64,000 nucleotides of DNA from Sorex araneus. Lineage: Eukaryota; Chordata; Mammalia; Eulipotyphla; Soricidae. The notes under the pieces were generated by a model. It worked only from the letters and a program-made list of their open reading frames with translations. It searched no databases and was not told the DNA's origin. This document shows, one piece after another, positions 1 through 64,000 of this stretch; position 1 is the first letter of the stretch, and every line of letters starts with the position of its first letter. The translations under genes and the position numbers were made by a program. The stretch covers positions 180,623,949 to 180,687,948 of the forward strand of contig NC_073305.1 in the NCBI RefSeq assembly GCF_027595985.1. Direction: 5' to 3'.

Positions 1-480
1 TGGTGACTTATCCACATGAATATTATAGAACATCCACCTACAGACTGCCAAGATCCTTGGCTATTTGCTCCCCAAACAGCTTGTCCTCAATAACTGAGCT
101 CTTTTCATAATCTGTTAATCCAAGCATATTGTATTTGAACAACAAATACACCTGTTTTTCTTTTATTTCTATTCATTTGAACCCATCTACATGAACCTCT
201 TACATATAACCCTAACTTCTTTCCCTTTTCTATGGGTAATCCCAGTCACGCACAAGTCTCTAATTTCTATGCACTTGCAGACTTTATGGGGTTGATTATA
301 TTTTTGTTTTTATCATCAATAAGTTTGGGTGAGGCTCTTTCCAACTGATGCTACATTTTATTACTGTAACACTTTAACCTGAAAACTAGATTCATGATTA
401 CCCATAAAGTAATCATACCCATAAAGGTTACCATATTCTCCAATAATTCTTTTTACCTTTAGAAAAGTAGTTAAAATATT
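1..480. other. AT-rich sequence, nothing recognised
   Basis: No reading frame, repeat family or RNA that I recognise. Confidence 0.5.
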
Positions 481-705
481 CCAGTGAACATCAATCTAGG
501 TGTCCAAAAATAGATAAGTGGACAATAAGTTATAGTATATATACATACTGACATACTACACAGCTGTAAAAAATGATGAAATTATACAATTTGCTGCAAC
601 ATGGGTGGTACCGGAAGATGTTATGTTAGATGAAATAAGCTAGAAACGGACAAGCACAAGATGATCTCACTATATATAGATAAATGATGGTGTTTGGAGC
701 CTCTA
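480..705 (+). mobile_element. Old LINE-1 fragment (end of ORF2)
   Basis: The stretch matches the last part of mammalian L1 ORF2: the segment around the tandem TATATA, the ACACAGCTGTAAAAAATGATG motif region and the GAAATAAGC...AGAAACGGACAAG stretch occur in the expected order. It is degenerate, carries stops and lacks a recognisable tail, so it is an old truncated copy. Confidence 0.7.
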
Positions 706-815
706 GAGTTGCATCTGAAGTGCTCAGAGGACCATGTGTTGCTGGGACTCAGACCAATATTGAGCAAGCAACATAAGAGCCTGAGCCCCTGTAATAGCTC
801 TCTGGTCCCTGATAG
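700..815 (-). mobile_element. Degenerate poly(A)-type SINE (SINE B)
   Basis: On the minus strand it follows the order of the SINE B family seen better at 49627-49801: tRNA-like head, then the GTCCCCTGAGCAC-type middle. Very diverged. Confidence 0.4.
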
Positions 816-1317
816 TCATTTTTCTATTTTGTTTTGATCTGCTCTGCCAGCAAAGTCAAAACAAAAGAGTAGTTTGATGGCATGCCTCATTTGGACTGAT
901 CCACTGAGTTCTTTGTCTCAATATGCTTGACTCTTCTGGTGAATTTCATATTATGTTAACCGAAAATTATGGCTTTGCTCTGTAATTCTCTTCTGTCATC
1001 TTGTCTGGTTTTGGTGGCATGGAAACAGTGATAAAATCTGGTTTTGAAATCTGTACTATCTATGTGGCAGTTTCAGAACTTGGGTCTTGGCTGGCAACAA
1101 AGACAAAGAGACAAGCTGCGGGTTGGGAAGAAGGCCAGACCAACCATTTCCAAGGAAGGTATGGAAAGTAGCTGGAGTTTGAAAGTGACCCTGAAAAATG
1201 CAACATTAGGAAAACAAAAAGTCTGTTTTGAGAAGGAACCAAAGGTCCGAAAGATGCTTTGTGTAGAAAGCAAACTATATGCCAAGGCACACAGGAGAAG
1301 GTTCTGACTAGCGTCAG
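816..1317. other. Unassigned sequence
   Basis: Contains an 87-codon open frame on the plus strand and overlapping frames on the minus strand, with no recognisable protein family. I see no gene here. Confidence 0.4.
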
Positions 1318-1494
1318 GTGTCTGAGGCCAGAGCAGTGGTACAGCAGGGAGCGTGTTTTAGCATGGTTTTGATCCTCGGCATCCAGTGCAGTCCCCTGAG
1401 CAGCACCAGGAGTTATTCCTTAGTGCAGAGCCAGGAGCAAGCCCTGAGCATCACCAGGTGTGGCTCAAAAACCAAAACAAAGAAAAAAATAGTT
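1318..1494 (+). mobile_element. SINE B, A-rich tail
   Basis: Head reads like GAGCAGTGGTACAGCAGGGAGCG, followed by CCCTGAGCAGCACCAGGAG, a GAGCCAGGAGCAAGCCCTGAGCA core and an A-rich tail. This is the order of the family at 49627-49801. Confidence 0.7.
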
Positions 1495-1496
1495 TT

Positions 1497-1615
1497 GTCT
1501 TTTTTTGGTCACATCAGCTCTGGTTTTGCACTCAAGGGAGACTATATGGTGCCAGCAATTGGAGCAGTGTTGGCAGCCTGCAATGCAGATAAGGCTTCAC
1601 CTGCTGTACTAGCTC
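1497..1615 (-). mobile_element. Degenerate SINE B in reverse orientation
   Basis: Begins with a T-run and TTTGGTCACA, continues with GCACTCAAGGGAGACTATATGG; this is the reverse complement of the SINE B tail and middle. It lies tail-to-tail with the preceding copy. Confidence 0.55.
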
Positions 1616-1637
1616 CCGTAACACTGGGAAGGTACAC

Positions 1638-1876
1638 TGTCACTGTCATCTCGTTGCTCATCGATTTGTTCGAGCGGGCACCAGTAACGTCTCTCATTGA
1701 GAGACTTATTGTTACTGTTTTTGGCATATCAAATACGCACGGGTAGCTTGCCAGGCTCTGCCGTGTGGGCACGATACTCTCGGTAGCTTGCTGAGCTCTC
1801 CGAGAGGGGCAGAGGAATTGAACACGGGTTGGCCACGTGAAAGGCGAAAGCCCAACCGCTGTGCTATCGCTCCAGC
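1638..1876 (-). mobile_element. SINE A (tRNA head, RTE-derived body and tail)
   Basis: Full-length copy on the minus strand with a tRNA-like head (AGCACAGCGGTTGGG near 1855) and an RTE-like end around 1650-1690. It is flanked by the 14-bp direct repeat CTGGGAAGGTACAC at 1624-1637 and 1877-1890, a perfect target-site duplication, so this copy is fairly recent. Confidence 0.92.
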
Positions 1877-1890
1877 CTGGGAAGGTACAC

Positions 1891-2650
1891 CGATCACAAA
1901 ATGGAAAAAAAGGAACCATCAGTGGAGAAAATCTCAGCAACAACTAAAAACACTGATTGAGCTTAATTTCTGTCTTTAAATGATTTACAATTTATATATA
2001 TGTATGTATATATGCTTGTTGCTACTCCTTTTTCCAGATCAGATAAAAGTTGATAACTTTGTGTTTTCTAAATATAAGCCAAAAGAAAAATAAAAGTTCA
2101 TACCTGTTGTCAAAATATGATGTGACTCAGGAAATAATATTATATGTTCTCTACAAACATGCACTGAATTAGGACATTTTCTGGTAACAAATAATGAACT
2201 ATATAGGAATCTTCCCTTTTATTATACAAAGAAAAAGGTAAACTAAATAATAAATAAAATTTATAGAGCAATTATCCTCCTTAATTGTCTAGGTGACAAA
2301 GAAGTGAATTCCTTGAGAAAGGAAAAACAAAATGAGTCTAGAAATTGCCCTTGGCTTTCAATTTGAATGTACTTTCTGAATTATGGCTGAGACACAGTTT
2401 GTGAGGCAGAATAACAGATAGATGGGAACAATAAACCAAAAAATCAGAAGTTACATTGTAATTCTTGTGTGACTTTGAATAAAGAGTGATCATAGTATTC
2501 ATAAAGTCCTTAGGCCCGACAAAAGCAGTAGCCAAGGAACTACAATAGGTGTATTTCCAAAGCTCAAATAAAACTAGGTGATACTTGAATTACATCCAAA
2601 CAGAACAAAAGTATTCCATTAAATACTTAAGATAATCTGTAGAGATCACA
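1891..2650. other. AT-rich unique sequence
   Basis: Nothing recognised apart from low-complexity A/T runs. Confidence 0.4.
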
Positions 2651-2654
2651 AAGG

Positions 2655-2745
2655 TCTGGAGGGCCAGAGGTATAGGAGGTGCTTGCCTTGTATGTGGTCA
2701 ATCTCAAAGTTCAGTCCTCAGCACTATATATAAACTAGGTCAGAC
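2655..2745 (+). mobile_element. SINE B head fragment
   Basis: GGTCTGGAGGGCCAGAGGTA, then GTGCTTGCCTTGTATGTGG and a B-box-like stretch match the tRNA-like head shared by both SINE families. The 3' part is lost. Confidence 0.55.
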
Positions 2746-3230
2746 AGAAACCCTGCAGTTTTACATGTGCGCCAAAAGTAACTTTAATCCAGGGCTGGCA
2801 CCAACACAGCCCCTCCCCAACAGGTACAGAGGCGGCAGGGGGTGTGACGTCTGGGGTGGCTGCAGTTATTTTCGCCCTTCATAGTGCTTTGGACTCATGT
2901 ATTAACCTCCATTACCTAATTCTTACGAGGACAGCCTGGCTATCCCAAACACATTAGGTCAATAGTTTACTAGCCTATTCCAATCAAAATACTCCCCAAA
3001 ACTCACCAAAGTAGTGGTGAAGATAAGAATCTGAATGAGCCTACTGTAAAAAAACACATCCCCCTGAAACTGCACCAGAAGACCCCCACAAAACAAAAAA
3101 GGAAGTTAGTATTCTTGAAGGGGAAAAAGGAAATCACCCTCCACTGAGCTCATCCAGAATCCTCCCTTGCTGTAAAAGGGGGACACTGATACTGTACTGG
3201 AGGGATCAACCTCCATACTATTACAGCAAC

Positions 3231-4160
3231 ATGAAGAAGCAACATAGGTCCCCACCACAAGAAGTGAATGAAGAAAAGAATTCAGAAGCCTCAACAGGGA
3301 ATAACCACAAATAAAATTTCTCCAATAAAGAATTCAGAGATGAAATGTTGAGGATGTTCAGTGAGCTCAAAGAAAGACATCTAGTAAATTAATGAAGGAA
3401 AAAAACAGTGGAATGGACAGCCAATAAAATACAGGAAAAAAATGAGAGCAGAAATAAGAAAGCTACAAACAGAAGTGTCACTAATAAAGAATTAGGTAGA
3501 TGAAATAAAAAACTAAGTGAGCGTCCTCAACAGTAGAATGACAACAGCTGAAGGCAGAATCAGTGAGCTTGAAGATGAGCTGCAGAAAGCATACAGGCAA
3601 CAACATACAATGAAAAAAAGACCTCAAAATAGCTCAAGGGGTGAATAAGAGACCTAGGGGACAAATTCAAGAGGAACAAAATAAGAAACATTGGAGTACC
3701 AGAAGGACTGGGAGACAACCCTAATGAAGTAGTAACAGTTAAAGATATCATTGCTGAGAAGTTCCCAGAGCTGGAGAATGCAGGCTTCCAGATCCAAGCC
3801 GAAAGGGTACCAGCTAAAAGATACCCTAATAGAGATTCCAAAACATATTATAATCAGAACAGTGAATACCACAGAGACACAGTACTGCAAGTAGGACAGT
3901 CAAAGAAGGAAGTCACATACAAAGGAGCATCCCTTAGATTTACAGCAGACTTATTATCGGAGTAAAACATCTGATCCCAAAGACTGTGGTGATATATAAT
4001 GAAAAAACTCAAGAAATTAACACCTCACCAAGAATACTTCATCTGGCTGGACTCACTTAGACTTGAAAGAATGATATGCTATTACATGGATAAACAACAG
4101 TTCAGGAACTTCATAGACTCAAAACCAACCTTAAAAGAAAGACTGAAGGGGCTACTCTAA
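3231..4160 (+). pseudogene. L1 ORF1 pseudogene
   Basis: Starts with ATGAAGAAGCA, like ORF1 of the intact copy at 43947, and ends in the same CTACT(C/G)TAA context. In the intact relative this is the RNA-binding, coiled-coil chaperone of the L1 particle. Here the frame is broken by stop codons within the first 30 codons and by several indels, although segments of the coiled coil and the RNA-recognition fold can still be aligned, for example at 3540-3600 and 3660-3720. No function is expected. Confidence 0.85.
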
Positions 4161-5262
4161 GACAAGACAAACCCCACAAGCACAACAAAACTCTATAGAA
4201 AGATGGCACAAAACTCCATTACAATAATCTCTCTCAATGTCAATGGTCTAAATGCACCAATTAAGAGACACAGAGTGACAAAATGGAATAAAAAACTGAA
4301 TCCAACATTCTGCTGCCAACAAGAAACACATCTGAACAGTCAGAGTAAACACAAACTTAAAGTCAAGGGATGGAAAACAATCCTTTAAGCAAATGACTCC
4401 CTCAAAAAGTCCAGGGAGGCCATACTAGTATCCTATAACATAGATTTCAGGCTGAAAAAGATTAAAAGGGACAGCGAGGACCATGTTTTTTTAATAATCA
4501 AGGGATATGTACATCAGGAAGAAATCACACTCCTAAACATATATGCACCCAATGAGAATTCAGCGAAATACTTAAAACAACTGCTAATAGATTTCAAGGA
4601 GGACATTGATAGCAACAAAATGGTAGAGACTTCATCACTGCTTTATCACCTATTGATAGAGCAATAAGACTAAAACTCAGCAAATAGAATCCAATGACTC
4701 ATCAAATAGATCATATACCATGATTCAAGTAGGATTCATACCAGGGATGCAAGGATGGTTTAACATTTACAAGTCAATCAACATAATCCATCATATCAAT
4801 AAAAAATATTAAAACTGTATGAACATATCACTAGATACACAGCATTTGACAAGGTCCAGCACCCTTTTATGATGAAAACTCTCAGCAAAATGGGAATTGA
4901 AGGAACATTAAAGCTTAAATCCTCTACCAAGAAGCTCCTAGGAACAATAGACTTATAAATTTGCAGGCTATAAAATCAATAATCAAAAGTCCATGGCTTT
5001 CCTATATGAAAGTAATGAGAGAGAAGGAAGTGATATGGAAAAAAAAATCCCATTCAAAATCATGCCTCAGAAAAGCAAGTACCTTGGAATCAGCTTAACT
5101 AAGGAGGTAAAGAACCTGTCCAAAGAAAACTACAAAATGTTACTTCAAGAAATAAAAGAGAACACGAGGCAATGGAAACACATCCCCTGCTCATGGATTG
5201 GGAGAATTTACATTGTCAACTTGGCAATACTCCCCAAAGCATTATACAGATTTATTGCGATC

Positions 5263-5763
5263 TGTTGGGGCCAGACTGAGCCATCAGGATGAGCTTATGT
5301 AGACTGTGCCACACACATGCAGGAACAAGGGACCCATGAAAATGGGTGGTATTACTCGTGTGTCCTGTCTGGTTTGGATGAGGCTGAACGTCTTTTTCGT
5401 TAAGCTGCCTTCAGTAAATAATTTCATAAACTTCAGTATACTGGAATTGTCAGTCTTCCTCTTCTCCCAGATCCTAGGCACTTAGCTTGTTTGTCTTCAG
5501 TATGCAGATCCTAGGTATTTAATTTGTTTGTTTTCAGTATGATGAAAAGCTTTGGGCTTTGCATGTTATTTCTGTAACTTCTTTGTTGATGACCACACTG
5601 TATTGAACCCTTTAGGTATGAACAGCAGGATGGTAATAAAAGGAGATTTGGGGGCCCTCTGCCTTCATCACAGTGTCTGAGCGAACCTGAACTCTCCATG
5701 AAATATAATTTCTCTTTTGTTCCTTGTCTCAGCGCCTCTGACTGAATGAACATTCACGCAACA
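5263..5763 (+). mobile_element. Solo LTR of an endogenous retrovirus
   Basis: A 501-bp block begins TGTTGGGGCC and ends ACGCAACA (the TG...CA termini of an LTR). It interrupts the L1 ORF2 remnant at a site that is continuous in the intact L1. Flanks are GCGATC (5257-5262) and GCAATC (5764-5769), a 6-bp TSD with one later change; 6 bp is typical of class II (ERVK-like) integrations. An AATAAA lies at 5635-5640. Orientation is inferred from that signal. No internal viral genes remain. Confidence 0.85.
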
Positions 5764-6039
5764 GCAATCCCTATAAGGATACCCATGGCGTTTTTCAAAG
5801 AAATTTATCAAATTCTCCTGAAATTTATATGGAACAATAATTCCATACTTATAGTTAAAGCAATTCTTGGGTGAAAAAAAGATGGGAGACATCACCTTCC
5901 CCAACCTTAAACTCTACTACAAAGCAGTAATAATTAAAACAGCATGGTATTGGAACAAAGACAGATCCACAGACCAATGGAATAGGGTTGAATGTCCTTA
6001 CACACAGCCTCAAATATATGATCACCTAATCATTTATAG

Positions 6040-6291
6040 CATTGTTGTACTGTCACACTGTTGTCCTATAGTTCATTGATTTTGCTCGAGTGGGCACCAG
6101 TAATGTCTCCATTGTGATACCTGTTGTTACTGTTTTTGGCATATTGAATATGCAATGGGTAGGTAGCCAGGCTCTGCCATGCAGGTGGGATACTCTCAGT
6201 AGCTTGCGGGCTCTTTGAGAGGGACGGAGGAATCAAACCCGGGTCAGCTGCGTGCAAGGGAAACACTGCCTGTTGTGCTACCGCTCCAGTC
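6040..6291 (-). mobile_element. SINE A inside the old L1
   Basis: Reverse-strand copy with RTE-like tail (ACTGTCACACTGTTG...GCTCGAGTGGGCACC) at 6050-6090 and a tRNA-like head ending near 6285. L1 sequence is continuous across it (ATCATTTATA before, TCTTTAAGAAATATAAAGTGG after). Confidence 0.88.
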
Positions 6292-7400
6292 TTTAAGAAA
6301 TATAAAGTGGAGCAAGGAAAGCCTCTTTAACAAATGGTGCTGGCAAAACTGGATACTACATATATCCAGTAGACTGTGAAAAAAAAAAGAAGGGAAAAAA
6401 ATGGACTCAGACCTCTACCTAACACCATGCGAAAAAGTCAGGAAAAAATGGATTAAAGACCAGAATCCATAAGGTACAGTGAAGAAAAGGTCGGCAAAAC
6501 CTTCTATGACATTGAAGCTAAAGGTATATTCAAAAATGAACCACCACTGGTCACTTGTTAGTGGAAGCAAAGATAAATAAATGGGACTATCTTAAACTAA
6601 GCTTCTGCACCTCAAAAGAAACAGTGACCAGGATACAAAGACAGCCTGTGAAATGGCAAAGGATATCCACCCATATTCCTCTTCTGATAAGGAGTTAATA
6701 TCAGTAATATACAAGGCAATGGTTGAACTCGACAAGAAAAAGAGCAGTCAATCCCATAAGAAAATGGGGCAATGAAATGAAAAGAAACTTTCTGAAAGAA
6801 GAAATCCAGATGGCCAAAAGGCACATGAAAAAAATGCTCTTTATCATGAATAATCAGGGAGATGCAGATCAAAACAACAATGAGTTATCGTTTCACACCC
6901 CAGAGACTTGCACACATCCAAAAGAACAAACAGCTGGTCTGGGCATTGCTGTGAGGAGAACGGGACTCTTCTTCACTGTTGGTGCGAATGCCTACTGGTC
7001 CAGTGTTTCTGGAAATAATATGCACATTTCTCAAAAAACTAGAAAATTGAGCTCACATTGACCCAGCTACACCACTTCTGGGAGAATAACCTGGGGGGGG
7101 GCAAAATCACAAAACAGAAATACCATCTGCACTTCTATGTTCAATGCAGCACTATTCACCATAGCTAGAATCTGGAAACAACCTGAATGCCCAAGAACAG
7201 ATGAATGGATAAAATAAAACTGTGGCACATCTACACCATGGAATAATTTGCAGCTTTCAGGAAAAATAAAATCATGAAATTTGCCTATAAAAGAATGGAC
7301 ATGGAGAGTATCATGCTGAGTGAAATGAGCCAGAAGGAAAGGGATAGATCTAGAATAACTGCATCCATTTGTGATATATAAATATATATGTATATATACA

Positions 7401-7440
7401 TTTCTTCTACTATATATACATACATATATAGTAGAAGAAA
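7401..7440. repeat. Perfect 17-bp palindrome in an AT-rich expansion
   Basis: TTTCTTCTACTATATAT at 7401-7417 is perfectly inverted at 7424-7440 around a 6-base loop. It lies where the old L1 leaves its ORF2; the intact L1 has no such sequence. Confidence 0.8.
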
Positions 7441-7667
7441 AATATCCATGGCCAGGGAAAACAGGGGTTAGGAAGACTGGTGAATGGCTGCATGGGGCTG
7501 GGGGGTAGGTAAGGTAGAGAAGAGGCCAGTATGACAATAATAGCTGGAAATGTTCATGCTGGACAGAATAGGAGGGTTAAATGTAGCTAAGGGATATTCT
7601 TGAGAACCTTTTAGTATTAATATTGCAAACCACAATGCCCCAAAGGAGAGGGAAAGTGTTTGCCATA

Positions 7668-9116
7668 CTTAAAGAGAGTGCAGCCACGTGGGCTTTCCCA
7701 TTTCTCCGCGCCCGCACCCCCAGAATGACTGACGAAGAGGAGGGAGCTGCTTGGGACACCAGCAGCCCACCAGCAACCTGCAGTATGTGACTTGAGAGTT
7801 TCCGCCAGGTCCCCCATGCGGGGGCCCGGCGTTTCTCTTTTTTTTTTTTAATCTCTCTCTCTTTCCCTCAACTTCTCCTGGGCACAGCACAGCATCTACC
7901 CCACTTCTCTGAGCACAAAATGGAGAGACGCACCCAAATGCGCGGCGCGGCTGGCGGGGGATCGAGGGCGGGGAAGTACCGGTCTCCGCCCACATCGGAC
8001 ACTTAAAGAGAGTGCAGCCACGTGGGCTTTCCCATTTCTCCGCGCCCGCACCCCCAGAATGACTGACGAAGAGGACGGAGCTGCTTGGGACACCAGCAGC
8101 CCACCAGCAACCTGCAGTATGTGACTTGAGAGTTTCCACCAGGTCCCCCGTGCGGAAATCTCTCTCTCTCTCCTTCAACTTTTTCCCTGGACTTTAGACA
8201 GAAACCCAAAACCGCGCGGCCTCTGCCGCGGCCGCGCGACCTAATGTCATCTTAGTATCAGCAATATGTAATGGTTCCTTCTTAATGGGTCGGACTTTTG
8301 TGGGTGATCCTAACAAGAATAGTAAGTATTTTGTTGAAATATTGAAGGCAATCAAAATGGTAGCCATCTCTCTAGACTGAACTAAGCTATATCCCCACGC
8401 CGGCTGAGAAGAAATATCCTTCTTTCTCGGGAAGAAACGTGGCATGGTGTCAAACATAGTGTGATGTCCATTAAGCAAACAGACCTGGTGGCGTGGGAAT
8501 GGGAAATAAGGGGAAAAATTAGGTACATGGACCAGCGGGACGCTGGTGGTATCTCGAGCCGGAGCCGATATCAGTGCAAGACCTTTGGTTCCAGAAACTG
8601 CTTGCAGACACTCTACTAGACTATCAACTAAGCCAGAGCCCCACGCCTGCTGATGACGGGAAATAACCATCCTCTTCGGTTTTTTTCCCTGTGTCAGACA
8701 GCGTGGCGATTACTAAACAGGCGTGAACTCGGTGGCGCGGGGCAAGGGGGAAAAAGAAAAGTTATGTAACAAACAGCAGGACTTAATATCTCTATATTCT
8801 TAGTAATGGAGAACTATCAAATGCCTCATTGGCAATAGGACTGTCTTTTTTTTTGGGGGGGGAAACCCCAGCAACGGTAGTGAGTTGTGTGTTGAAACAT
8901 GGAATGTAATCAAGATAAGTGTAAATGAAGTGAAACTTATCACGTACAAGGGTGGGGACTAGGGAGGTGGGAGGGGGCGGCAGATATACTGGGGGGGTTG
9001 GTGATGGAAGATGGGCACTGGTGAAGCGAAGGGTGTTTGAATATTGTATAACTGACATAATCCTGAGAACTTTGTAACCCTCCACTTGGTGATTCAATAA
9101 AAAAAAAAAAAAGAAA
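7668..9116 (+). mobile_element. Composite retroposon, short copy (1.4 monomers)
   Basis: Same family as the long copy at 21707-29220. It has one complete monomer (7668-8001, 334 bp), a partial second monomer (8002 to about 8150) and the unique non-coding body (about 8151-9095), ending GTGATTCAATAAAA plus poly(A). A perfect 16-bp TSD, GAAAGTGTTTGCCATA, flanks it at 7652-7667 and 9117-9132, inside the 3'UTR of the older L1. The poly(A) tail and long TSD indicate L1-mediated insertion. I do not recognise a named family. No ORF in it resembles a known protein. Confidence 0.93.
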
Positions 9117-9306
9117 GAAAGTGTTTGCCATAGAGGCAGGCAGGGGTTAGGGGTGGGGGTTGATGTGAGGGAACCTGGGGATACTCGTGTAGGGAAATGG
9201 ACTCTGGTGGAGGGATGGGTGATGGAACACTGCATGACTGAAATCCAATCATGAACAACTTTGTAGTGGTCTATCTCACCGTGACACAATAAAAAAAATT
9301 AAAAAG

Positions 9307-10890
9307 AAAGACAATATATTAGATATTGAAGATTGTTAGAACAGATATTAGACAAGATTTTATTTTGGTGATTATCATTTGAGTGATGTTTAGCAGATAT
9401 GGTGGCAAAACTCTGAACATCTAAACGTGGGAGAGATGAGGGAGAATATAAAACTGTAGTGATGTTCTTTCTACAGTTCTGAATATTGCTGATTAATACT
9501 GATCGTAGAAGAGTAAAAGGGGTCCATAAATATAGTCCAATGGGCAGGGATCTTTCCTTTGACATGGCCAACACAGGTTGGATCCCCAGCACCTCATAAG
9601 AGCCCTGGCAGGACTGTTCTTTGAACACCTCCCTTCCCACCTCCACTCCCTAGAGACAGGAAGAGTTGTTTGGTAATATGTAGGAACACAGTGGGCTAAG
9701 TTCTGAAGATGGGAAATTACCAGTGAGGCTTTGAAAATGCCAGGTTACTGAATGGGAAAGTGGAGTTTGGAAGTATAGAAAGCAATTGGATTGACAGGTG
9801 ATTTTCACTCGGAGCAGCCGTCAGCACTGACATGACAAACCACAGAAGTGGGTAGTTCCATTAAAGAAATAATCTAGAATTGAGAGTCACACTTTTTAGG
9901 AATGAGATACCATAAGTAAAGTAAAAAAATGTAAAAAATGTATGTTAGAGTCTTTGGGACTCTCATTTAGGGGTGGGTGGTTGGTGGTTTGGGCATATCC
10001 AACAGTGCTGAGGTGCTATGCCCAGCTGGGAGCACACCTGTACTATCTCTCTACCCTAAGGCTCACTTTATTCTCTTATAACAAACATTGTTTCATGTTC
10101 CTTGACAAGTGACAAGTGACATACTTGTTTACAAGCCATCTTGCATACCATAATTTTATGGTACAGTTGATATAACATATCATTTGATAAAATATCAGAA
10201 TCTTTAAAAATGTTTAGAGTTTCCAATAATGTAGCTAAAATGTAAACTACTTCCTTACATTTCCCATGAAACTATTTAACATGGTAAACTCCTGTATAGC
10301 AAAGTTCATAAAGAAATATATCTATACACTCACTATCATTGTTTCGAGGTTGAAAGTCATGAGGTACTTCCATTGATGTCTTTATATCTCACAAATTTCC
10401 TGTGTAGTAGCATCCCATTGTATGGATATAACAAGACTCATAAGCAGAGACTTAAAGTGGGCAAAGGAAAGGAGAGTAAATAGATGGTTTTTACAGCTGA
10501 GGTGGTAAAATGTTAACACCAATCAGCTGTGACTAGTTACATATGTGTATAGCTAATACCTAGAGCAACCACAAAGAAAATATTAGAGATAAAAAACATT
10601 ATGAATAACTTAAAATAGAATTATAATAAGAAGTTTAATCTATAAGAAAGAAAAAAGAGGAACCAAAAGGGAAGGAAAGAAGAAAAAAATAAAATGACAG
10701 ACTTATGCCTCAAATATTATTATTTTTAATTTATATGCTATAATATGAAGAAGGCACACATTGGTATAGTAGAAAAATACAATGCAACTATGCATTGCAT
10801 ACAAGAAACTCATTTCAAATATAACATGGGTAGCTGAAAGTGAGGGAATAGAAAAATAAATTATACAAAGACTAACTTTAAAATACGCCA
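9307..10890. other. AT-rich sequence with faint SINE traces
   Basis: Weak SINE B-like stretches at about 9530-9660 (plus) and 9985-10065 (minus). The rest, including the A-rich 10560-10890 region, holds nothing I recognise. Confidence 0.4.
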
Positions 10891-10891
10891 A

Positions 10892-11025
10892 CATGGGTCT
10901 GGAAGGATAATACAGGACCTAAGTCACTTGTCTGACATGTGGCTGACTCTGGTTTGAATCTCTGGCACACATATGGTTCCAGTCAGACTGCCTGAACACA
11001 GAGCCAGGAATCATCTCTGAGGGGG
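10892..11025 (+). mobile_element. SINE B fragment
   Basis: GGGTCTGGAAGGATAATACA, then CTGACATGTGGCTGACTCTGG and GAACACAGAGCCAGGAATCA follow the SINE B order. A purine-rich low-complexity run (11020-11075) follows. Confidence 0.6.
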
Positions 11026-11465
11026 GGGGATGAAAGGGGGGTGAGGGAGAGAGAGAGAGACAGAGAGAAAGATATTAAGCACAGACAATTTATAACATGA
11101 TCAGAAACACAGGGGGATCAGGACTTGTGATTGAAATCTGGAATGGGGATACTCTTATGGGACTGAGGCTTTATTCTGTGGGGAATGCTGCCAAATCTGT
11201 GGAGAGTGAAAATTTAACTGACATGTTGGACACCCACTTAGGATCTGGGGTTGCAGAATCAGTTACCAGTGTGGAAAAGTACACGTCTGGGTCTGAATTG
11301 TAAAATGGAGCAACTCCATTGTATCAAAAAAGACTCTAGAGACATAAGATCTGTATCTTAATTGCTGAACCCTGGTGAAGAGCTTTATGGTTTGGGATTT
11401 TAAAATATTTTATAAATATACACACTATGAGTAACTAAGAAAAATCATTTATACAAAAATGTATA

Positions 11466-11722
11466 TGGCTAGAGCTATAGCACAGTGGTAGGGAGTTCGC
11501 CTTTCGCGCAGATGACCCATGTTCAATTCTTCCGCCCCTCTTGGAGAGCCTGGCAAGCTACCTAGAGTATGGAGCCCACACGGCAGAGCCTGACAAGCTA
11601 CCCGTGGTGTATTGGATGTGCCAAAAACAGTAACAAATAAGTCTCACAATTGAGAGACGTTACTGGTGCCCACTCGAATAATTCGATGAGCAACGGGATG
11701 ACAGTGATACAGTGATACAATG
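11466..11722 (+). mobile_element. SINE A, full length
   Basis: Head GGCTAGAGCTATAGCACAG, body with CACACGGCAGAGCCTGACAAG, RTE-derived end and a tail of repeated GTGATACA units. It is flanked by the perfect 15-bp TSD ATACAAAAATGTATA at 11451-11465 and 11723-11737. Confidence 0.94.
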
Positions 11723-12004
11723 ATACAAAAATGTATAGAAGGGAAATCACAAAAAGATCAGAGAAAGAATGAGTTGGCACAGTATATCCACTTAATAACA
11801 ATGCCTTAAAAAGATGCTTGATTATACCATGGCTAAATGTTTATGAGAGAATATCGTGTATTCTGAACCTTAAAATATGAAATATGTATTACATATAAAC
11901 AACTCTAAAATATAGTAGAGAATAGACAGAAAATACATCAACATGTTATTATTTTCATATTGGTAGTCTATAGAGTCATTTTACCTTTCTAAAGTTCCCA
12001 AAGT

Positions 12005-12180
12005 TGGGGTACCAAAAACAGACTACTGTACATGTAAGGTGCTCATCTGGCAATGGGCCAACATGGGTTTGATCCTCGCAACCCTACATATGACTCCCTG
12101 AGCACAGAGTAGGAGTAGGCCCTGAGCACAGAGTCAGGAGTAAGCCCTGAGCACAGCAGGTGTGGCCCCTGAGCAAAAGG
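12005..12180 (+). mobile_element. SINE B
   Basis: Carries CCAACATGGGTTTGATCCTC (B-box region) and two tandem copies of the CCTGAGCACAGAGTNAGGAGTA core near 12100-12150, which suggests a small internal duplication. Ends GTGTGGCCCCTGAGCAAAAGG. Confidence 0.7.
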
Positions 12181-12847
12181 AAACCACTAAATACCAATAA
12201 GATGAGCTATTGGCCCCACATCGTACACTTCCAAATGTCAGCACAGACAAAATATAAAATGCTAACTTCATATATGCCTCAATAATATAATAAAATGGGG
12301 GTTTAGGGAGTCAACAATCCATTGAAAAACAGTCTGTGCAGAGCATCCTAGCCAGTCTTCCCCCTTCCAACTTTTTATTTTTGCATTCTTTCCTCTCATT
12401 ACTATCAGAGAAGTCTGCTCAAAAATTTCTATGAAATTCCCCCCATCTTTGTTGGTTTGATTGTCTATCAAGTCCAGTCTGTGCCCTTAGAAGTCTGTGT
12501 ATAGAAGCCTGCTGGGAGCCCTCCCTCCACCATGCCTGCCTGCATCTAGCCCTCCTTCCCCTCTCCTGTCTTACTCTATGAATAGAGAAAGGTGGTTTCC
12601 TACAGATACCACCTCCCCGGCCCCTGGTGCTGTTTGATACTTCATTGTCTTTACTCTTGATATAAATCTGTCTGGAATTCACTTCACACATTTATTCCCC
12701 TGGGCAGTGAAGTTGTCTTTGTAGATCTAGCTCAGGCATTATGACTTTCTGGAATAATGAAAGTTCTAGCTGTGCTAAATTTCCTTTCTGATCCTTATAT
12801 GGCTTATCTCTATTTTAAATGTATTTGGAAGAAGTGTAGATTTAATT
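12181..12847. other. Unique sequence, nothing recognised
   Basis: Mixed composition; open frames of 60-90 codons show no family resemblance. Confidence 0.35.
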
Positions 12848-12946
12848 CGGACTGGAGTGATAGCACAGCAGGTAGGGCATTTGCCTTGCACAAAGCCAAC
12901 CTGGGTTTGATTCTTCCATCCCTCTTGGAGAGCCCAGCAAGCTATT
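12848..12946 (+). mobile_element. SINE A head, 3' truncated
   Basis: CGGACTGGAGTGATAGCACA and GGTTTGATTCTTCCATCC, then GGAGAGCCCAGCAAGCTA: the tRNA-like head and the start of the body, stopping before the RTE tail. Confidence 0.75.
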
Positions 12947-13282
12947 TTTAAAATACTTAAAACATAGTTGTCATGTATGATTTAGCACCTAAATATAGTC
13001 TGTGTTTGTCTTAATATACACAGTTTGTACCTTCTCCTGGCCTCCTGTCCTGTTCCTTCACACACCCTAGGATTTGTCAGATATTATTATTAGTTCATAT
13101 TTGTTACAATTTTATATTTTATTAAAATAACATTGAATTAAATACTTAATACCTTGACAAATATTCATACTACACCTAACTGACGATCAATGGCCTTGTT
13201 ACTATCAGTCACCATCCAGTCAACCTCCTCTACTCATTCCTTCACCCTTTACCCTTTGAGAGGGAGGGGTGGGGGTCTGGGG

Positions 13283-13462
13283 TAAAGTGGAGGGCCAGGT
13301 TTCAGCCACACCAAGCAATGCTCAGGGTTTACTCCTGGTTCTGCTCAGGAATCACTCCTGGTGGGCTCAAGGGACTATATAAGATGCTGGGGATCAAACT
13401 CAGGTCAGCCACTTACAAGACAAGCACCCTTTCTACCTTTCTACTATGCTATCACTCCATTT
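13283..13462 (-). mobile_element. SINE B
   Basis: Minus-strand copy: GCCACACCAAGCAATGCTCAGG (tail core) through CTCCTGGTGGGCTCAAGGGAC to CTATGCTATCACTCCA (head). Confidence 0.8.
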
Positions 13463-13499
13463 TCCCTTCTGGTAACCAACATACTGTTTTTGTTTGTTT

Positions 13500-14385
13500 T
13501 GTGTCTTTATATTAAATCAGCGTAAATATTTGCATAGCTGAATACAGTGTTTCCCTCTCTGACTTCTTTCACTTAGCATAGTTCCATCCAAATCTTATTC
13601 ATATTTTAGATGACAAGTATCACCTTTTCTTAAGTAGTTGATAGTATTCCATTTATTCCATTGTGTCTACACATTAAATCTTCTTTATCCATTAATCTGT
13701 CAGTGGGCACCCAGGTGTAAATTGTGCTAATGAACATAGGGATACGAATATCTCCTCAAATTGTTTTTTGTTTTCCCTGCTTTTATAGACACATATAAAA
13801 CTTCCAATGTAAGTAGAATTACTGGATTACAGATTTTTCATTTAATTTTTTGAGGAAGTTTCATACTGTTTTCTATGGTACATGCACCAATATACATCCC
13901 TCCAACAGTGTTCAAAGATTGTTCAAAGATTACCTTCTTTCCACACTCTTCTAATACTTGTTTCTTGTATTTTTTGGACATAGATCATCTCACAGGTGTG
14001 AGATGACATCTCATTGTTGTTTTGATTTGTATCCATTTGGCCATATTTAATGGGGTCTTTTGTTAGTACGAGTTCCTTGTGTAATAGGTATAGTAGTCCT
14101 TTGTCAGGTGTATTAGTTGTATATACTTCTCCCAATCAATAAATTGCTTTTTAAATTTTTGTAGTTATTCTTCTCTTTTTGGTTTGGTATAACCAAGCTT
14201 TTTGGTTTGATTTAATTCTGTTCATTTATTTTTGCTTTTATTTTCCTTAACACTTTAGCTGATTCCTCAGATGTTCCTGAGGCTAATGTCATTAAGATTA
14301 TTTCCCTGTTTTATTTTTGTAATGAATTCTAAGTATTCTAGGTGTTATCAAGTCTTTCACCTATTTTTGAGTGGTTAACGAGGTA
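13500..14385 (-). mobile_element. Old LINE-1 fragment (ORF2 C-terminal half)
   Basis: On the minus strand, frames from 14135 down resemble L1 ORF2 just before the cysteine-rich domain: KYGQMDTNQNNNEMSSHT aligns with the RHMKK...[12 protein letters not shown] region of the intact copy. The 13500-13760 part matches the end of ORF2. Strongly diverged, hence old. Confidence 0.75.
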
Positions 14386-14520
14386 AAATAAAGATTATGG
14401 TGCTTTGTATGAAGCCAACTTTGTTTGATCCCTGGCACCACATGGTTCCTTGATCTCCACCAGGAGTAACCTGTGAACAGAGTCAGGAACAAACCCTGAG
14501 CATCACAAGCTGTGGCCCGT
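14385..14520 (+). mobile_element. SINE B fragment
   Basis: GCTTTGTATGAAGCCAAC, then GATCCCTGGCACCACATGG and CAAACCCTGAGCATCACAAG in family order. Confidence 0.6.
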
Positions 14521-14559
14521 CTTCCAATTTAATTTATTTTGAGTTATTTTCTGTTCATA

Positions 14560-14755
14560 ACAGAGCCTGGCAAGCTACCTGTGGTGTTCAACATGTCAAA
14601 AACAGTAACAATGATGGTCCTTACTCCCCTGATCCTGAAAGAGTCCCCAATATACCATGAGGCTACACTAGCATGAGACAGGGACAAATAGAGATGTTAC
14701 TGGCGCCAGCTAGAGCAAATTGATGAATAACAGGGTGATAGTGATACAGTGATTA
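14560..14755 (+). mobile_element. SINE A, long-body variant, 5' truncated
   Basis: Starts inside the body (ACAGAGCCTGGCAAGCTACC). After ACAGTAACAATGATGG it keeps an extra segment of about 85 bp (CCCCTGATCCTGAAAGAGTC...GGCTACACTAGCATG) that ordinary SINE A copies lack, then the usual RTE end and a GTGATACAGTGAT tail. The extra segment matches RTE 5' sequence (57660-57706) joined to RTE 3' sequence (from about 60555). Confidence 0.85.
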
Positions 14756-15459
14756 TCATTTAAACTTCAAAATTTTGTCTAAATATGGATATATTTTGTC
14801 ACAATTTATATTTAGTCTTAAACTTCAAAAAATTAAAAACTAAAAATCTAAATTTTATTTTAAAAATAGTTATTTATTTGCATTATTACACTTATTTAAT
14901 AAAGTAAGATTTATTGAATAAGTTATTTATTCTATTCTTATTCTAAAATACTTAAAATATTAGTAAAAATACTAAAACTTTATAGTCCAGCCTTCATAAA
15001 TTTTTATATGTAAATAATCACAAGAAACTCAATCTCTCCCATAATCTACTTTATGGAAAATAAATCCCCAAAAGTCTGCTTAAAGTTTAGTTTTAGAAAT
15101 AATTTAAAAATAAAACTTAAAAGTTTTAGTTTTAGAAATAATTCTAAAAGTACTAATATTAACAGACTAACATTAAGTACAATTTTGTAAGAGTTAAAAT
15201 AAGCTAAGATTTACAAGTAATATGACATCAGGTTCCTTAAACTTTTAGTCGGCCTGAGAATATTTAATTTTAAATTGTCATACTCTTTAATTATGACAAA
15301 GTTGTGTAGACTAATAAAAAAATAGAACATTCTATATATGAAAGCTTTCCAACAGTTTACCAACTGTTGGTAAAATAAATTTAAACCTGGAAAAAGCATA
15401 AGACAATTTAAACACAAGACAATTTAAAATTTCAAATCAAAGATATCAACAATAGTATA
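14756..15459. other. Very AT-rich unique sequence
   Basis: Dominated by TTTAAAA/AATTTT runs; no gene or repeat recognised. Confidence 0.4.
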
Positions 15460-15715
15460 TCAGTGTATCACTGTCACTGTTATCTGGTTGTTTGTCAATT
15501 TACTCAAGCGCGTACCAGTAATGTCCCTATTCCTCCCAGCCCCTGAGATTTTAGCAGCCTCTCCTTACTCATCTTTCCCAACAATTGGTGGCTCTTTCAG
15601 GGTCAGGGAAATGAGACCTATTATTACTGTTTTTGGCATATAGAATACGCCAAGGATGGCTTGCAGGCTCTGCCCATGCGGGTGGGATACTCTCAGTAGC
15701 TTGCCGGGCTCTCCA
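15460..15715 (-). mobile_element. RTE deletion derivative / SINE A with the longest 5' body
   Basis: Reverse-strand copy. Read on the minus strand it runs from GAGAGCCCGGCAAGC through the body, then on past the usual breakpoint to AGGCTGCTAAAATCTCAGGG, which matches RTE at 57728-57752, before joining the RTE 3' end (GACATTACTGGTA). It keeps more RTE 5' sequence than any other SINE A copy here. Confidence 0.82.
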
Positions 15716-15969
15716 AATATATATATTACTCTCTATGATTTGTTGCCTACACTCTGAACTCCATCAAATATGGTGGGATGATTAATAATTATAGAAAATG
15801 GGTAGGAAGTATCATAATGGCTAAATGGTCAGGAAAGCGGCCTGGGAATGGTGGTGGTTGGGCAGTGGAGGTTGGGTGCCAGGGCTGGGGACTGGGATGG
15901 TTCTCATCTGTCCCCCTCGGGGGCACCCTGAATGAAAACAGCCTGGCTCAGAGTCCAATAGTATATAAT

Positions 15970-16212
15970 CACTGTCACTGTCACTCCGTTGCTCATCTAT
16001 TTGCTCAAGCGGGCACTAGTAACATCTCCATTGTGAGACTTGTTGTTACTGTTTTTGGCGTATCGAATACACTACAGATAGCTTGCCAGGCTCTGCCTCG
16101 CGGATGGGATACTCTCTGTAGCTTGCCGGGCACTCTGAAAGGGCCAGAGGAATGGAACCCTGGTGTATTGCATGCAAGGCAAACGCCTTACCCGCTGTGC
16201 TATAGCTCACAA
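15970..16212 (-). mobile_element. SINE A, full length
   Basis: Minus-strand copy from a CACTGTCACTGTCACTCCG tail to a CGCTGTGCTATAGCTCA head. A short repeat of ACTCCAATA-like sequence at about 15955 and 16206 may be its TSD. Confidence 0.88.
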
Positions 16213-16249
16213 CTCCAATACCAGTGAAAAATCAAAAACAACGACAGGC

Positions 16250-16590
16250 CATCAAATGCCCTTGGAATGACCCCACCTCCGTGGCCCCATGATTAGAGGC
16301 CAAGGGGACTATCCTGGCGGAGACTTGAGGGGGTCTATAGGACATGGCCCTGCAAGTGGTGCCTCCGGCTTCTACACCAGGATCGGGTTCTCAGCCCTAG
16401 TCTCCGTCACTCTGGGTTCGTTTTGGTGATGAAGCTTTACACCAACATGCCCACTGCAGATGCTAAAGTGAAAGTCAAAGGAATGACATAAAATGAATGC
16501 CAGGAACAGCCAGGAGGTCAGAGGCCCACTGGGCTGGACACTCAGGCGCATGATGAAATAACAAATACTAATAAAGCAAATTTATTTTTA
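16250..16590 (+). pseudogene. Possible retro-pseudogene, unrecognised
   Basis: A GC-richer island in AT-rich DNA. One frame reads a short hydrophobic stretch (FYTRIGFSALVSVTLGSF, about 16368-16422), continues in a shifted frame as MKLYTNMPTADAKVKVKG, then a stop. An AATAAA follows at about 16570. The layout would fit a small membrane-protein retrocopy with a frameshift, but I do not recognise the parent and this could be chance. Confidence 0.25.
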
Positions 16591-16599
16591 AAGTAAATT

Positions 16600-18166
16600 T
16601 ACAAAATCCTTAGACAATTGGGCCTGTCTTGATTTTACACCTGAGATGATGTACAGATGCTCGCAGGTGCCTTAGTGACTGAGTAGTGAGCCAGAGGGCA
16701 AACTCGCCACCTGTCTGCCTTGCTCTCTCCATGATCGTCCTCTAGGACAATAGAGAGATGTCTATTAGAAGGAATCAGCATGTTATGCTATCCCTAACAA
16801 ACTGTATTTTAAGAATGTCTGTGCCACTGAAAAACATTTCTCTGGGTAATGTTGTCTTCCGATTAGCGGGATTTCGTGAATGTTGTCTCCATATATTTCT
16901 GCTTGTTTCTGGTGAGGCTCACTACAGCCCCCCCCGCCCCCCAGTGATTCTTGACCAATTGGCCATTGGTTCCACACAGGGGTCTAAGGATGTGATGCTG
17001 CTCCAGCCCTGTGGTTCCAGGGACACTTGAGTCATGCCAGAAATGTTGGGGACCGCCAGGCCTACACCTAGTGGCATTTGGACACTTCCACGGCTGCACT
17101 CAATGATGCTTGTGGTGCTATGTGGTGCCAGGAATCCAATCCTGGTATTTCCTCCCAGGTCCTCAATATACATTTTGACTTACAGCCTATTTTGTTCACA
17201 CTTAGGTAGAAGTTTCTCATATGTAAATGTAATGAAAATCTTTATGTATTTCCTAAGAACAAAAATGTGATGGGAATTTGTTGCTCTACTTTAAAAAATT
17301 ATATGATCAGCTGAAATTAAGTCTGCATTAGAGGAAGCTGTTAGGAAACTTATGTTAGATTCTAAACTCAATTTAAAAATTGTTTCTAAGAACTGATGAA
17401 GTCTAGCATTTTTATGTAGAAACCTGCTGTGCTAGGAAGACTTCTATTTTGCTTCCTTTTAAAAAAAATAGTAATAAATCTGATAGTGAGAAACTCATGA
17501 AATGACTAGAACAAGAAACTAGCATGGCAATATTCTTTAAAATGCCTGCTTTTGATTAATCAATAAGAAGCAAACATCAAGCTAGTATAACATTGGATAA
17601 TATGCAATTGGTAATGCCTCAAAAATTCAGAGGTACATTGTCAACTTTGTCAGGTAAGCAATATATGGGTGACTTCTGGTGCAAATATCTTCTTTTTAAA
17701 AAAATCTATTAAGCAGTGCTACTTATCTACAACAGATAGGTCATTCTTTTCATTTTCCCCCCTGTTTCTTTGTTGGTTTGAATTAAGGTGAGTTTATTTG
17801 GAAGTCCTGGGAGAGAAAGAGAAAAAGGATGCTCAGTGGAGAACACAATCTTCTCCACAGTGGAAGAGCAAAGTACACATCTAAGGGAGTCGTGAGCTAT
17901 TTCCCAGGAGCAATGCACCCTAAAGTAAGAAAGTAAACATCACGGAGAGGAATGCAGGCAAGAACGGTTACAGAGTAAGAAAGAGCACATCTCAGTGGGA
18001 AATTCAGGGAAATGTGCACTCTTTTTCTTTATCTTACTCTATTTTTTTCTGATAGCTCAGTCTATTTTTTGCTTCTTCAATTTTCCTTTCAGTGTTTGAA
18101 AGTTTTTTTCCTAGCTATTTTTTGACTTTTCTAGTAATGCCTAATAAAGACTTCAGTTCTATCAGT
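16600..18166. other. Unique sequence
   Basis: A stretch at about 16915-17165 has weak SINE B-like wording on the minus strand. The rest, including AT-rich 17200-18160, holds nothing I recognise. Confidence 0.35.
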
Positions 18167-18179
18167 ATTAATAGAATTA

Positions 18180-18634
18180 TAATTTTTTTTACTGAATCAC
18201 TGTGAGAAACAGTTGCAAAGCATTCATGTTTGAGGTTAAGTCATACAATGATCAAACACCCATCCCTCCACCCGTGCACATCTTCCACCACCAATGTCCC
18301 AGTATCCCCCCTCCACCCCATCCCAATCTTCCCCCTGCCTCTATGGCAGACAATTTCCCCCCATACTCTCTCTACTTTTGGACATTATGGTTTGCAATAT
18401 AGATACTGAGAGGCTATAACATTTGGTCCTTTGTCTATTTTCAGCACAACTCCCCATCTTGAGCGATTCCGCCAACTGTCATTATCTTAGTGATCCCTTC
18501 TCTATTTCATCTGCCTTCTCCCCCAGCTCATGAGGCAGACTTCCAACTATGCAATATTCCTGGCCCTTGTGTCTACTGTCCTTGGGTGTCAGTCTCATAT
18601 TATGTTATTTTATATTCCACAAATGAGAGCAGTC
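18180..18634 (-). mobile_element. 5'-truncated L1 (3'UTR and last codons)
   Basis: T-run and ACTGAATCACTGTGAGA at the left end, then the L1 3'UTR in reverse (CCAATGTCCCAGTATCCCCC, GCCTCTATGGCAGACAA), ending at 18634. It is flanked by the 13-bp TSD ATTAATAGAATTA at 18167-18179 and 18635-18647. Its 3'UTR is closer to that of 34116-34481 than to the intact L1. Confidence 0.9.
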
Positions 18635-18647
18635 ATTAATAGAATTA

Positions 18648-19830
18648 AAATTTAAAAAGTGCTTAATCTAGATCAGCTATGGGGAAAATTTTAGGTAGCA
18701 AAAATATTGGAAAAAATCAGGTAGTAAACAGTTTTGGTTTTGATAACAATGCTCAATTTTGTCCCTGTAAGTATAAAATGCTTCTGTGGTATAAAGGGTG
18801 TAAACTAATTAATGAACGTGACTGTGTTCCAATAAATCTTTATTTGCAAAAGCAAATGACATGGTATAAGTCTTTTTCTATGGCTGAGAGCTTATAGGTT
18901 CTCTAGATCAGAGGTGCTCAAACTCATTTGGCTTATTACTTCTGTTTTAGAAAAAAAAATCATTCACCCCTCCCCCCATGTAAATCTTCTCCCTTTAAGT
19001 AAATATACAGAAAGTTTCCCCCCTTCCAGAAAGTTTACTTCCCACCACTGTAATATCACCCCCAGGGGGCAGTTGCATCAGTTTGGAAAACTATTCTAGA
19101 TTCTCATTCATATTGTGCTTCTGTTTAAACCTCTCAGTGCTCTTAATTTTGTATTAGTATTTCTTTGTGTCTAATTTAGGGCATTGTATTTCAATAAATT
19201 CACATCGCTAGCTCTATTTTGTATTTTTTCCCATGAAGCAGAAGACTCAAGGATGTTTTCCAGTGACAAGTATGTTCTCTATGTTCAATGCAGAGGAGAG
19301 GAAGATAAAATTCAATAACACTTTACATTCTTGGCTTTGTACACAATTTATTACAATAACAGGTGAAAATGGCTTTGTTTGCCCAGAGCTAAGTCTTTTT
19401 TACATACACAAAAAATGAAGAAAAGATACCAACACTTAAATGATTGCTTCATTTACAACCGTAAATAAAATGTTGTTTAGACCATAAAAATGTGAATAGC
19501 ATTAATCAGTTTGGGAGAGAGAAATCCTTCAGCTCCCATTTCAAGTGAAAGCAATCAGTGCCTTTTGTACGAATGTGTTTTGCAACAGAACTGGAAGGTA
19601 GACCAGAAGGATGAAGGCCTGAGCTGGGGACAGACAGCTTGGACAAACAGATGCATGGAGAGTGGTGCTGCTCCGGGGCTGAGGTGACAGAGGGAGAGAG
19701 CAATGAGGGGAGGGGGAATGCCACGATTTCTGCACTGCACTTAGCCAGAATACAACACCACCAACTGTGTGCTGGAGATCTTACTCTGAGATTCAGATGG
19801 CTTTAAAAACAAAAATCCAAAAGAAACTTT
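18648..19830. other. Unique AT-rich sequence
   Basis: No recognisable gene or repeat; open frames of 60-72 codons look random. Confidence 0.35.
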
Positions 19831-20010
19831 GGGCTGGATAGAGTACAGCAGTAAGGTGTATGCCTTTCGCATGGCCCACCAGGTACATCCTCAGTACCCT
19901 GTTGGCCCCCCTCCCCCGAGACATGCCAAGAGAGATCCCAGAGTGAAGAGCCAAGAGGAAACCCTGAGGACAGCTGGATGCAGCTCCCCCCAACATCCCC
20001 CCCACAATAA
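19831..20010 (+). mobile_element. SINE B
   Basis: GGGCTGGATAGAGTACAGCAG, GTATGCCTTTCGCATGGCCC, GAGCCAAGAGGAAACCCTGAGG in order, with an ACAATAAAAC end. Confidence 0.72.
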
Positions 20011-20015
20011 AACAT

Positions 20016-20870
20016 TCAAAACTGACAGTCACAGGAGCCCCAGCAGCCCTTGGCTTTTAGACCACAGTGGTTGATAATGAGCTTTTGTTCTAGAATTCCT
20101 GGGTTCGAAAACTTGAACTCTGTTTTGGAAGAGAAACAGTCATGAGTCAGTTTTTCTCTACTGCTGCACCAGCAGAAGAGAGAATGATTCATCCGTTCCC
20201 CACTGTTTAACACAAAACATTCCTCTCCTAGAAAATATATCCATGCAATGCCCTTGAATGGAATGAGTTCGATTACTAATATTCCTAGAATCATTTGGGG
20301 GCTAATTAAAGAAGGGAAGGCAGAACTAGAAAGAAAAACGTTTTTTGACACTCTCTTTTAGAAAGAAAGGGACATCCAACGTCCTGATATAGATCACTGA
20401 ATCAGCAAGGTTTTGCCTTTTGACTGGTTTCCCCATTTTCCTTCTCAAAATTCTGTGTCAGCTGTCAAATAAAGCAGATAGGAAGAGACATTGAAAACTT
20501 CTAATAGAGTACTTTGAAGAATTCTGGACAGTCACGAGAAGTGATAACTTCTTTAGACATATACAGAATGCTCTCCAGATTATTGCTCTTGCTCACATCT
20601 TGATAGGGTCTTCCTAAATCAAGTGAGACTTAAAGATCGTATTAAACAATTTTTAAATGGTATTTTAATATTTTTTTCTTTTTCCCCACCTACTTTCCCC
20701 CACCTACTTTCTTATCTAGGAAGCACCCTTAGGTAGGTGGTATACAAAAATTAGAAAGCAGGTAATGATGCACCTCATAAACAGAGGTTTGGCTATGAAC
20801 GCTAGTGTGGAGATTACAATTCTAGGTCGTAGAAAGTGTCCATTTATCCATGTGGAAACTTTCTCTTTTC
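20016..20870. other. Unique sequence
   Basis: Nothing recognised. Confidence 0.35.
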
Positions 20871-20872
20871 CT

Positions 20873-21114
20873 TTATCACTGTAGCACTGTCATCCCGTTG
20901 TTCACCAATTTGCTTGAGCGGGCACCAAGTAACATCTCCATTGTGAGACTTGTTGCTGTTTTTGGCATATCGAATATGCCATGGGTAGCTTGCCAGGCTC
21001 CTCTGTGCAGGCGAGATACTCTCGGTAGCTTGCCAGGCACTCCGAGAGGGACAGAGGAATTGAACCCGAGTCAGCCACGTGCAAGGCAAACACCCTACCC
21101 ACTGTGCTACTATT
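20873..21114 (-). mobile_element. SINE A, full length
   Basis: Minus-strand copy: CACTGTAGCACTGTCATCCCG tail region, CGAATATGCCATGGGTAGC body, CACTGTGCTACTATTC head. The tail side codes NGDVTWCPLKQIGEQRDDS-like residues, matching the RTE protein C-terminus. Confidence 0.9.
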
Positions 21115-21179
21115 CTCAAAATATTATTTATATAATTTCAAGCGAACTGAAAGAGTAAAGAATGGGAAATGTGGACCAA

Positions 21180-21350
21180 AAGATAGTACAGCAGGTAACT
21201 CTGTTTTGGAAGATGCTTGCCTTGCATGTGCATCAATCTGGTTAGATTCCAGAACTCCATGTGGTCCCCAGAGCACTGCCAGAAGTGATCCATGAACACA
21301 GAACCAGTAGTAAGTCCTGAGCATGGCCAGGTAAGGCCCCAAAGAAAACA
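21180..21350 (+). mobile_element. SINE B
   Basis: TGCTTGCCTTGCATGTGCAT, GATTCCAGAACTCCATGTGGTC, AGTAAGTCCTGAGCATGGCC and an A-rich end. Confidence 0.7.
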
Positions 21351-21706
21351 AATAATGATCCAAAAAGGAAATAAAAGTTATCTAGAAAATAGAGAGTAAC
21401 CGAGAAATTAAAGTATTTTTTAAAAAATTATATGAATTCACATAATTAATACAGATGAATAATATATGAAATAATTCATACCCATTTACCCAGATACTTC
21501 TCCAAATATTTATGTATAAATGTATATAATATTTTTTGTCTAGGCATATTTACAACTCAACACCAAAAAAACTCAGACTGTCAAAATCTCACAACAGAGC
21601 ATTATAATTGTTTTAAATAGTAATATACCCACTTTGGAAAAAGTCCAGTCATAGAAATGCACAGCCTCCAAAGTGTTATAAGATTCAACTTAAATGTATT
21701 GGTATA

Positions 21707-24700
21707 CCCATTTCTCCGCGCCCGCACCCCCAGAATGACTGACGAAGAGGACGGAGCTGCTTGGGACACCGGCAGCCCACCAGCAACCTGCAGTATGTGA
21801 CTTGAGAGTTTCCGCCAGGTCCCCCGAGCGGGGGCCTGGCGTTTCTCTTTTTTTTTTTTTCTTTAATCTATCTCTCTTCCCCTCAACCTCTGGGCACAGC
21901 ACAGCATCTATCCCACTTCCGAGCACAAAATGGAGAGACGCACCCAAGTGCGCGGCGCGGCTGGCGGGGGATCCAGGGCGGGGAAGTACCGGTCTCCGCC
22001 CACATCGGACACTTAAAGAGAGTGCAGCCACGTGGGCTTTCCCATTTCTCCGCGCCCGCACCCCCAGAATGACTGACGAAGAGGACGGAGCTGCTTGGGA
22101 CACCGGCAGCCCACCAGCAACCTGCAGTATGTGACTTGAGAGTTTCCGCCAGGTCCCCCGAGCGGGGGCCTGGCGTTTCTCTTTTTTTTTTTTTTTTCTT
22201 TAATCTATCTCTCTTCCCCTCAACCTCTGGGCACAGCACAGCATCTATCCCACTTCCGAGCACAAAATGGAGAGACGCACCCAAGTGCGCGGCGCGGCTG
22301 GCGGGGGATCCAGGGCGGGGAAGTACCGGTCTCCGCCCACATCGGACACTTAAAGAGAGTGCAGCCACGTGGGCTTTCCCATTTCTCCGCGCCCGCACCC
22401 CCAGAATGACTGACGAAGAGGACGGAGCTGCTGGGGACACCGGCAGCCCACCAGCAACCTGCAGTATGTGACTTGAGAGTTTCCGCCAGGTCCCCCGAGC
22501 GGGGGCCTGGCGTTTCTCTTTTTTTTTTTTTTTTTCTTTAATCTATCTCTCTTCCCCTCAACCTCTGGGCACAGCACAGCATCTATCCCACTTCCGAGCA
22601 CAAAATGGAGAGACGCACCCAAGTGCGCGGCGCGGCTGGCGGGGGATCCAGGGCGGGGAAGTACCGGTCTCCGCCCACATCGGACACTTAAAGAGAGTGC
22701 AGCCACGTGGGCTTTCCCATTTCTCCGCGCCCGCACCCCCAGAATGACTGACGAAGAGGACGGAGCTGCTTGGGACACCGGCAGCCCACCAGCAACCTGC
22801 AGTATGTGACTTGAGAGTTTCCGCCAGGTCCCCCGAGCGGGGGCCTGGCGTTTCTCTTTTTTTTTTTTTTTTTCTTTAATCTATCTCTCTTCCCCTCAAC
22901 CTCTGGGCACAGCACAGCATCTATCCCACTTCCGAGCACAAAATGGAGAGACGCACCCAAGTGCGCGGCGCGGCTGGCGGGGGATCCAGGGCGGGGAAGT
23001 ACCGGTCTCCGCCCACATCGGACACTTAAAGAGAGTGCAGCCACGTGGGCTTTCCCATTTCTCCGCGCCCGCACCCCCAGAATGACTGACGAAGAGGACG
23101 GAGCTGCTTGGGACACCGGCAGCCCACCAGCAACCTGCAGTATGTGACTTGAGAGTTTCCGCCAGGTCCCCCGAGCGGGGGCCTGGCGTTTCTCTTTTTT
23201 TTTTTTTTTTTCTTTAATCTATCTCTCTTCCCCTCAACCTCTGGGCACAGCACAGCATCTATCCCACTTCCGAGCACAAAATGGAGAGACGCACCCAAGT
23301 GCGCGGCGCGGCTGGCGGGGGATCCAGGGCGGGGAAGTACCGGTCTCCGCCCACATCGGACACTTAAAGAGAGTGCAGCCACGTGGGCTTTCCCATTTCT
23401 CCGCGCCCGCACCCCCAGAATGACTGACGAAGAGGACGGAGCTGCTTGGGACACCGGCAGCCCACCAGCAACCTGCAGTATGTGACTTGAGAGTTTCCGC
23501 CAGGTCCCCCGAGCGGGGGCCTGGCGTTTCTCTTTTTTTTTTTTTTCTTTAATCTATCTCTCTTCCCCTCAACCTCTGGGCACAGCACAGCATCTATCCC
23601 ACTTCCGAGCACAAAATGGAGAGACGCACCCAAGTGCGCGGCGCGGCTGGCGGGGGATCCAGGGCGGGGAAGTACCGGTCTCCGCCCACATCGGACACTT
23701 AAAGAGAGTGCAGCCACGTGGGCTTTCCCATTTCTCCGCGCCCGCACCCCCAGAATGACTGACGAAGAGGACGGAGCTGCTTGGGACACCGGCAGCCCAC
23801 CAGCAACCTGCAGTATGTGACTTGAGAGTTTCCGCCAGGTCCCCCGAGCGGGGGCCTGGCGTTTCTCTTTTTTTTTTTTTTTTTCTTTAATCTATCTCTC
23901 TTCCCCTCAACCTCTGGGCACAGCACAGCATCTATCCCACTTCCGAGCACAAAATGGAGAGACGCACCCAAGTGCGCGGCGCGGCTGGCGGGGGATCCAG
24001 GGCGGGGAAGTACCGGTCTCCGCCCACATCGGACACTTAAAGAGAGTGCAGCCACGTGGGCTTTCCCATTTCTCCGCGCCCGCACCCCCAGAATGACTGA
24101 CGAAGAGGACGGAGCTGCTTGGGACACCGGCAGCCCACCAGCAACCTGCAGTATGTGACTTGAGAGTTTCCGCCAGGTCCCCCGAGCGGGGGCCTGGCGT
24201 TTCTCTTTTTTTTTTTTTTTTTCTTTAATCTATCTCTCTTCCCCTCAACCTCTGGGCACAGCACAGCATCTATCCCACTTCCGAGCACAAAATGGAGAGA
24301 CGCACCCAAGTGCGCGGCGCGGCTGGCGGGGGATCCAGGGCGGGGAAGTACCGGTCTCCGCCCACATCGGACACTTAAAGAGAGTGCAGCCACGTGGGCT
24401 TTCCCATTTCTCCGCGCCCGCACCCCCAGAATGACTGACGAAGAGGACGGAGCTGCTTGGGACACCGGCAGCCCACCAGCAACCTGCAGTATGTGACTTG
24501 AGAGTTTCCGCCAGGTCCCCCGAGCGGGGGCCTGGCGTTTCTCTTTTTTTTTTTTTTTTTCTTTAATCTATCTCTCTTCCCCTCAACCTCTGGGCACAGC
24601 ACAGCATCTATCCCACTTCCGAGCACAAAATGGAGAGACGCACCCAAGTGCGCGGCGCGGCTGGCGGGGGATCCAGGGCGGGGAAGTACCGGTCTCCGCC

Positions 24701-27700
24701 CACATCGGACACTTAAAGAGAGTGCAGCCACGTGGGCTTTCCCATTTCTCCGCGCCCGCACCCCCAGAATGACTGACGAAGAGGACGGAGCTGCTTGGGA
24801 CACCGGCAGCCCACCAGCAACCTGCAGTATGTGACTTGAGAGTTTCCGCCAGGTCCCCCGAGCGGGGGCCTGGCGTTTCTCTTTTTTTTTTTTTTTTTCT
24901 TTAATCTATCTCTCTTCCCCTCAACCTCTGGGCACAGCACAGCATCTATCCCACTTCCGAGCACAAAATGGAGAGACGCACCCAAGTGCGCGGCGCGGCT
25001 GGCGGGGGATCCAGGGCGGGGAAGTACCGGTCTCCGCCCACATCGGACACTTAAAGAGAGTGCAGCCACGTGGGCTTTCCCATTTCTCCGCGCCCGCACC
25101 CCCAGAATGACTGACGAAGAGGACGGAGCTGCTTGGGACACCGGCAGCCCACCAGCAACCTGCAGTATGTGACTTGAGAGTTTCCGCCAGGTCCCCCGAG
25201 CGGGGGCCTGGCGTTTCTCTTTTTTTTTTTTTTTTTCTTTAATCTATCTCTCTTCCCCTCAACCTCTGGGCACAGCACAGCATCTATCCCACTTCCGAGC
25301 ACAAAATGGAGAGACGCACCCAAGTGCGCGGCGCGGCTGGCGGGGGATCCAGGGCGGGGAAGTACCGGTCTCCGCCCACATCGGACACTTAAAGAGAGTG
25401 CAGCCACGTGGGCTTTCCCATTTCTCCGCGCCCGCACCCCCAGAATGACTGACGAAGAGGACGGAGCTGCTTGGGACACCGGCAGCCCACCAGCAACCTG
25501 CAGTATGTGACTTGAGAGTTTCCGCCAGGTCCCCCGAGCGGGGGCCTGGCGTTTCTCTTTTTTTTTTTTTTTTTCTTTAATCTATCTCTCTTCCCCTCAA
25601 CCTCTGGGCACAGCACAGCATCTATCCCACTTCCGAGCACAAAATGGAGAGACGCACCCAAGTGCGCGGCGCGGCTGGCGGGGGATCCAGGGCGGGGAAG
25701 TACCGGTCTCCGCCCACATCGGACACTTAAAGAGAGTGCAGCCACGTGGGCTTTCCCATTTCTCCGCGCCCGCACCCCCAGAATGACTGACGAAGAGGAC
25801 GGAGCTGCTTGGGACACCGGCAGCCCACCAGCAACCTGCAGTATGTGACTTGAGAGTTTCCGCCAGGTCCCCCGAGCGGGGGCCTGGCGTTTCTCTTTTT
25901 TTTTTTTTTTTTCTTTAATCTATCTCTCTTCCCCTCAACCTCTGGGCACAGCACAGCATCTATCCCACTTCCGAGCACAAAATGGAGAGACGCACCCAAG
26001 TGCGCGGCGCGGCTGGCGGGGGATCCAGGGCGGGGAAGTACCGGTCTCCGCCCACATCGGACACTTAAAGAGAGTGCAGCCACGTGGGCTTTCCCATTTC
26101 TCCGCGCCCGCACCCCCAGAATGACTGACGAAGAGGACGGAGCTGCTTGGGACACCGGCAGCCCACCAGCAACCTGCAGTATGTGACTTGAGAGTTTCCG
26201 CCAGGTCCCCCGAGCGGGGGCCTGGCGTTTCTCTTTTTTTTTTTTTTTTCTTTAATCTATCTCTCTTCCCCTCAACCTCTGGGCACAGCACAGCATCTAT
26301 CCCACTTCCGAGCACAAAATGGAGAGACGCACCCAAGTGCGCGGCGCGGCTGGCGGGGGATCCAGGGCGGGGAAGTACCGGTCTCCGCCCACATCGGACA
26401 CTTAAAGAGAGTGCAGCCACGTGGGCTTTCCCATTTCTCCGCGCCCGCACCCCCAGAATGACTGACGAAGAGGACGGAGCTGCTTGGGACACCGGCAGCC
26501 CACCAGCAACCTGCAGTATGTGACTTGAGAGTTTCCGCCAGGTCCCCCGAGCGGGGGCCTGGCGTTTCTCTTTTTTTTTTTTTTTTTCTTTAATCTATCT
26601 CTCTTCCCCTCAACCTCTGGGCACAGCACAGCATCTATCCCACTTCCGAGCACAAAATGGAGAGACGCACCCAAGTGCGCGGCGCGGCTGGCGGGGGATC
26701 CAGGGCGGGGAAGTACCGGTCTCCGCCCACATCGGACACTTAAAGAGAGTGCAGCCACGTGGGCTTTCCCATTTCTCCGCGCCCGCACCCCCAGAATGAC
26801 TGACGAAGAGGACGGAGCTGCTTGGGACACCGGCAGCCCACCAGCAACCTGCAGTATGTGACTTGAGAGTTTCCGCCAGGTCCCCCGAGCGGGGGCCTGG
26901 CGTTTCTCTTTTTTTTTTTTTTTTTCTTTAATCTATCTCTCTTCCCCTCAACCTCTGGGCACAGCACAGCATCTATCCCACTTCCGAGCACAAAATGGAG
27001 AGACGCACCCAAGTGCGCGGCGCGGCTGGCGGGGGATCCAGGGCGGGGAAGTACCGGTCTCCGCCCACATCGGACACTTAAAGAGAGTGCAGCCACGTGG
27101 GCTTTCCCATTTCTCCGCGCCCGCACCCCCAGAATGACTGACGAAGAGGACGGAGCTGCTTGGGACACCGGCAGCCCACCAGCAACCTGCAGTATGTGAC
27201 TTGAGAGTTTCCGCCAGGTCCCCCGAGCGGGGGCCTGGCGTTTCTCTTTTTTTTTTTTTTTTTCTTTAATCTATCTCTCTTCCCCTCAACCTCTGGGCAC
27301 AGCACAGCATCTATCCCACTTCCGAGCACAAAATGGAGAGACGCACCCAAGTGCGCGGCGCGGCTGGCGGGGGATCCAGGGCGGGGAAGTACCGGTCTCC
27401 GCCCACATCGGACACTTAAAGAGAATGCAGCCACGTGGGCTTTCCCATTTCTCCGCGCCCGCACCCCCAGAATGACTGACGAAGAGGACGGAGCTGCTTG
27501 GGACACCGGCAGCCCACCAGCAACCTGCAGTATGTGACTTGAGAGTTTCCGCCAGGTCCCCCGAGCGGGGGCCTGGCGTTTCTCTTTTTTTTTTTTTTTT
27601 TCTTTAATCTATCTCTCTTCCCCTCAACCTCTGGGCACAGCACAGCATCTATCCCACTTCCGAGCACAAAATGGAGAGACGCACCCAAGTGCGCGGCGCG

Positions 27701-28238
27701 GCTGGCGGGGGATCCAGGGCGGGGAAGTACCGGTCTCCGCCCACATCGGACACTTAAAGAGAGTGCAGCCACGTGGGCTTTCCCATTTCTCCGCGCCCGC
27801 ACCCCCAGAATGACTGACGAAGAGGACGGAGCTGCTTGGGACACCGGCAGCCCACCAGCAACCTGCAGTATGTGACTTGAGAGTTTCCGCCAGGTCCCCC
27901 GAGCGGGGGCCTGGCGTTTCTCTTTTTTTTTTTTTTTTTCTTTAATCTATCTCTCTTCCCCTCAACCTCTGGGCACAGCACAGCATCTATCCCACTTCCG
28001 AGCACAAAATGGAGAGACGCACCCAAGTGCGCGGCGCGGCTGGCGGGGGATCCAGGGCGGGGAAGTACCGGTCTCCGCCCACATCGGACACTTAAAGAGA
28101 GTGCAGCCACGTGGGCTTTCCCATTTCTCCGCGCCCGCACCCCCAGAATGACTGACGAAGAGGACGGAGCTGCTTGGGACACCGGCAGCCCACCAGCAAC
28201 CTGCAGTATGTGACTTGAGAGTTTCCGCCAGGTCCCCC
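21707..28238 (+). repeat. Tandem array of 338-bp GC-rich monomers (19.3 units)
   Basis: Counting from each CTTAAAGAGAGTGCAGCC, there is a 305-bp partial unit (21707-22011), 18 complete units (22012-28090; lengths 335-338 bp) and a 148-bp partial unit (28091-28238). Length differences come from the T-run following GGCGTTTCTC. Base changes among units are very few: CTGGGGACAC for CTTGGGACAC at about 22430, and GAGAATGCAG for GAGAGTGCAG at 27421. Each unit holds CACGTG (E-box), GGGCGGGG (Sp1-type GC box), a YY1-like AAAATGGAG, and an inverted repeat around CCCCCGAGCGGGGG. These motifs suggest promoter units; activity is inferred. Confidence 0.95.
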
Positions 28239-29195
28239 GTGCGGAAATCTCTCTCTCTCTCCTTCAACTTTCTCCCTGGACTTTAGACAGAAACCCAAAA
28301 CCGCGCGGCCGCTGCCGCGGCCGCGCGACTTAATGCTTAATGTCATCTTAGTATCAGCAGTATGTAATGGTTCCTTCTTAATGGGTCGGACTTTTGTGGG
28401 TGATCCTAACAAGAATAGTAAGTATTTTGTTGAAATATTGAAGGCAATCAAAATGGTAGCCATCTCTCTAGACTGAACTAAGCTATATCCCCACGCTGGC
28501 TGAGAAGAAATATCCTTCTTTCTCGGGAAGAAACGTGGCGTGGTGTCAAACATAGTGTGATGTCCATTAAGCAAACAGACCTGGTGGCGTGGGAATGGGA
28601 AATAAGGGGAAAAATTAGGTACATGGACCAGCGGGACGCTGGTGGTATCTCGAGCCGGAGCCGATATCAGCGCAAGAGCTTTGGTTCCAGAAACTGCTTC
28701 CAGACACTCTACTAGACTATCAACTAAGCCAGAGCCCCACGCCGGCTGATGACGGGAAATAACCATCCTCTTTGGTTTTTTTTCCCTTTGTCAGACAGCG
28801 TGGCGATTACTAAACAGGCGTGAACTCGGTGGCGCGGGGCAAGGGGGAAAAAGAAAAGTTATGTAACAAACAGCAGGACTTAATATCTCTATATGCTTAG
28901 TAATGGAGAATTATCAAATGCCTCATTGGCAATAGGACTGTCTTTTTCTTTTTGGGGGGAAACCCCAGCAACGGTAGTGAGTTGTGTGTTGAAACATGGA
29001 ATGTAATCGAGATAAGCGCAAATGAAGTGAAACCTATCACGTATAAGGGTGGGGACTAGGGAGGTGGGAGGGGGTGGCAGATAGACTGGGGGGGTTGGGA
29101 ATGTAAGATGGGCACTGGTGAAGGAAGGGGTATTTGAATATTGTATAACTGACATAATCCTGAGAACTTTGTAACCCTCCACTTGGTGATTCAAT
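28239..29195 (+). other. Unique body of the composite retroposon
   Basis: About 950 bp, non-coding as far as I can tell. It begins TGCGGAAATCTCTCTC, has a GC-rich segment CCGCGCGGCCGCTGCCGCGG (28301-28320), and contains a diverged internal duplication with a period of about 245 bp: the CTAGACTGAACTAAG...CCCCACGCTGGC block at 28463-28500 recurs at 28707-28746, and the GGTGGCGTGGG block at 28582 recurs at about 28827. The same body is at 8151-9095 (about 95% similar by eye) and, more diverged and inverted, in 55680-56400. Confidence 0.85.
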
Positions 29196-29235
29196 AAAAA
29201 AAAAAAAAAAAAAAAAAAAAAAATGTATTGGTATA

Positions 29236-32200
29236 ATAAATAAACAAAATAAAACACATAATTTAAAGGTTATAAATGGATGATAAAATGTGGGCAGCAG
29301 AGTAGAAAGGACAATACATAATCAGAAATGTTGGGGAAAATTTAAAAATAAAAACAAAAGTAGCACAGTATTTCAAAGGGTTTGGGTGATTTTTTTATTT
29401 TGCTCCTTCCCTTCAGATCCTAGATTTCCTTCAATGCATTCATACTAAATTGAGTATTTTAGATGTGTATATGCCTAAATAATGAAATATGAGTTGATAT
29501 GGTTTGGTAGCAAAAAGGTAATTTTTGTTGAATAATTTTATTCATAATTTAAAAACTGCCAGAAGCACTGCTTAAACTTTTAATGAAAAGATGATTAGTC
29601 AAAGAAAATGTTGCTCATGGCTATGTTAGAACAAAAATAAGAAGTCTCTTCTATATAATTTTCACTTTGGGAAAAAAAAAGAAACCTTGATTAGAAATTT
29701 ACAATCACTTGTTACATCACTTCATTGCATTTCTGTCACCTGATACTTTTCTGCCTCTCTGTATAGAAGAAGCAAGAAACTAATAGTAAAAAGGTCAAAA
29801 AGCTCAAAAGCTAGAACGGTTTTATTTGAAACTTGTGGCAAAGACAGAGAACATACCGTTTTGTAATATTTCAAAAATTGACAAAATCCGTTGCTTGAAG
29901 GAAATCCCCAAACAGTCTCACACTCTATGAACTTATTCTCAGCAAGTCAATACTGACAAAAACCATGGCTATTAGAGAAAGTGCTCAATTATGCCTTTGA
30001 CAGTTTTCTCTTAAACTTGTATTATCATTACAACTCAGTTGATTTTTCACTACTTTTAAAGTAGAAATTTGTTGTCTTTTGATAGAATGACCAAGATCTT
30101 CTGTCTTCTTCATTTGCAATTCATTCTTTTTAATTATATCCATTTTCCAAGATACTCAAGAGTCCTCTCATCCTTCACTGGAGTGAAACTGCTCCCTTTC
30201 ATTCCATTGTATTTTTAACCCTACCTCCTCTCCCATTGTAACACTTTCTGTCTATCTTCACTAGATGATAATTTTCTCTAGAGTCATGTCTGACAGTTGC
30301 ATACTATGACTGGTCCCTTATAGGTCTTTATTAAATCAATCTAATCTTAAAACATAAATGTCCTTTTGTCCCCTGATTATAGCCCAACAAAATGATGAGA
30401 ACTCACCTAAGTGCATGATTGGAGTTAACATGTTCTTTATACATTTCTTATAAATTATAATTTATTACTATATTCAATCCACTCAACATTGTATACATTA
30501 TAATATATAAGAGTAGCCTAAGTTTATACTGGACCATAAAACTTCAAAGAGTTTATGTGATCCGACCAAGTTTATTGTGATGTGATTATGAAACTGTATA
30601 CTGTCCTCCAACCCTAGGCTTTCCATCCACTTCTAAATCCCATGGGTAAAATTTGGCCAATGGACATTTTGAATACACCAGTGAAATGCTTAAAGTATAT
30701 TTTCTAATAGAAATTGTGAGAATGTGCTTATTCTTTTATTTATTTGAACTACATTGTGTTTGTTTGTATGTGTGAAGCTATTAAGATAAATAATAAAATA
30801 TCACAAATTAAAAACCAATCTGTCTTGAAATTAAATTTTACTCATTTAACAAGTACAAATGGCATCTTCAAAAATAGATACACAAATATGGTGAATATTT
30901 CTAAGGCAGTTGCTCTTTGGTATAACTGAAAGGCATGGTCTCCATGCAAGTCTACAGAGAATAACAATTTTTTAAAAATATCCAGTAGTCTTTATATTTT
31001 ATAAGCCTATTTTTAGGAGATCTGGTTGATATCTGCTAACTGCTAATCAGAATATATTGGTTCAACATATTTCTCTACACATATAAATAATAAATAGCTG
31101 GTGAGTGAAGTATTTACCACATTACTTAGTTTAGAATTGTTCAATGATCTCCAAATAAGAACTAGTTTAACTTAAGGTTACAGTTACATTTTTTGGTCCA
31201 TTTATGTTGAATGAAAGATAGTAAAGAAAATAATTTACTCTCATGTTACACTGAGAAGATAGCAGAATCAGTACCAGAATCAAGACATTAGAAGGAGAAG
31301 GAAGAAAAGGGGAAGGAAGGTGGTTGGGACAGGAGAGATAAAGAGAGGGAAGATGATTATTCAGGTTTAATTATATCACAGCTATTAGCATTTTACCTGA
31401 GAACAATATGTGACTCCATAGCTGACAAGTTTCAGCTCTAAGTTATTTAAGAAATGTCTGATGGAACAAATTTTGTGCAGTTAAAAAGTCTGAAACTCTA
31501 ATGCAGTTTATTACAATATTTTCAACCTTTTCTGGAAATCAAAAGCCATTTTTTTAAACCAGGGAGTTGAATTGTGTAGCATAAAAGAAAAATATAATGC
31601 AATATTTTTAGAAGCAATGTCAAAATCACATTACTAATGATATTTAATCTCCTAAATCAGCAGTCATTCAGTACTTTAATGAAATAATGAGTGATTTTGA
31701 AAGGTTTTTTCATAGTCTGAAAAGAAAAAGTCTAATTTTATTGGAAACTGTATTACAATTTATATTTAAAATATGTTCAGTTGAGCATGCTATTTAATTT
31801 TTCTTAGGAAAAATACAGACTTTAATATCAAATTAACATCTAAGAATTTAGTATACTTTAATTGATACTTAGTGGTGTTAAATACGAAGTCCTCCATATA
31901 CATTCAAAATGTAAATTATAATCTTAAATAAAGGCATGATTTGCTAGGGGAGAAAACAATGCCTAACAGAAGTTACAAGGAGGCAGATAATAAAAGGTGG
32001 AACTTTGGGTTGATTAGAGCTTGACTAACAAATGATTCTCATATAAAAGTTGCTCTAAATCACTGACAAGCTTAGAACTGGATAAATTGTAACAGAAAGT
32101 TATGGATGGAAGATTTTCTCAAATTTTTGGTCACCTCCACTTCCACTAACTTATCATTCTCTACCAAGACCAGTGTGCAATAAATTTGAAGTACATAAAT

Positions 32201-32380
32201 CCAAGTTTAGTCATTGGACCAATGACTAAATGTTTTTAAGTTGGATAACATGGGACATACAACTTTGCCCTTCTTTACCTCAATGTTCTTCATAAAATGG
32301 ACCTAGTATAACCTCCAAATGAACTTCATAACATGGACCTGATCAAACCTCAAAAGAGCACTGCAGATATATGATCATCT
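29236..32380. other. Unique AT-rich sequence
   Basis: Three kilobases with no gene, SINE or LINE that I recognise. Confidence 0.4.
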
Positions 32381-32393
32381 TACATTTCAGATG

Positions 32394-32652
32394 GGCTGGA
32401 GCCATAGCACATAGCACAGGTAGGGTGTTTGCCTTGCATGCGGATGACCCGGGTTCAATTCCTCTGCCCTCTCTGAGAGCCCGGCGAGCTACCAAGAGTA
32501 TCTTGCCCGCACAGAAGAGCCTGGCAAGCTACCCGTGGCGTATTCGGTATGCCCAAAACAGTAACAACAAAGTGTCGTAGTGGAGGTATTACTGGTGCCC
32601 GCTCGAACAAATCAATGAGCAATGGGATGACAGTGATACAGTGATACAGTGA
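32394..32652 (+). mobile_element. SINE A, full length
   Basis: Head GGCTGGAGCCATAGCACATAGC, RTE-derived end and a tail of three GTGATACA units. It is flanked by the perfect 13-bp TSD TACATTTCAGATG (32381-32393 and 32653-32665). Confidence 0.94.
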
Positions 32653-32665
32653 TACATTTCAGATG

Positions 32666-33405
32666 ACTCTGTATCACCAAATATGGACCTTCAAGGTATC
32701 AAGTCTTTCAAAGTGTATTATAATGATCTGGCAGATAAGGTGCAGTCAAATAAAGACTTCCTTTATGGATATGTAAATGAAGAGAACAGGGTGGAACATG
32801 CAGAGCTTCTTCTATTACATAGACACTTTTTTCATCACGTGTTTGTAGAGTTGGCCTCCAACTTTATGAAGCTTCCTAAGTCTTCGATCTTTTGTAGCAC
32901 CATTTTTCATGTAGATATCCTTATATGACTTTGTTGATGAGAAGAAACATTAGGGTAATAATAATATGTATCTTATTTACAAATAAATTACTTCAATCAA
33001 AGCTCACTGAGTTAGCAGTTACAGAGAAAGGTACTCTAAAAGTTTTGTCCAGAGACCCCAGGTTACTTGTAAAGAATGTATCAGTACCCCAGCTAGCTAA
33101 CAGAAAAAATTATTTTTGTTTCTTTAAATGCCCTAAGTATTTTTAATTCTCTACCCATTTTCATTATGATTTATGGATAAAATCAGTCATCCTGGTTTTT
33201 TTCTTAGCAGTTTGATATTGCTAATATGTTGGAAAAATCAGTTAATCAGTGCAAAGACCCATTATTAATTTTTAGCCAACTCTAACTCAAGCATGTAATA
33301 AATGTGACTTGCTTCAATACTTTCACATAAGAATATATTTATGACAAACTTCTCTGACACTGCGACTCTGGACCTTAACTCACCTGAATTTCACAATAGC
33401 ACAGT
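32666..33405. other. Unique sequence
   Basis: Two adjoining plus-strand open frames (81 and 73 codons, 32683-33146) show no family match; I do not call a gene. Confidence 0.35.
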
Positions 33406-33920
33406 TGTCAGGGTCCTGGCCCGTCGACCCCGGCAAACTGGAATATGATCCCCCGAAGTCTCTGGACTTGCTCCTTATGGGAGAGGGAGTGGGGAGGGGA
33501 GAAGCCTCTGCCCTGGCCCTCTGCTCAACGCGGGTTTCCTGCCACCTCCACAGCGGAGAAAGAAACCGAGAAAGAATGCTGCAGAGTCAGGAGAGTCTGG
33601 TGGTCAAGCAGTCTCCGTTTATTGGCCTTTACACAGAGGTATTTATACAACGTTTCAGGGTGGGATTCTCACTCAAGGCATGTAGGGCACGTTCATCCCC
33701 TCGGGCTCTTACAGATATCAGCTAATGGTTCGCATATCCTGCTTAGGGCTGGGTTATCAGCATGGGTAGGTGGTCACAGTCACACCCCTCACCCTCAATC
33801 AAAGTGCCTAGTGTGGGTTGTGCCAGAGCGAGCCCCTGGGTGTTTGTATATAGGGCTGGCTCTTGCTTCAGGGTCAGGGGATTTGGTCAAAGTCTCAGGC
33901 TAGCCGTTGAGACCCCAACA
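33406..33920 (-). mobile_element. Solo LTR, minus strand
   Basis: On the minus strand the 515-bp block begins TGTTGGGGTC and ends GGACCCTGACA (TG...CA). A TATAAATA box sits at 33647-33640 and AATAAA at 33623-33618, about 17 nt downstream, the same tight spacing as in the LTR at 37917-38505. Flanks CACAGT and CCCAAT (33400-33405, 33921-33926) may be an eroded 6-bp TSD with two changes. No viral genes adjoin it. Confidence 0.75.
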
Positions 33921-34115
33921 CCCAATTATTAAGGAACAGAAGGTATTAATAGGGGGACAACTCAATCACTTGACCCCTAAATATCAGAAAGATAAGGACA
34001 GAAAGCAAAAGAAATTGATGATGCTGGCAAAAAGAAGTGAGCAAGAAGTAATCAGGCAAATAGTCACGGGGCAAGGGTCTTTGAAATAAAATACATAGAA
34101 ATTGGGTCTATGTTG

Positions 34116-34481
34116 CTTCATGAGCAGAGGGGAGAAGGCAGATGGAAATAGAGAAGGGATCACTAAGAAAATGATGGCTGGAGGAACCAGTTGGGATGGG
34201 AGATGTGTGCCGAAAGTAGATGATGGACCAAACACGATGGCCTCTCAGTGTCTGTGTTGCAAGCCATAATGCCCAAAATGAGAGTGAGAGTGTGGGGAAT
34301 ATTGTCTGCCTTAGAGGCAGGGGGAGGGTGGGAAAGGGGGGATATACCCGGGATATTGGTGGTGGGGAATGTGCACTGGTGGAGGGATGGATGTTTGATC
34401 ATTGTGAGATTGTAACCCAAACATGAAAGCTTGTGACTATCTCACGGTGATTCAATAAAATTTTTTAAAAAATTAAAAAAA
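34116..34481 (+). mobile_element. 5'-truncated L1 (3'UTR only)
   Basis: A 366-bp fragment of L1 3'UTR with GCAGGGGGAGGGTGGGAAAGG and GGTGATTCAATAAAATTTTTT at the end. The 19-bp TSD AGAAATTGGGTCTATGTTG at 34097-34115 and 34482-34500 is perfect, so the insertion is comparatively young. Confidence 0.94.
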
Positions 34482-34500
34482 AGAAATTGGGTCTATGTTG

Positions 34501-35785
34501 AGACTTCTTGAGATTCCTGTTTTGAGATTTCATATGAAATACATTCTTAACATATATGTGCACAATAATTTGGATGTTCTGAAATTAATTGGGAATTCTA
34601 AAGACTTTTGTGGTTTCTGGTTAATTCTGGATAATTCAGAAAATTGTATTTAAGAATATATTAAATCTCCTTGTCAATTGTGTTATAAAATGACTTTTAA
34701 TTGTGAACATCTATAGTCTATTGTCATTTATAGAACTGCTGTAATACCAAGAAGTCTGTGGGAAAAAATATGGGAATGATACTCCAGATTCCATATATGT
34801 TGTAGAACTTAACATAAAATTACAGTGCTTTGGTAAAAATGCAACACAAAAATTTTAGGAGATCGATACTTTCCACTTGTCACTGAATGGACTACTCAGA
34901 ATCAACATAATTTGATCTACCAAAACCTGGTAGATTGTAACATTCTTGGTATATTCTTATTGTAAAAACGAATGGAAACATTCACTTTTCTCTCTTCCTG
35001 ATACCTTAAGTATGTTTTTTTAGTGCTTCCATGAAAATGTTTTGATATAAACACAGGAACACAGACAATGCTGTGACTTTTTTATAGATAAATTTGAAAT
35101 CAGTTATCGTTCTGAACTTTTGTACAGAATGTTAGAGGAAGTGCTATTTTAGAATTTAAGATTAACCTCAACTGAGAGGAATAGTTTAATCCCTTATTTA
35201 AAGGGTTCCAGCCTCCCAGTAGGATGAAAAAAATAGTTCCCTGAATACTGAGGAACCTCAACTATTGATCCCCCAAACACAAATCCAACAGGTGGATTCT
35301 GATGGTAATGTTTTCTTATAAAACACTGAGTCTTTGTCATATTAAGCCTAAATACTTAACTTAAGCTTTAGTTGCCCTGAGAATGGCCCTAAATTTCTAG
35401 CACCATGTTCCACCAAGGGTCCCAGAAGATCTTGGAGCAGGTTGTCATGTTTCAACACAGAGGGCTTAAGGGCCCATAAGTAATTTGACTATAGTCGGCC
35501 AAGCGTGCTATTATGAGACAGGCTCAGATCTAATGGGAAAACAATCATATTAGAAGCACTCTCTGGGGTTAGGAAAAGCTCAAACAAACTATCTGAGGCC
35601 TGTGGTTTGGAAAATATGACAATATGCTTCCTGGGTACTATGTACTAAAAAGAACTTCAGATTCCTGTCTAGATAGCACTACTCAGTGGAGGCTGATGCC
35701 TAAGGAAAAAACAAAGTGACATGACTTCTGCACCCAGAGACACTATTTAAGCTCAATCTAAATTTATAACTTAAAGAAATCTGTG
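34501..35785. other. Unique sequence
   Basis: No gene or repeat recognised. Confidence 0.35.
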
Positions 35786-36044
35786 TAATTATCTGTTCTT
35801 ACTGTGCTTATGAATAATAACTGGCGACACTTATTAGAAGCAAGCTTGCTCTGTTACTATAAGCCTTTAGGAGATTAGCACTAAGTAACTTCTCCATGTC
35901 TCCATTGTGAGACTTGTTGGTACTGTTTTGCAATGGAGACATTACTTAGTGCTAATCTCCTAAAGGCTTATAGTAACAGAATAAGCTTGCTTCTAATAGG
36001 TGTCGCCAGTTCTTATTCATAAGCACAGTAAGAACAGATAATTA
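35786..36044. repeat. Large inverted repeat, 103-bp arms, SINE-like spacer
   Basis: Left arm 35786-35888 and right arm 35942-36044 are inverted copies with no indels and about four mismatches (about 96% identity). The 53-bp spacer reads TGTCTCCATTGTGAGACTTG and GGTACTGTTTTG, which is minus-strand SINE A body. An inverted copy of GTCTCCATTG lies at the spacer's other end. Could form a long hairpin or cruciform. Confidence 0.92.
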
Positions 36045-37916
36045 AAGGTAAAGTACTAAAGGTAAAGAAAATGCTACATTTCAGTGCATGTCTTTTGATG
36101 GAAATCAGATTCTGTTTTTAGTCTTTATTATTTTTAATTTTTTTCTTATAAACTGGAATGAATACCAAATTTTTCTGTGATTTTTGGTGCACATGTTTTC
36201 AGTTGTTTATTTTCCTAGTTAATTTGCACTGATTAACAATTGGGATAGTCTTCACCATGAAAAGTGGAGATTAAGAAGTTGATATAAACTGCAGATTCCA
36301 CTAGTGATGGTGAGGTTTTCTTGAATGCCTGAGGATACCATAGATTTCCTTCTTTAGAGAAGGAAAACATGTCATCTGAGTACTTTAATACAGATGAGAT
36401 ATTTTCCAGAGTTGCAGTTTATTTTAGTTTTAACCTTTTTCTCTTTCACCAAAGATTTAGACACAATTCCTTACATGGACTGATCTATGCTTAGGACTAT
36501 GAGTGTCCCTATGAAGAAAATGGACAAAACAACCTCTGAATTATGGAATACCTTCAGAAGTTTCAAGGACAAGACTATTAAGAAACACAATATTTGCCAC
36601 CTCAAAATATGTCTTAGATAAATGCTTATATTCATCAGAGGGGTTCTGAAGTTAGAAAATAGTTTAAATTTGAAGGCCACTCAACACACCAGATCAGTTT
36701 TTTTTATTTTTTATTCTACTCTTCTTCCATGATGATCTCATTTATAAAATGAACAACCAACATTGGGGACTAAAAAAAAAGCACAAAAGTGAGATTTGTT
36801 ACTCATAACTGTGTCACTATATTAGAGCTCCCAAGAAAAGGAATAAAAAATGATTTCATTAGGAATCAATATTTACCAAAAGCCCCAACTTCTATAGAAA
36901 TGGAAGGAAGAACAGATAGTATGTATTGAAACTGACTCAAATAAATTAGAAACTTCAACAAGGAAACATGTTCTTGTCTTACTGTTCTCTACTGCCCCCA
37001 GACCTAAAGATTAGAATAAGCTTGTCATTTTGTTCCTAGTTTGCTTAAGTTAGCAGAGAATGTTGAGGAATATCAGGGAACCAGACCACATGGAGATTTT
37101 ATTGTTAATTCAGATGCTTACCGGTTCCCAATCTATCCTTTCTTCTCTGTTCCTTTTCTCTATAAAACCCCTTCTTGTGAGCATGAAGAGAAGACAGTTG
37201 ATTTGAGGACATGAATCCATCGTTCTTTGACCTGCCAGCATGCTGCCAATGAAGCTTTCCCTTGACCCATCACCTTTCCTCATTTGACTTGCCATGAAAC
37301 AGGTGTGGGACAATTACATTATTTTTTTCAGTTACATTATTTATATAAAAAAGTAAAATGATAATTCAAGAAATATGGTTGCAGTAATTGTTTAAATTTG
37401 TAGTATTGACATGCAAAGTTACTGGGCACCACCAGACAAAACTGATTCTCTACCATTCTCCTTATGGCATGTGGCTTTATGTAATGGAAGTATTGAGTAA
37501 GTTGCCAGCTGGGACTGAATGGGAAGTCACAGAGCAATAAGAGGTAGCCACTATCACCCTCAAAAAGACCCAGAACCAACTGGATAGAAAAGAGGGGCTT
37601 TCTTAGAAATAAAATAACTTAAGTTTGGAAGTACATGTACAGCAGAGTGGAGAACAGCTTCAGAGAGAGGGAAAGAGTGTCTGGTTTTATGTCCAGTAGA
37701 GATAGAGCAATGTAATAGCTATAAATATTCTAGTAAAAAGTCTAGCAGTCTCCACACCTGTCCTGTGTCATATTAAAGAACCCACAGGACAGCTCCTGAC
37801 CCTAATATCACAAGCTCAGCTGAGTTGAAAAGAAATTCCAAAGAAGGGTTATTGAGGCTCTTGAACAAAAGTCAAGAACAGAGATCAGATATTCCCTTTT
37901 ATATCACATACCTCAT
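36045..37916. other. Unique AT-rich sequence
   Basis: Nothing recognised. Confidence 0.35.
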
Positions 37917-38505
37917 TGTTGGGGACTGCTCAGGACCCTGAACAAAAGAGGACCCCGAAACCTTTACCCTGGACAAACCAGAAAATTCCATTACCAGCTT
38001 TGCATGACCTGAGGCAAAGGTGCCCTTGTGACAAAGGAAATAGCCAAACTCAAGAAGGTAAAAGTAGCCCAGGGCAGTTAACTAAGAGACACCATAAAGC
38101 CCTAAAGTAGAGTGCCTTCCTCTACACTAATAGCCTTGTGCATTCCTCCTGCCAGATGCTCCTGCCAGATAAACCCTTGCCTTCCTCTCCCCACTATTTC
38201 TCAATCTACTCTTGAAGAATGTTGTAAGCCCACCAAAATACGCCCCGAACCTTTCCTTATTTGGTCTGAGAAGACACTTCCCTGATGATTGACAACTTAT
38301 GTACCAAACCCCTGCTAAGAAAAGTATAAAACCAGCATGGCTGTTAATAAAGCTGCTCTTGATCGGCATGTGTCGTCTTGGGCCCTCTGTTTACTAACCT
38401 CACTAGTCTTATTTCAGGTCGGGACCCTCACAGAATCCACCCAATTAGGAGCGCTTTCCACTGTTGTCTCTCCGCGGGCCGGAGAGATCTCCGGGGGAAC
38501 GCGCA
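37917..38505 (+). mobile_element. Solo LTR with perfect 6-bp TSD
   Basis: A 589-bp block begins TGTTGGGGAC and ends GGAACGCGCA, flanked by the perfect 6-bp repeat CCTCAT (37911-37916 and 38506-38511). TATAAAA is at 38325-38331 and AATAAA at 38346-38351. The TGTTGGGG start and the TATA/AATAAA spacing are shared with the LTR at 33406-33920. A 6-bp TSD fits class II endogenous retroviruses. It is solo: no primer-binding site or viral gene follows. Confidence 0.88.
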
Positions 38506-38554
38506 CCTCATTAACACTTTTTTATTATGATCGCTATTTGTGTTTCATCCAAAT

Positions 38555-38700
38555 GTGTTCAGGACTCACTCCTGGCTCTGTCCCCAGGGTTCACCCCTAG
38601 AGGGACTTAGGGATCCTTATAGGGTACAGGGATTGAACAAAGGTTGACTATGTGCAAGGCAAGTGCTCTACCTGCATGTCTTCTGCCCTATGTGCTTCTT
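38555..38700 (-). mobile_element. SINE B
   Basis: TTCAGGACTCACTCCTGGCTC, GTACAGGGATTGAACAAAGG, GTGCAAGGCAAGTGCTCTACC in reverse family order. Confidence 0.7.
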
Positions 38701-39869
38701 TAAAATAAGTGTTAAGTGATATGTCAAACTCTAGGTTGATCTCTATTTACCCTCAGTCCTTTAAAGGTGTTGTGTAATTGTCTTCAAGTCGCATGTGCTA
38801 TGGTTGCAAAAGTCATTTGTTAATTTAACCAAATTATCCCTTTGCAAAGAAATCTTCATCCTGATAATTGTAGGATGCTATTTAATAAATTGGGGTGTGT
38901 GGTGTATTTGTGTGTGTGTGTTTGTGCGTGCATGTACACATATGCGTGCATTCTAGGCACTGTTCTAAGCATTTTGTAAGTATCAATTCTTGCATGTATC
39001 TATAAATTCTCATAAAAATTCTATGGCAGACACTCTTATTATCTCGATCATTAGATAAGTGAATGAGCTAAAGAAAAATTACTCCACTACTCACTAAGTC
39101 ATTCATAGACTGGGCGTGAATGCAAGTACTCTGACTCCAGAGTCCTGCAGCTAACCTTTTGAGACCTTGTATTTAGGTGTACCTTGTATTTTTGAGGGAA
39201 GTGACTCCCTAGCAGAGTTAAGGACCTGGGGACACTTCCTATGACTGTCAAAGCAACGGTCAGGTCTGATGGTTTGGTGCTCAGGTTCACACACTCAGGA
39301 ACCAACAGGACTATTTGCAGTGGTGTTGGGCAGGGGACAGCCTGGGGGTGGGGGTGGGGAGGTGGGGGGAGCAATTCTGGGTGGAGTGGGGCCGGGGGCA
39401 GAGGGGCAGAGGAAAGGGGAGAGGGTAGATACCAGGGCCTTGCATAAACAAGGCCTGTGTTCCGACTTTTGAACTATCTCTTCAACTTCGAAAATGTGTT
39501 TGTTTTAAAATTCAGAAGCCATTTCAAATGCCTTCTCTACAAGAATAAAGTACATAAGAACATAACAATATGTATTAATGGTAAAAAAATGAAACATTGT
39601 ATGATGTTAAGTGCTATCTTGTTTGCATTTAGGTCATTTGCATTTTACCTGTCAGCCTCGGTTTTGTTCATATTTTGACAATTATTTGTTTCCAACAAAT
39701 GAAACATTTTTCTCTTAAAGATGAGTGTTCAGTATTTGTGCATATTTATATATAGCAGTAAATATCTATTTATAATATGTTTGAATATTTCATTTTATTT
39801 AATGATGATAACTGGAGAGTCCTACAAAGTATCATAAATTTAAATTTGTATATTTAAGCTAGAAATGGA
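38701..39869. other. Unique sequence
   Basis: A GT-rich low-complexity stretch at about 38890-38945 and a G-rich tract at 39340-39420; no gene. Confidence 0.4.
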
Positions 39870-40022
39870 GGGCTGAGGAACAATAAGGGGTTAAGGCACT
39901 TGCCTAGCATTTGGCTGACCCCAGTTCCATCCCCATCCCAGAACTTACAGGTGATTGGTTCCCCAAGCACAGCCACGAGTGATCCCAGAGCACCACTGTG
40001 TGACCTCAAATTCGTCACCTAA
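39870..40022 (+). mobile_element. SINE B, degenerate
   Basis: GGGCTGAGGAACAATAAGGGG, GGCTGACCCCAGTTCCATCC, CCCAAGCACAGCCACGAGTG in order. Confidence 0.6.
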
Positions 40023-40364
40023 ATAAATATTTACAAATATATATTTTTAAAATTATAAATTCCCTCCAAATTTCACCAAACTGACAGCCCAGTAGGAACA
40101 CACTGAATTAGATGGGAGAGTAGCTTAGGATATACCACCTAAGGTCAATAAACAACAACAAAATAACATAGAAGGATTAACTAGTAACATAGAGCTAACT
40201 AACTCCTCAGATTTACTTAATGGTTTAATGACACCAGGGTGAGATACAACATTTTCACAATTTTCTTTTACTGAAGTTGTTATCTTTTCAATAACTCCAT
40301 TATCCATTTACTTGCAACAAGCAATATGAAATAAATTGTTTTGTACCTGCTAAGGCAGCAGGCT

Positions 40365-40500
40365 TAGGGGATAGGTGAGAAATTGGGAACAGTGGTGGAA
40401 AAAAGGTAATGCTGATGGTGGGACTGGTTTGGAATATTGAATGCCCATAGTAATTGGACTATGAACAACTTTGTAAACCATGGTGTTAAATAAAGTAAAA
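40365..40500 (+). mobile_element. L1 3'UTR remnant
   Basis: GGGATAGGTGAGAAATTGGG, GATGGTGGGACTGGT, ACTATGAACAACTTTGTAAACC and TTAAATAAAG match the 3' end of the old L1 around 9190-9290. Confidence 0.6.
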
Positions 40501-40650
40501 GAAGCAATGGGAAAACTAGAAATAAACTTTCATCACCTGAAGGAGTGAATTAAGTAACTTCTGTAGTGTCATAATTTCAAAAGTCCATTCAACAGATAAC
40601 ATTTGATTGTCATTAACAGGATATAATTCAGTGAGTTTTCTCCTAACTGT

Positions 40651-40960
40651 ATTACTGTCATCCTGTTGCTCATCATTTGCTCGAGTAAGTGCCAGTAATG
40701 TCTTCATTTGTCCCTGTTGCGTGCTAGTGTAGCCTGATGGTGTATTAGGGGCTCTTTGAGGGTCAGGGGAATGAGGACTGTTGTTATTACTGTTTTGGGC
40801 ATATCGAGTATGCCACGGGTAGCTTGCCAGGCTCTGCTGTGTGGGTGAGAAACTCTCGGTTGTTTGCCAGTCTCTTACAGAGGGACAGAAACTTTTGGGG
40901 CAGCCTCTAATCACCTTTACAGGTGTTCCCAGTCTAACGAATATAAGCTTTTGCTCGACT
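40651..40960 (-). mobile_element. RTE internal-deletion derivative without a tRNA head
   Basis: On the minus strand it carries GGAACACCTGTAAAGGTGAT, which matches the RTE 5' region at about 57555-57580 and is absent from tRNA-headed SINE A copies. It then has the SINE A body, the long extra segment (CCCCTGACCCTCAAAGAGCC, GGCTACACTAGCACGC) and the RTE 3' end. Confidence 0.8.
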
Positions 40961-40989
40961 GGCATGTTCTAACGATCTGCACACTGACA

Positions 40990-41283
40990 GATACGTACCT
41001 GCCTGCATCTCTTGGCAGCACCTGGGACATCTGCGGTCTCAGTTGATCTCCTTGAGGTTGATGGAGTGCACGGGGAGGTTGTTGAGCAGCTGGCAAAGCA
41101 GGACCCTATCACGGAATTTCTGTGTCAGGTTGAACACCTGTGCCGAGACCCAGGTCACCTGGTGGTTGACTCACAGCACCACACAGTGGATGAGCCACTG
41201 CATGCACTCCCGCCAAGGTGCTATATCAAAAGACGCAGCAACTCTGCCTGGCTGGGACAGATGGCAACCCTGCGGTCACCGCT
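40990..41283 (-). pseudogene. VAV3: VAV-family exon 1 fragment (closest to VAV3)
   Basis: Minus-strand translation from about 41223 gives WRECMQWLIHC, then [26 protein letters not shown] and [14 protein letters not shown], which I recognise as the N-terminus of the VAV guanine-nucleotide exchange factors (calponin-homology domain), closest to VAV3. Two in-frame stops interrupt it (in the loop after HC..VL and after LKEIN). Similarity stops after RPQMSQ, and the next bases are GTGCTG, a plausible splice donor; so the fragment looks unspliced, exon 1 with flanking intron, and not a normal processed pseudogene. The assignment rests on memory of the family. Confidence 0.65.
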
Positions 41284-41388
41284 GTGGTCGCTTCAGCAGC
41301 ACATATACTAAAATTGGAACTGTATAGAGAAGATTAGCATGACCCCTGTGCAAGGAGGACACACAAATTTGTGAAGCGTTCCATATTT
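41284..41388 (+). pseudogene. RNU6: U6 snRNA pseudogene
   Basis: Starts GTGGTCGCTTCAGCAGCACA and contains ATACTAAAATTGGAAC, AGAGAAGATTAGCATGACCC and GTGAAGCGTTCCATATTT: the whole 107-nt U6 spliceosomal RNA with roughly nine substitutions. Changes include the conserved CAGCACATAT-preceding CGG (here CAG) and CGCAAGGATGACACGCAAAT (here TGCAAGGAGGACACACAAAT). No U6-type upstream promoter elements are seen, since VAV-like sequence adjoins its 5' end, so it is unlikely to be expressed. Confidence 0.95.
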
Positions 41389-41642
41389 CTCCTAACAGTG
41401 ATTAAAAATGTTCACTAAGCAATCAGATTTATTTTTTTCAAGAGGTATCATTAGTTGAGAATATAATGGGATCATTAAAATATTTATGTTATATCTAAGT
41501 GATGAATCCTTTATAAGTTTCTTAAGCAACCAATATTTTGAGAAATAATATATAAACATCTAATTTTTATTACAGATGAAATATTTTATCAATACCTAAC
41601 TTTTATTAGAAATGGAATATCACTTATATCACTTTTCATGCC

Positions 41643-42525
41643 ATTGACCTTCGATTTGCTTTGGTGGGCACCAGTAACGTCTCCATTCATCCCTGTTGCG
41701 TGCTACTATAGCCCAATGGCATCTACTCACTCCAGGAACACGAAGAGTCTCAGACTGCTCATTCAAGCTTTTGACGAAGAAGTCTGACGATCTCATAGGT
41801 GGATGGCCACGCAGTCTTTTGACGTCCCATGGAATCCAGTCGGTAACAGCTCTAGTCCAGTGGTCATCTATAAATCACATTATGTGTCTGGCCCATCTGA
41901 TTTTTGACACTTTGGCAAACAAGACAGTGTCCCTGATTCTTGATTGTCAAAGGAGGTCAGAACTCCCAATTCCTTCTCTCACTTGAATGAAGGACGGTCA
42001 GGCAAAACCATTAGTTGAATATGATGTGGTCAATTTCATTGTGGAACTGTCCACAGGGAGACTCCCATGTCCAATGTTTAGATTTGGCCTTCTGGAACTG
42101 TGAGTTATTATGGATGGTCTTGGTTGACATGATAAACTCAAGCAGTCTCTCACCCTGTTCATTCCATTTTAGGCCATGGGTCTCAATATCGAGTTCTTTG
42201 GGCAACCTTCTTGGTTCTATCTTGGCATTAAAATCACCGACAATGATCTTGTAGAAGGTGTGGTCTTCTTCATAGAACTTCTCCAGTTCCATGTAGAACT
42301 TCTCAATTTTTTCTTCATTGTAGTTGGATGTTGGTGCATAGACCATGAAGATAGAAACTGCCAGCAGGGAGCCACATCTATTCAAGTGTAATTACCCGAT
42401 TTGGGTTGCTAGGAAGTAGAATGAATCAATGCTCATGGCCAAGTTTGTGTTGACAAGGACACCGACACCACTGACACTTCTATTGTCACATGTTCCAAGG
42501 AACAGTTCTTTCCCCATGTCGAAAC
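41643..42525 (-). mobile_element. RTE LINE with internal deletion
   Basis: Minus strand. The 42384-42011 part codes FMVYAPTSNYNEEKIEKFY, KIIVGDFNAKI and HNEIDHIIFN, the endonuclease of an RTE-clade LINE (GDFNAK and the DH catalytic region visible). At about 42000 it jumps directly to the ORF's C-terminal part (DWIPWDVKRL, RWSDFF-like, then the ATGGAGACGTTACTGG end at about 41680). The reverse transcriptase is missing. The 5' side ends in a TATC/TATA microsatellite at 42525. Confidence 0.88.
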
Positions 42526-42582
42526 AATATCTATCTATCTATCTATATAGATATATCTATATATATATCTATATATATTTAT
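42525..42582. repeat. (TATC)n/(TA)n microsatellite
   Basis: CTATCTATCTATCTATATAG then TATATC units; abuts the RTE 5' end. Confidence 0.9.
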
Positions 42583-42584
42583 TA

Positions 42585-43516
42585 GTGGCCACTATGAAAT
42601 TAAATATCACCCAAAGAGTGAAATGAAAATTTATATATTCCAAGAAAACATTGGGATGAGCTAAGATGATTAGAAGAGCTTAAACAACACAGTTTAATTA
42701 AGCTTTATTTTAGAATGTGAATACAAGAGGAGAGGAGAAATATATATGAGGCTCTGTTTCAAGTGGGAAAAGCTATTGAAATCACAATGTATCAAAAATA
42801 ATAGAAAGCTATACTTAGAATACTTGTTTTATACAGATTGGCTAATAATCTAATAGGTTTTTAGAATAATTTCACACTGCATAAAATCATTAAAGCAATA
42901 CTTTGAAAGTTCAAGACGACTTTCAAAAGAGGCTGGTTCATTTTTCATGTGGCACCAAAGAGGCTTCAATGTTGAGGAAATGCTGATCAGTGTGAGAAAA
43001 TGTCAAAAACCTCCCTCTATGAAGCATTGAACATGTGAGAATAAAAGATGCTGACCCGAGAATCTCAACAAAAGAGTGTCAAAATTACCCAGATAATAGT
43101 AACAATAGGGAATAGATGAGGGTGGTGGCTTACAGTATAAATCTTCCTGTTCCTCACCCATAGTTCAACCTAGCATGCATTGCTCAAATTGTATGTATTG
43201 AATGTGCGCATTGAATAATATGTATTATTATACATAATAATATTATGTATTATTCTGTCTGTACTGTCTTCATTAAATATTAAAAAGGAAAGAATAATCA
43301 CTCTGCATGACCATTCCACATAAAACTGACATACGTGCACCAATGGTATAAGAGAAGTTGACCTCATTTAGGAAACTTTGAAAATTCAGAAATCAGGGAT
43401 GAAATAATGGCTTAACAGGAAGTCAAAGTGATCCAGGAAACATTTTGAAATAAATATTGGCAAGATATGATTAAAAGTCACAAAATCACAAGTAATCAGT
43501 AAAATACAGTAAGATT
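42585..43516. other. Unique AT-rich sequence
   Basis: Nothing recognised before the L1 target site. Confidence 0.4.
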
Positions 43517-43530
43517 AAAGATGAGTAGAG

Positions 43531-43946
43531 CCCGCTTCCCGCCGCCTGGACTCCCCGAGACCTTCCAGCCGCCCCAGCCCGTGTCCTCTGCGCCCCGGCT
43601 CCTCCCCGGGCCCCCTAACTGCGGCCTGCCCTCGCAGGAAGACACTGGGGGCGTGTCCTGTATGTTAGTGGGCGTGGTCTAAAAGTGGGCGTGGCCTCCT
43701 CTCAGAGCGGCCAACGCTAACGCGGCCGCAGTTATTCATTGATACCTCAGCTCAATCCGTACTTGTATGTTTTTGAAAATTCACTTTTGCAATCTCTAAC
43801 ACACAAAATAGCCATTAGCTTAGTCTGACACTATAAAAGCTCTCATTTAATAACGGAAGTTTAGCACGATCAGAAAACCTTCTTTCCACAAGAAGGAAAA
43901 AGGAACAAATAACTACAGAGCTCCAACTCTATACTTCCGTAACAAT
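43531..43946 (+). promoter_or_regulatory. L1 5'UTR / internal promoter
   Basis: GC-rich first 210 bp, then AT-richer. It has three GGGCGTG boxes (43649-43655, 43670-43676, 43687-43693), KLF/Sp-type sites, and GCGGCCGC near 43722. There is no TATA box at the start. It is a single copy with no tandem monomers, unlike the composite retroposons. Promoter function is inferred from position. Confidence 0.7.
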
Positions 43947-44909
43947 ATGAAGAAGCAGCGAAAATCCCCTCCACCAAGAGAGGGAGAAGAAAAAATTCCA
44001 GAAACATCAATGGGGGCTACTCACATCTATGACCTCTCAGATAAACAATTTAGAGAGGAGATCTGGAGGAGAGTCGACCTACTCCAAGCAACCATGGAAC
44101 AGACATCCAATAAACTAAGGGAGGAGATGAATGAAGCGCTGGAACGGTCTACCAAGAAAATTCAGGAAGAAATGAGAGCAGAAATGAGAGCAGAAATTTC
44201 AAATCTTCGAACGGAAATCTCACAAATAAAGGAATCGGTAGATGAAATAAAAATCCCACTAGATGCCCTCAACAGTAGAATGACTACAGCTGAAGAAAGA
44301 ATCAGCGACCTGGAAGATGAGCTGCAGAAAGCTTATAGACAACAACAAATCATGGCCAAAGACCTCAAAATGGCTATAGAGCGAATCAGAGCCCTGGGGG
44401 ATGACTTCAAGAGAAACAACATAAGAATCATTGGAATACCAGAACCACAGGGAAGTAACCCCAATGAAAAAAACACAGTCAAAGACATCATTGCTAAGAA
44501 ATTCCCAGAGCTGGAGAAGGCAGGCATCCAGATACAAGGAGTCCGAAGAGTACCAGCAAAAAGAGACCCGAATAAAAAGACTCCAAGGCACATCATAGTC
44601 AGAATGACGGATGCTATGGATAGAGACACAATTCTGCAAGCAGCAAGGTCAAAGAAGGAAATTACATACAAAGGAGCACCACTCAGATTTACAGCAGACC
44701 TGTCAGAGGAAACCCTCCGAGCCCGAAGACAATGGTGGGACATAGTGAAAAGACTCAACGAAATGAATGCCTCACCAAGAATACTTTATCCGGCTAAACT
44801 CTCACTCAAACTCGAAGGAACCATACACTACTTCTCGGATAAACAACAGCTCAGGTCCTTCATAGACTCAAAACCAAACTTGAAAGAAGGTCTCAAGGGG
44901 CTACTGTAA
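43947..44909 (+). CDS. L1 ORF1 protein (320 aa), intact
   Basis: ORF1p is the nucleic-acid-binding chaperone that coats L1 RNA as trimers in the cytoplasmic ribonucleoprotein. ATG at 43947 (AACAATATGA) is the first in the frame and matches the basic MKKQRK start. Residues about 45-150 form a heptad-rich coiled coil (LREEMNEALERSTKKIQEEM), with an 8-residue repeat MRAE-MRAE near 72-79. The RNA-recognition fold begins at N157 with NNIRIIGIPE, and a basic C-terminal domain (DRDTILQAARSKKEITYKG through the end) follows. Length is close to the human protein (338). No stop or frameshift. It is followed by ORF2 in the same frame, separated by its TAA and 42 nt. Confidence 0.95.
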   Translation: MKKQRKSPPPREGEEKIPETSMGATHIYDLSDKQFREEIWRRVDLLQATMEQTSNKLREEMNEALERSTKKIQEEMRAEMRAEISNLRTEISQIKESVDEIKIPLDALNSRMTTAEERISDLEDELQKAYRQQQIMAKDLKMAIERIRALGDDFKRNNIRIIGIPEPQGSNPNEKNTVKDIIAKKFPELEKAGIQIQGVRRVPAKRDPNKKTPRHIIVRMTDAMDRDTILQAARSKKEITYKGAPLRFTADLSEETLRARRQWWDIVKRLNEMNASPRILYPAKLSLKLEGTIHYFSDKQQLRSFIDSKPNLKEGLKGLL

Positions 44910-44951
44910 GACAAGGTGGAGCCACATAAAAACAACAAATACCACAGAAAT

Positions 44952-47900
44952 ATGACACAAAATCCTATCACAATAATCTCTCTCAACGTCAACGGCCTAA
45001 ATGCACCCATCAAGAGACACAGAGTGGCAAAATGGATCCAGAAATTAAACCCATCATTCTGCTGCCTGCAAGAAACACACCTGAACAAACAGAGTAAACA
45101 TAGACTCAAAGTCAAAAGATGGAAAACAATCCTGCAAGCAAACAACCCCCGTAAAAAAGCTGTAGTGGCCATCCTAATATCCGACAACATAGATTTCAGG
45201 TTGAAAAAGATTAAAAGGGACAGCGAAGGTCATTTTCTGTTTATCAAGGGATATGTTCAACAGGAAGAAATCACACTCTTAAACATATATGCACCTAATG
45301 AGCGACCAGCTAAATATTTAAAACAACTCCTAGCAGACTTCAAAGAGGACATCACTAACAGCACAATAGTAGTCGGAGACTTCAATATGGCCTTATCGCC
45401 TCTAGATAGATCGACAAGAACAAAACTCAACAAGGAAACACTGACTCTGAAAGAAGAAATTGAAGAGAGAGGCCTAATAGACCTATACAGGGCCTTACAC
45501 CCCCAAAAGAAAGAATACACATTCTTTTCCAGTGCACACGGAACATTTTCTAAAATAGACCATGTACTGGGCCCCAGAACATACCTCAATAGAATCGGAA
45601 AAATAGAAATTGTATCAACCATCTTTTCAGACCACGATGCGCTGAAGATAGAAGCTAACCACTCACTGACACGGAGAATCAAGTCAAACACTTGGAAATT
45701 AAACAATTCAATGTTGAATAATGAGTGGGTCAGGAAGGAAATCAAGGAAGAAATCAAAAAATACTTAGAAACAAATGAGAATGAAGACACGAGCTGCCAA
45801 AACCTATGGGACGCAGCTAAAGCCGTGTTAAGGGGAAAATTTATAGCTCTCCAAGCATTCCTCAGGAAGGAAGAAAGGGCCCACATAGACAGCTTGACTT
45901 CACAACTCAAGACCTTAGAAAAGGACCAGAAAAAGGAACCCAAACCAGATCGAAGGAAAGAAATAATAAAAATTAGAGCAGAAATTAATGACATGGAAAC
46001 CAAAAAGACAATCCGAAAGATCAATGAAACAAAGAGCTGGTTCTTCGAGAAAATAAACAAGATTGATAAACCGCTAGCAAGACTCACAAAGAAAGAAAGA
46101 GAAAGAACCCTAATAAATCGAATCAGAAATGAAAAGGGGGACATCATAACAGAAACCAGTGAGATTCAAAAGATCATTAGAGACTACTTCGAAAGTCTAT
46201 ATGCCACAAAACAGGAGAACCTAAAAGAAATGGATGGATTCCTCGATTCTTACAATCTCCCAAGACTGAACAAAGAAGACTTGGAATACCTGAATAGACC
46301 CATCAATGTTAAGGAAATTGAAGCTGTGATCAAAAACCTCCCCAAAAACAAAAGCCCAGGCCCAGATGGCTTCACTGGCGAATTCTTCCAAACATTTAAA
46401 GAAGACCTGCTGCCTGTTTTCCTCAAACTTTTCCAGGAAATTGAAAAAACAGGAAATCTCCCAAACAGTTTCTATGAAGCACACATCTCCCTAATACCAA
46501 AAGCAAACAAAGACATCACTAAGAAAGAAAATTACAGACCAATATCCCTGATGAACACCGATGCGAAGATCCTCAACAAAATACTGGCAAATAGGATCCA
46601 ACAACTCATCAAAAAGATCATACATCACGACCAAGTGGGATTCATCCCAGGGATGCAAGGATGGTTTAACATTCGGAAATCAATCAACATAATCCAGCAT
46701 ATCAACAAAAGTAAAGATAAAAACCATATGATCATATCAATAGATGCAGAGAAAGCATTTGACAAGATCCAACATCCTTTCATGATGAAAACCCTCGCCA
46801 AAATGGGGTTTGGAGGAACCTTCCTCAAGATAGTCGAAGCCATCTATCACAAGCCTACGGCAAGCATTATCCTCAACGGGGAAAAACTAAGGGCCTTTCC
46901 TCTGAGATCAGGCACAAGACAAGGATGCCCACTCTCACCACTCCTCTTCAATATAGTACTGGAAGTACTTGCGATAGCTATCAGACAAGAAAAAGAGATT
47001 AAGGGCATCCAGATAGGAAGGGAAGAAATCAAACTCTCACTATTTTCAGACGACATGATACTATATCTAGAGAAGCCTAAAACCTCTACTAAGAAACTCT
47101 TAGAAACAATAGACTTATACAGTAAAGTTGCAGGCTACAAAATCAATACCCAAAAATCCATGGCCTTCATATATGCAAACAATGAGGCAGAGGAAAGGGA
47201 CATGAAAAAAGCAATCCCATTCACAATTGTGCCCCAGAAAATCAAGTACCTCGGAATCAGCTTAACCAAGGAAGTAAAAGACCTTTACAAAGAAAACTAC
47301 ATAACGCTACTCCATGAAATCAAAGAGGACATGAGGAAATGGAAACATATACCCTGCTCGTGGATAGGGAGAATCAATGTTGTCAAAATGGCAATACTCC
47401 CTAAAGCATTATACAAATTCAATGCGATCCCTATACATATACCCATGACACTCTTCAAAGAAATGGATCAAGCAATCCTAAAATTCATATGGAATAACAA
47501 ACGTCCAAGGATAGCTAAAACAATTCTTGGGAAAAAGATGATGGGAGGCATCACCATCCCCAACCTCAAACTTTACTACAAAGCAGTAACAATTAAAACA
47601 GCATGGTACTGGAACAAAGGCAGAGCCGTAGACCAATGGAACAGGGTGGAATACCCCTACACACAACCCCAAATGTATGACCATCTAATCTTTGATAAGG
47701 GAGCAAGAGATGTGAAGTGGAGCAAGGAAAGCCTCTTTAACAAATGGTGCTGGCACAACTGGACAACCACATGCAAAAAAATGGGTTTAGACCTTGACCT
47801 GACACCATGCACAAAAGTCAGATCAAAATGGATTAAAGACCTCAACATTAGACCACAAACCATAAGGTACATTGAAGACAATGTCGGCCAAACCCTCCAC

Positions 47901-48770
47901 GATATTGAAGATAAAGGTATCTTCAAAGGTGGCACGGAACTAAGCAATCTAGTAAAAACAGAGATCAACAAATGGGACTACATTAAACTAAAAAGCTTCT
48001 GCACCGCAAGAAATACATTGACCAGAATCCAAAGACTATCCACAGAATGGGAAATGATATTTACACAATACCCATCAGATAAGGGGTTGATATCAATGGT
48101 ATATAAAGCACTGGTTGAACTCTACAAGAAGAAAACATCCAACCCCATCAAAAAATGGGGCGAAGAAATGAACAGAAACTTTACCAAGGAAGAAATACGA
48201 ATGGCCAAAAGGCACATGAAAAAGTGCTCTGCATCACTAATCATCAGAGAGATGCAGATCAAAACAACCATGAGATACCACCTCACACCACAGAGACTAG
48301 CACACATCCAAAAGAACAAAAGCAACCGCTGTTGGAGAGGATGTGGGGAGAAAGGGACCCTTCTTCACTGCTGGTGGGAATGCCGACTGGTTCAGCCCTT
48401 CTGGAAAACAATTTGGACGACTCTCAAAAAATTAGATATTGAATTCCCATTTGACCCAGCAATACCACTGCTGGGAATATATCCCAGAGAGGCAAAAAAG
48501 TACAATCGAAACAACATCTGCACATGTATGTTCATCGCAGCACTGTTTACAATAGCCAGAATCTGGAAAAAACCCGAATGCCCCAGAACGGATGACTGGT
48601 TGAGGAAACTTTGGAACATCTATACAATGGAATACTATGCAGCTGTTAGAAAAAAGGAGGTCAAGAATTTTGTAGTTAAGTGGATGGGCATGAAAAGTTT
48701 CATGCTGAGTGAAATGAGTCAGAAAGAGAGAGACAGACATAGAAAGATTGCACTCATCTATGGTATATAG
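44952..48770 (+). CDS. L1 ORF2 protein (1272 aa): endonuclease and reverse transcriptase
   Basis: ORF2p nicks target DNA and reverse-transcribes L1 RNA at the nick. I choose ATG 44952 ([17 protein letters not shown]), which matches the start of other mammalian ORF2 proteins; the frame is open back to a GTG at 44916. The apurinic-type endonuclease shows N12, QETHL (E41), VVGDFN (about 140-145) and SDHDALK (about 226). The reverse transcriptase has [20 protein letters not shown] (catalytic D598), [12 protein letters not shown] and FSDD at 698-701 (catalytic D700, D701). A serine replaces the usual alanine of FADD. The C-terminal CCHC knuckle is at about 1127-1144 (C-x3-C-x7-H-x4-C). Full family length (human 1275), no interruptions. 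Confidence 0.95.
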
Positions 48771-49239
48771 AATAACAGAGTGGGAGACTATCACCCAAGA
48801 ACTGTAGAAATAAGTACCAGGAGGTTGACTCCATGGCTTCGAGGCTGGCCTCACGTTCCGGGGAAAGGTCAACTCAGAGAAGCGATCATCAACTACATTG
48901 TAGTCGAAGGCCATGTGGGGGAAGGGAGTTGCGGGCTGAATGAGGGCTAGAGACTGAGCACAGCGGCCACTGAACACCTTTATTGCAAACCACAACAGCT
49001 AATTAGAGAGAGAGAACAGAAGGGAATGCCTTGCCACAGTGGCAGGGTGGGGTGGGGGGGAGATGGGATTGGGGAGGGTGGGAGGGACGCTGGGTTTACG
49101 GGTGGTGGAGAATGGGCACTGGTGAAGGGATGGGTTCCCGAACTTTGTATGAGGGAAGTATAAACACAAAAGTGTATAAATCTGTAACTGTACCCTCACG
49201 GTGATTCTCTAATTAAAAATAAATAAAATTAAAAAAAAA
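48771..49239 (+). other. L1 3'UTR and primary A-rich end
   Basis: Holds GCAGGGTGGGGTGGGGGGG (about 49043-49061), a tract able to form a G-quadruplex as in other L1 3'UTRs, and ends CACGGTGATTCTCTAATTAAAA. Its ending lacks the TTCAATAAA seen in the older copies; AATAAA-like AAATAAAATT is at 49221-49230. Confidence 0.8.
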
Positions 49240-49304
49240 CCACGTTATTTATACTGTACACACATACAAAAAATAATAAATGGGTATATTCTATATGCAA
49301 GAGC
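49240..49304 (+). other. 3'-transduced flank carried by the L1
   Basis: 65 nt of non-L1 sequence between the L1 A-rich end and a second poly(A) (49305-49314). It includes AATAAA at 49275-49280, 24 nt before the poly(A) start. The perfect TSD begins only after that second tail, so this flank moved with the element. Confidence 0.85.
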
Positions 49305-49626
49305 AAAAAAAAAAGATGAGTAGAGAGAAAATATAATGAGATTGAGATCTGTTCACTGAAGAAACAGAACAGGAAAAAATAATACATAGCAAATTGTTAA
49401 CTTGGAGTATCCTGTTCTGAATTTGCGAACACCAAAGAGAGATATAGATACGGATACAGCTAGTTTTGTGATGCAATAATTGATAAATCCCAGTTCACAA
49501 TTAGGAGGTTCAGATAATTCATCTCTGGCACTAATAAATTTTCAATGAAATAAGAAGGAAAAATGTTTGCTAAGAAGATGAGTTGAGATTCGAGCAGACT
49601 GGAAAACACATGAAAAGGCATGTTGA

Positions 49627-49801
49627 GGGGCTGGAGGGATAGCACAGCAGGTAGGGCGTTTGCCTTGCACGGGGCCGACCCAGGGGTTCTAATCACAGCA
49701 TCCCATATGCTCCCCTGAGCACCGCCAGGGGTAATTCCTGAGTGAAGAGCCAGGAGTAACCCATGTGCATCGCCGGGTGTGACCCAAAAACAAAAACAAA
49801 A
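49627..49801 (+). mobile_element. SINE B, full length, best copy
   Basis: Head GGGCTGGAGGGATAGCACAG with A-box-like TAGCACAGCAGGTAGGGCG, then CATCCCATATGCTCCCCTGAG, a GAGCCAGGAGTAACCC core, GTGTGACCCAAAAACAAAAAC and a poly(A)-like tail. It is flanked by the perfect 14-bp TSD AAAAGGCATGTTGA (49613-49626 and 49802-49815). The A-rich tail indicates L1-mediated insertion. Confidence 0.93.
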
Positions 49802-49815
49802 AAAAGGCATGTTGA

Positions 49816-52800
49816 TAGGTAGCTCTGAGGCCTTAATTAAGCTTAGTAATAATATTTTTTGTCATAATGCTAATATACAGGTTACTGTGATTCTTCTTCC
49901 AGAACTGGAAGTCCCCGACATAAGACAAGAGAAATTAGATTGCAACATTTATTTGAATCTTACTGTCTGAATATGTCTACCAGAGTAACTGGAGTGATAT
50001 GGAATCAAATACTCTTGGGAGAAAGTAGATCAAATATTGAATTCTGGGGTTCCAGATGAATCTAGTTATAGGGAGAGACCAATTTGAGTATTCCTGACTT
50101 TAAAGAGAATGATTGGAGGAAGCCAAGCAATGACAATATATAAGAGAAACTCAGTGATGAAATAGAAGAATGAGAGGGATGAGCATTTGGATCACCGGTA
50201 ATAATGGGAATTTAGGATTTCTGAGTTTCTGAAGACACTGTGATATTAACAAGACCTTGCATTTGCCTACATTGACCTGAAAACTCCCTATGGCTTTTAG
50301 GAGAAGTTACAGTCACGTGATGAATATGATATTCCAGAAATTTACAGCTTGAAAAGAAGGATATTGAAGATGGTAGGTGAGGGTCGGATGACATTAGTGT
50401 CAAAGAAAGTCTCCCTTCATTCTGCCCAGGCGAGAGATGGGAACCTGTGCAGTGCTCACTGATGCAAATTTCAGGAAAGTGGTTTTAGTTACAGCAAAGA
50501 GGAGCAGAACATTCTCTTCTAATCATGCTTATGGTCAGGCCTGCAATTCCCCTGTTAAGACCACCCCATTAATTTCAGTGTCTTTGAGCATCTCTCCATA
50601 ATTTCTCTTGCCTTTTCCAGGAATTTACTCTCTACCTTGTCTTCTTAGAAAATGCTGACCTTTCCTTCAAGAACTATCTTATCTGGAAAACCTTCTTTTG
50701 AATCCCAACTGCCTGGGAGAATCAAATGTTCTTTCTGTTCTTTCATGCCATTGTGTTTTTCTGTGATAACCCTCATAGGGATATTCATATTGCCTTTACT
50801 TTTCTGTCTCTCCTCAAGAGGGAAAAAGTGCCTTGGGCCAAAGACAAGCTGTTAATATTTGTGTTTCTATTCCTCAGAGTGTTATCTACCATGCATTAGC
50901 AAATTGATATTTTTAAAAATAATTTAGACATAAAGACCCAAGAAAGCAGCCCATTACTTTCTGAGGTCAATGCCAAGAGACAGAAAAGAGGCATATATGA
51001 GTGAATTATAAGACCCATGCACAATTTTACTGGCCAGTGAAATTAACAAAGAAATTATGAAGCAACAATAATGCTACTAATAATAAAAATTTTATAATAA
51101 ATCAGGGATACATATTCTCTTTAAGGAAAAGTCAAACACTTTGTGTCCCAGTTATCAGGCTGAGTTATGACCCAAAAATATATTCATTTAATGTTGCCAC
51201 ATATAAAATTTGTAGTTGTACTTATGTATTGCCTGTTTATTAAATTATTAAAACTACCTAGTTTTCTAAGTAAACAATAGCTATTATTTAAAACATATGT
51301 TACTATAAAAATTCTAACATGGTGTATTGTGTTCAAATTAACTGAAGCTGGATAATTTAACATGCTCGTATGTAATATCATTATTAAATACTAATATATT
51401 TTATTATTCCTTCAATTGTCTCTACTTTTTCTAGGATTTTTCTACAAAAATATTCCTAGCTGTTTTTTAATTATAAAGAATTATTGGGCATTCTAAGTTA
51501 TACAATAAAAACTGTCCAGAGAACACAAAACAGATAATATGGTGGTGTCATGAAACACCCAATCAGGAATCATACTGGAAAGTTTACAATACCCCCATGC
51601 TCATTCTCCATGAAAATCAGCATTAGTAGTTTATAAGACTTTCTCATTCTCTCTCTTTGAATCTTTGCTAAAAAATGATTTATTGTGAAAAATTTACTTA
51701 AATGAAGTAAAAGCACCATGAGGGACTGTCATTCTTCACTTATTTTCACTCACAGAAGACTGAGACCTCCTACTTCTCTCTCTGGGTATTTCCATGGTTT
51801 CCAAATGTTTGAGTCAATGGTTCTGAGTTAGTGTTAGCAGGTGGATCCCTTGTTATTTTTAACTCTTCAGCTTCACCCATGCTGTTCCTGCTTATAGACA
51901 GAAATTCTCTACTAAAACTAGTACTTTGATTTCTTCCAGTGGAATTGCTTTTATTGATAAATTATTGTCCTATGTGTCACTTCTTCATCATTGTGAAATT
52001 GCTTGCTCAGTTAGAATTTTTTTAAACTCATCTACTGCGCACACATACACACACATACACACACATACTCACACACACACACACACACACACACCTCCAA
52101 ACTATTTTCAAATTCTGAAGACTCATGCAATGTAAATGTGTATTGGACTTGAGGCCAAAATGAAAAGCGAATTATAATCAATCATGGATCTAATATTTTT
52201 ATATATTATTTCAATCTATATCTGCTTTTAAGTGGGTTAAACACTTTTTCTTATTATAGAAGTTATGTAATCATTATAAAAATGTAAATAGTATAGGAAC
52301 AAATAAAGTAAAAAGAAAATATCTTCAGTATCTCTGATAGTAAACAGGTATATCTTTATGTGGACTCAACAAATCACTTAATGGAATATGGCTATGAGAT
52401 ATAATGTGGCTCTTGTGTAAGATCATTTAAAATTTGTTTATTGTTAAAAATAATGTGAAAAGCATAGATGTCTATTTATTGAGAAATCATGGCTAAGTTA
52501 TGGTTGTTCCACTGAAAGTGATCTATGTAGATCTAGATGGCTGAGTTCGACCAAAGTATATTATTCATTTCAGACACGTTACTAAGTGAAAAAGCTTAAG
52601 TTACTAAGCTTTAGACTTGCTATTAACTGAAAAAAAAAGTTGTTTTTTTATGTGTGTTTTTGATGTTTGTGGTTTTAATTTTCCCTTTCATTGTTGCTTC
52701 AGGTATTCCACTCACCATCCTTTTGTTTGGGGAACTGGCAGACTAATATTCTTTCCATGGTACTTAAGACAATGACATGTGAGAGAACAAAAATTTCAGG

Positions 52801-53469
52801 AAAGCTAAACATTCTTCCTTATCCCACTTCTAGTCACAATGCAAAAACTTTGCACCAAATTCTTTTCACCAGAATTCTCTCCTTTTGGTCAACAAGTATC
52901 CTATATCCTAAGCAATTCAATGCACAATGTTTTCTTTGGGAATTCACTATCCATTATCAAAAATTAGTCATATAAGCCTATTTAATATAAAATAAATAGA
53001 AAGAAGACAGATGAGATTGTAAGGCTGAGAATATTTTTAAACTATTTCTGTTTATATAGATATAAAGATATAAAAATATCTATATTTTTAAATGTAGATC
53101 TCTAAACAGCTCTGACTTTTTCTTTCTTAGATAATTTTAGGTCACTTCTACAGAGGTTAAAAGAGACAGTCATATCACATTGTATACGCTTGAGGTATAC
53201 CTTGTGTTTGATCCACCTATGTGACAGATGTTAAATTTTGCTTTTTACTGAGAAGGCAGAAAGATAGCTTTTTATGATTTCGAGTAGAGTTGACTGTCAT
53301 TTGTTCATTTTTCTTTATTGTTGATGCTCAGCAAACCTTATTTTAGTGTCTTACCTCTTTATTGGGAAGATCATGTAGATTTTAAAGATTGTTTTGGGTT
53401 CAAATTTGGGGAAATTCCCTCCTACCCCCAATTTTGTTTTCTGCGTGGGCTATGAATTTTTGTGATTTG
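49816..53469. other. Unique AT-rich sequence
   Basis: 3.6 kb with no gene or transposon I recognise, apart from the CA microsatellite listed separately. Confidence 0.4.
52040..52094. repeat. (CA)n microsatellite
   Basis: CACACATA units passing into a pure CA run of about 26 bases. Confidence 0.95.
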
Positions 53470-53645
53470 TTTTTTGGCTTGGTTTTGGGGCCACACCTGG
53501 CAGTGCTCTGGGCTTCCTCTGGGGTCTATGCTTAGGGATCAGACCTGGCAGGGTTTGGGGGACCATACAAGGTGCCAGAAATCAAACCTGGGTCTGTGAA
53601 GGCCTTTTGCACTGTATCACTCTACCATCTCTTTGGCCCTGGGCT
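53470..53645 (-). mobile_element. SINE B
   Basis: TTTTGGGGCCACACCTGGCAG, CTTAGGGATCAGACCTGGC and CACTGTATCACTCTACCATC in reverse order. Confidence 0.75.
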
Positions 53646-54327
53646 ATGCAATTTCAAGGCAATTCAAGTTTTCCCAGGAAGTGAATCTATCTGGTTTTCC
53701 AATTGACATGAATACTTTATCACTGTTCTTATACATTGCAAATTTTGTGTTATTTTCATCACTGTCAGAACTTCCTGCCAAATCAGTGAGATATTTAATT
53801 TTATCCCAGTGTGTTCATTTGAGTTCTTCCTCTTTATTAATTTATTGCTCAAACAATACAAGACTATCCATTATAACTAGTGAACATTCATCTCTTCCTG
53901 TAATGAATGGCTGTGTTTTGAGTGTGATTTGAACATTGTAGATACATTAAAAAAAAAAAAAGAGAGAGAGACAGTCATTCTCTTTAAAAAAAGGAATAAT
54001 GCTTAAAGAAGCTGCAGAGTCAAAAAAAAAAACAAGAAAAAAATCAAAGTAATTTCCCTATTTCTGGTGCTTTTTAATATCCATATTCTGCTTAGGACAT
54101 CTAGGAAGAAAACTGCAGCAGAACTCAGCTGTGATAAAATTCTGTGTTAATAGAAGTGAAACTGGATTTAGAGCGAAGGCAAGAATAGGGAAAGATGAAA
54201 AAGAACAAAAATCCAGGTAAGTATGGCACCTGCATCCAATAGCAATTTACCCACTTATTTATGTTTAACATTGATTCCAAATTTCAGACAAGTGACACAA
54301 ATTTAAACAATGAAGAAAATGTAGCAC
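53646..54327. other. Unique sequence
   Basis: Nothing recognised; A-runs at 53948 and 54022. Confidence 0.35.
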
Positions 54328-54341
54328 TATACTGAGAAGAG

Positions 54342-54588
54342 GGCTGGAGCAACAGCGCAGCTGGTAGGGCATTTGCCTTGCATGCAGCCGACCCAGGTTC
54401 GATTCCTCCCTTCCTCTCCAAGCACCCGACAAGCTACTGAGAGTATCTCATCTGCACGGCAGAGCCTGGCACGCTACCCATGGCCTATTCGTTATTCCAA
54501 AACCAGTAACAACAAGTCTCACAATGGAGAATTTACTGGTGCCCGCTCAAGCAAATCAATGAGCGATGGGATAACAGTGCTACTTGTT
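54342..54588 (+). mobile_element. SINE A, full length
   Basis: Head GGGCTGGAGCAACAGCGCAG with a textbook B box GGTTCGATTCC (54396-54406), SINE A body, and RTE end ACTGGTGCCCGCTCAAGC. TSD TATACTGAGAAGAG / TATATTGAGAAGAG at 54328-54341 and 54589-54602 (one mismatch). Confidence 0.94.
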
Positions 54589-54602
54589 TATATTGAGAAG
54601 AG

Positions 54603-55489
54603 TTAGGGAGCTCATTTTAAGATGACAAATTGTAGCCAAATACAGACAGGCAACAGAGAGCATGTTATAATATCAAATACACAAATGACATCTCAAAAAC
54701 AGAAGTGCTCGTGAAGGAATGAATTGATTGGTGAGAGAATATATAAGATTTAGATGGAGGAAGAGAAGATGGGAGTATAACAAATATCTGCAGATAAACT
54801 ATTTTCATCAGTCTTTCAGAGATCAAAAGCAGAATTTGAAGTTAGGCTTGTGCTGGATTGGAACTTAACATGGATCGTTCAGGACAGTTTTATAAATTGG
54901 TCTATTATTTATACTCAGTTTGAATGAGTACTTCAGTATGTATATTGCTTGATATCTGCTCAGAGAATTTACTTACTTTTCAAAACAGGAACTTCTATAT
55001 AATTGCCAGTTGTTGCAAAATACTCTTGGTAATTATTCCACAGCACTCAGTTGTTCAATTTTAGAAAGGTTTATACATGCAGAACAACGTAGTAAATTAA
55101 GTTATCATGTGAGTTTTTCAAAGGAAACAGCATCTTGTGAATCAGCATCTTGTGTTCAGAGTATTACTAAGGCACCTCTTTAAAGTTTACATATACTTAT
55201 CTTTATTACATCTGTATTTGCTATAAAGTCTACAAACAACTACCCCTCAAATTTGGGGTATTCTTAGATAGTGATATCAATTGTAGTGGCATTGAATAGT
55301 AGTTTTTAGCTTTTGCATCTTAATGGCAATGTGACACTTATCTATGACGGGTTTGAGGAGGCTGGGGTTATCTTTATATTTGTCACAGCTTTAGAAAGAA
55401 AATATAATCTAAATAAAATGTGTTTGGAAATAATCTATATATAACTACTCTTGTAGATGTGAAAAAGTTGTTTCAGAAATTAACACGGA
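54603..55489. other. Unique sequence
   Basis: Nothing recognised. Confidence 0.35.
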
Positions 55490-55662
55490 TTTTTTTTTTC
55501 CCTGTGGATCACACCCAGCAATGCACAGGGGTTACTCCTGGCTCTACACTCAGGAATTACTTCTGGTGGTGCTCACAGGACCATATGGGATGCTGGGAAT
55601 CTAACCTAGGTCAGTCACGTGCAAAGCAAACACCCTACCCATTGTACTTTTACTCCAGTCCC
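55490..55662 (-). mobile_element. SINE B
   Basis: T-run, GATCACACCCAGCAATGCAC, GTTACTCCTGGCTCTACAC, ACCATATGGGATGCTGGGAA, GTGCAAAGCAAACACCCTACC: a clear reverse copy. Confidence 0.88.
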
Positions 55663-55679
55663 TTACACAGAAATTTTTT

Positions 55680-56007
55680 TTAACTTTTTATTAAATCACC
55701 ATGTGGAAAGTTACAAAGTTCTCAGGTTTATATGTCAGTTATACAATATTCAAACACCCATCCCTTCACCAGTGCCCATATTCCCCCACCAGAAACCCCA
55801 GTATACCCCCCCACCCCCTACCCCTACTGTATAACTAATGAATTTCACTTCATTTTTTCTTTACCTTGATTACATTCCAAAATTCAACACAAAACTCACT
55901 ATAGTTGTTGGAGTTTCCAACCAAGAGAGACAGACCTACTACATTTGATAATTAGTTTTTCATTGCTGGAAATGAAGAGATATGTAGCCCCACTGCTACA
56001 AGTACAT

Positions 56008-56062
<55 letters not shown>

Positions 56063-56824
56063 CCTTTTTCCTTTTCCCTTTTTTTTTCTTTTTCCCCCTC
56101 ATCCTCCTTCCCGCGCCTCATAGTATGGTGTATGCCATGCCGCATTGGCCAGCGTGGGGTTTTTGCTTAGTTCACAGTCCAGAGAGGTGGCTGCTACATT
56201 AAAAACCTTCAATATTTCAACAAAAACTTACTGTTATTATTTGGAGTTTCCCCCCCAAGTCAGACCTGTTCAAAAGGAACCGTTTCTCATTGCTGACAAT
56301 TATAAATGTTAAGTCGCGCAGACGCTGCTGCGTCCACGCGGTTTTGGATTTCTGTATAAAGTCCAGGGAAAATTCTGCCAGAAATTACATAGCCCAACTC
56401 ACAGTTCCAGTGCATTGCTGTAAGAAGTCTCTGAATTCAAAGTCTTTAGGTGCAGAGGGTCCGATTCGCGCTCAGCGGCTCCGGATTTATCTGGGCCGAG
56501 GGCGTGCCGGTTACGCCCCCTTCCCATGAGTTCCTGGGAGCCCCAAAAGTAAAAACCGAATACCTGTGGGTTTGGAGTCACAGAAGATGGCGCCTGCCAC
56601 GTGGGTGCCGCCAGGCCGCCGCTTTCCGTGCAGGAAGACAGGGTGGGGAGGAAAAAAATCCACCCCCGGCAGCACAGAGTTGTAGCCCAGTTCGCAGTCC
56701 CAATGCATTGCTATCGGATGCTGCGCTGGATGCCCGAATGTGTTACATCTCTGGAGTCAAAGTCTTTAGGCGCAGAGGGTCCAATTCGAGCTCAGCGGCT
56801 CCAGATTTATCTGGGCCGAGGGCG
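55680..56824 (-). mobile_element. Composite retroposon, copy with a different 5' monomer
   Basis: Minus strand; 15-bp TSD ACACAGAAATTTTTT at 55665-55679 and 56825-56839. Its 3' body matches that of the 21707-29220 element (TTCCCTGGACTTTATACAG, AAATATTGAAGG, CCCCACGCTGGC, GAACTTTGTAACTTTCCAC, GGTGATTTAATAAA). Its 5' part is unrelated to the 338-bp monomer: a unit of about 300-320 bp present about 1.4 times, with GCAGAGGGTCCGATTCG at 56453 and GCAGAGGGTCCAATTCG at 56773. That unit has CACGTG (56598-56603) and AAGATGGCGCC (56584-56594), a YY1-type site. A (TC)n tract at 56011-56057 lies in the body. Confidence 0.9.
56011..56057. repeat. (TC)n microsatellite
   Basis: 47 bases of TC, followed by a pyrimidine-rich stretch to about 56110; inside the composite retroposon body. 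Confidence 0.95.
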
Positions 56825-56839
56825 ACACAGAAATTTTTT

Positions 56840-57545
56840 ATAGCAAAAATTACCCCTATGGCCAAACATAAGTGTCTTTAATCCTTTCCAATACTAAGTG
56901 CACTTTTTAACATTTTAATCACATCAGAAACACTAGGAGGTTTTTTAAAATAAACTCAGCACAGAAAAACAATAAGGATACTAACACATTTGGTCGTTAG
57001 CAGTAAATAAATTAGATAAAAGTGTCTCTAAGCATTTGAAAATCATATTATTTAAGTATTATTTCCATCAACAACTGATGCATCATGAACCAGTATCACA
57101 TTGCCTTTCATATGATTATTTGAAGTAGCCATCTATTATTTACTAGTTTGATGAATTGGGAATTTTAAAATTACATTAGGAAATAATCTATGTACATATA
57201 AATTATATATGAAAATTCAAATTAGTCTCTACTATACAAAACATCTTGGAAAGCCTTTGGAAATATTGTCTGCAGTCTATAACAACAAAAGATATAGTAG
57301 TTACATTGCCCTTTGCCTAAAATCTTTCCCAGGTGAATGTTCAATGTTAATAAAGATAGTTTAGAATAATTTACCTTTCCTTATATTCACACCCAGAAGA
57401 CCCACCTGCAGGTGCCAGATAAATTCCTCATTGGCCGACCTCCACCACCCAAACACAGTCACGCTCCAGGCTGTGACACATCATAAACACTTCCTACCCA
57501 TTCTCCATCATTACTGCACCATATTTAATAGGGCTCAAATATGGA
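56840..57545. other. Unique sequence before the RTE
   Basis: AT-rich to 57390; the 57390-57545 part may be RTE 5'UTR but I cannot confirm it. Confidence 0.35.
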
Positions 57546-57784
57546 GTGAACCATAGGAACACTTGTAAAGGCGATTAGAGGCTACTCAGAGTATCTCTCC
57601 CGCACGGCAGAACATGAAAAGCTACACAGGGCATATTTGATGTGCCAAAATTAGTAATAGCAATGGGTCTCATTCTCCTGTTTTTGGAAGAGCCCCCAAT
57701 ATGGCAGCATTAAGAAGGACGAATGAGGAGAAGCTGATAAAATCTCAGGGATGAACTAGGCTGCCAATACGAAGAAGGATTAAA

Positions 57785-58662
57785 ATGACTATTTGCACCT
57801 TTAATACATGTATGCTGGCATCAGAAGCATCCATCGAAGACCTGATGATGGTGCAAGCACAGAAGATCAATTGATTGATGGAGATGAGAAGACATTGAAC
57901 ACATCATGCTGTTTTCGACATTGGAGAAGAACTGTTCTTCAGAACATGCGACAATAGAAGCGTCAGTGGTGTCAGTGTCCTTGTCAACAATAACTTGGCC
58001 ATGATCATTGATTCATTCAAATGCCTAACAACCCAAATCGGATGATTACGCTTGAATAAATGTGGCTCATTGCCAGCAGTTTCTATCTTTCTCATGTATG
58101 CATCAATATCCAACTATGACGAAGAAGAAAGTGAGAAGTTCTATATGGAGCTGGAGAAGTTCTATAAAGAAGACGGTACCTTCTACAAGATCACTGTCAG
58201 TGACTTTAATGCCATGATAGAACATAGAAGTTCACCAAAGAACTACAGTTCAGGACCCAGAGCCTAGAATGGAACAAACAGGGTGAGAGACTGAGTTCAT
58301 CATGTTGACCAAGACCATCATGGTAACTCGCAGTGCCAGAAGGCTGAATTTAAATGTTGGACATGGGAGTCTCCCGGTGGACAGTTCCACAACAAAATTG
58401 ACCACATCATATTCAATCTACAGTTTTGGATGACTGCAGTCCCAAAATTCCAAGTGGGATCACACCATTATTTCCTTCTTATGAAATTCTACTTCACGGA
58501 ATGGTGAAAAGAAGGCTTCAAAGTTTAAGAAGAGAACTCCCAGAATGACCACCAACTGGGGGCTCTTTGGTAATATTGCAGCAATATGGGAAGGTGCCAT
58601 TGTTGACAACATCGACAAGGAATACTCAGGACTGGTTCAGCACCTCCATAATTGTGTGAGGA

Positions 58663-58719
<57 letters not shown>

Positions 58720-60613
58720 CAAAAATTAGCCTATCATCGGAAACTCTCTAGCTCATTCACCAACGTGGTCTGGCTCGAGCCTCAGGCAATCAAAAGCTAA
58801 TATCCAAGCTTACAAAGCTGTGCAGAGAATTGATAATGGAAGAACTCAAAGAGAGAAGAGCAGCAGTGTTGGCTGATGTGGCAGAAGCCAGGAAAAGTAT
58901 TCACAACACCCCCCTGTCCTTAGCCAAATATAAGACCAAGATGACTGCCCTCCGACATCCTGATGATCTATCACATATTCCAGAAGGGTAATGCAAAAGG
59001 TTATCATGACTTCTACTCATATCTCTTTGATAACCACGTCCACCTGCCCACATACCCAATTCTGCAGGATGAATATGTTGTCCCTAGCATTCTCCCTTTG
59101 AAATCTGACATGCCATTTCATCAGTAAAGATGCATACAGCACCCGGTCCAGACAAGGCCAGACCCGAACACCTGAAGAATCTGCTGCCAATACTCGCCAA
59201 TACACTGGCTCAGCTTTTCATGCACTACCTTTCTGAATGCAAGGTTCCATCCCAATGGAAAACCAGCAGCACCTTCCTGTTGTACAAGAAGGGAGACATC
59301 AACGACATCGGTAACTATTGTTCAATATGCCTGTTGTCCATCATCTACAAGTTATTCATTCAAGACATCCTGAATAAGATTGGCAGAACACTAGATGAAG
59401 GACAATCATGCGAGCAAGCTGAGTTCTGAAATGGATTTAGCATGATCGACCATATCCACATAGTGACCAAGCTTATTGAGGTTTCACGAGAGTTCAAGAT
59501 GCCATTCTGTCTAATATTCATTGATTTAAAAAAGGCCTTTGATTATGTTGAGACTGAAGTAGTCATCGAATCCCTAGCCAAACAGGATGTTCAAATTCAG
59601 TCCATCAAGATCCCCTGTGAGCTGTATTATGGATTCATCACCAGGATATCACCATTCTACAAAGAAGTGATCATCAATGTAAAGAGAGGGGTTCAGCAGG
59701 GCGACACCATTTTACCAAAACTCTTCAGTGCCACCCCTCGAAGAACACCATGCGACGACTGGAATGGGAAGGAATGGGAGTGAAGATAGACTGTTGACAA
59801 ATACACCACTTACACTTTGCTGATGACATTGTTCTAATAACACCAAATACCAGCCAAGCAACACAAATGCTGGCCGACTTCGACTGTAAGTGTGGAAAGG
59901 TCAGACTGCAGCTGCATCTCACTAAGACAATGTTTATGAGAAACCGACTAGTTCCTGATGTTCCATTTGCCCTTAATGGAACAAATATCTCCAAATGCAG
60001 CAGTTATGAGTATCTAGGTTGAAAACTAAAGATGACAAATGACCTGGCACCTGAACTGTGCAGGAGGAAGAAAGCAGTGTAGAATGCCTTCAAGAGTATC
60101 AAAGAAGTGGTTAAGAGGATGAAGAATCTCCAGCTCCGGGAACATCTTTTTGACTCCACCATTCTTCCTGCACTAACATACGCCTCAGAGACCTGGGCCC
60201 TACAAAAACAGGATGAGAACGCTATTCGGGTATCCCAAAGAGGAATCGAAAGAGCTATGCTTGGATTATCATGTTTCACTCAAGTTAGAGAAGGAATCCA
60301 GAGTTGCAACCTCTGTCAATGATCAAGAATCAGGGAACCTGTCTCATTTGCCAAGGCATTGAAAATCAGATGGGCCAGACACGTAATGCGATTTAGAGAT
60401 GACTGCTGGACTAGAACTGTTACTGACTGGATTCCACGGTACGTCAAAAGAAAGCGTAGCCGCCCACCTACAAGATGGTCAGACTTCTTCATCAAGACCC
60501 TGAATAACCGGTCTCAGTCTCTTCATGCTCATGGAGAAAGCAGACGCCATTTGGCTACACTAGCATGTGATGAATGGAGATGTTACTGGTGCCCTCTCAA
60601 GCAAATCGATTAA
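57785..60613 (+). pseudogene. RTE ORF pseudogene (endonuclease and reverse transcriptase)
   Basis: About 943 codons if intact. N-terminus MTICTFNTCMLASEA, then endonuclease pieces (MYASISNYDEEESEKFYMEL, KITVSDFNAMI at 58190-58220). The reverse-transcriptase region starts near APGPDKARPEHLK (59135) and continues with LLYKKGDINDIGNY, FIDLKKAFD (59518-59545), RGVQQGDT, a FADD box at about 59816-59827 and TYASETWALQKQ (60178-60212). The C-terminus reads RPPTRWSDFF and EWRCYWCPLKQID, ending at TAA 60611-60613. Frames are broken by several stops and frameshifts and by an AG microsatellite at 58667-58713. Not functional. RTE proteins nick DNA and copy their RNA, and can act on SINEs sharing their 3' end. 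Confidence 0.9.
58667..58713. repeat. (AG)n microsatellite inside the RTE ORF
   Basis: 47 bases of AG at a place where the ORF would read NAE...KATK; an expansion after insertion. Confidence 0.95.
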
Positions 60614-60644
60614 CAACGGATGACAAGTGATACAACTGATGTTC

Positions 60645-60828
60645 TTTTGGGGGGCCAGGGGCAGTTTGCATATCCGGCACTGCTAAGAGTTTTGTCTTGG
60701 CTCTACACACAAGGCCGCTCCTGGCAGGCTCAGGGGGTGGTCTGGGTGTTAGGAGTCAAACCCAAGTCTATTATATGCAACCAAGACCCCCCCACACCCG
60801 TTGTACTATCTCTTCAACCCATTTGAAA
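60645..60828 (-). mobile_element. SINE B
   Basis: GGGGGCCAGGGGCAGTTTGC, GTTTTGTCTTGGCTCTACAC, AGGAGTCAAACCCAAGTC and TTGTACTATCTCTTCAACCC. It directly follows the RTE end. Confidence 0.72.
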
Positions 60829-61399
60829 CCACAGAAAAAAGCTTAATTCAGGCTTAAAGATAGGCTCCTTATACCAAATATGATCAAACGAGCGTTTTAT
60901 TTATTTACAAAGAAATATGTGTCAGGGGCTGGAGCAAGAACTCTATGGGGTGAGGAACAGCATGAGCTCAGGATGACTCCCAAAACATTATTAAAAGAAC
61001 AGCAAATAAATAACTTAAATACATATGCCAACTTGCTCCAGTCCTTCCAGCCTTTGTTCAACTGCGCGGGCCTCTTATAAACTTCCTTCATTCTTGTGTC
61101 CCACCCCTATGCTAACTGTTGGCCCCTCTCATCCCATGCTGTGGCTCTTCACATGTTTTTCACCTGTGACCCACATAGAATTTTTTGAAGGCCCACAGGG
61201 CTCCAACTGGTTCCTGGGTGAGAACTGCGGAGTTAGACTGTGTGTAGATTGTAGTGACCATCATCAAGTTAAACACATGCAAGAAATGAAAACTGTGTTG
61301 AGATTGCCATCCAACGGAAACAAACTTTTAAATTAACTTTTAGGATATTTGCTCATATTTTGTTTTTCATATGGGTCATGTCCAACAGTGCTGGGGGAG
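60829..61399. other. Unassigned sequence
   Basis: GC-richer than average. TGTCAGGGGCTGGAGCAAG at 60920 and a reversed polyadenylation-like TTTATTTATTT at 60896 could hint at another LTR, but no termini or TSD can be shown. Confidence 0.3.
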
Positions 61400-61978
61400 A
61401 GAGTGATCATCAATGGAGGTCAGAACTCCAGATTACTTCTCCCACTTGAGTGAAACATGATATTTCAAGCATAGTTCATTCAATTCCTCTTTGGGATACC
61501 CAAATATCATTCTTGTCCTGTTTTTGTAGGGCCCAGATCTCTGAGGTGTATGTTAGTGCAGGAAGAACAGTGGAGTCAAAAAGATGTGCCCAGAGCCAGA
61601 GTTTCTTTGTCCTCTTAACCACTTCTTCAACGCTCTTGAAGGTGTTCCATGCTGTGCTCTTCCTCCTCTGCAGTTCTGGTGCCAAATCGTTCCTCATGTG
61701 TATTCTCGACCCAGGTACATATAGCTGCTGCATTCAGAGATGTTCGTTCCATTGAGAGATAATGGAACATTAGGAACTAGCTAGTTTTTCATGAACATTG
61801 GTTTGGTGAGATTCAGCTGCAGTCTGACCTTTCTACACTTGTGGTCGAAGTCGGCCAGCATTTATGCTGCTTGGCTAATGTTTGGTGTTATTAGAACGAT
61901 GTCATCAGCGAAGCAGAGGTGGTGTACTTGCCAACCATCTATCTTCACTCCCATTCCTTCCCATTCCAGTCGTCACAC
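61400..61978 (-). mobile_element. RTE fragment (reverse transcriptase and C-terminal region)
   Basis: Minus strand. The 61733-61476 frame reads NDLAPELQRRKSTAWN, VLPALTYTSEIWALQKQ and VSQRGIE, the same region as 60030-60260 of the larger copy. The FADD segment (reverse of GTCATCAGCGAAGCA) is at 61901-61915. Both ends are truncated. Confidence 0.87.
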
Positions 61979-62344
61979 AATGATATGGCAGCTTTCGTTA
62001 TGTAATGTGAATAAAGTTTTATTTAAAATGTGTGCACAATAAGTGTTGTTTAAATGTATCTCTTCTTTAATGTCTTTGTATGATTTTGGCTATTGAAAAT
62101 GTAAGTTTTCTTGACTGTGCTGGGAAGTAGCTCCTTTTGTGCAATATTTCTGAAGCACTCTGCATGATTGGTTTTGATTCTACCTGTTATGTTCATTATA
62201 ATTTACCTTTGAAGTGCTCTGAGATTGCAGTTTACTTGGTGGGATGTTTTTAAGGTAATAATTCCAAAATCTTAAAAATAAATTAAGAACCATGATTACT
62301 TGTTTTATCTTAAACAAATATTTATAATTTGTCTTTCAAGAAAT
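61979..62344. other. Unique sequence
   Basis: Nothing recognised. Confidence 0.35.
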
Positions 62345-62485
62345 GTGTGTTTGCCTTGCATGCAGCTGACCTGGGTTCAACCCCCAGCATCTACTAGAGT
62401 CTCCCAAGCACTGCCAAGGAGTATTCCTAAGTGTAGAGCCAGAAGTAACCCTTGAGCACCACCCTGTGTGGCCCCCAAACCAAAT
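62345..62485 (+). mobile_element. SINE B, 5' truncated
   Basis: TGTTTGCCTTGCATGCAGCTG, GGTTCAACCCCCAGCATCTAC, GAGCCAGAAGTAACCCTTGAGC and CCCCCAAACCAAATTTTTTT. Confidence 0.8.
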
Positions 62486-62779
62486 TTTTTTAAAAGGTGT
62501 TTAATTGATCTAAATTGTTAAATTCACAGTCACAAAATTTTTCGTAGTACTCTCTGAGACACATTCTGATCACACTGGCATGTTAAAATGGTTCCTGGCT
62601 TACTTACTCTTAACATCTATAGAGTAGGCAAATCTGTCGCTACCCTCATTTGCTTTCTGGGAGACTACATTTTCTCTCTCTTTTTGCTCAGAAGTCAGAC
62701 AAAAAGTTTATGAATATCATTAACCAATTCAAAAAATATCAGCGTTGTAATAGATGTTTTCCAAAGTAGTCTCTTTTTC

Positions 62780-63800
62780 TATTTTTCATCTTCTCTGCAG
62801 TATTTACTACTTTTTTTCTGACTTATTTTGAAGTAACTTACTCTTTTCAAAAGTAGAAGCTGATGTCATTAATTTTAAATCATTTTTTCTTTAATTGCAT
62901 GAATCTGCTCCAATAAATTTCCCCCCTAATTACTACTTTGGTCACAGCTCATATTTGTCTCATACTTTCTTTTGGAAAATTACTTTCTAATTTTTCATTT
63001 GACTTTTTCTCTTGCCCAGAAGTTATTAAAATTCTATGTTTTCAAACATTAGGGAGATTACAAGAATTTTTTTCTGTTCTGAATTGCTAATAAATTCAAT
63101 TATACAATTTGAATGTTTTAATTATAGAAACTACTTTCCAGTTCCAAATACTGTGGGTACTAGTTAGTAATATATTTGGATTTTAAAAGGTATATAGTCT
63201 GCTCCATTTGAGATAAGATCTTATATAGATGACAATAAGTTCAACTAGTTTATAACGTCATCTAAGATGTCTCTGAACTTACTGGTTTTCTCTTTTTCTA
63301 TAAATAATTGAGAGATATAATGACATCAAATTGTAATTATTGGTTATAATTTGTCTGTTTCTCCTTTAAATTTTATCATTTGTACTCCACACATTTTGAA
63401 ACTCTGTTCTTAAATGAAGTTTAGAATTTTTACATCTTAAAGAATTGAGTTTTATAATTATGTGATAACTCAGACTTTTAAAATCATTATTTATCTGACA
63501 TTAATATAGTTTTTAACTATTTCTTCTGATTCTTATTAGTATAAAATATTGCTTTTTATTCCTTAATTTTTTGTTTTTATAGAAGTGATTTTCTTATAAA
63601 TAGATTAGTTTAGATTTTTCTGCTTTTATTGAACTAACAACCATGTAAATATGAAAACATATATCATTCACACTTAATATGACTTTGTGATTGTTGATAT
63701 GGCTAGACTTCAATAAACTTGCTGACTTTTATTATCTAATAGTCCTTTAGTTTTTCCCCCTTTCCTCTTGTATAGCTTTAATTTTCAGTTTTAATTAATT
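62780..63800 (-). mobile_element. Ancient LINE-1 (ORF2, reverse orientation)
   Basis: The wording follows old mammalian L1 in reverse: TTGCCCAGAAGTTATTAAA, TTTGAAACTCTGTTCTTAAA, TTATCTGACATTAATATAG. Highly diverged and AT-rich with no open frame. Boundaries approximate. Confidence 0.5.
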
Positions 63801-64000
63801 AATTGTATAGTTTTTATGATTTCATTTTCTCTCTTCAATTGAATTACTAGGTATAACTGTTACCTTTTTTTAAAAAAAATTGTTAATCATCAACGTACCT
63901 TATGATAGTAGCTCTGGAGTGCTGGAGTATAGCTTAATAACTCTAGGTGGAGAGAATTTACCACAACTTCTCTCAAAGTTCCCAAAACATAGTTCTTTAT

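Follow-up and report, generated by a model that had tools for sequence, protein, structure and literature searches.

The shrew locus described here raises a simple question: how did a retroposon in which no coding region was found come to carry 19 promoter-like units in tandem? We examined it within a window of 64,000 nucleotides, the whole stretch analyzed, whose numbering gives all positions below, and in the 2.4-Gb genome to which it belongs. The copy at 21707–29220 (W1) served as the reference for other loci. Judged from its sequence, W1 seems to be a young, ORF-less, L1-type element, made of 19 promoter-like units and an L1 tail, that grew its units at the landing site.

Structure of the element

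W1 lies on the forward strand and begins with an array of 19 whole monomers of 334–338 bp and a 125-bp partial unit (21707–28244), which TRF read as 19.4 copies of period 338 with 99% matches. The array is followed by a 951-bp body (28245–29195) and a poly(A) of 25 residues (29196–29220). Identical target-site duplications (15/15 bp), AAATGTATTGGTATA, flank the whole at 21692–21706 and 29221–29235. The initial annotation had described about 19 tandem 338-bp monomers and perfect 15-bp duplications around array, body, and poly(A), and both held. GC content and CpG observed/expected were 0.588 and 0.76 in the array, compared to 0.379 and 0.23 at 30000–42000.

The annotation's failure to assign an ORF was also upheld. 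Read from stop to stop, the longest sense frame of the body had 85 amino acids, and none of five body and junction frames had a Pfam match above the cut-off, the closest being an antisense frame at 19.7 bits against 20.3; on these grounds, we rejected a coding element. A 7SL- or tRNA-derived SINE was likewise rejected, as an Rfam search of 21600–29300 returned nothing at E ≤ 1 and ARAGORN (bacterial code) detected no tRNA in the window. Because the W1 body contained no private substitution in the 1.07 kb compared, the insertion is young.

Two relatives, each with its own duplications and neither mentioned in the initial annotation of this element, were found in the window by sequence comparison. 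W2 (7668–9116, forward strand) is a second, older copy, inserted in an old L1 between duplications of GAAAGTGTTTGCCATA at 7652–7667 and 9117–9132. It consists of one whole and one partial monomer plus 30 bp, an A-rich tail, and a body 95.8% identical to that of W1. W3 (55680–56824, reverse strand; duplication AAAAAATTTCTGTGT at 56825–56839 and 55665–55679) is an older relative whose 320-bp monomer is of a different kind and occurs once in full and once in part; its homologous body matches that of W1 at 75–76%, in two pieces.

Copies across the genome

Genome-wide, we counted 461 exact monomer-body junctions and 1122 exact monomer anchors. Reversed-pattern controls gave 0 matches in the same 2.4 Gb, on which ground a chance repeat was rejected, and the recurrence of one exact junction at 461 places led us to reject a satellite unrelated to a transposon. 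For closer reading, we took the best 20 of 39 matches listed to the W1 body, with W1 itself excluded (L009–L028), a choice that biases this W1-like sample toward young copies; handles L001–L008 denote W1 and seven of these loci and were not counted again. Five further loci (L029–L033) were numbers 1, 21, 41, 61, and 81 among 100 junctions listed of the 461. Monomer sequence stood directly 5′ of the body in all 25 loci (20/20 and 5/5). In this search for further copies, of the kind that the initial annotation had proposed as a check, duplications were found in 22 of the 25 loci, three of them A-rich. They were present in 18 of the 20 W1-like loci (less sure in the A-rich L017, L022, and L028, and none found for L011 and L027) and clear in four of the five further loci (weak in L030). 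Whole monomers numbered 0–7 in the 20 other young loci, compared to 19 in W1.

We also read all 19 loci without an exact junction among the first 100 anchors listed of the 1122 (L036–L054); two other listed anchors without an exact junction were known body copies and stand outside the 19. Monomers led into the body at 18 of these places, although at five of them the sequence examined ended after only the first 31–33 bp of the body. The initial annotation had named two observations that would count against a composite element: L1 ORFs downstream of the monomers were found at 0/19 places within 451 bp, and monomer sequence lacking a body was seen once, at L041. ORF1 and ORF2 between UTRs, as in an autonomous L1, were found neither in W1 nor within 451 bp downstream of the monomers at the 19 places. 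Duplications and poly(A) without detectable proteins of their own place these copies with non-autonomous, presumably L1-dependent retroposons.

5′ ends and splicing

Of 27 copies (W1, W2, the 20 W1-like loci, and the five further loci), 25 have their 5′ end at a monomer boundary, 28 bp past a TTAAA. The start fell at monomer position 1–5 in W1, in 20/20 W1-like loci, and in 4/5 further loci, the exceptions being W2, whose 5′ end lies 30 bp farther upstream, and L029, cut at monomer position 79. An example of this TATA-like motif lies at 22350–22354 (forward strand), 28 bp ahead of the next monomer start at 22378, and its placement upstream of the copies' 5′ ends makes it a putative promoter element. 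Extra G residues (1–2) were present at the 5′ end of five loci (L012, L013, L019, L023, and L028), and such extra G in retroposon copies is expected from copied RNA caps.

The monomer also contains an intron. In monomer 2, it spans 22127–22236 (forward strand), from GTATGT through a pyrimidine tract to GCACAG, and both of its flanks match other W1 monomers in a comparison within the window. Exactly this GT-AG stretch was missing, with one possible breakpoint, from four of the 20 W1-like loci (L010, L012, L014, and L016); the five further loci (0/5) and the window copies were unspliced. Since the intron is precisely absent from 4 of 25 loci, RNA was copied, and spliced copies are a clean marker for passage through RNA.

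Relationship to L1

By sequence, the body is homologous to a 3′UTR that elsewhere follows L1 ORF2. The "L1-like end" of the initial annotation was therefore correct but understated: among 5689 candidates, 40 of 40 scored matches (the query's own place included) joined an ORF2 end to a body-type 3′UTR. In L023, ORF2 and a body-type 3′UTR lie, by eye, inside one duplication pair. The W1 body is only 76–79% like the 3′UTR of L1-B, in two pieces, so its direct parent was not found, and the five L1-B copies read for a full-length element were all 5′-truncated, two with an inverted piece. The element's 3′ end resembles L1s with other 3′UTRs as well, within 900 bp in 11 of 13 ORF2 ends examined (L023 included); of the other two, L012 lacked such an end and the one at window position 7369 shows only the nested W2. 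The ORF-less body lineage is old (W3, L026, and L028), and these older relatives have other 5′ ends, of one type in W3 and L028 and another in L026.

A separate L1 with both ORFs open occupies 43531–49311 on the forward strand (ORF1 43947–44909, ORF2 44916–48770, from ORFs and Pfam), between duplications of AAAGATGAGTAGAG identified by eye at 43517–43530 and 49312–49325. Its 5′UTR is not similar to the monomer, and its 3′UTR differs from the body. We assume that it represents the kind of helper that moves the element in trans; its ORF1 had 40 of 40 scored matches at 99–100%, of 5298 candidates genome-wide.

Proposed life cycle and alternatives

We consider it likely that the element is a retroposon that arose from an L1 but lacks both of its ORFs (ORF1 and ORF2), that it is copied in trans from putative monomer promoters, losing units with each jump, and that W1 is a regrown array. 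Each monomer would act as a Pol II promoter, with TTAAA 28 bp before the first bases of the next unit, and would carry a small intron. RNA starting at a monomer boundary would run through the remaining monomers into the L1-type 3′UTR, be polyadenylated and sometimes spliced, and then presumably be copied by L1 proteins acting in trans. Since such a promoter lies upstream of its own start, every jump should cost at least one monomer. A copy would turn into a source again if tandem duplication lengthened its array, and W1 is most likely such a case.

The evidence for regrowth comes from variants private to the array. T216C and G270C occur in 19/19 W1 monomers, and a 64-mer with both has 19 exact matches in 2.4 Gb, all inside W1; as this 64-mer was found nowhere else, growth at the landing site is the most likely origin of the array. 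The initial annotation had instead inferred a single target-primed event. Target-primed insertion of an element with array, body, and poly(A) stands, but the joint arrival of 19 units is not supported, given a double variant confined to W1 and 20 other copies with 0–7 whole units. Still, the monomers could have been inserted at once, either from a source whose array had been amplified and homogenized beforehand or after multiplication by reverse-transcriptase slippage during insertion. The duplications enclose all of W1, its body has no private substitution and its monomers few differences, as in a young insertion, and the source array may be missing from this assembly. (The divergence comparison drew on complete monomers from W1, W2, and 14 loci; L019, L021, and the four spliced loci contain no whole monomer and did not enter it.) Our results do not directly separate growth before insertion from growth after it, but L018 (7/7), L027 (4/4), and L009 (3/3) likewise have variants common to all their own monomers, and we regard insertion at once as rather unlikely.

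Two other histories concern the parts. The monomers could be the 5′UTR of an autonomous L1 family and the copies its internal deletions, given that monomeric 5′UTRs are described for mouse and some other L1s in the accessible part of one study (PMC9022269), that body-type sequence is the 3′UTR of an L1 family, and that truncation hides the 5′UTR of L1-B. Against this, no L1 followed the 19 tested monomer places within 451 bp, one exact junction recurs 461 times as in a separate family, and both the 5′UTR and the 3′UTR of the window's young L1 are different, so this origin appears improbable. Slightly less probable again is a body that began as an independent retroposon and was later adopted by L1-B as its 3′UTR. 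Its age without ORFs and the different 3′UTR of the window's L1 would suit such a history, but the 3′ end shared with L1s of other 3′UTRs (11/13) does not, nor does the likeness to L1-B in W3, L038, and L051, which by eye seems to extend almost to the ORF2 stop. We therefore favor ORF loss from an L1 over an L1 gaining the body.

A broader version of the favored life cycle, to which we give a little less than an even chance, envisages L1 parasites without ORFs that have persisted as one lineage over a long time and switch promoters (related bodies carry at least three different 5′ ends); their sources would rebuild arrays in place, W1 being caught at the regrown stage. Rebuilding would be needed because transcription would use up one unit per jump. 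If true, a gutted parasite rebuilds the promoter it should lose with every jump, offering a natural test of tandem-promoter survival in which start-of-transcription losses are set against gains by tandem growth in place; the length of the W1 array could be measured in populations. Hundreds of young copies of an L1 shell devoid of ORFs would also indicate that, in a genome of this kind, L1-type ends can be enough for an element to succeed in trans, beyond SINEs and SVA.

Comparison with known elements

We found no such element in the parts of the open-licence literature consulted, though a catalogued repeat consensus may exist, and the name Sorex is absent from the accessible text of a placental L1 survey (PMC1764860).

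Among L1-derived non-autonomous elements, HAL1 (half-L1) keeps ORF1, whereas no ORF was found here. Bov-A and similar short BovB-derived elements are also LINEs reduced to their ends, but they belong to the RTE clade and are not known to have a tandem promoter array, while the shrew element is L1-type with one. SVA and LAVA, the hominoid VNTR composites, are also non-autonomous: GC-rich tandem repeats precede a unique segment, and poly(A) and duplications are present. This similar layout is what remains of the initial annotation's SVA-like element, as the likeness is one of layout only. SVA combines CCCTCT hexamers, an Alu-like region, short VNTR units, and a SINE-R part; compared to this description, the shrew repeats form the 5′ end as 338-bp monomers, each resembling a complete promoter, Rfam gave no match across the element, and the body is of L1 3′UTR type, so we rejected membership.

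SpIREs, which are L1 copies made from RNA that was spliced within its 5′ promoter region (PMC5860796), share exact GT-AG removal in integrated copies (4/20 loci here), but in the shrew the intron lies within a repeated monomer of an element without ORFs. A parallel in promoter structure is mouse L1 (Tf, Gf, and A), for which PMC9022269 describes tandem 5′UTR promoter monomers of variable number and repeated 5′UTR replacement. Both systems have tandem promoter-like monomers of variable number and replaced 5′ ends, but the shrew element lacks ORF1 and ORF2 and its 338-bp monomer contains an intron. Arrays as long as 19 units would also be uncommon in mouse, for which that paper gives seven loci with more than 10 monomers.

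Structure and genomic copies of the element

W1 consists of an array of tandem 338-bp monomers (21707-28244, plus strand), a unique body (28245-29195, plus strand) and a poly(A) of 25 A (29196-29220, plus strand), enclosed by identical 15-bp target-site duplications (21692-21706 and 29221-29235). CpG observed/expected is 0.76 in the array versus 0.23 at 30000-42000 of the window. Degenerate internal repeats within the body pair positions 83-210 with 633-769 and 220-393 with 463-635 (63-64%), and a GC-rich palindrome lies close to its start (28302-28327). Two related copies in the window, like W1, carry duplications. W2 (7668-9116), nested in an old L1, has a body 95.8% identical to that of W1. 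In W3 (55680-56824, minus strand), two body pieces are 75-76% alike and the monomer is of a different type (320 bp; one unit plus a partial second); it and the young monomer showed no match at E 0.01.

Across the genome (2,405,902,106 bases, 65 contigs, window included), the body as query yielded 4392 candidates, and the 40 scored, W1 among them, showed 98-100% identity. The exact monomer-body junction had 461 matches and the exact monomer anchor 1122, with 0 for each control. We read 20 of the 39 scored non-W1 matches. At every one, monomer sequence directly preceded the body and the element started at monomer position 1-5. Whole monomers numbered zero at two loci, one at nine (four spliced), two at two, three at two, four at two, and five, six and seven at one each. 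Duplications were present at 18 of the 20 loci, those of L017, L022 and L028 being A-rich and less sure, and none was found at L011 and L027. Five loci chosen independently of likeness to W1 (bodies 93-98.5% identical to W1's) agreed in the main: four started at monomer position 1-5 (L029 at 79), four had clear duplications (L030's was weak), and none of the five was spliced.

In most copies the 5' end lay in or adjoining CCCATTT, 28 bp past the TTAAA of the preceding monomer; W2 starts 30 bp further upstream. One T more was seen at the element start (ATTTTCTCC) than at the copy's own internal monomer boundaries in L009, L011, L020, L026 and L027. One or two extra G stood at the 5' end of 5/20 loci (L012, L013, L019, L023, L028), as would be expected had a capped RNA been copied.

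An intron within the monomer

A stretch measuring 108 bp in L013 and 110 bp in W1 monomer 2 was missing from the single monomer of L010, L012, L014 and L016. The sole fitting breakpoints, tested on L012 vs L013, fall between CCTGCA and GTATGTGA on one side and between GGGCACAG and CACAGCAT on the other, and all four junctions read identically. A CT-repeat indel sets L010 apart from the other three. The missing stretch is an intron of the GT-AG type and includes a long pyrimidine tract. Because four loci lack exactly this intron, its removal in integrated copies shows an RNA intermediate.

Relationship to L1

Among the first 100 monomer anchors listed, 21 loci were absent from the exact-junction list; two were known body copies, and the remaining 19 were read for 451 bp onward from the anchor. 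The body followed the monomer directly at 13 of these 19, and at five a further diverged piece intervened and the stretch read ended 31-33 bp into the body. At L041, the monomer was cut at position 320 and continued into sequence without body or other match. L1 was reached at 0/19 loci within 451 bp each, which speaks against monomers forming an L1 5'UTR with ORFs downstream, an alternative raised in the initial annotation. The 5'UTR of the window's L1 also gave no match to the monomer.

Locus L023 contains an L1 piece (6321-6935, minus strand) between copies of AAAGATATTCCATG (a duplication by eye), with an ORF2 C-terminus 72% identical to residues 1239-1284 of the window's ORF2p. Past the stop codon, the piece continues into a 3'UTR, two stretches of which are homologous to the body, and it ends in poly(A). 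This ORF2-3'UTR stretch as query gave 5689 candidates, and all 40 scored hits, including its own place, covered a minimum of 610 of the 620 bases, with identities no lower than 97%. Five copies of L1-B, the L1 family with this body-type 3'UTR (L034, L035, L055-L057), share 98.7-99.2% identity over 729-980 bp, from which it follows that L1-B was recently active; all five are 5'-truncated, and L056 and L057 have an inverted piece. The body matches L1-B in two pieces at only 76-79%, and the lineages therefore separated long ago. Against the window's open-ORF L1 it matches over only ~100 bp (66%). The 3'UTR of that L1 differs from that of L1-B.

Body-like fragments occurred in the flanks of 10/20 loci, some, such as L023's, as part of L1s. 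Related bodies have carried at least three different 5' ends: besides the young monomer, there is a W3-like 5' part (67-68% identical) on an older copy in L028 and a third type (GGCGCCATCTTG) on an older ORF-less copy in L026 (about 2640-3190, minus strand; duplication AGAGAAGGTAAAGAAG, by eye). W1 is about equally identical to the L1 copy in L023 (72%), W3 (73%) and the L026 copy (71%).

Probable growth of the array in place, and proposed mode of mobilization

The initial annotation proposed that 19 units were inserted together. T216C and G270C (model columns) occur in 19/19 W1 monomers and are absent from whole monomers of W2 and 14 other loci; mean monomer divergence is 0.07% within the array versus 0.99% between copies (W2 included). 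A 64-base pattern with both variants had 19 exact matches in the genome, all inside the W1 array, a result that tells against joint insertion. The simplest reading of these sequences is that the array grew in place after insertion. Variants private to an array and present in all its units were also seen in L018, L027 and L009.

It is possible instead that 19 units came at once from a source array absent from this assembly. Among 22 aligned copies, the W1 body has no private substitution, its only private change being a 7-bp insertion (28329-28335) adjoining the palindrome; W1 is therefore young, and its source could be missing from the assembly. The pattern search, moreover, detects exact matches only. 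Multiplication of the units by slippage during reverse transcription is a further possibility.

If the array did grow in place, such growth would restore a source copy. From the anatomy of the copies, we infer that transcription driven by one monomer would begin at the next; since the start would lie in the monomer after the promoter one, a daughter would be shorter than its source by one unit or more. L019, L021 and L032, none of which has even a single complete monomer, would be expected to be silent. Its duplications and poly(A), and the fact that the genome holds young L1s, suggest that the element was probably moved in trans by L1; one such L1 lies in the window with open ORF1 and ORF2 (43531-49311; 14-bp duplication by eye). 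This L1 has an apparent short 3' transduction, with a second A-run after ~65 bp of other sequence (by eye).

Comparison with known systems

Likeness to SVA, suggested initially, holds for the layout and is confined to it. No such element appeared among the open-licence papers listed, a scope outside which Dfam and Repbase lie. Mouse L1 has monomer 5'UTRs with changing unit numbers and repeated 5'UTR replacement (PMC9022269), and is alike in its tandem 5' monomers of varying number and its replaced 5' end. Spliced copies are likewise known for human L1 (PMC5860796), and provide a parallel to the spliced monomer copies described here.
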